The notes under the pieces are model-generated. The model made no database searches. It had not been told where the DNA came from and saw nothing but the letters and a program-made list of their open reading frames with translations. From positions 11,580,694 to 11,644,693 of the forward strand of contig NC_089285.1 in assembly GCF_963678975.1 (NCBI RefSeq): 64,000 nt of DNA, written 5' to 3'. This document shows positions 1-64,000 of the stretch, in pieces. The DNA comes from Dysidea avara (Eukaryota; Porifera; Demospongiae; Dictyoceratida; Dysideidae). Each line of letters starts with the position of its first letter. The stretch's first letter is position 1. The position numbers and the translations under genes were made by a program.

Positions 1-2210
1 CTTATGCGTAAACTCATGATTTGTGAAACCCTGGTTATGTGTGAAATCCTGGACACGTGTCTGGTCACTTGTGAAGTCCTGGTCATGTGTTAATTCCTGG
101 CCATCACTTGTAAAATCATAGTCCCAATCATCATAATTGAACTCATGATCATCACAATTGGATGATGTAGTACCAGCATGTAACTTTTTTTGACTGACAT
201 TCTGCAATAGATTTGCGTCATCTTCATTTTCACTTGAGTCTTGATCTGAAAAGTTCTTCAATAAAGTTTCACTTTGTTAATTAAATTAAATACCTGACTC
301 CTCAGATTCCTTTCCACTTCCAACAACTATGATGCTGCCTCTCTTCTTTGAAGCACTGCCTGCTATTAACAAATAAAACAGTATAATAATTTAATTCAGA
401 AGTCCATGCAATGTATGTAAACAAAATGCACCTGAACAACAAAAAACTAGCCAACTTTCTGCTCTTACATACTGCCATAAAAGTGATGCAAGAAAATCAG
501 ATGTGCCAAGGTGCGTAATCAGTGCATTAATGGTGTTGACTATCCAACTATAACATGGCCATATGCAATGACACTGTACGTACTCTTCTTGGACTTCTTT
601 TGATCTTTTGTAGACTTCTTTGCAGTTAACTTTGACTTCTTCACTTCTGGTGCTGTTGTTTTTGACTTCTTGACTGTGCTTAACTTCTTTCCACCTATAT
701 TTATTGGATTTATATTAAAGATACTGAGACTTAACATACCATCTGTCACTAGTTTTCTTTTTCGTCCCTTAATCAATTCTATTATAATAAAGTGAACATG
801 ACTCAACTGCCAACATTTGAATCTACCACAACATATAGCCTAGAAACATGAGGCCTTAATAGTGAGTGGCACTGATGACACAAATGACAAGCTAACCAGA
901 TGTGTTTACTACAATAAGCCATATGAACAGAAAGTAGTATGTTTACTATCATCTCTAATGTTTCAGGTCGAAATTGTACTGCTTCCCACACACAGTACAG
1001 ATATTTCACATATTTGGACATGACATGACAGAACAGTCAGTACATGACAATATCACACAATAGTAGTCATGAGACAGCCAGCCTGACAATTGACTAGGAA
1101 CACCTATAAAACATCATCAAGCATGGTGCTTGATATTTGGGAAGAATTGTAGCCAGAGCTCAGTACTCAATGCTGCAGCACTATTTTGAAATAATCTGTA
1201 ATGTTTACAGAGAATGGTGTTTATTGTTTACAGAGAATGGTGTTTATAGTTTACAGACACGACTCACATGTAAAAAGAAGGTGGAGACTTGTACACCTTC
1301 CCATACACTTAAACATGAGTTACACATTGCCTAATTAGGATATGTGGTGTAGGGCATGACATAACAACACACAACAACACAAAGCTTACCTTTCTCATTA
1401 CCTTTTAACACTTCTATCTGTGGTAGAGCATCACAAGGTTGAATATTTTCATCACAGGTGTAGTTAAATTCTACTAAAAATATAAGTAATATGAGTTACA
1501 CATCTCATATATTATGGGACCAAAAAAGTTTGGTCTCAATAACAAGGTAGCCTTGTAAGCGGGCTGTTCTTAGAGACCTACTGTATTAAAGGTACGTACG
1601 TCTAGGTTCTATAGTAAGGCTGTGTTATTGCATGGACTGTAAAAAAGGATTTATGGTACAACTATATAATAAGCTTACCAGTTTTTCCATCTATGAAGGC
1701 TTTTTCCAAGGACAGCATGGCTGCTTTTGTACCTAGAATTGTATACAAACCAATCTCCAACAGTAACTATCCTCACTAATTTATTGTCAGAGATAAAGTT
1801 AAAAACAAGGCTGATATTACATGACAGCAGTCAAGCTGTTTTACCCAGACAATCAAAGCTGTGGAGTAGTATAGTGCACGAAAAAAAGTTCAGTAAAAAT
1901 AAATGGAACAACTAAGGCTGATTGTCAGACAAATTTCCAACAAGTCAACAGCCAAAATCAAAAATCATTTACATGATTGAGGTCATAGTACAGTGCTTAC
2001 TGGAGTGACACCCCTTGCAAACAGATATTATAATCTTAATTGTATAAATGCAGTGCAGCTATTTTTTAACATACCATTTCCAGCTATTTTTCTGGCATTG
2101 TAACACTTTCTCCCAATGCAGAATCCATTTTCTTTCGAGTTCAATGTCACTTGGCTAGCTTCATGTATACTGACCTTTTCTTCTTCTACCCAGTGAACCA
2201 AATAGTACAT
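1..2210 (-). CDS. Unrecognised multi-exon gene, 3' end outside window
   Basis: I build seven exons with GT-AG borders: 2075-2210, 1679-1732, 1390-1473, 740-778, 584-694, 294-359 and 1-245. Every internal junction is phase 1 and the frame stays open throughout, which supports the model. The start is the ATG at 2210, beginning MYYLVHWVEEEKVSIHEAS. The N-terminus (YxLVxWxEEExVSI, then an ExxGxCIGRKxY segment) resembles the region that precedes BEN domains in many invertebrate proteins (recollection, not a search). The middle is lysine-rich (KKSK repeats, 584-694). The last exon is acidic, with degenerate (T)HDQDFTSDQ-like repeats, and runs off the left edge. A nuclear or DNA-binding role is inference. 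The product is not identified. Confidence 0.6.
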
Positions 2211-2465
2211 CGCTACATGTCCAAACAAATAACCAAACATCATAGTAGCTTAAGCCTCAGAATGCACACACCATACATTTAATACAATAAAGACATGACA
2301 AGAATGTAGTAAACAGCAAAGGCATGAGGTGACCATACTTCACCGAAGTTCCACATTGGGCAGCAGATATGAAACTGACAGTGCCTTTACTGGTAGTTTT
2401 CCAATGATCAACTGGCACAAATATCGGACCACACAAGTGAACAAGCTTAAGCCATTATAACCAAA

Positions 2466-2840
2466 CCCATCAAAGACAATTAGCAACAGTCATGCCATAC
2501 TGAATAAACTTATATAGCTACCCTGGCATACCAGAAGTTCTTAGTGTGAATTGACAAGCCACGAGGGAGCAGTCAGCTAGCTGCGCCTTTGCTATAAGTT
2601 TAGCCATGAGTGGCAAGTCATATAGCGAAACTGCAGCCACCAAAGACAATTAGCAACCACGCCATACCGAATAAACTTACCCTTCTGTATTGCCATAGCA
2701 GAAGAAGTCCTTAATGTGAATTGTAGTCTTCACCAAGGTGGCACTGTGACTTGGGTTTCGATTGAATGCACCGGCGAAAAACTCACAACTGTGACAAACA
2801 ACGCGAGGGAGCAGCCAGCTAGCTGCGCGCCTTTGCTCAA
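2466..2840. repeat. Imperfect direct duplication upstream of the first gene
   Basis: Two diverged copies, about 2466-2612 and 2640-2840. Both start with CAAAGACAATTAGCAAC and both later contain GAGGGAGCAG, AGCTAGCTGCG and CCTTTGCT. The span lies just 5' of the minus-strand gene and may include its promoter. No coding frame is convincing in 2211-3295. Confidence 0.6.
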
Positions 2841-3295
2841 AATACAACAAAAAAAACAACAACTACGTAGCTAAATACAAATAAGCTAAGCCACACAAGT
2901 GAGCAAGCCATAGTTTGGCTCCCACCACAACACAATACTGAGCAAGCAACACGCAGACACAAACTTGATACTGAGAATAAAAAGCATAAACTCACTGTTC
3001 TGTTTTGTCATGGAGGCTTTAAACGCTTCAGAGCGCACTACGTTCCTTCCGAAGAGGCGACTACTACAGAGTGCCGACTACAGTGTAATTACGTTCCGGT
3101 ACATACTAACCCACATACGTACAAATTGTAGCAGTGACGTACGTAATAACTTCCGTACTTTATTGCGTAATTACCAAATACAATTAAAACAGAATTACGG
3201 TACAAACGTGCATAATTACTTCATAATGAAGCCGTTATTACAAATACGAAACGTTAACTTTTTTTTGCAACCTACTGTAGCTGAACTCCTTGCAT

Positions 3296-6200
3296 TGTAT
3301 CTAGTTTCTAGCTGATCTCTCTACTGGGTGATTTGTTTGTAGCTGATCTCTCTACAAGTTGATTTGTGTGTAGCTGATCTCTCTGCAGGTTGATTAATTT
3401 GCAGCCGATCTCTCTACAAGGTAATTTGTTTGTAGCTGAACTGTCTATAAAGTGATTTATTTGTAGCTGATCTCTCTGCAGGTTGATTTGTTTTAGCTGA
3501 ACTCTCTACAGGGTGATTTACTTGTAGCTGAACTCTTTACATTGTGTGTAGTTTCTAGCTGATCTTTTTTTGTAGCTGACCTCTCTTCAGGGTGATTTGT
3601 TTCTAGCTGATCTCTCTACAGGGTGATTTTTTGTAGCTGACCTCTCTTCAGGGTGATTTGTTTCTAGCTGATTGCTCTACAGGTTTATTTGTTTGTAGAT
3701 GAACTCTCTACAGGGTAATTTGCTTGTAGCTGAACTCCTTACTTTGTGTCTAGTTTGTAGCTGATCTCTCTACAGGGTGATTTGTTTGTAGCTGATCTCT
3801 ATACATGTTGATATGTGTGTAGCTGTTCTCTCTGCAGGGTGATTTGTTTGTAGCCGATCTCTCTACAAGGTAATTTGTTTGTAGCTGAACTATCTATAAG
3901 GTAATTTTACATAGCTGATCTCTTTGCAGATTGATTTGTTTTAGCTGAACTCTCTACAGGGTGATTTGTTTCTAGCTTATCTCTCTACAGGTTGATTTGT
4001 TTGTTGCTGATCACTCTAAAAGTTGATTTGTTTGTAGTGAACTCTCTGCAAAGGGTTTTGTTTGTAGTTGATTTTTCTACAAGGTGATTTTTTGTAGCTG
4101 ACCTCTCTTCAGGGTGATTTGTTTCTAGCTGATATCTCTACAGGGTGATTTTTTGTAGCTGACCTCTCTTCAGGGTAATTTGTTTCTAGCTGATTGCTCT
4201 ACAGGTTGGTCTGTTTGTAGCTGAACTTTCTACAGGGTGATTTGCTTGTAGCTGAACTCCTTACATTGTGTCTAGTTTCTAGCTGATCTCTCTACAGGGT
4301 GATTTGTTTGTAGTTGAACTCTGTATAAGGTGATTTGTTTGCAGCTGAACTCTCTACATGGTGGTTTCTTTGTTGCTGAACTCTCTGCAGGGTGTTTTGC
4401 TTGTAGCTGAACTCTCTACAGGGTGATTTGTTTCTAGCTTATCTCTCTACAGGTTGATTTGTGTGTAACTGATCTCTCTACAAGCTGATTTGTTTGTAGC
4501 TGAATTCTCTGCAAAGTGTTTTGTTTGTAGCTGACCTTTCTTCAGGGTGATTTGTTTCTAGCTGATCTCTCCACAGGGTGATTTTTTTTGTAGCTGACCT
4601 TTCTTCAGGGTGATTTGTTTCTAGCTGATTGCTCTGCAGGTTGATTTGCTTGTAGATGAACTCTCTACAGGGTAACTTGCTTGTAGCTGAACTCCTTACT
4701 TTGTCTCTAGTTTGTAGCTGATCTCTCTACAGGGTGATTTGTTTGTAGCTGAACTCCTTACATTGTGTGTAGTTTCTAGCTGATCTCTCTACAGGGTGAT
4801 TTGTTTGTAGCTGATCTCTATACAAGTTGATTTGAGTGTGGCTGATCTCTCTGCAGGGTGATTTGTTTGTAGCCGATCTCTCTATAAGGTAATTTGTTTG
4901 TAGCTGAACTATCTATAAGGTGATTTGTATGTAGCTAATCTCTCTGCAGATTGATTTGTTTTAGCTGAACTCTGATTTGTTTTTAGCTTATCTCTGTACA
5001 GGTTGATTTGTGTGTAACTGATCTCTCTACAAGCTGATTTGTTTGTAGCTGATCACTCTGCAGGTTTTGATCTCTCTACAGGTTGATTTGTTTGTTGCTG
5101 ATCGCTCTAAAGGTTGATTTGTTTGTAGCTGAACTCTCTGCAAAATGTTTTATTTGTAGTTGATCTCTCTACAAGGTAATTTTTTGTAGCTGACTTCTCT
5201 TCAGGGTGATTTGTTTCTAGCTGATATCTCTACAGGGTGATTTTTTGTAGCTGACCTCTCTTCAGGGTGATTTGTTTCTAGCTGATCGCTCTACAGGTTG
5301 GTTTGTTTGTAGCTGAACTCTCTACAGGGTGATTTGCTTGTAGCTGAACTCCTTACATTGTGTCTAGTTTCTAGCTGATCTCTCTACAGGGTGATTTGTT
5401 TGTAGCTGATCTCTCTACAAGTTGAATTGTGTGTAGCTGATCTCTCTGCAGGTTGATTTGATCTCTCTACAAGGTAATTTGTTTGTAGCTGAACTGTCTA
5501 AAAGGTGATTTGTTTGTAGCTGATCTCTCTGCAGGTTGATTTGTTTTAGCTGAACTCTCTACAGGGTGATTTATTTGTAGCTGAACTCCTTACATTGTGT
5601 GTAGTTTCTAGCTGATCTCTCTACTTGGTGATTTGTTTGTAGCTGATCTCTCTACAAGTTGATTTGTGTGTAGCTGATCTCTCTGCAGGTTGATTTGTTT
5701 GTAGCCGATCTCTCTATAGGGTAATTTGTTTGTAGCTGAACTCTCTATAAGGTGATTTGTTTGTAGTTGATCTCTCTGCAGGTTGATTTGTTTTAGCTGA
5801 ACTCTCTACAGGCTGATTTGTTGGTAGCCGATCTCTCTACAGGGTAATTTGTTTGTAGCTGAACTCTCTACAAGTTGATTTGTGTGTAGCTGATCTCTCT
5901 GCAGGTTGATTTGTTTGTAGCTGATCTCTCTACAGGGCAATTAGTTTGTAGCTGTTCTCTCTACAGGGTGATTTTTTTGTAGCTGACCTCTCCAGGGTGA
6001 TTTGTTTCTAGCTGATATCTCTACAGGGTGATTTTTTGTAGCTGACCTCTCTTCAGGGTGATTTGTTTCTAGCTGATTGCTCTACAGGTTGATTTGTTTG
6101 TAGATGAACTCTCTACAGGGTAATTTGCTTGTAGCTGAACTCCTTACTTTGTGTCTAGTTTGTAGCTGATCTCTCTACAGGGTGATTTGTTTGTAGCTGA

Positions 6201-7740
6201 TCTCTATACAAGTTGATATGTGTGTAGCTGTTCTCTCTGCAGGGTGATTTGTTTGTAGCCGATCTCTCTACAAGGTAATTTGTTTGTAGCTAAACTATCT
6301 ATAAGGTGATTTGTACATAGCTGATCTCTTTGCAGATTGATTTGTTTTAGCTGAACTCTCTACAGGGTGATTTGTTTCTAGCTTATCTCTCTACAGGTTG
6401 ATTTGTTTGTTGCTGATCGCTCTAAAGGTTGATTTGTTTGTAGCTGAACTCTCTGCAAAGTGTTTTGTTTGTAGTTGATTTCTCTACAAGGTGATTTTTT
6501 TGTAGCTGACCTCTCTTCAGGGTGATTTGTTTCTAGCTGATATCTCTACAGGGTGATTTTTTGTAGCTGACCTCTCTTCAGGGTAATTTGTTTCTAGCTG
6601 ATCGCTCTACAGGTTGGTTTGTTTGTAGCTGAACTCTCTACAGGGTGATTTGCTTGTAGCTGAACTCCTTACATTGTGTCTAGTTTCTAGCTGATCTCTC
6701 TACAGGGTGATTTGTTTGTAGCTGATCTCTCTACAAGTTGAATTGTGTGTAGCTGATCTTTCTGCAAGTTGATTTGTTTGTAGCCGATCTCTCTACAAGG
6801 TAATTTGTTTGTAGCTGAACTATCTATAAGGTGATTTGTTTGTAGTTGATCTCTCTGCAGGTTGATTTGTTTTAGCTGAACTCTCTACAGGCTGATTTGT
6901 TTGTAGCTGAACTCCTTACATTGTGTGTAGTTTCTAGCTGATCTCCCTACAGGGTGATTTGTTTGTAGCTGATCTCTCTGCAGGTTGATTTGTTTGTAGC
7001 CGATCTCTCTACAGGTAATCTGTTTGTAGGTGAACTCTCTATAAGGTGATTTGTTTGTAGCTGATTACTCTGCAGGTTGATTTGTTTTAGCTGAACTCTC
7101 TACAGGGTGATTGCTTGTAGCTGAACCCCTTACATTGTGTCTAGTTTCTAGCTGATGTCTCTACAGGGTGATTTTTTGTAGCTGAACTCTCTACAGGGTG
7201 ATTTGTTTCTAGCTTATCTCTCTACAGGTAGATTTGTGTTGATTTGTTCACTGCTGATCGCTCTAAAGGTTGATTTGTTGGAACTGAACACCCTGCAAAG
7301 TGTTTTGTTTGTAGCTGATCACTCTAAAGGGTAATTTGTTTGTAGCTGAACTCTCTCCACAGTGAGTTGTGTGTGGCTGAATTCTGTGTAACTGAATTCT
7401 CTAGAGAGTGACTTAATTGTAGCTGAATTCTCTACACAGTGCATGACTTGTCTATAGCTGAACTTTCTTCAGTGTGACTTGTAATTATCTGAATCTCTAT
7501 AGTGATATATTTGCTTAACTCTCCACATGGTGATTGTCTTTTTGCTGAACTGTCTATAAGATTAACTGTTTGCAGCTGAACTCCCAACTTTCTTCAGTGT
7601 GACTTGTAATGTTCTGAATCTCTATAGTGATATATTTGCTTAACTCTCCACATGGTGATTGTCTTCTTGCTGAACTGTCTATAAGATTAACTGTTTGCAG
7701 CTGAACTCCCTACAGAATAACTTGTGATGTAATAAAATTC
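3296..7740. repeat. Minisatellite array, about 31-bp unit
   Basis: More than 130 head-to-tail imperfect units of the form TGTAGCTGATCTCTCTACAG followed by GGTGATTTGTT. Variants alternate CTGATC/CTGAAC and ACAGGG/ACAAGT/GCAGGT, and a CTCCTTACATTGTG variant recurs. Units degenerate beyond about 7330, where a shorter 120-bp duplication (about 7450-7570 and 7585-7710) is visible. Stretches near 3655-4290 and 6055-6690 are almost identical, so blocks of many units have been duplicated together. The array sits inside a mobile-element-like unit. Confidence 0.95.
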
Positions 7741-8245
7741 TATAATGGAATAAATAAACTAGCCGAATGCTCTATTAGGGTGACTGTTCTATTAGAGTAT
7801 CTCGATCTCGCATTTGCTACACGGAGTTGGCTTTCGAATCATAACTCAGTGGTTTGTAATCCGATTCTTCTGTACTACTGCAAGGACTTTCTATGAAGAT
7901 TATTCCAGCTATACACCGATTTTCAGCTCATTGCTCTAAGCGGTTTGCCTAGTAGGCGTGAAAACTAATACTTTTTTATTCATAAAAATCGATCGCGTAA
8001 TTGTGACACAGGTTGGGTTTTGTGTCATATCTCCGTGGTCTTTATCTTGATTCCTTTCAACCACTAGACCCATATATAGGTCATCAGTGCTATGAATATA
8101 AGAGCAAATATTTCCTTTTTTGTGTTCAACCACATAGAGCACTGAAACAAGACCCCTGCCACCATTGTGTCTAGCACACACAAATAATAAATATCTCATG
8201 CTGTCAAACATAGTTAGATATACCGTACACAAGGAACGAATTTGA
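7741..8245 (+). mobile_element. Conserved flank of repeat-bearing mobile family, copy A
   Basis: The sequence after the array (GAGTATCTCGATCTCGCATT, then GGCTTTCGAATCATAACTCA and GCGGTTTGCCTAGTAGGCGT) recurs beside the other two ~31-bp arrays, at 29870-29903 plus 32383-32580 and, inverted, at about 16130-16390. One family therefore carries both the minisatellite and this flank. An AATTCGTC palindrome lies near the outer end at 8236-8275. No transposase is present. Exact termini were not resolved. Confidence 0.7.
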
Positions 8246-8546
8246 CGAATCGGTTTAATTCGTCAAATTTAAATTCGTCATATGTTTATAAGCGTCCTTA
8301 TAAGTACAGGTTTTGCCTACAATTTCTTGATTTTTGTCAACATTTTTCTTACGTCAAAATTTCCTTGCGTACGGTAGTCAAACATATGCATGCTATGGTG
8401 TAATGAATATTAAATTTCTTTTATTTAACAGATAACTCTTGCTGAACAATTAAAGCAATTTCCCATGTGAGCACTATATCTTACCAGTGTCATTATTAGC
8501 ATATATGTATGGTTGTGCATGCAGTAGTGATGATGATGACTGTTAG

Positions 8547-11500
8547 GAGGAAGAGGAAGATGAGGAGGGTTATGCCAATAAACCTAATGATGGCAATGAA
8601 GAGAGTGGCTATGGTGGTGGGCTAAGTGATTATGAGAAGAAAAGACAAGAGAATATCTCTAGAAATAAAGCAGTATTAAGGGCAATCATGTATGAGGTTA
8701 GTCTCGCGTAGCCAGACCTTCTACGCGCCAGGCGCTTATCGATTTTTAGATTATAAGCGCCAGCTGTAGATGGTCTGGTGACATCAGCACATATTAGTCG
8801 TTCCAGCGCAGTATTTGTGCGCTAGCCAATTAAGTGCATTCTAATGACGTATGTGCCGGAAAAGTTCTTGATTTGTGTAATAAAGTGAACGAACTCTTTC
8901 CGCGTTTGGAAGGATAGAATTAAATGGCTGACTTGATGGATGTAGGCAAAGATGCCCTCGAAGATGGGGTGATTAAAATCGCTGTTGACAAAGCCGCCAA
9001 ACATCTAGGCTACAATGAAGTCAAAGATCTACAGATGAAAGTGATTTCCGAGGTTTTAAGCGGTCATGACGTCTTCGCAGTGCTGCCCACAGGATATGGA
9101 AAAAGCCTTTGTTATGGTTGTTTACCTTTAGCGTTTGATGAAATATTCAAGCCTATCAAGCCGTCAATTGTCTGTGTTATATCTCCACTAACAGCTATTA
9201 TTGAAGATCAGGTATATTGAACTAGCTACTTTTTAAAATTATAGCTACTGAATGAATAAAGTGTGTAATAGTAGCTAACTGTCATGTATTCAGTGAAGTT
9301 TTTTTACACAACTATAGGTTCAATCATTCTCATCCAAAAGTTTGTCTGTAGGATGTGTGTTGCGCGGTACCAATGTGTCCATTCTGGAAGGAGTTGCCAA
9401 TGGAGAGTTTCAGCTAATATTCTTTACTCCCGAAGCAATACTGAATCACAAAAGATGGCGTAACCTTTTATGTAGTGATGTATATAAGGAGAGACTTCAA
9501 TTTGTAGTCATAGATGAAGCACACACTGTGATAAAATGGTAGGTACTTAGATAAGTAAACATGTGCATAGGTTCCGTTTACTACATAGGGGTGATACATT
9601 TATAAGAACTCTTTCGAGAATTGGTGAACTGAAAAGTATTGTTTCCAGTCATGTTCGATTTATGGTACTGACTGCAACTGCATCAAAGGAACTGAGGAGA
9701 AAGGCTTCTGATGCAATCTGCTTAGACAACCCAAGTGTAGTTGCTGTTTCTCCATGTAAGAGGAACATTGCCTATGCAGTGTCAAATTTTACAACCATCA
9801 GTGAAAGGTTTGGCCCCATTCTAGAAGAACTAAAAGTAAAGCGGACATCAATGGGAAGAATCATTATCTATTGCCGACGATGTCAAGATTGTAGCAGCCT
9901 GTATTCCCTTTTCAAGGTTGGATTAGGTGAACACTTTACCCACCCCATTGATGCACCTGAAGAACTATCTAAGTATCGACTGGTGGAGATGTTTACGAGC
10001 GACACAGATGCTGAAGTAAAGACGCAGATAATTCAATCCTTTGGTTCTGCATCATTTCCACTGAGAATTGTGATGACATCCGTCGTATAATTCACTATGG
10101 ACCGCCAAGTGACATTCACTCTTATATCCAAAAGACAGGGAGAGGTGGAAGAGACGGAAACCTAACAGCAGCAGTTTTGCTGAAAGCAAGCAAGTTCAAT
10201 CGCTATTGTGATAAGGACATTTTGGGATACATTAACAATAAAACAAAATGTCGACGAGATGTACTTTTCAAAGATACTGACAACTATGTTCACATTGACA
10301 TGGGCAAGAAATGCCTGTGTTGTGACATTTGTAAATTGCAGTGTGACTGCGGATCATGTGAAACCTTCATATAATTATCAGTGTGTATTATTTTATTTCA
10401 TAAATTCTATATTCTGATTATTTATCAAAGTAACATTTAGCATGGTCATGTATCCATTCGATGATGCTATTTTGTGGCTTGACATGGAGCGAGTCACGAG
10501 GATTACTGAAAGAGTGGTGCTTCCTGTTGGACTTTCTTTCAAATACAGATTGTCTCTGCAAGATTTCCAAAATCATTTTAAAGTCTTTCTCACTACTTGT
10601 TTCAGGGTGTAGAGAAGAGTTCGCATTTACAGAATTGTCACTGTCAAAACCATTTAAAACGGGTTGAATGGTTCCAAGTGCTTGTGCTACCTGGCATATA
10701 GCACTTTCTGTTTTATTGGCTCCTAAATGGGAGATGCTGTTTTTGCACAATCCATTTAAATGTTCACAATGCCAATCATTGGGAATATTCTTGCCTGGTT
10801 GTCCATGAGTATTTATGAACCTGCCCCAAATTAATTCTTCGGCAAGACATGGACTTAACAAAAAATCATGTTGCAACAACAAATTCAGGGTTTCAATAGA
10901 ATAATTAGTCCTGCCAGAACTTAAAAACATTGGCAGCATATACCTGTAACACCTTAAAACTCGTAAGCCGTCTCCCTCCTTGATGGCATCCCTGAATTCC
11001 ATGTAAAAACATCCAAGTGTTAACAAATTTGTGGCATAGGTATAGACACCATCATCAAATTTAGGTGACATGGTCCTAGAAGAGTCAGATGATGTAGTAG
11101 TCCCAGGTGATGTGGTCTTATAATCTGGATGCATGCAAGACTCAACCAAGGAACTAGAAATATGGTCGATTATAGCCTTCCGCTTTCTGCTGTCTCAGTT
11201 CACGTTTCATCCCCTTGAGGAGCGAATTCTTTTGAAGGCGTACCACGTACAGATGTCAATTTCAGCATTTTCATAGCTGCAGCTACTATATGGGCTTCAA
11301 TTGCAACAAGAAAAAATCTTCACAGGGATCAAAACTGTCAATTGGTTTTCTCTTCACGTTCATCCTTCCTGTAAGATTTCTTAGTTGGTACAAAGTACCA
11401 TACTGAGATGCTGACTTCGATGAGTAATAGTACTTCCATATCACCTATACAAAACAAATGCATTACTGTGCAAGATGCACCATACACCACTCACTCCAAG

Positions 11501-14500
11501 GAAGTTTGCTTTTGTGTGTCAATCCTCAATCACAGGGACAATCCCCACCAACAATTTCTCTGGTGTTTGTGCATTCATTTTCCCCCGAATGGCACTCCTG
11601 GCTCTTGCTGCAGTCAACTGGTCCCCTCCAAGTAAAGTCTGTCTCATGTTTGCCTTTTCTATTTTCTCTACCACCCCAGTACTTACTGCTCTTTCAACAC
11701 AGTAGGTAGACTGCGGAATGTACTTATGAAGTTGTATTAGAATTGCAATCATCCCATCGCTAGTGTTCTCATTCTGAAGAATGACACCTAGGGAAACCTA
11801 CAGAAGCAAATTATGCACGGTTTATATAATACAATTAAGATACTAACCACTTCTGATTTACTACTCATCTCAGTGTAATACTTATGTTGGATATGCCACT
11901 CAATGACACCATCAAAACTGAGCTTTAAAAAATCTAAATACCAAAACAACACCCTAGATACTAAAGTTGCAATGTTCTCCTTGATCTTGGTGTCATCGCC
12001 TAGCCTTGGTAACACTGAATTAGGGATATACTGAATTGACGCAAGTTCAGATATGTGGACACTGACATCTGACAGATGTGATACATCAACTCGATTTGCC
12101 ACAGCGTATGTGTGAAAATAGTGAAGGGACAGATTCTTTCTATCAGACCGCAAGTGACGCCTACAAACACTTTTGTCGATATTGTCTCCACACAGACGAA
12201 AGCCTTTGTGTCTTGCTTGCAGAGGAATTCCTGGTAACATCTTCACTATATGTGATGGTTCTAAAACTTCAGGATGACAAACAATCAGTAGGATCTGTTT
12301 ACTTGACCTCACTATATCAATGTCATCATCTGTACTTGATAAACTACAAGCTTCATTGTCAGACTCAACAAAGCCATCAGACGAAAATTCACTGGAGTCA
12401 CCTCCTTCACTGGATGATTCAGAGCTATGTTCAGAGTCAGACAGTTCATAATCTTCTCCTCTCTCTTTGTAAGCTGGAACTGGAAGGCTTTCAAGATCTA
12501 ATATAAATGAATCTCTCCATCCTTTTACTGCCTTGTCATGGTGCTGTCCTAATTGTTTCACTAATCTCACAGTGGACCTGTGGGACACTGAAAGGCATAG
12601 CTTTTGCAACCTCTCGTAAACCTATACAGTTACATGTATATAAGTGGCATAGGATATGTGTACAATATTTTGCTTACTTGTTTACCACTGTGCCCTGCAT
12701 ACAGAATAGCTGAGATCAGCTTCTGAACCACACTCATTTCATCATATCTGAACTTCAGCAGTATTGCAGCACACATTCCCTTTACTCCATCTCTGTTACG
12801 TCTGCCATGCCTCGTCTTTGTAGCATAGTTCAAAATAGTCATCAAGGTCGGTGCATGAGTGCTAAGCTCATCCAACAACTTGCTCCACTCAAAATTTAAT
12901 GGAGAGCTATTCTGTAGAACTGACTTCACAGAATGAGAGCACATCTTTTTAATTTCATCACGCACTGCCATTGCCACCTTGTTCACAGAATAGTCCTTAA
13001 TATTCTCATCTTCAAAACAGTGGTCAGTAACTCCTGTCCAAAAACGTTCATATGATCAAACTCACAATATAAAATACCTTTCTTATGTCCTCTAGCAGCT
13101 GATACACTGATGCTCCTCCTGTGAGGCGTGTCAAGGTTGTAATTCTTGACATCATTTTTGTATCCAACTGTCAGCTACAGATTCACTAATAATTACTAAT
13201 ATATATGTAAAAAACTCACATTTGAAAATTGTATGGATGTATCTTGATCGCTATCAATAACAACAGGACGGTTTAATGCTTGCCGTTTCCTTGCTTGTGG
13301 TTGTACACCCACTGCAGGTCTCTTCCTAGTAGGGGTTGCTGTCTCTGCACGACCCTGTGTATCATCTTGCTCCTCAGTCTGTTCCTCCTCATGTTCTTCA
13401 CTCTGTTCAATCCAATTTAGCTAGAGAACTGCATTATTCAGCTTTTTCTTCAGCTCAGTAAACTTCAAAGCATACTTGTCATAGTCATTGAAGCAATTAC
13501 GACACATTTTCGTATTGTTGCGTATCATTACAGGAGCAGTGGTCACTTTGCTAGCCAAATATATCCACAAACCACAGACTCGTTTGCGTACCTCAAGGGA
13601 ATGGCCCTTAGACGACTCTCTTAAGTTTCTTCGTATCTTAGGGTGAGAGGTCAAGTCGAATCCACAAGCAACACATATCATTGAGTTGTCTTTTCATGGT
13701 TCGAGCTGGACTGAACTCCCTCCGCATCTTCCATTTTGTTTGTAATGGGCATGCGTAAATTCTCCAATTAACATTCCGCCGGAATGACTAATATGTGCTG
13801 ATGTCACCAGACCATCTACAGCCGGCGCTTATAATCTAAAAATCGATAAGCGCCTGGCGCGTAGAAGGTCTGGCTACGCGAGACTAGGATGAGGTACTGT
13901 ATGTTTTACAAACAGAATTAATATTGTAATAATAATCATAATCAGGAAACATCCACAGAGAATGGCAGATCTTTTATACATCTGTTAAGGTATACACTGA
14001 GCAATAGAATTATTTTTAGTTATCTATCATAATTTATTCTTGCATAATTTGCAGATAAATGGACAAAACAAAAAACGAAAAAGACAAAGTGTAGAGAAAA
14101 AGGTACATGAAAATTACAGCTAGACATATCTTGCAAAAATCGTTTCTACAGACTGCATGTATAAAATCCACATTAAATTTTGTATAAAAGAATATTTTCT
14201 GTTACTTTTTTAGTATTGGTTCACTAAGCATATGCATCTATATACACTAAAATGTATAGTGTAAATGGCAGCATATTCCTCAAGAGTCTAAATTTCTAAT
14301 GATGCATGTTTTATTAAATGATGTTTTAAACCTTATAGTATTCTTAGTGTACAACTTCTGATCAGCAATGCAAATGTTCCTGTCTCTAGGAACTTGCATT
14401 ACTACATGACTGTGAATGAATTGGCCAGTACACATTTGCTGGCAATACTTATACTATTGTGCCATGCTTATAGCTAACATTTTTTAGCATAGAGAATATG

Positions 14501-15353
14501 AGTATACGAGCATCTACTACAACACGCTTTCCAACACAAGCCACTTTTTGCTACACCAAGCTATGTATAGAGATTACTTTGTATGCACATATGTTAAGAA
14601 TACATTGTAATGCACTACTTCATGAGAGATAAAATTATTAGCTTACATTTGCATGCAATTTTGCTCGGAATGGGTAGCTATGTAGGGTGGAATGCATGCG
14701 TATAAGAAACTATGGCTCCCTATTTGGTAACTTTATATGTAACTAAATATATTTTATAGTCCACAACATAGAGGCCAACATAAGGATAATTTTACAGCAA
14801 TCTATAGCCATGTTTACTAAGCATAATAATAATAATTAAGTTACCTCAGCTATAAATATTAAATCACTTTATGCTTGCTACTGGTAATTTATAGTATGCA
14901 GACATGTGTACCTTGCCTACCACTGGTAACTGCTTTATGTAATAAACTGCAAAATTTATTGCTAGTAAATAATTATGAATATGAGAACTTTTTGCTCAAT
15001 ATTGTATACTTGTAAGTACAGACTGAGGCAAAAAAGCCTGCCACAAAAAAGGCTGTTGCAAAAACAACTACTATAAAAAAGACTGTTGCAAATGCATCTT
15101 CTACGAAAAGAGCTGCTACAAAAATGGCTGCTGCAAAACAAATGTTACAAAAAAGATTACTGGCAAGAGGACATCAAGGGTATGTACATGCACTGAAAAA
15201 TCCTCAATATTATAATTACGTATTTGTAATTATATACAGTTTTGGTGGGAAATTGACAGTGACTCAGAATACTGGAAAGAAGACAAAGACCTCTTCTCAT
15301 CTGAAATATTACCTAGAAAGCGATCCAGGAAGCCATCATATAAAACATTATAA
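8547..15353 (+). CDS. Lysine-rich gene split by a transposon (exons outside 8699-13886)
   Basis: Likely exons are 8547-8689 (acidic start, then GLSDYEKKRQENISRNKAVL), 14055-14102 (NGQNKKRKRQ), 15022-15179 (histone-H1-like AKKPATKKA stretch) and 15260-15353 (ends RKRSRKPSYKTL, stop at 15351). The last three join in consistent phase (0, 0, 2) at GT-AG borders. The SDYEKxRxENIxRN motif resembles a short segment found in CDCA7/WDR76-type nuclear proteins (recollection). A 5.19-kb transposon sits exactly at the donor side of the first exon listed. The exon or exons bridging 8689 to 14055 are not settled, and upstream exons near 8431-8465 are possible. A chromatin role is inference. Confidence 0.45.
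8699..8804 (+). repeat. Left terminal inverted repeat
   Basis: Pairs with 13781-13886. It contains its own hairpin potential (GGCGCTTATCGA ... TATAAGCGCC, about 8731-8764). Confidence 0.92.
8924..10374 (+). pseudogene. RecQ-family helicase of the transposon, motif V deleted
   Basis: Three exons: 8924-9211, 9318-9538 and 9571-10374. The start ATG 8924 lies 120 bp inside the left TIR. Superfamily-2 helicase motifs are visible in order: I (LPTGYGKSLCY), Ia (VISPLTAIIEDQV), II (VIDEAHTVIKW), III (LTATAS), IV (IIYCRR) and VI (QKTGRGGRDG). A Cys-rich tail, CLCCDICKLQCDCGSC, probably binds zinc. Near 10076 the frame jumps from RIVM directly to IRRIIHYGPPSD. The region that should hold motif V (the AxxAFGMGI block of RecQ proteins) is missing and the reading frame shifts, leaving a stop at 10088. 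The family unwinds DNA 3' to 5'. Here it presumably assists transposition (inference). Confidence 0.88.
10418..13681 (-). pseudogene. DUF6589 protein, candidate transposase, with stops and frameshifts
   Basis: Likely exons: 13220-13681, 13078-13174, 12678-13033, 11848-12621, a fifth from about 11779 downwards, and a last block 10418-about 11215. The N-terminus has a CxxC...CxxC zinc-finger-like pair (CVACGFD and MCRNCFNDY). The middle has GGDQLTAARARSA. The C-terminal block has GDGLRVLRCYRYMLP, LIWGRFINTHGQPGKNIP and LNGLCK, which I recognise as the DUF6589 core. Damage: in-frame TAG at about 13424, TGA in place of Trp just after VPVIED (about 11520), and shifts near 11305 and 11200. It converges with the helicase, 43 bp between stops. 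The transposase role is inferred from being the only other gene between the TIRs. Confidence 0.85.
13781..13886 (-). repeat. Right terminal inverted repeat
   Basis: Inverted copy of 8699-8804, differing mainly by GCCGGC versus GCCAGC and by a G/A near the inner end. It is followed by the imperfect 9-bp target duplicate. Confidence 0.92.
13896..15021. other. Intronic AT-rich sequence, one small candidate exon
   Basis: Apart from the exon at 14055-14102, and possibly one at about 13946-13991 (AG before GAAACATCC, GTATAC after), I see no coding frame, inverted repeat or tandem repeat. It reads as introns of the lysine-rich gene. Confidence 0.5.
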
Positions 15354-15559
15354 CTGTAATAGAACTAGTTTAGACTACTAAAGTTTCAAAAAGCACATGT
15401 AATATAGCATGTATACATTCATAATGCAGCAAATTTGCAAAAGAGAACTATGTGTGATAATAAACATTGTGCTTATAAAGTCCTGAAATTAGATTGTATA
15501 GCATGTAGATAATTAGGGTTATAATGTAATGCACTGTAGCTTTAGTTATATTTAGTTGA

Positions 15560-18055
15560 AGTCAAATTATTTAATTATAATATCAAGACACACGGTATGT
15601 CGTGCGGCCCAAGAAGCCGGCGCGTAACACACGTGAGTATATTGACAGGAAGAAAGAAAACGCAATTTTCGCACCTCCGTAGCTCTGTGCTTCCTTGATG
15701 AAACAAGACGATTTTTGCTGTGGAAATTCCCTCCAACTTCAGCACTCCACATTCCAAATTTGAGCAAAATCGCTTCACGCGTTCCCGAGATATGTGACTT
15801 CAAAAATTGGCTCAGTTTCTTATTTTTCTTCCTCTTTTCGCACACTTACAAAAACCGCTATAAAACGTGAACGCCATATCCGATTGCCATGAAATTTGGC
15901 ACACAGAAGGGGGTATAAAGGCGCATCTCGGTATCAACTTTGGCTGGAATACGATAAACAGGCAGAGTTATGAGCGATTATTCACGAAAAATAACACCAA
16001 TATGTTGTCACACCTACAGGGTAAACCGCTTATGGTAAGAAACTGAAAATCGGTGGGTGAATAGGTTAACTATTAAACCTCAAACCTTTTGTGGTTTGAA
16101 AGAAATCAAGCTAAAAACCAGGAAGATACAACGAAAAAACCAACAGTGTGTAACAATTACGCAATAGATTAGCTAATAAAAAAAAAACGACTGCTTGCCA
16201 CGCCTACCAGATAAACCGCTTGGGGTAATGTTTTGAAAATCGTTATACAGATGGAGTAATCATCTTAGAAAGGCTCATCAATGGTGTAGAAGAATCAGAC
16301 TTAAATCCATGGAGTTATAACACGAAATCCAACTTGTTGCAGCAAGTGCGAGATCGAGATACTCTAATAGAGCAGTCATCCTAATAGAGCAGTCACCCTG
16401 AAGAGAATTCAAGAGATCAGCTAGAAACAAGAAACCTGTATAGAGATCAGCTACACACAAGTCACCCTGTAGAGAGATCAGCTAGAAGAAGTTACCTTGT
16501 AGGGAGTTCATGCAACTATGGAAAGAGATAGTTCAGCTAGAAGAAATCACCTTGTAGAGTTCAGCTACAAAGAAACCACCATGTAGAGAGTTCAGCTACA
16601 AACAAATCGCCCTGTAGAGAGATCAATAGAAGAAGTTACCTTGCAGAGAATTCAGCTACAAAGAAACCATCATGTAGAGAGTTCAGCTACAAACAAATCT
16701 CCCTGTAGAGAGATCAGCTAGAAGAAGTTACCTTGTAGAGTTCAGCTTCAAACAAATCACCCTGTAGAAAGATCAGCTAGAAGAAGTAACCTTGTAGAGA
16801 GTTCAGTTACAAGAAACCACCATGTAGAGAATTCAGCTACAAACTAGTGACCCTGTAAAGACATCAGCTAGAAGAAGTTACCTTGTAGAGAGTTCAGCTA
16901 CAAAGAAACCATTCTGTAAAAAGCTCAGCTGCAAACAAATCCCCTATACAGAATTCAGCTACAAACAAATCACCCTGTAGAGAGATCAGCTAGAAGAAGT
17001 TATCTTGTAGATAGTTCAGCTACAAACAAATCACCCTGTAGAGAGATCAGCTAGAAGAAGTTACCTTGTAGAGAGTTCAGCTACAAATAAATCACCCTGT
17101 AGAAAGATCAGCTAGAAGAATTCACCTTGTAGAAAATTCATTTACAAAGAAACCACCATGTAGAGAGTTCAGCTACAAACTAGTGACCTTGTAGAGACAT
17201 CAGCTAGAAAAAAGTTATCTTGTAGAGAGTTCAGCAACAAAGAAACCATTCTGTAAAGAGCTCAGCTGCAAACAAATCAGCTGTACAGAATTCAGCTAGA
17301 AACAAACCATCATGTAGAGAGTTCAGCTACAAACAAATCACCCTGTAGAAAGATCAGTTAGAAGAAGTTACCTTGTAGAGAGTTCAGCTACAAAGAAACC
17401 ATTTTTTAAAGAGCTCAGCTGCAAACAAATCACCTGTACAGAATTCAGCTATGAACAAATCACCCTGTAGAGAGATCAGCTAGAAGAAGTCACCTTGTCA
17501 ATAGTTCAGCTACAAACAAATCTCCCTCTAGAGAGATCAGAAGAAATTACCTTTTAGAGAGTTCCACTACAAAGAAACCACCATGTAGAGAGTTCAGCTA
17601 CAAAGAAATCACCCTGTATAAAATTCTGCCACAAACAAATTGCCCTGTAGAAAGATTAGTTAGAAGAAGTTACCTTTTAGAGGGTTCAGCTACAAAGAAA
17701 CCATTCTGTAAAGAGCTCAGCTGCAAACAAATCACCTGTACAGAATTCAGCTACAAACAAATCTCCCTGTAGAGAGATCAGAAGAAATTACCTTGTAGAG
17801 AGTTCAGCTACAAAGAAACCACCATGTAGAGAGTTCAGCTGCAAAGAAATCACCCTGTATTAAATTCTGCCACAAACAAATTGTCCTGTAGAAAGATCTG
17901 TTAGAAGAAGTTACCTTTTAGAGAGTTCAGCTACAAAGAAACCATTCTGTAAAGAGCTCAGCTGCAAACAAATCACCTGTACAGAATTCAGCTATAAACA
18001 AATCACGTTGTAGAGAGATCAGCTAGAAGAAGTTACCTTGTAGATCGTTCAGCTA
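15560..18055 (-). mobile_element. Repeat-bearing mobile family, copy B (inverted)
   Basis: Reverse-complement arrangement of copy A. A unique-looking flank (15560-16390) contains AGCAAGTGCGAGATCGAGAT, TAAACCGCTTATGG and a near copy TAAACCGCTTGGGG (an internal duplication at about 16020 and 16205). It is followed by a ~31-bp minisatellite at 16400-18055. In this orientation the unit reads TTCAGCTACAAACAAATCAC then CCTGTAGAGAG, with a GAAGAAGTTACCTTG variant alternating. No transposase gene is present. The outer ends were not resolved. Copy B keeps far more flank than A or C and is the best template for a consensus. Confidence 0.75.
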
Positions 18056-18520
18056 CTTAAAGAGACTTCACGTTTCTAACTTTATTTCTAGCTTTATATA
18101 TCAGAAAATGACCAGAAAAGTGCTGAAAATCTATTTCTAAAAAATCGCTAAAACATAAATTTTCGTCTGCCTGCCAGCCTGCCTGCCTGACCACATTCGC
18201 AAGGCTACAGGCCAAACGAAGCGTTCTGCCAGTTTCATTTTACGTCACAACAATAAACTCACTGGTGGCATGTGCCTTTTGGCCATTTGGTTGGTATACA
18301 GCGACTGTGCTATGCTCTTTCCCTTTATCTTTCATCAAGTACTGGCCTTTCCGTCTTCTTGTGTAATTGGTGATAATTGACGTAACCAGAAATAATTTTA
18401 CAAGAAAAAACGGGAAGTACTGAAACCAAATGTTTTCTCACGTGAACGTAATATATTTGAAAGCTGCTGAAACAGCGAATAATTTGAGTCTTTATACAGA
18501 CTGGTAGTACTCCGGGAAAA
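18056..18520. other. Region without recognisable genes
   Basis: A short CTGCCTGC simple repeat (about 18171-18190) is the only structure noticed. Confidence 0.5.
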
Positions 18521-19284
18521 GGAGTTTCTTTGTTCATCGAACGTTCAAGTATATTTGGAAGTTGACAGTGAAACAGCGTCTGCGAAGCAGGGATATCTCT
18601 TATACTCTACGTGGACTACTGTACTGAGAGCTTGTACTCAACCCTAAGGAATCATTTTGTTTGTCCAAATATTCAATACTGATTGGCAATATTTGTTTGA
18701 GTGTTCAGTGAAGGAGTTTCTTTGTTCATCGAGCTTTCAAGTATATTTGGAAGTTGACAGTGAAACAGCGTCCGCGAAGCAGGGTTATCTCTTATACTAG
18801 GTGGACTACTGTACTGAGAGCTTGTACTCGACCCTAAGGAATCATTTTGTTCGTCCAAATATTCAATACTGATTGGCAATATTTGTTTGAATGTTCAGTG
18901 AAGGAGTTTCTTTGTTCATCGAGCTTTCAAGTATATTTGGAAGTTGACAGTGAAACAGCGTCCGCGAAGCAGGGATATCTCTTATACTCTACGTGGACTA
19001 CTGTACTGAGAGCTTGTACTCGACCCTAAGGAATCATTTTGTTCGTCCAAATATTCAATACTGATTGGCAATATTTGTTTGAGTGTTCAGCGAAGGAGTT
19101 TCTTTGTTCATCGAGCTTTCAAGTATATTTGGAAGTTGACAGTGAAACAGCGTCCGCGAAGCAGGGTTATCTCTTATACTAGGTGGACTACTGTACTGAG
19201 AGCTTGTACTCGACCCTAAGGAATCATTTTGTTCGTCCAAATATTCAATACTGATTGGCAATATTTGTTTGAGTGTTCAGTGAA
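18521..19284. repeat. Four tandem copies of a 190-192-bp unit
   Basis: Units start with GGAGTTTCTTTGTTCATCG at 18521, 18713, 18903 and 19095. Units 2 and 4 read ATACTAGGTGGAC where units 1 and 3 read ATACTCTACGTGGAC. The array therefore grew by duplicating a two-unit block. Short open frames within it are identical between units 2 and 4 simply because the DNA is. Confidence 0.93.
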
Positions 19285-20253
19285 TTACCAGAATTTGAAG
19301 TTGCAGTTGCCACTCCTAAGCTGAATGAACTTTCTTCTTGAGTTTAACACCAGAACTAAGCATTAAATAGTTACAATACCCAAACCCTGGATTGAATAGT
19401 TGGTGTTCATTCCATGTGGTTGCTCGATTAAGCATCACTGCAACTACGTAAGTGTGTTTTTTTAAGTATAATTATCTGTCAAGTTGCCACTTGATGATTA
19501 TGCACCTGTCAAAGTCACACCCCACCTACCCCAGGTTAGGCATAGATGGGGATTTGTAACTGCTGCGCAACAAATTCCTGACCCCTGGGGAAACTTTTGC
19601 CCCCGGGAATCACTAGCAATTTATTCATGTTGCAAATTAAATGCCCTAACTCTGGCTGGGGACAAGTTGTGATAACAAATCCCTTCCATAGTCTGTATGT
19701 GTTCACCTGAGCCCCCGCCAAAATTACTGACATCAAAGAGGTGAACATGTGTTCACTCCCAACGGTTTTGTACTGGAACAAGTATGTTTTCGTGTTATAA
19801 ACATGTTTGCATGCCTGAATGTATGGGATATTTTTGAAGCCTCAACGTCTACTAAATGGTTGGGCAGCTGTCCCTTGTAACAAGAGTTATCCCCACTGCT
19901 GCCTGTCTTGGGGCATGACTATACAGGTCAATTTTGCAGTTTTATGAACTTCATTTGCACGCACTACAGATACAAGTATGACAATGCACATAACTATTAA
20001 TGATTATTGCATTGCACTGACTGTTTTATTAGAGTATTTAAGCTTTTGAATATTACAACTGATGGCCTCACCAGGCCGGCTTGGTTGCTAATTTAGACTC
20101 CCACTTAAGTAGCCATTTAAGAGCTTTGGAAAATTTTGTAATACGCATGCACGACCTTACGCAAATTACAACCTGTATGATGTGTTTGGTTTATGTGTTT
20201 TTTATATTCACTATACAGTTATTGCAGCATCACGGTTGTTTACATCATCTGCC
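19285..20253. other. Gap without supported genes
   Basis: No splice-consistent reading frame was found. It holds 5' flank of the next gene, with a likely acceptor CACTATACAG at about 20209-20218. Confidence 0.45.
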
Positions 20254-21850
20254 ATGCCCTCTAAAGAGAGGAAGAAAAGAGAAAGAGATAGAGCCTATTG
20301 TCGAATCCATAAAGTTGATGAATCATCTGATCGAAAAGAGTATTATCATGATTATTATCATAAAAATATAAAACTTAGCCAAGAAAGATCCTTTGTTTCA
20401 TCTAAAAAGTCTTATGACAAAGCTCCAGAAGAGAGTAGAGAGGCTTCTGCAAAGAGATCCAAAAGGGCTTATGACAAAGCGCCAGAAGGGAGTAGAGAGG
20501 CTTCTGCAAAGAGATCCAAAAGGGCCTATGACAAAACGCCAGAAGAGAGTAGAGAGGCTTCTGCAAAGAGATCCAAAAGGGCTTATGACAAAGCGCCAGA
20601 AGAGAGTAGAGAGGCTTCTGCAAAGAGATCCAAAAGGGCTTATGACAAAGCGCCAGAAGAGAGTAGAGAGGCTTCTGCAAAGAGATCCTAAAGGGCTTAT
20701 GACAAAGCGCCAGAAGAGAGTAGAGAGGCTTCTGCAAAGAGATCCAAGAAGGCCTATGACAAAGCGCCAGAAGAAAGTAGAGAGGCTTCTGCAAAGAGAT
20801 ACAAAAGGGCTTATGAAAAAGCACCAGAAGAGAGTAGAGAGGCCTCTACAAAGAGATCCAAGAAGGCCTATGACAAAGCGCCAGAAGAGAGTAGAGAGGC
20901 TTCTGCAAAGAGATCCAAGAAGGCTTATGACAAAGCGCCAGAAGAGAGTAGAGAGGCTTCTGCAAAGAGATCCAAGAAGGCCTATGACAAAGCCCCAGAA
21001 AAGAGTAGAGAGGCTTCTGCTATGAGATCTAAAAAGGCTTATGACAAAGCCCCAGAAGTAAGCAAATTACATTCAACAGAAAACTCAAAGTCCTTGTACC
21101 ATAAGGACATAGAAAAGAGCAGAGAAGCTACTGCAGCAAGATCTAAAGCATCGTACTATAAGAACCTGCATAAAAGTCGAAGTGGTACCTCTTCAAGATC
21201 AAAAAAACATTATCACAATGATATCAAGACTAGCAGACAACTTAAGAAATACAGGTATGTTAATTTTATGTTCACATTACAAACATTGTTATGTCTTTCA
21301 TAGGTATGCATTAAGAGCACCAAATGATGCTACTGTTCATACTTATGTAACTACCATAAATAAATCACTTATGGAGGACAAAAGCATCAAAGAAAGTCTT
21401 ACTTCCAGGTTCAATGATGTTTACAACACTTTGGCTGCAAAGATGTCTCCGAAGATTCAATCTATGACAGCTTGTCGTCTGGTTGCTAAGAAGCTTGTTC
21501 GTGATAGCCTTACTTTACGAAAAAAAGCAGTTGCCCAATTTCTTTCAACTGTCAGAGCTATCAACAGGCAGGTCATCGACATTAACACTTTTGATAATGG
21601 ACAGCACACAGCTGCCTCAGAACCCTTTTTCTTTGATACTGCCTATAAGACACTAGTTGCTCTAAACACCACTGTTGTTGATCGCAAGAAAAAATGCGTT
21701 CTATCTATAAAGAAACCCATTGTTTCACAAGATGAGACACATTTAGATGTTGCTATTGCTGTTCATAGCAGTGGATTTTGTCTGCTTGATACATTTACTG
21801 ATAAATTATTTAAAGTACATCTACTTCATCTTTTCTTCTTCCTGTGGTAA
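20254..21850 (+). pseudogene. Helitron-like protein, N-terminal part, with 19-residue repeats
   Basis: It starts ATG 20254 (MPSKERKKRERDRAYCRIHK). Exon 1 runs to 21254 and exon 2 starts at 21303. Exon 1 carries eleven or more tandem copies of a 19-residue unit (YDKAPEESREASAKRSKR), then degenerate ones. Exon 2 (RYALRAPNDATVHTYVT ... CRLVAKKLVRDSL ... NTFDNGQHTAASEPFFFDTA) resembles the region after these repeats in sponge Helitron-type Rep/helicase predictions (recollection). In the fifth repeat Lys AAA has become TAA (20690). No Rep or helicase motif follows. After about 21815 the frame runs into a foldback element. I infer a truncated, dead copy. Confidence 0.6.
20405..21050 (+). repeat. 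57-bp coding tandem repeat
   Basis: About eleven units of 57 bp with mostly silent or single-residue differences (K/R, E/G/K). The high nucleotide identity implies recent expansion or homogenisation. Confidence 0.93.
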
Positions 21851-21877
21851 AGAAAAAAGATAGGTTTAAAAAGTCCC

Positions 21878-22258
21878 AAAGCCGGCCTATGGCCGGCTTT
21901 GGGGTATATACAAATACAAAAAGAAATGAAATCTAATCCAAAACAGCCAAGCTGTAAAAAAGTGTGCGGCCCTCAAAAAGGCTATGGTGAAAAAAGATGT
22001 GAAATCCAAGGTGGTGGCCAAGAAATGGCTGTGATGGTAGGTTAATGGTAAAAATTTTAATAATGACAATTCAGGTCAATTTTGTGCCAAGACCAAGCGG
22101 CACAAAAATTCACCTGAATTGTCGTTATTAAAATTTTTACCTTTAACCTACCATCACAGCCATTTCTTGGCTGCCACCTTGGATTTCACATCTTTTTTCA
22201 CCATAGCCTTTTTGAGGGCTGCACACTTTTTTTACAGCTTGGCTGTTTTGGATTAGAT
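21878..22258. mobile_element. Foldback (snap-back) element, copy 1
   Basis: Two ~145-bp arms, 21931-22079 and 22113-22258, are inverted copies of each other. Both ends read ATCTAATCCAAAACAGCCAA, and a short loop separates the arms. A perfect 23-bp palindrome with an AAAGCCGGCC half-site (21878-21900) lies just outside. The same units recur at 29198-29460. It interrupts the 3' side of the Helitron-like gene. No coding capacity. Confidence 0.88.
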
Positions 22259-22370
22259 TATTGATACAATAAATAGTCTGTACACGAGACAGCAAGTAGC
22301 TGAACAGATTATACAAATATCCTATTACGTATGCAAAAATTTGACTATAATATTACTGTATATTAAACAG

Positions 22371-23971
22371 TGTATGTCAATTTGATAATTGAACACAATC
22401 TACCTGTGGCAGTTGTAGATCACTTGGGAGCCTTTTTAAGGATGTTTTTCCTGATAGTGATATAGCCAAGAAATATGCCTGTGGGAGCACTAAAACCACA
22501 TGCATTATCAGTGGCTCTTTAGCACCACATTTTAAAACCTCTCTGATTGAGGAACTGCAGAAACAAGCTTTTTCGATTGCTATTGATGGATCTAAAGATA
22601 ATGGTCTTGAAAAGATGAACCCACTAACTGTACGTTTATATGATGGTGAAAAGAAAGTTACTACACAGCTACTTGATATGTGCCTCACTACAGGTATGTC
22701 ACCCATCAAATTTCTAGAATTTGAGTTTATACTGTAATACAGGTGCAAATGCAGGGACAGGGGCAACAATATTTCAGAAGATGGATGAGGTATTCCAGGG
22801 TCACGATATTCCATGGACTAACTGTATTGCAGCCTCAGTGGATAATACATCTGTTAATATTGGAAAGCACAACTCCATATAAACAAGAGTGAAGAGTAAA
22901 AGTTCTGCTGTGTACTTTCTTGGTTGTCCATGCCACGTAGTGCACAATGTTTGTTTGAAGGCTGCAGAAAAGTTTCTCCAGGTTAAATCATGTGCTGTGA
23001 ACTTCTTTGTGTAATACAGTTAAACTATGTAATTATGAAACTACATATTAGTTTTAAGTATGTGTAACCAACTAGATAGGACCATACAATAGTGTCCTGA
23101 TATTTTAGGTAGCCAATACAGGGGTTCCGTGCACTGCATGTGACTTTTATTATATTAGTGTTGTTTTCGTCTTAGGACTATATATATAGCTACATGTTTT
23201 CTATGTTTATGACTCAGTGTTTCAGTGTATGCAAGGCTGTTTATAGAGACATGCATATCATATATTGTGCAGGTGACCAGGTTTGATGTTGAAGAATTGA
23301 TGATAGATAATTTCTTTTTTTGGACAAGAGCTGCAAAAGAAAGAATGAATTAGCAGATTTCTGTATTTTCTGTGACGTTCAATTCCGAAAGATACTGATG
23401 AATACTAGGTGGCTAAGCCTTGAGGTGGCTATTTCACGCACCATACAACAGTATGCAGCCTTAAAATCTTACTTCCTTTCTCAAGGTATGTATAATAGCA
23501 TTTATGCTTATTTATGTGTTAAGTGTATAAATGCATGATCAGTAGTAATTTGTTACAGAATCTTCATCTGCCCGAGGTCAATGACTTGCAACAGTGTATT
23601 CTAACCCAATGTCAAAGGCTTATTTAATGTTCTATCAAGCTGTTCTGGAACTCTTTGTGCATTTCAATATGTTTTTACAAAGAGATGATCCTCTCATTCC
23701 TGTGTTACATACTGAGGTTAATGCATTTCTAAAGAAGTTGTTTACACGGTTGGTCAAAGTGGCTGTTATACAAGTAGTTAAAGATGATATTGTCAGCACT
23801 GACTATAAGCTGCAGACAATGCTTACCAGATTCTTCATCACTAGAACTAGAAGGCACATGATAAGCATCTTGTTTCTTCCCCAAAGCCTTGAAGTGTCCA
23901 TGAGCACTTTGCTGAGGTCTCTTAGCAATTCTTCAGGCTCCTTAGTCAAGTCCATCCTTCAGCACCTATGA
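22371..23971 (+). pseudogene. Decayed hAT-like transposase (DUF4371-type)
   Basis: Exons at 22371-22693, 22743-22981, 23273-23485 and 23559-23971, all with GT-AG borders. Recognisable stretches: VVDHLGSLFKDVFPDSDIAKK, FSIAIDGSKDN (candidate first catalytic Asp), YFLGCPCHVVHN, LMNTRWLSLEVAI and FVHFNMFLQRDDPLIPVLH. These follow the order of the BED/hAT-related transposase-like family. Damage: TAA after GKHNSI (about 22879), a slip in the T run at about 23313, and TGA after SSARGQ (about 23582). The C-terminal dimerisation part is replaced by unrelated sequence. hAT transposases cut and paste with 8-bp target duplications. No TIRs were found around this copy. Confidence 0.75.
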
Positions 23972-24034
23972 CACGTGCCTAACCATGTGAGTCAATTAAT
24001 GCACATTATTTACAGTCACATGATCAAATAGCAT

Positions 24035-24165
24035 GTAGGCAATTGTCCAAGCGGTAAGTAGGTAGCGCTCAGGTGATCGCCTAAGCGGTAATGAGAAGCA
24101 CTTAGGCGATCGTCTAAGAGGTAGTGAGAAGCACTTAGGCGATCCCCTAGGTGGAAGAGCGGACG
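24035..24165. repeat. Three-unit palindromic minisatellite
   Basis: Units of about 40 bp, each centred on variants of CTTAGGCGATCGTCTAAG, separated by GTAGTGAGAAG. Each unit can form its own hairpin. Confidence 0.8.
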
Positions 24166-24189
24166 CGTGACCCCTCTTGGCCACCATAG

Positions 24190-24558
24190 CAAACAGACAA
24201 TGGGGTTGAGGCTCAAAACAAATTACTTAAATATTGCTATCTACCAAGAAAGAAAAACGTCACATTGTCTAAAGTTGCAAATATAGTTTTGCACAGCTTT
24301 CTCCCTAACCATAGGAAACACTATGTTCAGCTCAACTTAAAACAATCTAGCGTATGTAGGGCATATGACAGAAGTATTGTGCTTTCTTATCTTCATGATC
24401 GACCAAGATATACCATTATGCAATGTTTAAAGAGGAACGAAGGTGAAAAATTACCTAGATGCAATGTGACATGTGTAGATTTAAATGCTGGTAAGTTTCA
24501 TGTCAAAGGTAGTGGAGAACAGTATGCAATGTTTCATTTGGATCATCTAAGGAGACAG
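24190..24558 (+). pseudogene. Exon of a SWIM/MULE-like transposase-related protein
   Basis: An open exon between acceptor CCACCATAG and donor GTATGT. It begins QTDNGVEAQNKLLKYCYLP and continues with SFLPNHRKHYVQLNLKQSS and YLHDRPRYTIMQCL. The TDNGxExQN start and the FLPxxxxKYxxLN spacing match the region before the SWIM zinc finger in animal MULE-related (CaRF-like) proteins (recollection). The expected CxCxxF...PCKH SWIM motif is not found downstream, where an unrelated GGCAAC-rich segment begins. It may be a relic of a Mutator-like element. Confidence 0.5.
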
Positions 24559-24920
24559 GTATGTTACAAATCCAATATTGGAAACTAATAGACTGCTCAG
24601 AAATTACTAAAAGTGGCAATTTCTGGCAACCAGAAGTAGCCTTTTCAGCAACTTTTGATGGCTCAAAAAGTTTGGGCAGTGGAGGAAAGATGCCAATTCT
24701 GGCTAGTTTCTATTGCGCATTTATTAGCAATTCAAAAGTTACCAAAACTGAAAGTTTCCAAAATTGGCAACTATTGTTTTGCTTTGAGCAACCACAACAA
24801 ATGGTGCTCCAAAGTTACCAAATCTGGTATTGCGGATTGCGTGACCGTTGTCACATGATTTTCTTACAGAGGCATTAGCCAATCAAATTCGCTCGTATCA
24901 CGAGATCTAGCGCGGCAAAA

Positions 24921-26583
24921 ATGTCTGAGAGCGGGACCTCTAGCGGGACTGCTGTGTCAACTGAGCCAAACAGAGTGATTGTTAATGTAGTGCACCAGGA
25001 CCACCTTTCGAACAGTGTCACTACCGTGAGTGGAGAAACAAGACCGGCTACCTCTATGAATTCGTCTGTGAGTACTCCTGTACAGGCTAATGGAATTCGT
25101 GGAAACTTACCGCCAGTTAGCAGTGGTATTGTGACACCAATTCTCTCCCAAGAAGGTTTGTCGGCATTATTACAGTCATACATCAGTAGTCAACTTTGCC
25201 AAGTCTCAAGAAACAGTCAGCCTATTTCAGTGTAGCATGTACTTCAGCAGCAGTGACACAACCAAGATTTCAACTGTCTAGTACTAGTTCCCCCGGCACA
25301 CAACTTGCAGGTGTCAATAATCCTTTGGTTACCAGCCATGTAAAATGTAGTGCTGCTACAAGTCGTAAAGTGAATTTCAATGTCAAGGTAATTAATCCAA
25401 CTAAGAAAAAAGAATTTGAAACGTATGTGCTGAGAGAGGTGTCTAAGGGTCATATTTCTACACCAACTTTACTACGTAAAGAACTCGTACAGCAGTTTGG
25501 AGAAAGCTTAGTGTCTACGGCTCAGGACTTTGCAGTTGGATATTACAGGGGTTGTTGTAAGCTGAGCACATGTTCTCCTGCAGACATTGAAGAAGTCTGG
25601 AAGTGTGCTTGTAAAGGGGAGAACATTACACTTTGGTGTAATGGACCCAAGCAGACCAGAATTGAAATTGGTTCTGACAGTGATGAAGATGTACCAAAAC
25701 AGAGAAAGAAGCAAAAGAGATGTGCATTAGATGAAAAAAACAGACGAGTAGAAAAACTTGCATCTTCTCTTCGAGAAAAGCATGGTGACACATTCACCAA
25801 GATTCAATACAGGTCGTGGGCCGAAATGGTAGATGTGGGAACTCACTAGTACGTTTGTGATGTATAATATTTATGTATACAATTGCAGTTAAACCTTCTT
25901 AATAGGACCACCTATATAGCTATGTGAGACCGTACTGTATAGCCTAAATATTTCAAGGGGAATTTTTGTGATTTTGGTGGGTACTAACAAAAATTTTATC
26001 CTTGAAATATTTAGACCTCCATAATGATAGTCTAATACATTTTGGCGATGTTTGCAATTCCATGAACTAGGTAACACTGCTCAACCTTGAAAAACGTGCC
26101 CTTTGAAATGTTTAGGCTATACAGTAAGTCTTGGCCTCAATAATGAGGTGACCTTATTGGAGGTTATCAAGCACATGTAAATTGTGTTAGGGGCTAGTAT
26201 TGTATAGTTACAAGGTGGTCTTATTGAGGTGGTCACTGAATATGGATCATTGTATATTCTATAGGTCTTTAGAAGAACCACCTGGGATACCTGCATTTTG
26301 TGGTCGTCACAAACAGTCAAGTTCTGTGCAAGCTCTAAGCAATGCAATGGCAGAAGTAGCAAAGAATTTTGCGCCAAAACCACAGAGACCATTGCCAACA
26401 AGTGATACTGATACCCCAGGGTCATCTACAGTGTCTCCTGGAAAGATTGCTAACTTGAGGGTCAGTTATCTTCAACAGCTGAAGGATTTGCATGGTCTCT
26501 ATGACTGTGGTGCTCTGATTGAGTCAGAATTCTTGGAGCAGAAAAAGCCAATATTGGAGCAGTTGACAAAGCTTAAGCCCTAG
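24921..26583 (+). CDS. Accessory protein gene of the IS630/Tc1-type element
   Basis: It starts ATG 24921 (MSESGTSSGTAVSTEP), 91 bp inside the left end. The first part is Ser/Thr-rich. A shift of one base, or an undetected splice, near 25225 is needed to continue into VNFNVKVINPTKKKEFETY, then a conserved-looking block (LREVSKGHISTPTLLRKELV, YYRGCCKLSTCSP) and a basic stretch (PKQRKKQKR). After an intron of about 410 bp (roughly 25850-26264) the last exon contains SLEEPPGIPAFCG and ends with a helical segment, LRVSYLQQLKDLHGLYDCGA ... EFLEQKKPILEQL. The tail pattern (xLRxxYxxQLxxLHxLxxxG) is one I associate with transposon accessory proteins. A DNA-binding or complex-forming role is inference. 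Confidence 0.6.
25850..26264. mobile_element. Decayed MITE fragments in the accessory-gene intron
   Basis: AAATATTTCAAGGGGAATTT (about 25947) and CTTGAAATATTTAGA (about 26000) are inverted. AATAGGACCACC and GGTGGTCTTATTG also pair. These look like remnants of one or two short TIR elements. A related GGTCTCAATAACAAGGTAG piece lies at 1530-1550. Confidence 0.4.
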
Positions 26584-26663
26584 TGCTTTCTGCCAACAAA
26601 AACATTTTACACATGATTTTAAACTTTGAAATTGTTTTGTTAGTGTGTCACAGTATGTACTGG

Positions 26664-27611
26664 CTACTTGTACCCTGAGTATGTTATGTATTTTCTACAA
26701 TTCTCAACTGATACAGACTGGAATGCCATCAGTAGCATGGTGGGTATGGAGAGTGATGTATCCACTAGCAAATCGTTGGCCTGCATTTACTGTTTCACCT
26801 CACCAAAGACACATTCTATGGGGTTATAGTCTGGTGAGTATGGTGGGAGAAATCTAACCAAAGCTCCAATGCTACAAATGGCATCAACAACATCATCGGC
26901 ATGATGAATTGATGCATTATCCATCACCAACATGGAATTTACGCTTCTTTCATCAAAAGGTCTAAGGATAGGCAGCAATTGCGTATATATGAAATCCAGA
27001 AAAACATCACCATTTACTGTTCCCTCTGTAATGTACACGTCCTGAATACCTTCCATACCTCTCAGCTGCAGCTGGTAGTCTTGTGGTGGTAGTCCTCTAA
27101 TCCCATATCCAAAGTAACGAAGTGTACTTCTCCTGTCACACCCAGTTTCATCAATCCATACTATTGTTGAAGGGTCAAATGCTGACATCTCAGCCACGTA
27201 TTCAACACGTTTCACTTCTGATTGCTGCAATGCAATGTGAGTAATCCGTTGACGACTCAAACCCAGCTTTCTAATTGTACGACATATAGTTGATACATCC
27301 ACTACAATTCCACGCACTCTCTGCAACTCTGCCTGTAGCTCCCTCAGGTACATCCCAGGATGGCACGAAATCAGCTCAAGTACTAATAGCTGATCATCAT
27401 CACTTAACTTGCAATAACAACCATTATGCCTTTCAAATGGATGGACATGCCCTGTTACAAGAAATCTCTCAGCATACCGATGGACAGTTCTATCGCTGAC
27501 AAATAGCATACGCGCTACTTCATCAACAGGCTTGCCAACATGACGTGTTGCCAAACGATTTGCCACCTCAAGTCTACTGAATAGGATACAGGCATGAGTA
27601 ACTGCTTGCAT
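26664..27611 (-). pseudogene. IS630/Tc1-mariner DD34E transposase, one in-frame stop
   Basis: It starts ATG 27611. Order of parts: N-terminal helix-turn-helix (GKPVDEVARMLFVSDRTVHRY), a second HTH (RVRGIVVDVSTICRTIRKLG), then the catalytic triad: Asp in IVWIDETGCD, Asp in MLVMDNASIHHADD, and Glu in PPYSPDYNPIE, 34 residues after the second Asp. TAA at 26787-26789 (after FGEVKQ) interrupts the frame. The same frame continues to a natural C-terminus ending ENCRKYITYSGYK at 26664, so the stop looks like a single nonsense change removing about 40 residues. The enzyme cuts and pastes at TA. Its 3' end faces the accessory gene. Confidence 0.88.
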
Positions 27612-28237
27612 GAATCAGCCAACTTATAATTTTAAACTCAGTCTATAATGGCTTTCGATTGGTTACTTTTCATGTGATATCATTGACCTAAAAAACTTAT
27701 TGACAACAGTCACGCAATCCGCGATAGTAATTGTATTTTTACTTATAAAGAATGATAAAATCATTGATTGTGGGATTTAGTTTGCCAAAAGTTACCAGAA
27801 GTGGCAACTTTGTAGTGCTGAGAAATTAGTGAGCAGTTCAAAATTTGCCAAACTTGGCAACTTTTGGTTGCCAGAAATTACCATTTTAGGCAATTTAGCT
27901 ATTTCTGGCAACTAAACATATCACTTATGCAATGCAAAGTTGGAAGTTTTTGCGACCAAATTGGCAAGTTCTTAACTAAACAATTATCGTAGCCATTAGA
28001 CACTTTTTCAAGCTGCACAAAAGTTGTCAAAACTGAAACTGTTCTAAAATTGGAATTGTCTGTGTTGCTTTGAACAACAACTAGATGGTGCTTAAGTATT
28101 ATCCTACTTTAATTATATGCAATAAATGGGTTGATTTAGTAAATGCAAGTTAATCAGCTTCTGCAATGTAGAAGATTTGAAGTTAAGATTGTCCATATCA
28201 CATCTGCTTCTTAATGACCTTTTACACCTACGCTTGG

Positions 28238-28686
28238 TAGTGGTGTGCGATATCAGGATTTTAATTTCGATATGTTATCGATACGATATGGGGTAAATAT
28301 CGAAATTTCGATACAATTTTCGATAATTTTTAATTGTGTGGGTGGAATAATTGCGTGGGCGTCCGATATTTATAAATGTGCTTGAAATACAATTTACACA
28401 CAAACTATTGCATAAAACTAATAATAAGCCTAGAAAACTGGTAGACAAGTTTTTAAAGTGGCTAGATAGTACAGAACCAACCTTCATTTCTAGCGTGATT
28501 GCACAATCACACACTAAATGCTGTAGATTTATCGAAATATTCTTCGATATTTCGATAATTATCGCAAAATATTACCTTTTCGATAAATATCGAAATCTGC
28601 TAAAGCAGTATCGAAAATCGATACGATAACGATATCGACAAAATTATCGTGAAATCGATATTTTTTCGATATATCGCACATCACTA
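28238..28686. mobile_element. 449-bp hAT-type MITE rich in TATCGAT
   Basis: The termini TAGTGGTGTGCGATAT and ATATCGCACATCACTA are inverted. An exact 8-bp duplication, ACGCTTGG, flanks it (28230-28237 and 28687-28694), as for hAT elements. Both arms are dense in CGATA/TATCG motifs. No coding capacity. It lies directly 3' of an acidic minus-strand exon. Confidence 0.92.
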
Positions 28687-28694
28687 ACGCTTGG

Positions 28695-28902
28695 CCAAGG
28701 GTGTAATTCCTTGCATCGTCGGTTGTTGTTTTCTTAACAATTTCATCAACCTCCACTTCATTATCTGATGACATGGAAGATATAGAGGCCTCTATGTGTT
28801 CTCTTCTCTCCCACTCTTCTTCAACTTCCTCCTCATCATGACTTGGCACTTCCACAGAATTGCCATTGGAGCTACCAATTCGATTGCCATAGCCATCAAG
28901 TT
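28695..28902 (-). CDS. Acidic exon of an unrecognised minus-strand gene
   Basis: Open after a plausible acceptor (TATATAAAAG). It encodes GNRIGSSNGNS, then SHDEEEVEEEWERREHIEA and EVEVDEIVKKTTTDDARNY. The strong acidic bias and clean frame suggest a genuine exon. Its 3' end abuts the MITE target duplication, so the original splice donor or following exon is uncertain. No upstream exons were identified. Confidence 0.4.
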
Positions 28903-29197
28903 GTGCTTTTATATAATAAAAATATAATTGTTCGGTTATTCGTAGAATTTAACTGCTTAAAATATGAGTGTGATCAACAAGCTACCGATGAAATGTACAT
29001 ATCTTATTTACTTGGTTAGATGCCTCACCTTCAATAGGAGCTGCACTTGAGTGGTTACATAATCAATTTAAAAAACTTAAACGTTTTATGAGTGGCGGTA
29101 GATTTTGAATAATCGCCACATCAATTTGACAACTCAGGTAGCGAACACTGTGGCATTTAACCACATAAATATGGAACTTATTTTAAGGGATAACTGT

Positions 29198-29460
29198 ATC
29201 TAATCCAAAACAGCCAAGCTGTAAAAAAAGAGTGCGGCCCTCAGAAAGGCTATGGCACAAAATCCACCTGAATTGTCGTTATTAAATTTTTTACCATTAA
29301 CCTACCATCACGGCCATTTCTTGGCCGCCACCTTGGATTTCATCTTTTTCACCATAGCCTTTCTGAGGGCTGCACTCTTTTTTTACAGCTTGGCTGTTTT
29401 GGATTAAATTTCACTTCTTTTTGTATTTGTATACCCCAAAGCCGGCCATGGGGATTTTTA
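29198..29460. mobile_element. Foldback element, copy 2 (partly deleted)
   Basis: Same ends as copy 1 (ATCTAATCCAAAACAGCCAA and its inverse), but most of the left arm is missing, so the hairpin is shorter. The AAAGCCGGCC palindrome half lies outside at 29438-29447. It is immediately followed by the third minisatellite-bearing copy. Confidence 0.8.
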
Positions 29461-29464
29461 AGCC

Positions 29465-29830
29465 TATACATGGTGGTTTCTTTGTAGCTGAACTCTCTAC
29501 AAAGTGACTTCATCTAGCTGAACTCTCTACAGGGTGATCTTTTTGTAAACTCTCTACAGGGTGATCTTTTTGTAAACTCTCTACAGGGTGATATGTTTGC
29601 AGTTGAACTCTCTACATGATGGTTTCTTTGTAGCTAAACTATCTGCAGGGTGATTTGTTTGTAGCTAAACTCTCTACAGGGTGATTTGTTTGTAGCTGAA
29701 ATCTCTACAGGATGGTTGCTTTGTAGCTGAACTCTCTGCAAGGTGACTTGCTTGTAGCTGAACTGTCTACAATATTAACTGGTTGCTGCTGGACTCCCTA
29801 CAGCATGACTTGCAATGTAATAGAGGAGTA
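29465..29830. repeat. Short ~31-bp minisatellite array, copy C
   Basis: About ten units of the same TAGCTGAACTCTCTACAGGG type as 3296-7740, with two short units (TTTTTGTAAACTCTCTACAG). It runs into the family flank GAGTATCTCGATCTTTCATT at 29876. Confidence 0.9.
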
Positions 29831-29903
29831 AGTCATAAACTAGGTGAATGCTGTATTAGGGTGACTGTTCTATTAGAGTATCTCGATCTTTCATTTGCTA
29901 CAC

Positions 29904-32382
29904 CATAGATAATATAATTATTCTACGTACCCGGGATTGGCGTCCAAGCCAATCAACGCCAATCAACACCTGCACTCCGTGTTGTAAAGTAATAATCGGA
30001 ATTTTGTTACATTTCTGTATTTGTATCAGAAATGGTGAGTCCGTGTCTCCAAAAAAAAAAAAAAATCTATGCTTCAACGCTGTCAATGACACTCACAAGG
30101 GAGGGGACCGGGAAGTTATGTCATTCTCACGGGTGGTTACACCACTTCTGTTTTCTGTGCAAGCTTCTTCATACACGACAGAACTGAGCCTCTTTAGCTC
30201 TATGATATAGCTATTCGGTCTATGTCCTCGTTTCTGTCCCGGGCTGCAGCCATAGATAACAGCTATACATATTCTTCATACTATCATTACATGAGCTGGC
30301 TTGCAGGTGGCCAGCCAGACAGCTTTTAGCTGCATATATCACCCCTATTGGCTAGGATTGTTTTTAACTTTATGCTATACTGTGTGTATGTTTCATGAAT
30401 TACCTTGTTTAGGAGCCATCTCAGTGAAACAGGATGAAGATTTGTTAGGTAAGAGTGTACAAATGGCCGTCACTGCCAGGCTACATAAGGAAGTCGACAG
30501 AAGTTAACATGATGTGGTAAAAATGAAAATGTTGTGTACAATTTTGTTCAGTAGGAAGTTGTAAGATATGCTATAACAAGTGCATGGTTGTCTGGAGTCT
30601 CTAGGCTGAAATAATTAGTGAGATCTGTATGCAAATTTGGATGAAGACGTGTATAGCTAATCACAGATAATATATTCTACTATCTATGAGTTAATTCTGT
30701 TGACCAATTGTATCTGCCAACTTTGAACAGCCTCACAAGATTGTGAAAAAAATTCTTAACTCTGAGGGGTTTCACAAAAGCATGGACATGATGGAGAAAT
30801 TATTTTCCAAGCACTGCGGCAAGAAAGCTCATATGAAGACTTACCAACCATGTCTACCACATACTCCAGGCAGCAGTGTAATTAACTATTCAGTTTAATT
30901 TTGTATATTGATCTGTAGCTATACAGTCCTGTAAAGTATAAATAAATCAGTGATGTATACTGTAATCCACAAATACAATAAAAACACAGTTGTTGTAATT
31001 CTGAACAAAGACAATGACAGAGAAAAGAAACTGGTAATAGAAACAGCATCTTTTAGGAACTTGGGAATACCAGACACAATTAAGAAGCTTCTTTGGATAT
31101 TTTCATAATTCTTGAAACCGCACTGCCAAAGCTTTATAATTATGCCCTCCTCTTTGTTTCATTACTGGTTACCTAAAAGGTCAACATAATGAACAAGTAA
31201 TTACAACTATGGAACAATTTCACCTAAGGATTTCACACGGTTCTCAGCCTTAAACAGCCTGCCAATACTGAGCCATGAATGTATCATGGACTCAATTACA
31301 CCAAAACACATAGAAATGAATGGATATAAGCAATAGCACAAATGCAACTTCTACATTCGTTCCTAGATATCTCAGAAATATGGTACTGCTCAGGCCCCCA
31401 AAATAGCCTCATGGATGTAAAATCCTATGGAGAGCGTTGTGACTATCTCTTCGTGAATAAATTATAATCCTAGGTTGTGTAAGTTCCCACACCTGTCACC
31501 ATCAGACATGGGGCCAAGTACATGAGTACTTATACTTAAGTACACTTAAGTACAGATTTGAAAGTACTTGTACTTTACTTAAATACTTTCTTAAATTCCC
31601 CAATGTACTTGTACTTATACTCAAGTACTTTGCTAAGTACTTGTATGTACTTGAGTACTTAAAGTACTTGTAAGTACTGCAAACATTGTACATAGTTTGT
31701 ATACAGTGGGTGTACAATGAGAATATCAAAATTGTATGAAGGTGCAGTTTACAACTTCTTGCGATTCTTCTACTGCCTTCCCCAACCTTACTGTGTATCA
31801 TGTTGCCACGATTAACGATGTCGCCAACGCTGTTGTTCAAGTCGAGTGCGTTTTAAGAGTTTAAGAGAGCTAGGCACACTTACATACTACAATACATTGA
31901 ATACAGCATATATTTTACTACAGCAAAATGTACTTGTACTTTACTTAAGTACTTCCAGTATGTACTTGTACTTTAATTAAGTACTCTCTTGATTGCTGCT
32001 GGAGTACTTGTACTTGTACTTGGAAAATTCAAAAGTACTTGTACTTTACTTAAGTACTTTTAAATGTACTTGGCCCCATGTCTGGTCACCATAGCGCAAA
32101 AACAGTGTAATGACGGTTTAAACCAAACACAGCATCACGCTAGCCTTTATCACGGACTCAGACCCGACTATAAACAGCATACCTAGCAGTGAGCAATGTA
32201 AATATGAAGATTAGTAGCTTTCTTCCCTTTCTTGCAAGTCATCAGAACAGAATCGCTCGCCATCACGGCATCTTAGCACTTCAAAGGATGAGGTGTTAAC
32301 GAGGCAATGCTAACAGCACAACAAGCATCAAAGGCGCTCAAGTCGGTCGCCAATCCCGGGTATGTAGAATATACTATCTATG
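29904..32382. mobile_element. 2.48-kb TIR element inside copy C, 7-bp target duplication
   Basis: Ends CATAGATAATATAATTATTC... and its inverse ...ACTATCTATG share about 35 bp, including TACCCGGGATTGGCG. An exact GCTACAC duplication flanks it (29897-29903, 32383-32389). The flanks rejoin to the sequence seen uninterrupted in copy A (TTTGCTACACGGAGTTGG), which confirms insertion. The 7-bp duplication and CA ends suggest a P-element-like or atypical hAT origin (inference). Possible exon remnants inside (for example HKIVKKILNSEGFHKSMDMM at about 30735-30800) are not identified. It contains a nested hAT element. Confidence 0.88.
31503..32084. mobile_element. 582-bp hAT-type element, AAGTACTT-rich, nested
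   Basis: Ends CAGACATGGGGCCAAGTACA and its perfect inverse. Exact 8-bp duplication GTCACCAT (31495-31502, 32085-32092). Both halves are packed with AAGTACTT/TACTTAAGTA motifs. A unique middle (31690-31890) has no supported gene. Confidence 0.94.
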
Positions 32383-32880
32383 GCTACACATAGTTGGCTT
32401 TGGAATCATAACTCAGTGGTTTACAATCCGATTGTTCTGTACTACTGCAAGGACTTTCTACGATGACTATTCCAGCTACATGCCAATTTTCAGCTCACTG
32501 CTTTAAGTGGTTTGCCTGGTAGGCATGAAAATTATAGGTATTTTTATTCACGAATCTTGATCGCGCAATTGTTATACACCTTCGGTTTCATAAAGACGAA
32601 GAATAAGAAGAAAAACAAAGAAATAAAAACGAAATTTTGGGAACTCATATCTCGGAAATGGCTAATAAGGTGATTTTCTTCAAATTTCGTATGCGGGTGG
32701 CCTACCTGGCGAAACTATCAGGTTTGGTTATTACAGCAAAGAAACAATGGCAAAAATTTTAATTATGACAATTCAGGTAAATTTGTGTTGCCTTCTTCAA
32801 GTTTCACTAGGATTTGATACCAAATTCACCTGAATTTTCTTTTGCTATTACCCTACTATCACACTTCTTTGTAACTGAAC
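32383..32880 (+). mobile_element. Continuation of repeat-bearing family copy C
   Basis: It resumes the flank TTGGCTTTGGAATCATAACTC, GTTTGCCTGGTAGGCATG and CGCGCAATTGTTATACACC, matching copies A and B, then diverges. A small CAATTCAGGTAAATTTG / CAAATTCACCTGAATT inverted pair (about 32770-32838) resembles the centre of the foldback elements. Confidence 0.65.
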
Positions 32881-33038
32881 TTTACAGGGGGACAAGTGAG
32901 AAGATGACACGTATTGATCAGTGTACAGTGGAAATTCAAGTGAACAGTATCTTGATCTGATGGAGAATTGCACCATATACTGTTCTTTAATATAAGTATA
33001 TATTAGATTCAAATATTAATGTTAATTAAGCATGTATA

Positions 33039-33264
33039 TGTGACCGAATCTGCGAAAAGGGTCTTTATAGCCCTTCCAGTTGCATGTACTTGGCAATTCA
33101 TAACTTCACTTGTGAGTACGGTACCAGCCTAAAATTTGGTAACTTTACACTCCTATCATAGCATTATTCCTGGATGCAATTTTAAGACAACAAGGTAAAC
33201 ATTATGGCATCAAACTTGGAAATTTGGAAAGGCTATAAGACCCCTTTTCACAGATCTGGTCACA
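33039..33264. mobile_element. 226-bp MITE
   Basis: Inverted ends of about 40 bp: TGTGACCGAATCTGCGAAAA on the left and its counterpart TTTTCACAGATCTGGTCACA on the right. Flanked by TATA (33035-33038 and 33265-33268), compatible with a TA or TATA target. Confidence 0.8.
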
Positions 33265-33792
33265 TATAATAATGGTTGTATGAGTGACACCGACGTTTTG
33301 TCAGCCAACATCATGAATAACAGTATTAATCAACCACAAGATATAAATTGCCAGAGTTTCATTTTTATGTAGTACAAGTACTTTTACAAGACAGTGAGTT
33401 GTTGAACAATGCAGTGATAAACTCTGAATAGCTTGTTTGGATGATTTGATGAGTTCAAATCCAATTTTGTCTTTTCAGGTATTTGGCCTTTTTGCAGTTT
33501 CCTTTTTGTAATAACAAATTAACTTAGTTACTCTCAACCTTCTACACAGTTATTGATAACTAGCTAGCTAGTTGTATTGACAAATTTAATACAGGCGTCA
33601 CACTCTTTGTGGTTGTGGGTGACGATGAGTACTCTCCGCTGTTGTAGTTTACTCCTGATTAGTAGCATGACAACTAGAACTCGTTAGCTTGTCCTCTCTG
33701 ACTCAATCAATTAATTATTCTGAGAGTTACCGAAGAGAGCAAAATAGTTGCCGATCATGTGGCTTATTTATTCAGTAGCTGAATATATCCCT
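33265..33792. other. No supported feature
   Basis: AT-rich sequence between two MITEs. No splice-consistent frame or repeat was seen. Confidence 0.4.
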
Positions 33793-33801
33793 GTCCTGCA
33801 T

Positions 33802-34125
33802 TAGTCTTGTGCCCAGCCGGGCTCGCGCTAATGTGCAAACACCGTCTGGTGACAATGCTCGAGTTTCTTGGGCCCGGAAGTGCGATCCAGCCAAAATATT
33901 GGCTGGCCAATCAGAATCGAGGAGTTGCACAATTGCATGAATGTATTGGAAGTGGACAAAAAGCAGACTATTTAAAGCCGTTTATTAGAAGTCCCCTAGA
34001 CTATTCAAGATGTTGTCAAGTTGTTTTTTCGGTTTCATCTTGTGAATCGTGACTCGACGTTTCACCAGAACCCAAGAAACTCGACCATTGTCACCAGACG
34101 GTGTTTGCGCATTAGTGCGAGACTA
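33802..34125. mobile_element. 324-bp MITE with TAGTCT ends and 9-bp duplication
   Basis: Inverted termini share TAGTCT and then a long block including GCAAACACCGTCTGGTGACA and TCGAGTTTCTTGGG. A perfect 9-bp duplication, GTCCTGCAT, flanks it (33793-33801, 34126-34134). Terminal sequence and duplication length match the RecQ/DUF6589 element at 8699-13886, so this may be a non-autonomous relative mobilised by the same kind of enzyme (inference). Confidence 0.9.
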
Positions 34126-34529
34126 GTCCTGCATCACATTTGTCATAGGATCCACCATATACTGATTTTTTCTATCCTTTCATGCAATTTGCCAGAGTGT
34201 TCTTCCTTGCAGGAGTAACGACATACAGTAACACTAAATAAACAGTGCAAAAATTAGCTAAACACAATAATAGCTACAAGCAAGAACAGCTGGACATATT
34301 ACAACAATACAAAACCGAACAACACTAAAGTGATGATAAACACAAGCAAGTCATTAATGAACTCACAAGAACATGTAATGGTTCCATTCATAGTCTTTCA
34401 TGAACAGAGGGTGTTTTAAACTGTCCACGTCGTCTTCAGATAGCTACGTAAAATATTTTTAATGTTGCAGTTATGATAAAATGGCTAAAATTTATAAGAT
34501 TGTGGATCCTCGATAACCTATATATCATC

Positions 34530-36284
34530 AGATTCTAATCAAACAGATTGGAGCCTATGCATATTGTGTCAAGAAAATACATCCAGGAGGCTATTCTCAG
34601 CTATCGCTATTGATCAGGTTCATGAACAAAATAATGCATCAGTAAAAGGTGATAGCGGTGCAGTGGGCTTAGCAGAGAATCCAGCTGTTTTACATCAATG
34701 GATGGTTATCTGGTTCAGAAATGGCTCATTTAATTGACAAATTTGAATGTTCTATTCAAAAGTCGCAGAGTCAAGATTTTTGTCATCATGAACAGAAGAA
34801 ACATCTGCAGGTAGTTGTACAAGATGTGAAATCATTGAAGAAGATAGAGGTTGTTACCTTTAATAGGATCTGTTATTGGTACATTTTGATTAACTAACCT
34901 TTTAGTTACATACAATTCATATTGGTCACCTCCCAGTGTCTCAATACAGCACACTGTGTCTGCCACTGCAGAGTCTACAGTGTTTCATACAGCAAATGGG
35001 GAATCCTTTTGCTGAATGTAGTGATGATCTTGTTTTGAATAGCAGAAACATTGTAGACTCTTGCAATATCAGACAGTGCACTGTATTGAAACACTGGGAC
35101 ATGACCAGTATGAATTGTACATCACTGAAAGGTTAGTTAAGTATCAACAATGGATCCTATTAAAGGTACAACCTCTGTCTCTTCAGCCAACTTCCAGTCA
35201 AAGGGAAATCACAGCTGCAACTAAAGTCTTTAGAGTTGGTTGTTCTCTTTTTCTAGACTGTATGTAGCCTCTCAAACACGCAATGGTGATTTGGATGAAT
35301 TTTTTTAAGCATGAAAAATCAGTCTTATCTACCATCACTATCACAAATGGGTAAATTGAGAACTGGAAAGAAGTCAGATCTATTGTGCTGTTTAGAAGAA
35401 GCCAATTCTGTAAATAATCATTGTTTATCACCCACAGTACAAGTGAGCATTCTTGATGGTGTAGCTGCTGCAACCTGGTACCGCAAGGACATTTGATGAT
35501 TTTACCAAATGTGTTTTTATATCCTAAGTCACAACACAACTTCAGAATTTGCTCAGATTAGACATAATCTGGGACGTTTATCAACCAGATAGCTTGAAAA
35601 CAGATGCTCGAACACAAGAGGGAAAGGTATAAGGAGACGTGTTGAGCATTCTAGCACAATCCCAGGTAATTGGCAGGAATTTCTTCGAATCAATGACAAC
35701 AAAAAATTAACTATTTTTATTTCTTGCAATGTTAAGTGTAGCTTGCATTAAAACCAACAAAGAATTTATCACAACTCAAGATTCTGGAGCGCTGTGCGTA
35801 AATCATCCAGATGTTTCAGATTTAGCTCCATGCACACATGAAGAGGCCGATACTAGAATCATTCTTCACTAGAGGATGCAGCAAGAAAAGAATACAAACC
35901 AGTATTGATACGTACAGTTGACACTGATGTTGTAGTTCTAGCTATTGCAGCAGTTGATCATCCAGACATTTCAGAATTGTGATAAGGAGCATGTCAATGA
36001 AGCCAGAAAGGAGCTCTTCACTTGCAAAAGGTAGAGCAATAGATGCCTTTCCTCCAACACCGGCTGCCCTCATACAGCACATCAAAAAGAGCTGTATACC
36101 AAGCTGGAGCCAAGCAATGATTGCATTTCCAGTGCTTCCATTATCAAATACCTGGGGATGGTGCAGAAATGTAGGAGAAGGCTGGGAAGTATACTGGACA
36201 GCATTACCAGAGGTATCACAAGTGTGTAGGGAACTTATATGCTGCGGATGTAAGAAAGGATGTCAGGGACGATGCAAATGTTGA
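34530..36284 (+). pseudogene. Decayed HEEADTR-family transposon protein
   Basis: Pieces in several frames keep the order of a family common in cnidarian and sponge genomes (recollection): QQMGNPFAECSDDLVLNSRN (about 34995), GDLDEF (about 35290), LSQMGKLRTGKKSDLL (about 35338), APCTHEEADTRIILH (about 35830-35870), RTVDTDVVVLAIAA, HVNEARKELFTCK, WGWCRNVGEGWEVYWTALPE and a Cys-rich end CCGCKKGCQGRCKC (stop about 36282). EADTR and DTDVVVLA suggest a PIN/FEN-like acidic active site (inference). Stops and shifts are frequent. The segment between DTDVVVLA and HVNEARK is shorter than I expect, implying an internal deletion. Confidence 0.65.
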
Positions 36285-36869
36285 TTGGTTGCATTGCAGT
36301 GTACCATGCTTTGTTTTTGTGGTGGACTATGTGGTGAATGATATTACCTTCTTACTATAATGATTGTTTACATTTGCCTTTGTTAATTAGTTAAAGAAAT
36401 AGCCATACAATGCCTTTATATTAATTTCCTTAATGAAATAGTACAGGAATACATCACATGTTTAACACAGAACTGTATATATAACATATTCATTAATAAT
36501 TGCGGGGACGTGTAATTTTTAAAATAATAAATAGTCCATAACTCAAGAACAGATTAAGCTATGGACTTGGAATAAACATTGAAATGTTCTGCTCGATGAG
36601 ACCTATAATTTGGTACCTTACTTTTAAATGTTAGATTAATCCTACATAATATATTGGCAAATAACCTTATTTTTCAACATTAATATGGCTGTAAAGGTCA
36701 CTAAAGGTCAAATCTGAGATGCCCCTATAACTAAAAATTTTCATAAGGGTAAAATCTACCATTGTGCCAATTTTTATGCTTTTATCATCAAAAGCACGAT
36801 TCTTTCACCAATCTGCTGTACTAAGTCAACTATCCTGAAGTTGTTGTTCCTGGCTGGGTTTGGCTCAGC
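36285..36869. other. No supported feature
   Basis: AT-rich spacer between the decayed gene and a small two-exon gene. Confidence 0.4.
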
Positions 36870-37310
36870 ATGCTTGTGCTTGTCGTCACTGGGTGTATGA
36901 TACTGGTGTGCCTCTGTCAGAAACTTTGCAGCCTAGGTCGCAGCAACCCTGCCCCTATTGTGTCTGCTCCTACACCCTCTGGAATACTTCCTGTTTTGAA
37001 TCCTGTTCCTCCTACTGCACTGCCACAGCCGTTAAGTGTCAACTTATCAGACGAGCAGTTCACTGAGTTGCTCAGGAAGCTCACCGTCGTAGAGAGACAG
37101 AGCGAGGACTGTGATATGAATGATGCTGACATGGATGACGACAATGGATCCTCTGTCTCTCGTTCGCGTTCCCGTCCTCGCCAGAACAGGTAAAAAATCT
37201 TTGCTTGTGATATTGTAAACGTTCTTCCAACATATAGGAATAGGGATAATCAATCACATTGGTCACGGCAAAGTCATGAGGCTGGATCACATGATAGGAA
37301 GCGGAAATAA
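36870..37310 (+). CDS. Small two-exon gene, unknown (about 130 residues)
   Basis: Exon 1 is 36870-37189 and exon 2 is 37238-37310. They join in phase at GT-AG with an intron of 48 bp. The predicted start MLVLVVTGCMILVCLCQKL is hydrophobic and could be a signal or anchor segment. However, an acceptor-like GGCTCAG just before it means the true start may lie upstream. The rest is Pro-rich (PAPIVSAPTPSGILPVL), then an EQFTELLRKL helix, acidic DMNDADMDDDNGSS and an Arg/Ser basic tail. It may be the first gene of the following transposon-like unit. Function not recognised. Confidence 0.45.
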
Positions 37311-37876
37311 GGTACTAATATGGTTAATATGTTGCTGTGAAAAAGGGGGAAGGCATGGCTAATATATTTTAGCTTTATCTTCATGGGTGTCATCATATTA
37401 ATGTGCAATAATCGAGACAGAATTTGCAAAAAAGACTTTCCAATTGTGTGCATCTGATAACCTATAACTTGTGTTGTGGATAAGGCCAGGCAAACATCCA
37501 CAAAAATTTGGATTTCCATGCAGGCTGGAGGTCATTGTTCATTATAAAAGAAAATACTCAAAATCAAGCTAAATTTTCTCTAGTATGCTCTTCAGTGTTC
37601 CAATTATGATCTCAGCACATAACAAAACAGCAAGAAAGAGCTTATTGAAAAAATCGCATACTTTTTTAAAATTGATGTTATTACATAAATCGATAGGGCA
37701 ACTATTAACCTTCCTTTTTGTGAAGTTTCACACTCATAGCTATTTGCTACAAAGAGATATACACCATTACACTGCACCATGTAGCGATTTCACAGTACGC
37801 ATAACACGGACCAACTTACAAACGAGCAGATTTGTTCTCAATCATTTCCCCGTCTTTTCCGCGCCAACCCTTTAAA

Positions 37877-40525
37877 ATGGCTAGTTCGTCAAAAAAACCC
37901 AGTGTTCTTTCCGCTATTAACTCTATGTCCAGTGATGGCTTAGTGTGACTGTCTAACAGTGTTTACGCACAGTTATTACTTTGGCAATGATGACAGCGAT
38001 GATGACATAAGCGGTGATGAGCTGGACTTCGGTAAAGAAATGTTTGCTGGAATGCCTTAAATGTTTTGAATCACTTACCGCACTGAAACACCTAAGAAGC
38101 GAAAGAAGGTCACAGAACCTGCTAATGGTGACCAGGTCATAGTGCAGATATGAAGCTGGTGAATTAGAATTCAGCGAGCAAGGTAATTGATGTGCTGTAA
38201 TCATACTGTGAAATGTTTAAAATAAAACAATATCATAGGACTGTTTGAAGATTTCGATATTCCTAATTCTCAGTCCAGTGTCATTGATCACTCTTCAAGG
38301 ACTAACAGTGACGACCATGACAATCCTTTGTCTACTAGTAGACATATTCCTGTAAGTCCTGCCAATACTATCCCCAGTTGTGGAGACCAGCAGCAGGTTG
38401 GTGGAGCTCCATTCCAGCAGCAACTCAGTCAACATCAATCCGCTGCCAGCTATTTTAGTTGCCACCCATGTCACCCAACTGTCTCCTCACTGGGTAGCCT
38501 GGATGGAACTGAGTTATCATCTGTGCAGTATGCACATGGCAGTGGTTACTCACCTTGTAATGATTGGCTTGAAAGCAGTCCATCATTTCACTCATTTGGC
38601 AGTCCACTATCACCACTCCAGTTTACTGAGTCACCTCAAACCCTGTCACATGCTGAGTACCCATCAATTACCACTCAACAATCACTGGGTAACTCACCAG
38701 TTGGCCATTCGCTTTCCAGTTCTCCTCAGTCTCTTTCTATCAGTAGAAGTCAGTTATTTGTTAATTCTCACTCACACAACAATGGTCCATTTGGCTCGTT
38801 TGCTGCCAGTTCCTCTGTCTGCATAGGTAGTGTTAGCACACATCAATATACAAGTGGGCCAACTACTCAATCCCCTGTAAATAGTCACTCAGAATTGACC
38901 AGTACTACAGCAAATGTACCTGTCTTCAGCACTCCTACGATTAACACAGCAGATGTACCTGTCTCCAGCACGCCTACCAGGAGGGTAAACGCCATTAGTA
39001 GATGAAGCAATGCCACAGTATCAGTGAGAAGAGAGCCTGAAACTTGTGAAGGTGCACGTTTGACTGAAGAGGAAAAGTGTGCTAAGTTTCTGGATAAAAC
39101 CTGTGGTTACAAGCTGGTAAACAAAAAGAGTCCCTGCAGCTCCCAATTTTCAATGGAGTATATTCTAGATATCCGAGCACAGGCTGCTTTACTGTCACAT
39201 GATCAATTGGACATGGCATTGATGGGTGGCATAATGGCTGGAATGAACAAGAACAAAGACATAACACATGGACAACGCAAAGTTGGCTCGAGACAAAGAA
39301 CTTACACAGAACATTCACACAATGGTTTACCTGTTTGTGTTGTCACTTTTGCATTTCTGCATGGAATTGGACAGAGGTACAGACTATCAGCCATTACGGA
39401 ACACTATGCTGCAAACGGTTTGACTCCCAGAGTGCACAAAAACACAGGACGACTTCCTGCAAATGCAATGACATGATCAACAATTAGCCATTGTCAGGCT
39501 CTTACAGAACTATGCAGAAGAGAACGCAATACTTCTACCCGGTAGAATCCCTGGGTACAAGCGAGGTGATATCAAGTTGTTGCCATCCAGCTGCAGTAAA
39601 AGGGTGAGTATAATAATACTACACAAACCATGCAGCAAGTTACTGTTTGTCTGCGAGACTTGATAAAATTTTTATTATTTTATAGGATTAACAGTGTGCC
39701 AACTGACCTGTGTTGGACATGCCAGACCAATAGTACATTAATAATGAGGGCTGTCAACACGTCTGATGAAGAAAAGTCACAGGTAGTAATAATAGTAGTA
39801 CCATACACTGTTATAAACACAGAAATACATTCTTTACCACATACATTGTTTCTTTTTAGACCACCAAACAAGCGGAAAGCCATCTCAAGATCGTTAAATC
39901 AGAGAGATCACATTATCGTAAAGTATGTGAAAAGAGCAGTGACACTGTAAAGAACTTGTTTCCATCTGGAATTCCTTCACCCGGTGCAAATATTCAACCT
40001 AAGACAAACAAAGGCTGTATCCATTATAGCTTCGACATGGCCCAACAGGTACATACAGTTGTACTTCCCTGTGCAATATTCGGTGACTTTTCCCTATGTA
40101 TGTATGTACATAGATTCACTATCCTAGTGACCCTCTACAACCGGGACCCATTTACTTCTTGACACCAAGAAAGTGTGCCATTTTTGGGGTGTGCTGTGAA
40201 GCTATTCCCTGCCAGGTAAGAATCTGTACATGCAGTATAATATGATTACACTATAACCTTACAATTTACAGCATATTTTCAACACACTATAATATTTCAG
40301 TTAGATGACTGTATTGTGAACAACTTTCAGTATACAGCAGAACAAAATTCACATAAATTTCTCTACAGATCATTTACCTGATTGATGAGGCATCAAATGT
40401 GGGCAAGGGTGGAAATGTCATCATATCTATGCTTCACCACTTCTTAGACCACCACAGCCTTGGGGAAACATTCGTACATTTCCACGTGGATAACTGCACA
40501 GGACAAAACAAAAACATTGTAATGC
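37877..40525 (+). pseudogene. DUF7869-like transposon protein, truncated by the palindrome repeat
   Basis: It starts near MASSSKKPSVLSAINSMSS (37877). Then come acidic exons (GNDDSDDDISGDEL), a long Ser-rich exon (about 38240-39005), EEEKCAKFLDKTCGYKL, CVVTFAFLHGIGQRYRL, then exons 39686-39783 (DLCWTCQTNSTLIMRA), about 39861-40047 (HYSFDMAQQ), 40117-40216 (PSDPLQPGPIYFLTPRKC) and 40369-40525 (HVDNCTGQNKN). Blocks and order match the family I know as DUF7869. The DNCTGQNKN Asp may be part of an RNase-H-like active site (inference). Stops or shifts occur near 37945, 39003 and 39475. Coding similarity stops at about 40525, where the palindromic repeat block begins. Confidence 0.72.
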
Positions 40526-42140
40526 TCAACATAACATTAAAGATTCTACACATTTCTAGAGCATTTTGCAGCTTATCCCTTTGATTGGAAACAAAATAAA
40601 GCAGAATAAATGCCGGGTATACTTTTCTATGTCACCTTTGCAATGACCAGTGATAAAATTTAATTTCAACGTTAGCAGTACAAAAGAGCGTTTCCAACAT
40701 GTTGGAAACATCACTAGTGATTGCTGATGTAGCCATTGCTGAAGTGATATAGAAAAGCAACAAAAGGCTCTAGAAATGTGTAGAATTTTCAAATGTGATG
40801 TTGAGCAGTACAAAAGGACATTTCCAACATGAAGTATCACTAGTAATTGCTGAGGTGATATGCATTTATTCTGCTTTATTTAATTTCCGCCCTGTGGGAA
40901 AACTGTAAAAGGTTCTAGAAATGTGCAGAATTATAAATGTTATGTTGAGCAGTACAAAAGAGCGTTTCCACCATGTTGGAATATAACTGAGGTGACATAG
41001 AAAAGTATACCGTGCATTATTCTCATTTTCCACCTGTGAGAAAAGCTGAAAAGTGCTCTAGAAATGTGTAGAATTTTAAAAGTTATGTTTAAAAGATTGT
41101 TTCCAACATGTTGGAATATAACTTGTCATTGTATACCAAGCATTTGTTCCACTCTCTTTAATTTCCGACCAGTGGGAAAAGCTGTAAAATGCTCTAGAAA
41201 TGCGTAGAAATTTAATGTGCTGTTGAGCAGTACAAAAGACATGTTGGAGTATCACTGGTCATCGTAAAGGTGGCATAGAAAAGTATACCCGGCATTTATT
41301 CTGCTTTATTTTGTTTCCAAACAAAGGGATAAGCTGCAAAATGCTCTAGAAATGTGTAGAATTTATAATGTTATGTTGAGCATTACAAAAGAGTTTTTCC
41401 AACATGTTGGAATATAACTAGTCATTGCTGGGGTGATACAGAAAAGTATACTTTAATTTCCGACCTGTGGGAAAAGAAGCAACATGCTCTAGAAGTGTAT
41501 CAATTTTCATTGAGACGTTGAGCAGCACATAAAATCGTTTCCAACATGGTGGAGTATCACTAGTCATTGCTGAGGTGATATAGAAAAGTATACCCTGCAT
41601 TTATGCTGCTTTATTTAATTTCCGACCTGTGGGAAAGCTGACCTGTGGGAAAGCTGCAAAAGGCTCCAGAATGTGTAGGATTTTAAATGTGATGTTGAGC
41701 AGTACAAAAGAGTGTTTCCAACATGTTGGAATATAACTAGTCATTACCGAGCTGATATAGAAAAGTATACCGTGCATTATTCTCATTTTACACCTGTGGG
41801 AAAAGCTGCAAAATCCTCTAGAAATGTGTAAAATGTTAGCAGTACAAAGAGTCTTTCCAACATGTTGGAATATAACTAGTCTTTGCTGAGGTGATATAGA
41901 AAAGTATACTTTGCCTTTTATTCTGCTTTATTTAATTCTGACCTGTGAGAAAAGCTTCAAAAATGTTCTTATAATGTGTAGAATTATAAATGTTGTGTAG
42001 AACCATACAAAAGAGTGTTTCCAACATGTTGGAATGTAACTAGTGTTTACTGAAGTGATATAGAAACGTATACCATGTATTTATACAATCATACAATGTT
42101 TTATGTGAAAAGCAAGTGTTAACTATCACATTTACAATCT
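40526..42140. repeat. Tandem array I of two-palindrome units (~150-170 bp)
   Basis: About nine units. Each has a TTTCCAACATGTTGGAATAT site, then CTAGTCATTGCTGAGGTGAT, AGAAAAGTATACC, a TTTCCGACCTGTGGGAAAAG site and GCTCTAGAAATGTGTAGAAT. One variant has both palindromes, others have one altered base (ACCATG, ACATGG). This is a diverged subfamily of the units at 50-63 kb. Confidence 0.9.
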
Positions 42141-42279
42141 AATGTAGAGTGACTCCTCAGCGCCATCATATGAAAATTGGTTTGCATTGCACATATAATG
42201 TATGTAACATATGTAACGTTGGCAATGTGTGTAACACATGTAACGTTCATGATGTGTGTAACATATATAACGTTGTTCT

Positions 42280-42480
42280 ATCGAACAAAGTTCAAAAGAT
42301 TAGAATCACTTCTAACATCTTTAAAGGTTCGATAGAATTCTACCCTTTTGTCCTATGTTAGATGTGATTCTAAGCTTTTGAACATTGTTCGATAGAATTC
42401 TATCCTTTTGTCCTAGTTCAAAAGATTAGAATCACGTCGAAAGTAGCACAAAAGGATAGAATTCTATCGAACAAAGCTAA
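42280..42480. repeat. Interleaved inverted motif pair
   Basis: Two motifs, TTCGATAGAATTCTA(C/T)CCTTTTGTCCTA and TTCAAAAGATTAGAATCAC, occur in direct and inverted orientation, giving nested hairpins. Just upstream (42197-42275) are repeated GTAACATATGTAACGTT and GTGTAACACATGTAACGTT palindromes. Confidence 0.8.
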
Positions 42481-42529
42481 TCTGAAAGTTTTTAGAATAG
42501 TTTGCAACAATTCCAACAGGTCGGAAACA

Positions 42530-43120
42530 AATGAAAAAGCACAATAAATAAAGTTTATTTAGTTGTTCATCACTTCATCAATGACTAGTTGTACTCCAAC
42601 ATGTTGGAAACAGTTCTTTGAACAACTCAACACAATAGTTAAGTGATAGAGTATTTTGCAGTTTATCCAACATGTCGGAATACATAATCTGGAAGTTTTT
42701 AGAATAGTTTGCAACAATTCCAACATGTTGGAAACAAATAAAAAGCCGAATAAATCAAGTTTATTTAGTTGTTCATCTCTTCATCAATGACTAGTTATAC
42801 TCCAACATGTTGGAAACAATCTTAAAAGTTCCTTTCTAATGTTTAACATTATGTAAATGTTTTAAGAATAGTTTGCAAAACTTCCAACACATTATTCTCG
42901 TTTTCCACCTGTGAGCAAAGCTGAAAAGTGCTCTAGAAATGTGTAGAATTTAAAACGTGATGTTTAGCAGTACAAAAGATTGTTTCCAACATGTTGGAAT
43001 ATAACTTGTCATTTCTGAGGTGATATTTAAAAGTATACCAAGCGTACGTTCCACTCTCTTTAATTTCCGACCAGTGGGAAAAGCTGTAAAATGCTCTTGA
43101 AATGTATACAATATACACTG
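42530..43120. repeat. Dispersed palindrome units, inverse orientation
   Basis: Five or more CCAACATGTTGG sites plus CCAACAGGTCGG partners (42510-43060). They sit 3' of gene A on its transcribed strand. Confidence 0.85.
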
Positions 43121-43125
43121 TTTGT

Positions 43126-46100
43126 TCAATGATGAAGTTTTTCGGCAGGAATAGCCGTAAATGATCCAATTTCGATGGGGTGCTTGTAGATGGGGTGCGT
43201 GCTTTCTTCCGGGTCAACATCGGTGACTTGGATTCTCACTTCATTCGGCATAAGCTTTACATTGTGACAGGTGGTTCCGTGGCACACATAGCCTTCTCCG
43301 CTGATTCCGTCGTCCAAAAAAAAGAATACTATATGTATATCATTAACTAATTACAGCAATAGAATGCATAAAGATTGTAATACTTTTCTCGCCATCCTCA
43401 AAGCTTATAATATTATCTGGTGGTTCTGCTGTTCCTTTTTGGCATTTATTTGCTAAAGCAAGTACAGAATCAATAATATTCGATCAAGTGTTAGCAAAGG
43501 TACAATAGTACAATGATGTATCTATACATCCAACAGGTCGGAATATAAACAAAGCTGAAAAATTCAAGTCATAAATTTCTACATAACCTTAGCAATGATT
43601 AGCTACACACGACAATATTTATAGTATTTTCTACTGCACAACAAAGGTCTGAGCATTCCTATAGAATTTTGCAGCATTTCCAACAGGTCGGAAATGAAAT
43701 AAAGCTCAATAAATTCAGTTCTACATCACTTCAGCTTTGACTAGTATACTCCAATGCGTTGGAATGTACACATGTATTCTTACTTGAACTTTGCTGTTCT
43801 GTGTCTTCTATAGGGGGAAAAGCCCAAATGAATTAACTGTACATAGTTACAGACATGCATTGCAATAGTTTATGGATATAAAGCATCCATAAATGATCGC
43901 AATATTTACCTAATTTCCTCTTTGGTCCTGTATAAAACAATTACATACTTAATAGCAGTTGTCTCTCAAACACATTAACATACTTGTTCTTAACTTTTTA
44001 CTCCAAGGTGTTGGCGGCTTCTCTGTAACAAAAAAAGAAGACATTATTACATCGATTCTAACAGTGTGAGTTGGACATAAGACCACTGGTATCAGCACAC
44101 CTCTGCTTGCAACCCAACAATGGGATCTCTATGCATTATGCATCACATAAACAATAAGCATTGAAACATGCAAAGCTGAGGTATCCATTATTGACTGTGG
44201 TCCATACTCCTGCCACAAGGTCCATTAAGCCAGAATATAAAGCATACGTAGTGTTCAAGCACATGATATACCTCATAAAGGTTCAGAAGAGGATGACTGG
44301 ACAGGCAATAAAAATAAGTGAGAGAAGTGTACATGTCACATGGGCATACACATACATATACTTATTTGAATGTGATTCCTAATTACTATAGTTTCACGTT
44401 GCCAGACTCTCCATCGTGGTACATATCAATTAGAAATTATAAGTGCCTACTCTAAAAGAAAGTCTCGTCTATTTCAGCATCACAAGTCATTCTTCACTCG
44501 TTCGAGGTGATCACCTAACAAAAGGGTGATTGGTTATAGAAATTATGGCCAACAACTAGATATTAAACACCACCACTTCCTGGTGTGAAGAATGCTCGAT
44601 ATGTGAAGAGATCAGATCCATTTTGGAATAGGTGTTTATGATAAGTGCCATAACGGAGAAGAAGCGGTCTGGCCATTTGACAGCACACCCAAGCAATAAC
44701 TCACCTTCAGTTATCACAGTATTAACCACAGGAGGAGGTTGACTATGAACAGTAGTGGCAGGCTGCGATGTTAACATGTCCTCAAGTCCTTTAGATGATA
44801 TAAACAGGCAATAAAAATAAGTGAGAGAAGTGTACATGTCACATGGGCATACACATACATATACTTATTTGAATGTGATTCCTAATTACTATAGTTTCAC
44901 GTTGCCAGACTCTCCATCGTGGTACATATCAATTAGAAATTATAAGTGCCTACTCTAAAAGAAAGTCTCGTCTATTTCAGCATCACAAGTCATTCTTCAC
45001 TCGTTCGAGGTGATCACCTAACAAAAGGGCGATTGGTTATAGAAATTATGGCCAACAACTAGATATTAAACACCACCACTTCCTGGTGTGAAGAATGCTC
45101 GATATGTGAAGAGATCAGATCCATTTTGGAATAGGTGTTTATGATAAGTGCCATAACGGAGAAGAAGCGGTCTGGCCATTTGACAGCACACCCAAGCAAT
45201 AACTCACCTTCAGTTATCACAGTATTAACCACAGGAGGAGGTTGACTATGAACAGTAGTGGCAGGCTGCGATGTTAACATGTCCTCAAGTCCTTTAGATG
45301 ATATAAACATGCATAGTACTACCTTGCTACAATGGAGCATAAAAATTTATCAGTTGGAAAAGCCAAACAACTTAACAGATAAAGTTATGTTTGTATCTCG
45401 TAACATTAAAAATTTACTTTCACCATTCTCCTCATTCCCTGATTCTTTAGGTGGTTCTTTAGGTTGTTCTTTAGGTTGTTCTATAAAGTTAAAGATAGCA
45501 ATGTTTGTATCTCGTAACATTAAAAGTTTATCTTGATCATCCTCCTCTGACTGTTCCTCTTTCTTCTGTTTTTCTATATAGTTAAAGATACCTTGATCAT
45601 CCTGCTCTGACTGTTCCTCTTTCTTCTGACCATGTTGTTCTCCTATATAGTTAAAGAATATGGAAAACCACACAATTCGTAACATTAAAAGTTTACCTTG
45701 ATCATCCTGCTCTGACTGTTCCTCTTTCTTCTGACCATGTTGTTCTTCTATATAGTTAAAGAATATGGAAAACCACACAATTCGTAACATTAAAAGTTTA
45801 CTTTGTTCATCTTCCTCTGACTCATGTTGTTCTATACAGTTAAAGAATATGGAAAACCACACAATTCGTAACATTAAAAGTTTACCTTGATCATCCTTCT
45901 CTGACTGTTCCTCTTTCTTCTGACCATGTTCATGTTCCTCTGACTCATGTTGTTCTATACAGTTAAAGAATATGGAAAACCACACAATTCGTAACATTAA
46001 AAGTTTACCTTGATCATCCTGCTCTGACTGTTCCTCTTTCTTCTGACCATGTTGTTCTTCTATATAGTTAAAGAATATGGAAAAGCATAAAATTGTTTCC

Positions 46101-47682
46101 TTCATTACTTTCATCATCCATAAAGTTAAAGATAGCAATGTTTGTAGCAATATATTAACAGGCATCCACCTTACCTTTACGCTTCTCTTCTTCAAATACC
46201 ACTGTCCAAAACAAAAAGAACCAGTAAAAAGTAGCTACAAATATATGACAGGGCATGCGAAAATGGGGCATATGGGCATAAACTGCTTCATCAATGACTA
46301 GTTGTACTCCAACATGTTGGAAACAGTTCTTTGAACAACTCAGCACAATAGTTAAGTGATAGAGTATTTTGCAGTTTATCCAACAGGTCGGAATACATAA
46401 TCTGGAAGTTTTTAGAATAGTTTGCAACAATTCCAACATGTTGGAAACAAATAAAAAGCACATTAAATAAAGCATCCCGTTGCTTATGTCCCATGTTACC
46501 TGTGTTACTTTTCTTACCACCTTCCGTAACCTACTGTAACCTCCCATAACAAAGTTAACACAGCTAACAAAGGTAACCGCGAGGTGACATTGATAACAAA
46601 TGTAAATGACATAACAGAAGTAACATATAAGTCAGGACAAATTTTACACGCAATTTTTACGTGCCTTACCCCCAGGGAACTTGTGCACATTTATCCCTGG
46701 GTTGTCGCTTCTGTATACAACTATATAAAAGAAATAAAACAATAAAAGTAGATGATCATCTATAGACATACGTGGCAAAATCAAATTTGGCCCGTGCTGG
46801 CTCGCATAGTGAAGGCCAAAACTCTTGCCTCCCTTTAGGTGTTTGTTCTATATATACAGAAAATGTGAATCATTAATGACAGGTTTAATTGTGAGCTTAC
46901 TTCAACAGGGCACTGCACTGTTAGTGCTGGCCGGTTTTTGTGAGCATCATAAAGGCTCCTTAGGTGTTTCAAACCAATCTTGGGAAAGAGCTAATATTAG
47001 GTAACTAGAGTAAATAAATTTATTTACCTTCTTAGGAGGCTCAGACTTTGGAGCAGTTAGTGTCTAGAGATATTGTCATCAAGGATATGTAGTACAGTGA
47101 GCCCATACTAATTTGAAAAGTTGTTGCTCAGAATAGCTGTCGTTTATAAGCGCCTCTCCGACCACACCCAAATAAGTAAAAATATAGCAGTAACCAGTCT
47201 GTAATAGTTTTGAAGAAACAGCAAAGCATGATTGTTTTCTTGTGCAAAACTGGGTCGATTGGGTCTGAGCAACAACTGAATTCTAACCACATTGGGCCTA
47301 ACTCACAGCGATGATAGAAGTGTTCTCCTTCTGCTGCTCTCTGCAACAACCAATGAATATGATGACAACATGATACATTGATCTCTAAATGACGCTTACT
47401 CTAGGTTTTGAATTCGTTGTTGAAGTTCCTAAATGAAAAAAAAGTGGATTTTACTGAACAGTCACCCTAGAGATATCACTCACCCTAACTATCTTGGTCA
47501 GCTAAAAAACAAAAAAAAACATAACACATGAAAATTTCCAACATGTGGGGAAAATACAACATGTCGGAAAATACAACATGTCGGAAAATCCAACATGTCG
47601 GAAAATCCAACATATCGGAAAAGCACACATGGCAACAAGTGGGAAAAAAACTCACCTCTTCGAGCTTCTTCTTAGAGGCCAT
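43126..47682 (-). CDS. Gene A, left copy: coiled coil, acidic microexon tail, HGTTCHN module
   Basis: It starts ATG 47682 (MASKKKLEE). Exons 47656-47682, 47484-47501, 47400-47428 and 47307-47340 encode a short coiled coil (LTKIVR, ELQQRIQNLE, EQQKENTSIIA). Exons 47028-47063, 46901-46978, 46772-46847 and 46670-46720 encode a conserved-looking middle (LKHLRSLYDAHKNRPALTV, LKGGKSFGLHYASQHGPN, YRSDNPGINVHKFPG). Next come 46175-46201, the acidic microexons (46059-45418), two duplicated exons ending at 45208 and 44705, several very small exons near 44010, 43930, 43810 and 43450-43500, and the last exon ending at stop 43126 with GEGYVCHGTTCHNVKLMPNE. From 46670 on every junction is phase 1. I found no disabling change except one altered splice donor. 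No family is recognised. Divergent partner of gene B. Confidence 0.65.
44302..45309. repeat. 503-bp tandem duplication containing a gene A exon
   Basis: Two copies with an offset of 503 bp that differ at hardly any base (for example AGGGTG versus AGGGCG). Each includes an 84-nt phase-1 exon (GLEDMLTSQPATTVHSQ ...) on the minus strand at 44705-44788 and 45208-45291, so the protein would contain the segment twice. Confidence 0.95.
45418..46059 (-). repeat. Tandem array of phase-1 microexons
   Basis: Exon-like units at 46009-46059, 45886-45954, 45802-45831, 45697-45747, 45592-45642, 45532-45573 and 45418-45480. The standard unit is 51 nt (EEQHGQKKEEQSEQDDQ) followed by a 54-nt intron starting GTAAACTTTTAATGTTACGA and ending CTATATAG. 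All lengths are multiples of three and all phases are 1, so units can be added, lost, skipped or retained without a frame change. One intron has shrunk to 18 nt, and one donor has changed from GT to AT. Confidence 0.85.
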
Positions 47683-47855
47683 TGTCGCTTTGATTTAAAT
47701 TCCAAGCGTATCCGTTGTCAACGCCCTGATGAGTTATGTCATCACGTGATGTGTCACCTGTTGGTCGTTGGGGTGTTCCGTGTCACCTGGTCAATGTCGT
47801 GTTCGTGTTCGGTGTCACCTGGTCAATGTCGTGTTCGTGTACAACTGTTTCGGTG
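47683..47855. promoter_or_regulatory. Shared 173-bp bidirectional promoter, left copy
   Basis: It separates the start codons of gene A (47682, minus) and gene B (47856, plus). It contains a perfect palindrome CATCACGTGATG (a CACGTG E-box) and two tandem copies of TGTCACCTGGTCAATGTCGT plus GTTCGTG. No clear TATA box. The same segment, inverted, lies at 57238-57410. Confidence 0.7.
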
Positions 47856-49624
47856 ATGTCCACAACAAAGGTACACTAAAGTACTAAGGAAGTAGATACT
47901 AATTGTGTGAAATATGGCGTCATTTTTTAGTCGTCAAGGAAGTGTGTTGATGAACATACTGGTTCTCCTGATCATAGACCGTCCAAGAAATCAAAGTAAG
48001 AGAGTGACAATACAGAGGTTTATTGTATTCTAATTGATGCACATCAATGTGTTTTGTATTCCATTATCCATGCTACCACAAACACTCCACTTGAAGTTAA
48101 TAAATTTACAGGCACAGACTTTACCACTGCATTTGTTTACAATTGTGTTGTGTGTCTATTACAGAAGAGATGGTGATAATGAAGAGGATATTGAAATTCT
48201 GGATTTGTCCCATTTAGTCAACGATTATTATTTCAGCATAGCCGTTAAGAATCTTGTTCCACGTGCTTTTTTTAAGACACAGAGTTATATGTCAGTGCTT
48301 GATTCTATGGTGGTAGGTCGTAGTGTTGCACCGATATCCAAATTAGCCGATTATTCCGATAACCGATATTAAGCAACAGAATTAGCCGATACCGATAACC
48401 GATCCGATGTACACCAATAACACTAACACTCATCATTATTAAATGGCTCATATTAGTGACATAACCATTGATATACAGCTCATTCTAGGCTAAAATGTAA
48501 AGTTAGATGTATACCACAAGTAAAAGTTACTCATGGTAAACAGGTTTTAAGTACATTTTACTACTGCTATATACAGTTGAGACAAGTGGCTGGTACTACA
48601 TAGAAACCTAAAAACCTCAATTTATTGTTGGGCATGGCCTAAACCCTGACAGTTTATTATGGGCATGGCTTGTAGTCACCGCTAAACCATTCACACATAA
48701 CTTAATTAAAATGCCAAATAACTTATGTCTAGCCTCCCCCACATCATTATACTACACAGCACAGTGGAGATTAACATCGGCCTTGATTTAATCAAAACCG
48801 ATTAATCGGCTAGTAACCAATATCGGCCCGATACCGATTATTGAACCGATTATCGGTGCAACACTAGTAGGTCGTACCTGCATAACTGGACCTAAAGGTG
48901 TCGGCAAGACCATGTGTTTATTAGCACTTCTGTGCAAGCTGAGGGAACAAGGTTTTGAACCAGTTTTTATAACCTCTCATTCATTTGAGAGTGAGGAAAT
49001 AACATTAAACTATCTTCAGGAAGTGGCAAAGAATATTGGCTTTGAAAAACGTCTGGATTCCACTTTTCCATTGTGTTATTGGTTATCTTGTTTGATAAAT
49101 TTCACAAACCCCAGCCGCAAACCTGTATTGTTATTGGATTTTGATAAGCTTAATGATTCCAGTATTCTTTTTCACATGGCTGCAGCTGCCCGTTGTTGTC
49201 GTGATAACACAGTGTTGGCAGTATCTAGTGGAGACTGTGTGGTAAAAAACCAATCTTTTAAATCTCTTTTCCAGTATTTTCGTGTATTGAACTATTTACC
49301 TTTCACAGAGAGAGAAGCTAGTTATTTCATCAAATATCATAAAATTGGATTTACTGCAGATGAACTAAGACCTGTAACCGGGTGTAATCCATTATTACTG
49401 GCACTGGCTTCTAACGCTACCAATTTACCTGGTGTTATTCAACAAGTAGATGGCTATATTAAATCATATATAGAAGAAAATCTAATATGTGGTTCATTGC
49501 CCGTACAGTTTCTGAATTCGTTGAAACGTTGTGAAGAATATTTCTGGATGGCGTTCATCAACGACACCCTTCAAACTCATGATGATATAGTAGACTTTAA
49601 TTCTTCGTGGGTTGGATTGCACAA
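47856..49624 (+). pseudogene. Gene B, left copy: NTPase part only, hAT insertion, 3' truncation
   Basis: Exons 47856-47870 (MSTTK), 47931-47995 and 48165 onward match the intact minus-strand copy at 55372-57237. A 546-bp hAT element is inserted at 48321-48866, just before the Walker A segment (GPKGVGKT, about 48893). Beyond it the NTPase region is well preserved (LLLDFDKLN as Walker B-like segment). Similarity to the intact copy ends at about 49624 (WVGLH). The endonuclease-like domain is replaced by unrelated sequence ending at a stop near 49832. The break coincides with the edge of another inverted duplication. It presumably makes no full-length enzyme. Confidence 0.88.
48321..48866. mobile_element. 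546-bp hAT-type element inside gene B
   Basis: Ends TAGTGTTGCACCGATATCC and ATCGGTGCAACACTA are inverted. 8-bp duplication GTAGGTCG (48313-48320, 48867-48874). The uninterrupted target is seen in the intact copy (GGAGGTCG, one base different). ACCGATAA/TTATCGG motifs fill the arms. No coding capacity. Confidence 0.95.
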
Positions 49625-49745
49625 GGTTTTATATATGATTTATAACCCTGTAGAATTGGACAAGACTCCTGGGATGAGTCCATCCATCTGCAGCATCTCA
49701 TTGCAACACTACTTCTTGCCATTGCATCACATCAAATTCAACTCT

Positions 49746-49956
49746 GGAAGTGAGAATCCAAGTCGGAATCAGCGGAGAAGGCTATGTGTGCCACGGAACC
49801 ACCTGTCACAATGTAAAGCTTATGCCGAATGAAGTGAGAATCCAAGTCACCGATGTTGACCCGGAAGAAAGCACGCACCCCATCTACAAGCACCCCATCG
49901 AAATTGGATCATTTACGGCTATTCCTGCCGAAAAACTTCTTCGTTGAACAACCAGT
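49746..49956 (+). other. Inserted single HGTTCHN module
   Basis: A 211-bp block encoding GISGEGYVCHGTTCHN ... GSFTAIPAEKL. Its coding part is essentially identical to the last exon of gene A at 43130-43305, but it lies in the opposite orientation. The inverted counterpart of this locus at 62580-62870 lacks it (CAACTCT joins GCAACTCATT directly). It begins with a copy of GTGAGAATCCAAGTC taken from its own interior. Confidence 0.8.
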
Positions 49957-50079
49957 GCAACTCATTGCGTCATAATCTCCTCCACCCTGCAAAAATAAAT
50001 AAATAAACTGCATCATCAATCTTCTCTCTGCAACTCTGCAACTCTAAAAAGAAGGGAATCCTCCCTTTTACTTTTTTTG

Positions 50080-52500
50080 TTACAGATATGTACTTTTTGT
50101 TATCCAAAGTGCTACTGCTGTTACATTTCTTGCTATTGTTACAGCTGTTACGTCTGTTAGCTCTGTAACCCTTGTGTACAATTTAGTAGATTGGAAATTT
50201 TTTTGGAAGGTCTTTCTCCAACATGTTGGAAAAAGTCCTAAAAGCTCCTTTCTAATGCTTAACATAATCTGAAAGTTTTAAGAATAGTTTGCAACAATTC
50301 CAACAGGTCGGAAACAAATGAAAAAGCACAATAAATAAAGTTTATTTAGTTGTTCATATCTGTTTCCAACATGTTGGAGTATAACTAGTCATTGATGAAG
50401 TGATGAACAACTACTTTTTATTTGTTTCCGACCTGTTGGAATTATTGCAAACTATTCTTAAAATATTAACATTATGTTAATCATTAGAAAGGAGATTTTA
50501 AGATTGTTTCCAACATGTTGGAGTATAATTAATCATTGATGAAGAGATGAACAACTAAATAAACTTTATATATTATGTTTTTTATTTGTTTCCAACATGT
50601 TGGAATTGTTGCAAACTATTTTAAAAACTTCCAGATTATGTATTCCGACCTGTTGGATAAACTGCAAAATACTCTATCACATAACTATTGTGTTGAGTTG
50701 TTCAAAGAACTGTTTCCAACATGTTGGAGTATAACTAGTCATTGATGAAGTGATGAACAACTACTTTTTATTTGTTTCCGACCTGTTGGAATTATTGCAA
50801 ACTATTCTTAAAACATTAACATTATGTTAATCATTAGAAAGGAGATTTTAAGATTGTTTCCAACATGTTGGAGTATAACTAATCATTGATGAAGAAATGA
50901 ACAACTAAATAACTTTATATATTATGTTTTTTATTTGTTTCCAACATGTTGGAATTGTTGCAAACTATTTTAAAAACTTCCAGATTATGTATTCCGACCT
51001 GTTGGATAAACTGCAAAATACTCTATCACATAACTATTGTGTTGAGTTGTTCAAAGAACTGTTTCCAACATGTTGGAGTATAACTAGTCATTGATGAAGT
51101 GATGAACAACTACTTTTTATTTGTTTCCGACCTGTTGGAATTATTGCAAACTATTCTTAAAACATTAACATTATGTTAATCATTAGAAAGGAGATTTTAA
51201 GATTGTTTCCAACATGTTGGAGTATAACTAATCATTGATGAAGAGATGAACAACTAAATAACTTTATATATTATGTTTTTTATTTGTTTCCAACATGTTG
51301 GAATTGTTGCAAACTATTTTAAAAACTTCCAGATTATGTATTCCGACCTGTTGGATAAACTGCAAAATACTCTATCACATAACTATTGTGTTGAGTTGTT
51401 CAAAGAACTGTTTCCAACATGTTGGAGTATAACTAGTCATTGATGAAGTGATGAACAACTACTTTTTATTTGTTTCCGACCTGTTGGAATTATTGCAAAC
51501 TATGTTGGTTTTGCAGTTTATCCAAAAGGTTGGAATACATAATCTGGAACAATTCCAACATGTTGGAAACAAATAAAAAGCACATTAAATAAAGTTTATT
51601 TAGTTGTTCATCACTTCATCAATGACTAGTTATACTCAAACATGTTGGAAACAATCTTAAAAGCTCCTTTCTATTGCTCAACATAATGTAAATGTTTTAA
51701 GAATAGTTTGCAACTATTCCAACAGGTCGGAAACAAATGAATAAATAGTTGCACTCCAACATGTTGGAAACAGTTCTTTGAACAACGCAACACAATAGTT
51801 ATGTGATAGAGTATTTTGCCGTTTATCTAACAGGTCGGAATACAAGTAACGCTAAGACATACTTTCCTTAGTAAGTATTAGTTAAACTCCAACATGTTGG
51901 ATGACTAGTTATACTCCAACATGTTGGAAAGAATCTTTTACGGTAAACTTAATGCAAGTAGATTTGTTGCTTACTACAATAACTCCTTCATTGAACAATT
52001 AAATAAACTTTATTTATTGTGCTTTTTCATTTTTTCCGACCTGTTGGAATTGTTGCAAACTATTCTAAAGATATTCAGACTTTTATTTATTGTGTTAAGC
52101 ATTAGAAAGGAGCTTTTATGACTGTTTCCAACATGTTGGAGTATAACTAATCAGTGATGAAGAGATGAACAGCTAAATAAACTTTATTTATTGTGCTTTT
52201 TATTTGTTTCCGACCTGTTGGAATTATTGCAAACTATTCTTAAAACATATACATTATGTTCAGCATTAGAAAGGAGCTTTTAGGTCTGTTTCCAACATGT
52301 TGGAGTATAACTAGTCATTGTTAAAGTGATAAAGCACTGAATAAACTTTATTTATTGAGCTTAACTTCATTTCCGACATGTTGGATGTTGTTTTAAATTC
52401 TTTTAAAATGCTAAGAGATTGAAATATTATGTTAAGCAAGTTTATTTATTTGTTCATCAATGACTAGTTACTGTATACTCCAACATGTTGCATAGATACA
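50080..52500. repeat. Tandem array II of two-palindrome units
   Basis: Higher-order tandem block. A ~350-bp compound unit (offset about 347-349) repeats from about 50350 to 51490, with palindrome pairs TTTCCAACATGTTGGAGTAT and TTTCCGACCTGTTGGAATTA, followed by inverted and single units to 52500. Constant inter-palindrome text includes AACTAGTCATTGATGAAG, AAATAAACTTTATTTATT and TTGCAAACTATTCTTAAAA. Confidence 0.93.
51933..51993 (-). pseudogene. 60-bp patch of the endonuclease domain
   Basis: The text TACGGTAAACTTAATGCAAG ... TAGATTTGTTG ... ACTACAATAACTCCTTCATTG matches gene B at about 55805-55863, including the codons for NEGVIVVTNKS. It is isolated inside the palindrome array. Confidence 0.75.
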
Positions 52501-52525
52501 ATAACACTTGATCGAATATTATAGA

Positions 52526-52790
52526 TTCTTTACTTGCTTTAGTGAACAAACAAACGAAAGGACTGCAAGATCAGACATTTTTTCGTAATGGAGACAGAGG
52601 TATTGCAATCTTTATGTATTCTATTGCTGTGATTAGTTACTTATAGTGAAGTTTGCGTGGGATGGAGTTAGTGGCAGTGGTGTCATTTTCCATGGCACCA
52701 CTTGCCATAATAATGAGATCGGCACAATGATGAAGTCAGAATACAAGTGACGGCAGTGACACCAACAGATAACCTCCACCCCAAATGTTT
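52526..52790 (+). pseudogene. Gene A terminal exon pieces, broken
   Basis: An exon-like DSLLALVNKQTKGLQDQTFF (52526-52600) is followed after an intron by KFAWDGVSGSGVIFHGTTCHN (about 52651-52725). A two-base insertion (GGCACAATGATG against GGCAATGATG at 61398) shifts the frame. The module is cut at CACCCCAAATG, where a palindrome unit begins. Confidence 0.65.
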
Positions 52791-53800
52791 CCAACATGTT
52801 GGAGTATAACTAGTCATTGATGAAGAGATGAACAACTAAATAAACTTTATTTATTGTGCTTTTTATTTGTTTCCAACATGTTGGAACTGTTGCAAACTAT
52901 TCTAAAAACTTCCAGATTATGTATTCCAACCTGTTGTTGGATATACTGCACAAGAATACTCTATCACTTAACTATTGTGTTGAGTTGTTCAAAGAACTGT
53001 TTCCAACATGTTGGAGTACAACTAGTCATTGATGAAGTGATGAACAACTACATAAACTTTATTTATTGTGCTTTTTATTTGTTTCCGACCTGTTGGAATT
53101 ATTGCAAACTATTCTTAAAATTACAGAACAAAAGTACAGAACAAAAACACAGAAATATTAAGAGAGTTTTATTTTACTATATAAAAGGTCTTCAGTGGAT
53201 AATACAGCGTAGGATATGCCATTTCTATTAGCATCAGCTTCTATGTGTGAACCGAGACATGAGATAGTTGTTTCAGTTGATATATAAACATAATACACAT
53301 GATGGTAATCTCGGGCTGCTTTACTTTTGTAGTAATCGTGAAGGGACTTGCAATCGGATGTTAACTCTGGATATTTGTTATTATTATGATTATCTGCAAA
53401 TAAATCACCGATTTTCTTTTTATGAGCATCATATGAGGATATCGATACTTGAAAATAAACAAGGCAAATAATTCCTTGATCCTGGACAAATAAGCCAACG
53501 GCATCAATAACGGGATGATACATCTCAAGACGATATAATACATTCTCCTTCAAATTATCTTTATTTCGAGGCATTTTTTGAACCTGGTTTACGGTAATCT
53601 TAATGCTAGTAGATTTGTTGGTTACTACAATAACTCCTTCATTGGCATGTTGAAAAAACAATTCTTCCGCCATCAAGCCCTTGACTTGGGGATAAACAGT
53701 GATGTCAATATCTCCTTTATTAACCAAATCCCGTAAATCTGCTTGTAATATTCCTGGCAGTCTAGGAAAATTAAGTTTAATTACATTATGCTCCAAATAA
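52618..53800. repeat. Segmental duplication, partner of 54806-56010
   Basis: Near-identical direct copies offset by about 2.2 kb. They comprise a broken HGTTCHN module, two palindrome units and the endonuclease-domain part of gene B. Confidence 0.88.
53158..53796 (-). pseudogene. Extra copy of the gene B endonuclease-like domain
   Basis: An open frame of 212 codons covers the last part of gene B (EHNVIKLNFPRLPGILQADL to LLYSKIKLS). It is nearly identical to 55372-56010, with two or three residue changes (ITV/FTV, NGIS/NGVS). At its 5' side it begins inside CATTATGCTCCAAATAAC, next to a palindrome unit. There is no NTPase part, start exon or promoter. Confidence 0.8.
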
Positions 53801-54153
53801 CAAACTTTATTTAGTTGTTCATCTCTTCATCAATGACTAGTTATACCCCAACATGTTGGAAACAGTCCTAAAAGCTCCTTTCTAATGCTTAACACAATAA
53901 ATGAAGGTCTGAATGTCTTTAGAATAGTTTGCAACAATTCCAACAGATCGGAAACAAATAGAAAACACAATATATAAAGTTTATTTAGTTGTTCATCTCT
54001 TCATCAATGACTAGTTATACTCCAAAATGTTGGAAACAATCTTAAAATCATTTTTGTTTTAACTGCCAATGCTGCCTGTACAAAATCACTCTGTTTACTA
54101 TAGGGTTTTTAAACAGACACAGCACAAAAGTACAGAACAAAAACACAGAAATA

Positions 54154-54575
54154 TTAAGAGAGTTTCATTTTACTATATAAAAGGTCTTCAGTGGATAATA
54201 CAGCGTAGGATATGCCATTTCTATTAGCATCAGCTTCTATGTGTGAACCGAGACATGAGATAGTTGTTTCAGTTGATATATAAACATAATACACATTATG
54301 GTAAACTTGGGCTGCTTTACTTTTGTAGTAATTGTGAAGGGACCTGCAATCGGATGTTAACTCTGGATATTTGTTATTATTATGATTATCTGCAAATAAA
54401 TCACCGATTTTCGTTTTATGAGCATCATATGAGGATATCAATACTTGAAAATAAACAAGGCAAATAATTCCTCGATCCTGGACAAATAAGCCAACGGCAT
54501 CAATAACGGGATGATACATCTCAAGACGATATAATACATTCTCCTTCAAATTATCTTCATTTCGAGGCATTTTTT
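54154..54575 (-). pseudogene. Second extra copy of the endonuclease-like domain
   Basis: Covers NQVQKMPRNEDNLKEN to the same LLYSKMKLS end, shorter at the 5' side than 53158-53796. Several residue changes (DRGI, VLISS, RSLHNYY, QVYHNVYY) make it the most diverged of the three. Palindrome units border it on both sides. Confidence 0.78.
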
Positions 54576-55371
54576 GAACCTGGTTTCTAAAAACTTCCAG
54601 ATTATTTATTCCATCCTGTTGGATAAACTGCAAAATACTCTATCACTCAAAGAAATATTTCCAACATGTTGGAGTACAACTAGTCATTGATGAAGTGATG
54701 AACAACTACATAAACTTTATTTATTTTCCTTTTTATATTTTTCCGACATGTTGGAATTATTGCAAACTATTCTTAAAACATGTACATTATGTTGAGCATT
54801 AGTATTCTATTGCTGTGATTAGTTACTTATAGTGAAGTTTGCGTGGGATGGAGTTAGTGGCAGTGGTGTCATTTTCCATGGCACCACTTGCCATAATAAT
54901 GAGATCGGCACAATGATGAAGTCAGAATACAAGTGACGGCAGTGACACCAACAGATAACCTCCACCCCAAATGTTTCCAACATGTTGGAGTATAACTAGT
55001 CATTGATGAAGAGATGAACAACTAAATAAAGTTTATTTAGTTGTTCATCTCTTCATCAATGACTAGTTATATGTGCTTTTTATTTGTTTCCAACATGTTG
55101 GAACTGTTGCAAACTATTCTAAAAACTTCCAGATTATGTATTCCGACCTGTTGTTGGATAAACTGCAAAATACTCTATCACTTAACTATTGTGTTGAGTT
55201 GTTCAAAGAACTGTTTCCAACATGTTGGAGTACAACTAGTCATTGATGAAGTGATGAACAACTACATAAACTTTATTTATTGTGCTTTTTATTTGTTTCC
55301 GACCTGTTGGAATTATTGCAAACTATTCTTAAAATTACAGAACAAAAGTACAGAACAAAAACACAGAAATA

Positions 55372-57237
55372 TTAAGAGAGTTTTATTTTACTATATAAAA
55401 GGTCTTCAGTGGATAATACAGCGTAGGATACGCCATTTCTATTAGCATCAGCTTCTATGTGTGAACCGAGACATGAGATAGTTGTTTCAGTTGATATATA
55501 AACATAATACACATGATGGTAATCTCGGGCTGCTTTACTTTTGTAGTAATCGTGAAGGGACTTGCAATCGGATGTTAACTCTGGATATTTGTTATTATTA
55601 TGATTATCTGCAAATAAATCACCGATTTTCTTTTTATGAGCATCATATGAGGATATCGATACTTGAAAATAAACAAGGCAAATAATTCCTTGATCCTGGA
55701 CAAATAAGCCAACGGCATCAATAACGGGATGATACATCTCAAGACGATATAATACATTCTCCTTCAAATTATCTTTATTTCGAGGCATTTTTTGAACCTG
55801 GTTTACGGTAAACTTAATGCTAGTAGATTTGTTGGTTACTACAATAACTCCTTCATTGGCATGTTGAAAAAACAATTCTTCCGCCATCAAGCCCTTGACT
55901 TGGGGATAAACAGTGATGTCAATATCTCCTTTATTAACCAAATCCCGTAAATCTGCTTGTAATATTCCTGGCAGTCTAGGAAAATTAAGTTTAATTACAT
56001 TATGCTCCAAATAACAAACTCTGTGCAATCCAACCCACGAAGAATTAAAGTCTACTATATCATCATGAGTTTGAAGGGTGTCGTTGATGAACGCCATCCA
56101 GAAATATTCTTCACAACGTTTCAACGAATTCAGAAACTGTACGGGCAATGAACCACATATTAGATTTTCTTCTATATATGATTTAATATAGCCATCTACT
56201 TGTTGAATAACACCAGGTAAATTGGTAGCGTTAGAAGCCAGTGCCAGTAATAATGGATTACACCCGGTTACAGGTCTTAGTTCATCTGCAGTAAATCCAA
56301 TTTTATGATATTTGATGAAATAACTAGCTTCTCTCTCTGTGAAAGGTAAATAGTTCAATACACGAAAATACTGGAAAAGAGATTTAAAAGATTGGTTTTT
56401 TACCACACAGTCTCCACTAGATACTGCCAACACTGTGTTATCACGACAACAACGGGCAGCTGCAGCCATGTGAAAAAGAATACTGGAATCATTAAGCTTA
56501 TCAAAATCCAATAACAATACAGGTTTGCGGCTGGGGTTTGTGAAATTTATCAAACAAGATAACCAATAACACAATGGAAAAGTGGAATCCAGACGTTTTT
56601 CAAAGCCAATATTCTTTGCCACTTCCTGAAGATAGTTTAATGTTATTTCCTCACTCTCAAATGAATGAGAGGTTATAAAAACTGGTTCAAAACCTTGTTC
56701 CCTCAGCTTGCACAGAAGTGCTAATAAACACATGGTCTTGCCGACACCTTTAGGTCCAGTTATGCAGGTACGACCTCCCACCATAGAATCAAGCACTGAC
56801 ATATAACTCTGTGTCTTAAAAAAAGCACGTGGAACAAGATTCTTAACGGCTATGCTGAAATAATAATCGTTGACTAAATGGGACAAATCCAGAATTTCAA
56901 TATCCTCTTCATTATCACCATCTCTTCTGTAATAGACACACAACACACAATTGTAAACAAATGCAGTGGTAAAGTCTGTGCCTGTAAATTTATTAACTTC
57001 AAGTGGAGTGTTTGTGGTAGCATGGATAATGGAATACAAAACACATTGATGTGCATCAATTAGAATACAATAAACCTCTGTATTGTCACTCTCTTACTTT
57101 GATTTCTTGGACGGTCTATGATCAGGAGAACCAGTATGTTCATCAACACACTTCCTTAACGACTAAAAAATGACGCCATATTTCACACAATTAGTATCTA
57201 CTTCCTTAGTACTTTAGTGTACCTTTGTTGTGGACAT
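55372..57237 (-). CDS. Gene B, intact: P-loop NTPase fused to REase-like domain (CR-REase-like)
   Basis: Exons 57223-57237 (MSTTK), 57098-57162 and 55372-56926 give 544 residues. The first intron is phase 0 and the second phase 2. Residues 1-40 are basic/acidic, with no signal peptide. The NTPase has Walker A GPKGVGKT (about 84-91), a Walker B-like VLLLDFDK (about 162-169), and then a helical region (TGCNPLLLALASN). The C-terminal ~180 residues have AEELFF, HPVIDAV (about 426-432) and LVYFQVSIS (about 445-453), the E...ID...xQx(S/T) pattern of restriction-endonuclease-fold nucleases. This NTPase-REase order is typical of Crinkler/CR-REase proteins described by Aravind's group (recollection). 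Metal-dependent DNA cleavage is inference. No disabling change seen. Confidence 0.82.
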
Positions 57238-57410
57238 CACCGAAACAGTTGTACACGAACACGACATTGACCAGGTGACACCGAACACGAACACGACATT
57301 GACCAGGTGACACGGAACACCCCAACGACCAACAGGTGACACATCACGTGATGACATAACTCATCAGGGCGTTGACAACGGATACGCTTGGAATTTAAAT
57401 CAAAGCGACA
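57238..57410. promoter_or_regulatory. Shared 173-bp bidirectional promoter, right copy
   Basis: Inverted and essentially identical to 47683-47855, with the same CATCACGTGATG palindrome and two tandem ~27-bp repeats, between the gene B start (57237) and gene A start (57411). Confidence 0.7.
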
Positions 57411-59465
57411 ATGGCCTCTAAGAAGAAGCTCGAAGAGGTGAGTTTTTTTCCCACTTGTTGCCATGTGTGCTTTTCCGATATGTTGGATTTTCCGACATGT
57501 TGTATTTTTCCCACATGTTGGAAATTTTCATGTGTTATGTTTTTTTTTGTTTTTTAGCTGACCAAGATAGTTAGGGTGAGTGATATCTCTAGGGTGACTG
57601 TTCAGTAAAATCCACTTTTTTTTCATTTAGGAACTTCAACAACGAATTCAAAACCTAGAGTAAGCGTCATTTAGAGATCAATGTATCATGTTGTCATCAT
57701 ATTCATTGGTTGTTGCAGAGAGCAGCAGAAGGAGAACACTTCTATCATCGCTGTGAGTTAGGCCCAATGTGGTTAGAATTCAGTTGTTGCTCAGACCCAA
57801 TCGACCCAGTTTTGCACAAGAAAACAATCATGCTTTGCTGTTTCTTCAAAACTATACGTGTTTGTTACAGACTGGTTACTGCTATATTTTTACTTATTTG
57901 GGTGTGGTCGGAGAGGCGCTTATAAACGACAGCTATTCTGAGCAACAACTTTTCAAATTAGTATGGGCTCACTGTACTACATATCCTTGATGACAATATC
58001 GCTAGACACTAACTGCTCCAAAGTCTGAGCCTCCTAAGAAGGTAAATAAATTTATTTACTCTAGTTACCTAATATTAGCTCTTTCCCAAGACTGATTTGA
58101 AACACCTAAGGAGCCTTTATGATGCTCACAAAAACCGGCCAGCACTAACAGTGCAGTGCCCTAATTGTTTTATACAGGAGTGAAAAGAACAGCTGCAGGT
58201 AAATATTGCGATCATTCATGGATGCTTTATATCCATAAACAATTGCAATGCATGTCTGTAATTATATACTAACTGATTGGGCTTTTCCCCCTATAATAGA
58301 TGCAGATCTCTCGTCAAGTTCATCAAGTAAGAATACAAGTGTACATTCCAACGCATTGGAGTATAACTAGTCATTTCTTAAACTGAGCTTTACTTCATTT
58401 CCAACTACATAAACTTTATTTATTGTGCTTTTTATTTGTTTCCGACCTGTTGGAATTATTGCAAACAATTCTTAACATTGTTAAGCATTAGAAAGGAGCT
58501 TTTAGGACTGTTTCCAACATGTTGGAGTATAACTATTCATTGTTAAAGTGATAAAGTACTGAGTAAACTTCATTTATTGAGCTTTACTTCATTTCCGACA
58601 TGTTGGATGTTATTTAAAATTCTCTTTACTTCATTTCCGACATGTTGGATGTTCTTTAAAATTTTTTTACACTTATCCAACATGTTGGAGTTTAACTAAT
58701 ACTCACTAAGGAACGTATGACTTAGCATTACTTACAAAATACTCTATCACTTAACTATTGTGTTGAGTTGTTCAAAGAACTGTTTCCAACATGTTGGAGT
58801 ATAACTGGTCATTGATGCTTATTTATTGTGCCGACCTGTTGCATAAACTGCAAAATCCTGTGTGAATGTATAGATGCATCATTGTACTATTGTACCATTG
58901 CTAACACTTGATCGAATATTATAGGTTCCAGAGGAGAAGGAAAAGGTAACACAGGAGAAGGAAAAAAAGGTATTGCAATCTTTATGCATTCTATTGTTAA
59001 GTAATCTTTGTGTGGAACGTTGATTGTAGAAATTTATGACTTGCTTTATTTAAATTCCGACCTGTTGGATAAACTGCAAAATCCTACATCATTGTACTAT
59101 TGTATTGAATATTATAGATTCTGTACTTGCTTTAGAGAAAAAACAACGAAAAGCAGTATATGCAGATGACTTTAAGGAAGGCCAGCAAGGTATGGCAATC
59201 TTGTATTCTATTGCTGTGATTAGTTAATGATAGTGATCTTCAATTGGGATGAAATTAGTGGCGTAGGGATCGTGTGCCACGGCACTACGTTACACAACGC
59301 CAACTCAGTCCAGAAGAAATCAGATTGGAAGTCTTAGATGTGGATCCCATCGAGAACACTCACCCTATATATAACACTACAATTGAAGTGGGATCATTCA
59401 CAGCAATGCCATATAACAAATTACATCCTTACTATGTGCTGCAAACTTTGTCAGAAATGAAATAA
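57411..59465 (+). pseudogene. Gene A, right copy: deleted and frameshifted
   Basis: It starts ATG 57411, with the same coiled-coil exons (57411-57437 and following) and LKHLRSLYDAHKNRPALTV (about 58093-58150). Directly after CAGTGCCCT the sequence jumps to the intron AATTGTTTTATACAG that precedes a late small exon in the left copy. About 3 kb is therefore missing, including the middle region and all microexons. Later exons persist: VKRTAA, ADLSSSSSS (about 58302), EKEK-type, DSVLALEKKQRKAVYADDF (59118-59190) and a last module with WDEISGVGIVCHGTTLHN (59240 onward). That module carries a one-base frameshift near 59300 before LSPEEIRLEVLDVDPIENTH. A neighbouring piece at 58150-58175 has lost its donor. 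Confidence 0.75.
58370..58870. repeat. Palindrome units inside gene A right copy
   Basis: Six CCAACATGTTGG or CCGACATGTTGG sites in introns between the Ser-rich exon and the DSVLAL exon. Two neighbouring ones (58594, 58633) are within 40 bp of each other. Confidence 0.85.
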
Positions 59466-59479
59466 ACCATAATATATGT

Positions 59480-60680
59480 AGGATTATAGTTTACTCCAAC
59501 ATGTTGGAAGATAGCAGTAGAAATGAGCTTTTAGGACTACCTGTCGGAATTAGTGCAAACTATTCTTAAAGCATTTACATTATGTTCAGCATTAGAAAAG
59601 AGCTTTTAGCACTGTTTCCAACATGTTGGAGTATAACTAGTCATTGATGAAGAGATGAACAGCTAAATAAACTTTATTTATTGTGCTTTTTTATTTGTTT
59701 CCGACATGTTGGAATTGTTGCAAACTATTCTAAAAACTTCCAGATCAACGGTCGGAATACATAATCTTGCTAAAAGCTCCTTTCTAATGCTTAACATAAT
59801 TGCAACAATTCCAACATGTCGGAAACAAATAAAAAGCCCAATAAATAAAGTTTACTTAGTTGTTCATCTCTTCATCAATGACTAGTTATACTCCAACATG
59901 TTGGAAACAATCTTAAAAGTTCCTTTCTAATGCTGAACATAATGTAATTTTAAGAATACTTTGCAAAAATTCCAACAGGTTGGAAACAAATAAATAGCAC
60001 AATAAGAAACTTCATTTTCATCACCTTGATTCTTTTGGGCCCAGTTAGTTGATAAACATGATATCGGTAGCTTAATTTCAATACAATATTTGTGCTTCGG
60101 ATGCACACAGTCCTGGCTTATGTCCTTAATAAGAACATAGAGTTCTTCATCTGGCACAATTCTTGTTTCGGCATTATTGTGCCCTTTCCGGTTGTTCCAC
60201 ATGGTAGGTTGAAATTAACTATAACTAACTATTAACTATTATCTTCATCAATGACTAGTTATACTCCAACACGTTGGAAACAATGTTAAAAGCTCCTTTC
60301 TAATGCTCAACATAATGTACATGTTTTAAGAATAGTTTGCAATAATTCCAACATGTCGGGAAAATATAAAAAGGAAAATAAATAAAGTTTACGTAGTTGT
60401 TCATCACTTCATCAATGACTAGTTGTACTCCAACATGTTGGAAATATTTCTTTTAGTGATAGAGTATTATGCAGTTTATCCAACAGGATGGAATAAATAA
60501 TCTGGAAGTTTTTAGAATAGTTTGCATCTAATGCTCAACATAATGTAAATGTTTTAAGAATAGTTTGCAATAATTCCAACATGTCGGAAACAAATGAAAA
60601 AGTACAATAAATAAAGTTTATGTAGTTGTTCATCACTTCATCAATGACTAGTTGTACTCCAACATGTTACAGCAGTAGCT
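59480..60680. repeat. Palindrome units, mixed orientation
   Basis: Ten or more CCAACATGTTGG / CCAACATGTCGG sites in both orientations between the gene A right copy and the large inverted repeat. Spacing is irregular and some units are truncated. Confidence 0.85.
59990..60202 (-). other. Diverged HGTTCHN-like exon
   Basis: On the minus strand it encodes KGHNNAETRIVPDEELYVLI then DCVHPKHKYCIEIKLPIS. Spacing parallels the module (HN ... E-hydrophobic pattern ... HPxYxxxIE), but the HGTT part is lost. Probably a decayed or outlying member. Confidence 0.4.
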
Positions 60681-61327
60681 TTAGCATTTCCAGCTGGTCG
60701 GAAATAATTATCCCTTTTGCCTCTATTAACATGGAGCACGTGTTGCCAACGAGGTGTTTATAAATAGACATGGTAAAGTATATTAAGCTCCATATAAGGA
60801 CACGTCCCCGAGTAAGCAGTTGCAGTTCACCGGCAGTGTTGTTCACTTGCGGTCGTGTTGTCGTGTCGTGTCGTGTACCTGTGGTCCTGTCCTGTCTGCA
60901 GTCATGAAATGTCGGAAACAGTCATTTCAACAGCACAATACAACAATTGGTCCAAAAATTCATAACAATTAAAAGTGTGAACATTTCTAAAGTAATTCTA
61001 ACATATACATATTAACGGTAATACAAATATTTATATAAATCTGAGGATTCTGATAATACACCATAGCTTATACTATGTTTAGTTGCATCCGTCTTGGAAA
61101 CAAATAAAAAACATAATATATAAAGTTAATTTAGTTGTTCATCTCTTCATCAATGACTAGTTATACTCCAACATGTTGGAAACAACCTTAAAATCTCCTT
61201 TCTAATGATTAACATAATGTTAATGTTTTAAGAATAGTTTGCAATAATTCCAACAGGTCGGAAACAAATAAAAAGTACAATAAATAAAGTTTATGTAGTT
61301 ATGTATTCTATTGCTGTGATTAGTTAC

Positions 61328-61525
61328 TTATAGTGAAGTTTGCGTGGGATCAGTGGTGTCATTTTCCATGGCACCACTTGCCATAATAATGAGATCGGCA
61401 ATGATGAAGTCAGAATACAAGTGACGGCAGTGACACCAACAGATAACCTCCACCCCAAATATAAAGTGTGTATTGAGGAAGGCTCGTTTACTGCATTTCC
61501 AGTGAACAAAATATTCAGTCACTAG
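61328..61525 (+). pseudogene. HGTTCHN module copy in the inverted-repeat spacer
   Basis: Encodes SGVIFHGTTCHNNEIGNDEV, then HPKYKVCIEEGSFTAFPVNK, and stops after IFSH (61525). The body is intact. An 11-base deletion near 61352, relative to 52660 and 54850, affects the exon start. Confidence 0.7.
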
Positions 61526-61559
61526 TGTCATTGTTTTTATATCAAGAGTTAAGACACAA

Positions 61560-61765
61560 TTTTTTAAATTTGTTAAAACAAAGCCACTTGCAGTACAAGA
61601 CGCTTCTAAATGTATTACTTTCAATCAAGCAACCCTAACTGTTGATGTATTATATCGTCTAAGGGCGTATCACCCTGTTATCGATGTTGTTGGCTTGTTT
61701 TCGCAAGACGGATGCAACTAAACATAGTATAAGCTATGGTGTATTATCAGAATCCTCAGATTTAT
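61560..61765 (+). pseudogene. Endonuclease-domain fragment of a gene B relative
   Basis: DVLYRLRAYHPVIDVVGLFS (about 61641-61700) corresponds to the HPVIDAV core of gene B, but with clear residue divergence. It then jumps to SISYGVLSESSDLYKY, equivalent to the extreme C-terminus of gene B. About 90 residues between are missing. Its 3' part is duplicated, inverted, in the left arm. Confidence 0.7.
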
Positions 61766-62339
61766 ATAAATATTTGTATTACCGTTAATATGTATATGTT
61801 AGAATTACTTTAGAAATGTTCACACTTTTAATTGTTATGAATTTTTGGACCAATTGTTGTATTGTGCTGTTGAAATGACTGTTTCCGACATTTCATGACT
61901 GCAGACAGGACAGGACCACAGGTACACGACACGACACGACACGACACGACAACACGACCGCAAGTGAACAACACCACCGGTGAACTGCAACTGCTTACTC
62001 GGGGACGTGTCCTTATATGGAGCTTAATATACTTTACCATGCGCAAAAGGGATAATTATTTCCGACCAGCTGGAAATGCTAAAGCTACTGCTGTAACATG
62101 TTGGAGTACAACTAGTCATTGATGAAGTGATGAACAACTACATAAACTTTATTTATTGTGTTTTTATGTTTCCGACATGTTGGAATTATTGCAAACTATT
62201 CTTAAAACATTTACATTATGTTGAGCATTAGAAAGGAGCTTTTAACATTGTTTCCAACGTGTTGGAGTATAACTAGTCATTGATGAAGATATGAACAACT
62301 AAATAAACTTTATTTATTGTGCTTTTTCATTTGTTTCCG

Positions 62340-62870
62340 ACCTGTTGGAATTGTTGCAAACTATTCTTAAAACTTTCAGATTATGTTAAGCATTAGAAAG
62401 GAGCTTTTAGGACTTTTTCCAACATGTTGGAGAAAGACCTTCCAAAACAATTTCCAATCTACTAAATTGTACACAAGGGTTACAGAGCTAACAGACGTAA
62501 CAGCTGTAACAATAGCAAGAAATGTAACAGCAGTAGCACTTTGGATAACAAAAAGTACATATCTGTAACAAAAAAAGTAAAAGGGAGGAAGGATTCCCTT
62601 CTTTGTAGAGTTGCAGAGTTGCAGAGAGAAGATTGATGATGCAGTTTATTTATTTATTTTTGCAGGGTGGAGGAGATTATGACGCAATGAGTTGCAGAGT
62701 TGAATTTGATGTGATGCAATGGCAAGAAGTTACTGATGCAATGAGATGCTGCAGATGGATGGACTCATCCCAGGGCAAGAAGTATATGCTGAGATGCTGC
62801 AGATGGACCAGGAGTCTTGTCCAATTAATTCTACAGGGTTATAAATCATATATAAAACCTTGTTGTGAAG
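62340..62870. repeat. Inverted counterpart of 49624-50330
   Basis: Shares in reverse order ACAAGGTTTTATATATGATT, TGATGCAATGAGATGCTGCA, the GTTACAG-rich stretch and CTCCAACATGTTGGAAAAAG. It lacks the 211-bp module insert. Confidence 0.9.
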
Positions 62871-62989
62871 TGAAATAATTGGTAGTGGTATTGTGACCAC
62901 TCAACAAAGAATTAATATCATGGGTCGGAAACAAATAAAAAGGTAAAAACTTTCAGATTATGTTAAGGCATTAGAAAGGAGCTTTTAGG

Positions 62990-63130
62990 ACTGTTTCCAA
63001 CATGTTGGAGTATAACTAGTCATTGTTAAAGTGATAAAGCACTGAATAAAGCTTTACTTCATTTCCGACATGTTGGATGTTGTTTAAAATTCTTTTAAAA
63101 TGCTAGGAGATTGAAATATTATGTTAAACA
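62990..63130. repeat. Last palindrome units
   Basis: TTTCCAACATGTTGGAGTAT at 62994 and TTTCCGACATGTTGGATGTT at 63062. None is seen to the right of this, so the landscape ends at about 63.13 kb. Confidence 0.88.
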
Positions 63131-63555
63131 ATAGAAAGAAACTTGCTTAGCTACACTTTCAACCCCCACCTAAGCCAAACTTTTTTCCAGTTTCTGGACC
63201 TTTTTGAAGCACGTTTTAAAAAATTTTTTGACACTGAACTGTTCAGCTATATAGGGCATTGTTTGCATCACATCTGAGGAAAGCATGGCATGTACACAAG
63301 TGGCTAATGTACAGCATGCAAGTTCAAGCATATTATGTCCCTGGTCGGCACTTCCGCTCACCAGATCATATTTTTTATGTTGTAGTGTAGGCTTAGATAT
63401 ATGCGCTGATGTATCCTGTGTTCTTATGTTTCCTTATGACCATGAACTTATATAACACTGCTGTGCAATTTAGACTGATCTTTACACACGCGCATGCACA
63501 CACGTACAACACATCACTGACGTAACAATTTATTACATAAAATATTTAATATAGA
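63131..63555. other. No supported feature
   Basis: 3' flank of the next minus-strand gene. A short GCGCATGCACACACGT alternating stretch (about 63491-63506) is the only structure seen. Confidence 0.4.
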
Positions 63556-63559
63556 TAGT

Positions 63560-64000
63560 TCACTTTTTCCATTCATCCGTTTTTCTTGCAAACCTTTCTA
63601 TGAAAAGATCTATCAATTTGGCAGCTCTAAGTCTATTGTAGATATCAGGCTCTATTTTTGTTATAGCATGGTTGGAGGCATTGAATTCTATTTCCAGTTT
63701 GTAGCCAGCCAAACCTCCATTTCCACAACATAACATGCCGTAACTTGTTAGAGTTTTGACATCTATTAAGTCCTTTCTACTGAAGGTCTTTTCACAACAG
63801 GATTTCGCAAACTTTTCGACAATGAGAATAATCATATTTGCCCATAGCTGATGTTTCTTCTCGTCAAGATAAACATGTTCGTTTTTTAACTCTAAACAAA
63901 GCTGAGCTAGTTTTTGGGTTCCCCTTGTTGTTGGGGAGACATTTTCAGCAACTATCAAATTTCCATCGGCTCCAATATCACCCACATCACTTTGAAAAAT
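63560..64000 (-). CDS. Last exon of an unrecognised gene, 5' part outside window
   Basis: An open frame of at least 146 codons enters from the right edge and stops at 63560. It contains VSPTTRGTQKLAQLCLELK, YLDEKKHQLWANMIILIVEKF, TSYGMLCCGNGGLAGYKLE and a basic end FIERFARKTDEWKK. No internal start codon near the edge is convincing, so the exon probably continues outside. Composition (charged, with a helical central part) suggests a soluble protein. No domain recognised. Unlike its left neighbours it shows no link to the palindrome family. Confidence 0.6.
   Translation of the reverse strand: MFQSDVGDIGADGNLIVAENVSPTTRGTQKLAQLCLELKNEHVYLDEKKHQLWANMIILIVEKFAKSCCEKTFSRKDLIDVKTLTSYGMLCCGNGGLAGYKLEIEFNASNHAITKIEPDIYNRLRAAKLIDLFIERFARKTDEWKK

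Follow-up and report, generated by a model that had tools for sequence, protein, structure and literature searches.

A decaying inverted duplication of a divergent gene pair in a sponge genome, with exon-limited divergence of one of the two genes

The window analysed here, a stretch of 64,000 nucleotides from the sponge Dysidea avara (contig C14:11580694-11644693; the genome searched comprises 550.8 Mb in 108 contigs), contains two inverted copies of a divergent gene pair whose members are designated A and B. In the left arm the start codons of gene A (47682, minus strand) and gene B (47856, plus strand) face apart, as do those of gene B (57237, minus strand) and gene A (57411, plus strand) in the right arm. 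Both intervals measure exactly 173 bp and are alike at 173 of 173 aligned positions. Hence, a sequence-only reading of this DNA which had described two inverted copies with start codons 173 bp apart and an essentially identical segment in between is confirmed on all three points. The features of the cluster, in positions of the window, are as follows:

43129..47682, minus strand: left gene A; predicted 5' exons 47682-47656, 47503-47486, 47428-47400, 47342-47309, 47063-47028 and 46990-46901 (frames and splice-like borders set by hand); middle exons (46.9-44.0 kb) predicted only and uncertain; last five exons at 44.02-43.13 kb in one frame which ends in the HGTTCHN domain
47683..47855: left intergenic segment, common 5' region of A and B, 173/173 to the right copy
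47856..49637, plus strand: pseudogenic left copy of gene B, with a MITE inside exon 3 (the P-loop exon) and the C-terminal REase-like part lost after 49637
48321..48866: MITE, hAT-like, with terminal inverted repeat (TIR) TAGTGTTGCACCGAT and target site duplication (TSD) GTAGGTCG; missing from the right arm
49764..49957, plus strand: inverted copy of the last gene A exon just behind the shortened left gene B, 98% identical to 43116-43309
52502..52790, plus strand: fragments of 3' exons from gene A; the stretch 52616-52853 recurs without change at 54802-55039
53158..53826, minus strand: gene B C-terminal (REase-like) fragment, 98% identical to gene B at the amino acid level
54154..54639, minus strand: gene B C-terminal fragment, 89-92% identical to gene B at the amino acid level
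55372..57237, minus strand: right gene B, 544 aa; exons 57237-57223, 57162-57098 and 56926-55372; P-loop GPKGVGKT, REase-like block HPVIDAVG...YFQVS
57238..57410: right intergenic segment, 173/173 to the left copy
57411..59463, plus strand: right gene A, pseudogene; arm homology breaks inside exon 6, 1-nt frameshift in the last exon
59927..60214, minus strand: diverged A-domain-like fragment (profile E 0.0018)
61337..61718, plus strand: A-domain exon (61346-61525) followed head-to-tail by a gene B C-terminal fragment (61506-61718)

The arms constitute a local inverted duplication in which 46907-48322 matches 58162-56769 with 96.4% identity and a second block, 48869-49637, matches 56776-56008 with 99.35% identity. 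A search of the sponge's own genome with the 921 bp around the interval, which passes over very common words, returns, besides the two arms themselves, no more than three short matches (37, 76 and 76 bp). Gaps aside, the noncoding sequence of the arms differs at 2 of 531 bases on the A side and at none of 227 bases on the B side. Since noncoding arm sequence elsewhere is thus nearly identical too, constraint cannot be deduced simply from the perfect match of the 173-bp segments. Constraint on a shared promoter would nevertheless fit the identical segment as well, a point which we count against the explanation preferred below.

The lesions differ between the arms. Left gene B is interrupted by 546 bp of inserted sequence bounded by terminal inverted repeats and flanked by a duplication of 8 bp, the MITE listed above, which we take to be hAT-like from its TIR/TSD pattern. 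In the right gene A homology to the left arm is lost at 58162 within predicted exon 6 and resumes at left position 43943, indicating a deletion, while the 1-nt frameshift in its last exon is our own reading of the alignment. Because left gene B and right gene A carry these lesions, at best one gene A (left) and one gene B (right) remain. The earlier view that each arm retains one good gene therefore holds in the restricted form that at most one per arm appears good, the middle exons of left gene A being only predicted. With the arms included, the window contains more than two copies: pieces of the A domain are present at 43.1, 49.8, 52.6, 54.8, 59.2, 60.2 and 61.3 kb, and pieces of gene B at 48.8-49.8, 53.2-53.8, 54.2-54.6, 55.4-57.1 and 61.5-61.7 kb.

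The predicted 5' exons of gene A encode a coiled-coil-like start (MASKKKLEE...). Its last five exons show consistent splice phases in two paralogues and end at the same stop, and they encode a C-terminal domain of about 65 residues which reads roughly xFxWDGISGxGVxxHxxxCHGxxxxxxEVRIxxTxVxP...HP...ExGSFxAIP. No Pfam family matches this domain above any cut-off, and an AlphaFold2 model calculated with two sequences (pLDDT 54.6) is too poor for a fold search. The middle of the gene contains a 503-bp duplication and a tandem array whose units, each about 105 bp long, resemble an exon plus an intron. These units build up a 294-aa open frame at 45350-46234, each of them looking, by eye, like a short acidic exon and a 54-bp stop-free intron, so that splicing and retention alike would preserve this frame.

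To assess how gene A changes, we compared the left copy with a 3' copy at C14:12.01 Mb, about 390 kb away, over 951 aligned bases. This paralogue is 3'-only, cut off upstream and located beside TE-like sequence, but all five of its exons can be read through to the stop used by left gene A. With strict splicing, the five exons harbour 22 nonsynonymous differences in 273.8 sites (8.0%) and 2 synonymous differences in 71.2 sites, as against 4 differences in 544 intron bases (0.7%) of the same pair; one 6-nt in-frame gap is present in addition. Nonsynonymous change exceeds that of the introns with a Fisher P of 7.0e-8 and that of introns and synonymous sites together with 1.7e-7, whereas the comparison of synonymous with nonsynonymous sites alone is not significant (P 0.10). 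If exon borders are drawn generously, 26 of 402 exon bases differ compared with 2 of the 549 others (Fisher 1.6e-8); when the exon mask is shifted circularly, a count as high as the observed one arises in 7 of 951 positions. The divergence of gene A from this paralogue is hence limited to exons and mostly nonsynonymous. Measured against introns as yardstick and in one paralogue pair, it points to diversifying selection on the 3' exons, as a confinement of change to exons would be hard to obtain by neutral decay alone. Gene conversion from cDNA was set aside as cause, since synonymous differences would then be expected too and only 2 are seen. When the two arms are compared over the 5' part of gene A, differences are not concentrated in exons (2 differences in 228 exon bases, both in exon 6, against 2 in 531; Fisher 0.59), so that the exon-limited pattern is demonstrated for the 3' exons of the one pair alone.

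Concerning gene B, the model put forward earlier holds as a predicted reading frame: removal of two GT-AG introns, 60 and 171 nt long, yields 544 aa devoid of an internal stop. MASFFSR, considered as an alternative start, was set aside in favour of the ATG at 47856. Counts of nonsynonymous and synonymous differences amount to 11/0 between gene B and the 54-kb copy, 4/3 between gene B and the 53-kb copy, 10/0 between these two copies and 4/1 between the arms. These counts are mixed and do not establish selection on gene B.

Pfam yields only weak P-loop matches for gene B, the best of which (nSTAND3, E 6.8e-5, 23.1 bits) stays under Pfam's cut-off of 27.2. The first 91 aa of the predicted spliced protein have no Pfam match and no recognised header domain, a result compatible with an unknown header. 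At the C-terminus an H-P-x-[IV]-D block (HPxIDxVG) precedes a strand ending in Q-[VI]-S (QVS). Among the five outside loci which cover this REase-like block, the Gln is retained in five and the Asp in four. In the closest paralogue, on contig C8 (36% identity), the presumed catalytic Asp is replaced by Asn and the P-loop segment is out of frame with the rest. The C-terminal block fits the CR-REase motif. In searches of Pfam, PADLOC, NCBIfam and the PDB no profile places gene B in a nuclease family: its Pfam matches up to E 1 include no described CR member family, e.g. RHSP or Crinkler; PADLOC returns nothing, NCBIfam only weak ATPase-type matches and the PDB nothing up to E 1 for gene B itself. 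Three PDB matches obtained with an alignment of B sequences (E 0.5-1.2) were regarded as chance. A single-sequence AlphaFold2 model (pLDDT 33) is too poor to reveal an REase fold. The earlier designation of gene B as NTPase-REase-like appears sound as far as the P-loop and the C-terminal REase-like block are concerned, but no profile library confirms a family membership. Both predicted proteins, A and B, contain basic, NLS-like stretches.

By its predicted architecture gene B resembles the Crinkler/RHS-type (CR) proteins. CR NTPase-REase proteins combine a P-loop NTPase with a C-terminal REase and occur in multiple copies near mobile DNA (Zhang et al. 2016, in the account given by PMC5289972). 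Gene B appears to share this order of a P-loop NTPase and a C-terminal REase-like block and likewise belongs to a multi-copy family near mobile DNA; it differs in that it has no recognised header domain and no CR profile match and lies here beside a multi-exon neighbour. In PMC11342252, Medea1 of Tribolium is described as CR-NTPase8 plus CR-REase7 and thus as a CR-type killer element in an animal, the CR-REase7/CifB clade as carrying a His three residues after the catalytic position, and Wolbachia CifB as typically containing four REase units, with CifA upstream of CifB. Like Medea1, gene B has an NTPase-REase-like architecture in an animal genome and might behave selfishly, yet this likeness is drawn from description at the level of architecture. 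With the catalytic position assigned by eye, gene B does not have the His which in this clade follows the catalytic Glu at a distance of three residues; it reads QVSISSYDAH, with the conserved His nine residues after the Gln. With CifA/CifB the cluster has in common two neighbouring genes one of which bears an REase-like domain, but A and B point away from each other and their pairing is not conserved.

The absence of a conserved pair follows from the distribution of both families in the genome. Counting the cluster once, the gene B family has at least nine loci, several of them fragments, and the A-domain family at least eight, some partial. Other B genes are 22-36% identical to gene B, and right gene B, like three of its paralogues (353-570 aa), retains a long open frame; three weak B-family loci (C14:12.40, C2 and C4) have E values of 5.8e-5 to 2.4e-4, a stop being present in two of them. 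Contig C14, which accounts for 15.0 of the 550.8 Mb, bears six of the nine B-family and four of the eight A-domain loci with the cluster counted once, figures which are lower bounds and include duplicates that are not independent. At C11:20.94-20.96 Mb (L045, L046) a caspase ORF (Pfam E 4e-15) and a Death-domain ORF (E 8e-8) are found no more than about 10 kb from an A-domain exon.

Profile searches with E up to 10 detected the A domain near none of six outside B-family loci (75.0 kb) and gene B near none of seven outside A-family loci (77.0 kb). The former search covered six of the eight outside B loci, C14:13.30 and C4:42.57 Mb being left out, and in the latter four A loci (L049, L054-L056) had only 3.5-5 kb of flank; the profiles did recover the window copies, part of which had themselves gone into profile construction. 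The proposal of a linked two-gene module thus finds no support in this genome (0/6 B loci with A, 0/7 A loci with B), and B homologues lacking a neighbouring A domain, which the sequence-only reading had itself named as counter-evidence, occur in the same genome at all six B loci covered. From these counts the A-B module does not appear to be a stable unit here, although A and B may have been paired recently on this lineage, given that identity between gene B and its relatives does not exceed 22-36% and that six of the eight outside B loci were covered.

The reading we prefer, to which we concede slightly less than an even chance, is that of a eukaryotic gene pair transcribed outward from the 173-bp segment, duplicated as a local inverted repeat and now decaying. 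Gene B would act inside the cell, its PD-(D/E)xK-like nuclease being controlled by the P-loop module through the binding or hydrolysis of NTP; the target would be foreign or mobile nucleic acid, unless the protein serves as a toxin. For gene A we envisage a probably nuclear coiled-coil protein which seems to change unusually fast, in the manner of immune or selfish genes, driven by an arms race or a role in recognition. Taken separately, a conflict role is likely for gene B by analogy, given its architecture and the Medea1/CifB precedent, and likely for gene A in view of its exon-limited change. The adjacency of A and B would most likely be incidental or recent, in which case the two need not work together; their joint action is possible but unsupported. 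As this is so and gene B does not possess the His of the Medea1/CifB clade, we rate the pairing as mostly a local accident and the evolution of gene A as the lead.

Among the alternatives, the one which fares best, unlikely as we consider it, is a defence pair in which B restricts the nucleic acid of transposons or viruses, with A as its fast-evolving sensor or adaptor. It would accommodate the exon-limited change in A, the small multi-locus families with broken copies and the caspase and Death-domain ORFs at the C11 locus; on the other hand, A and B are not linked outside the cluster (0/6, 0/7), nothing ties either of them to a sensed molecule and PADLOC gives no match. Somewhat less probable still is a selfish toxin-antidote pair, Medea1-like or CifA/B-like, with B as nuclease poison and A as antidote under one promoter. 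Medea1, which kills beetle embryos, is of the CR-type NTPase-REase architecture, and elements of this kind may have given rise to the REases of CifB (PMC11342252). The identical 173 bp common to A and B and the exon-limited change in A would suit this scheme as well, as would the basic, NLS-like stretches in both predicted proteins. It is opposed by the 0/6 and 0/7 cross-linkage counts, by the lacking CR-REase7/CifB His (by eye) and by the fact that one arm keeps A alone and the other B alone. As to the earlier suggestion of a selfish or defence cassette, there is a precedent for the architecture in Medea1 (PMC11342252) and the exon change of A fits conflict, but neither demonstrates a cassette.

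We give no more credit than to the toxin-antidote pair to the assumption that the whole cluster is transposon cargo or debris of mobile genes devoid of current function. The many shortened A and B pieces within 20 kb, the dispersed repeats, the MITE and the location of the gene A paralogue beside TE-like sequence would agree with it; long open frames in right gene B and three paralogues (353-570 aa) and the exon-limited nonsynonymous change in A, hard to obtain by neutral decay, would not. A misjoined second haplotype mimicking an inverted copy would account for the high identity of the arms, but is very improbable given the different lesions of the arms, their inversion within one contig and the further diverged copies alongside.

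What lends the locus its interest is the Medea1 precedent, which illustrates that among animals, too, selfish killing can be the work of a CR-type NTPase-REase (PMC11342252). Here nine B-type loci, several of them fragments, reside in an early-branching animal, and the neighbour of one of them is a gene in which exon divergence is about ten times that of the introns; together they would be a candidate for genetic conflict or non-self recognition. In the most far-reaching version, a 173-bp bidirectional promoter would drive both an NTPase-gated nuclease and a fast-diversifying nuclear partner, forming a toxin-antidote or self-recognition locus of an animal, the exons of the partner being under diversifying selection as in recognition genes; this we hold to be more doubtful than any of the functional alternatives above. 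Our literature search found no paper treating Crinkler together with Porifera, nor one treating Crinkler, REase, NTPase and sponge together.

Several repeats were observed in addition. The palindrome TTTCCAACATGTTGGAA and its variants give 160 loose matches in the window, overlapping forms counted, all of them at 40.7-63.1 kb (40693-63065). The genome contains 37 exact strand matches, 16 of them in the window, compared with none for a reversed control. Outside the window the palindrome is found at L021, L023, L029, L030, L050 and L053, at L050 inside an otherwise different repeat; it had been considered as a recognition site of gene B, which was set aside as it also occurs in unrelated repeats. 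TE-like coding sequence, containing HYSFDMAQQVH in both cases by eye, is present near the gene A paralogue (L021, 8880-10000) and near the cluster (window 39860-40162). Finally, three tandem-repeat arrays of one common repeat family extend over 3276-7725, 16335-18066 and 29464-29813 of the window.
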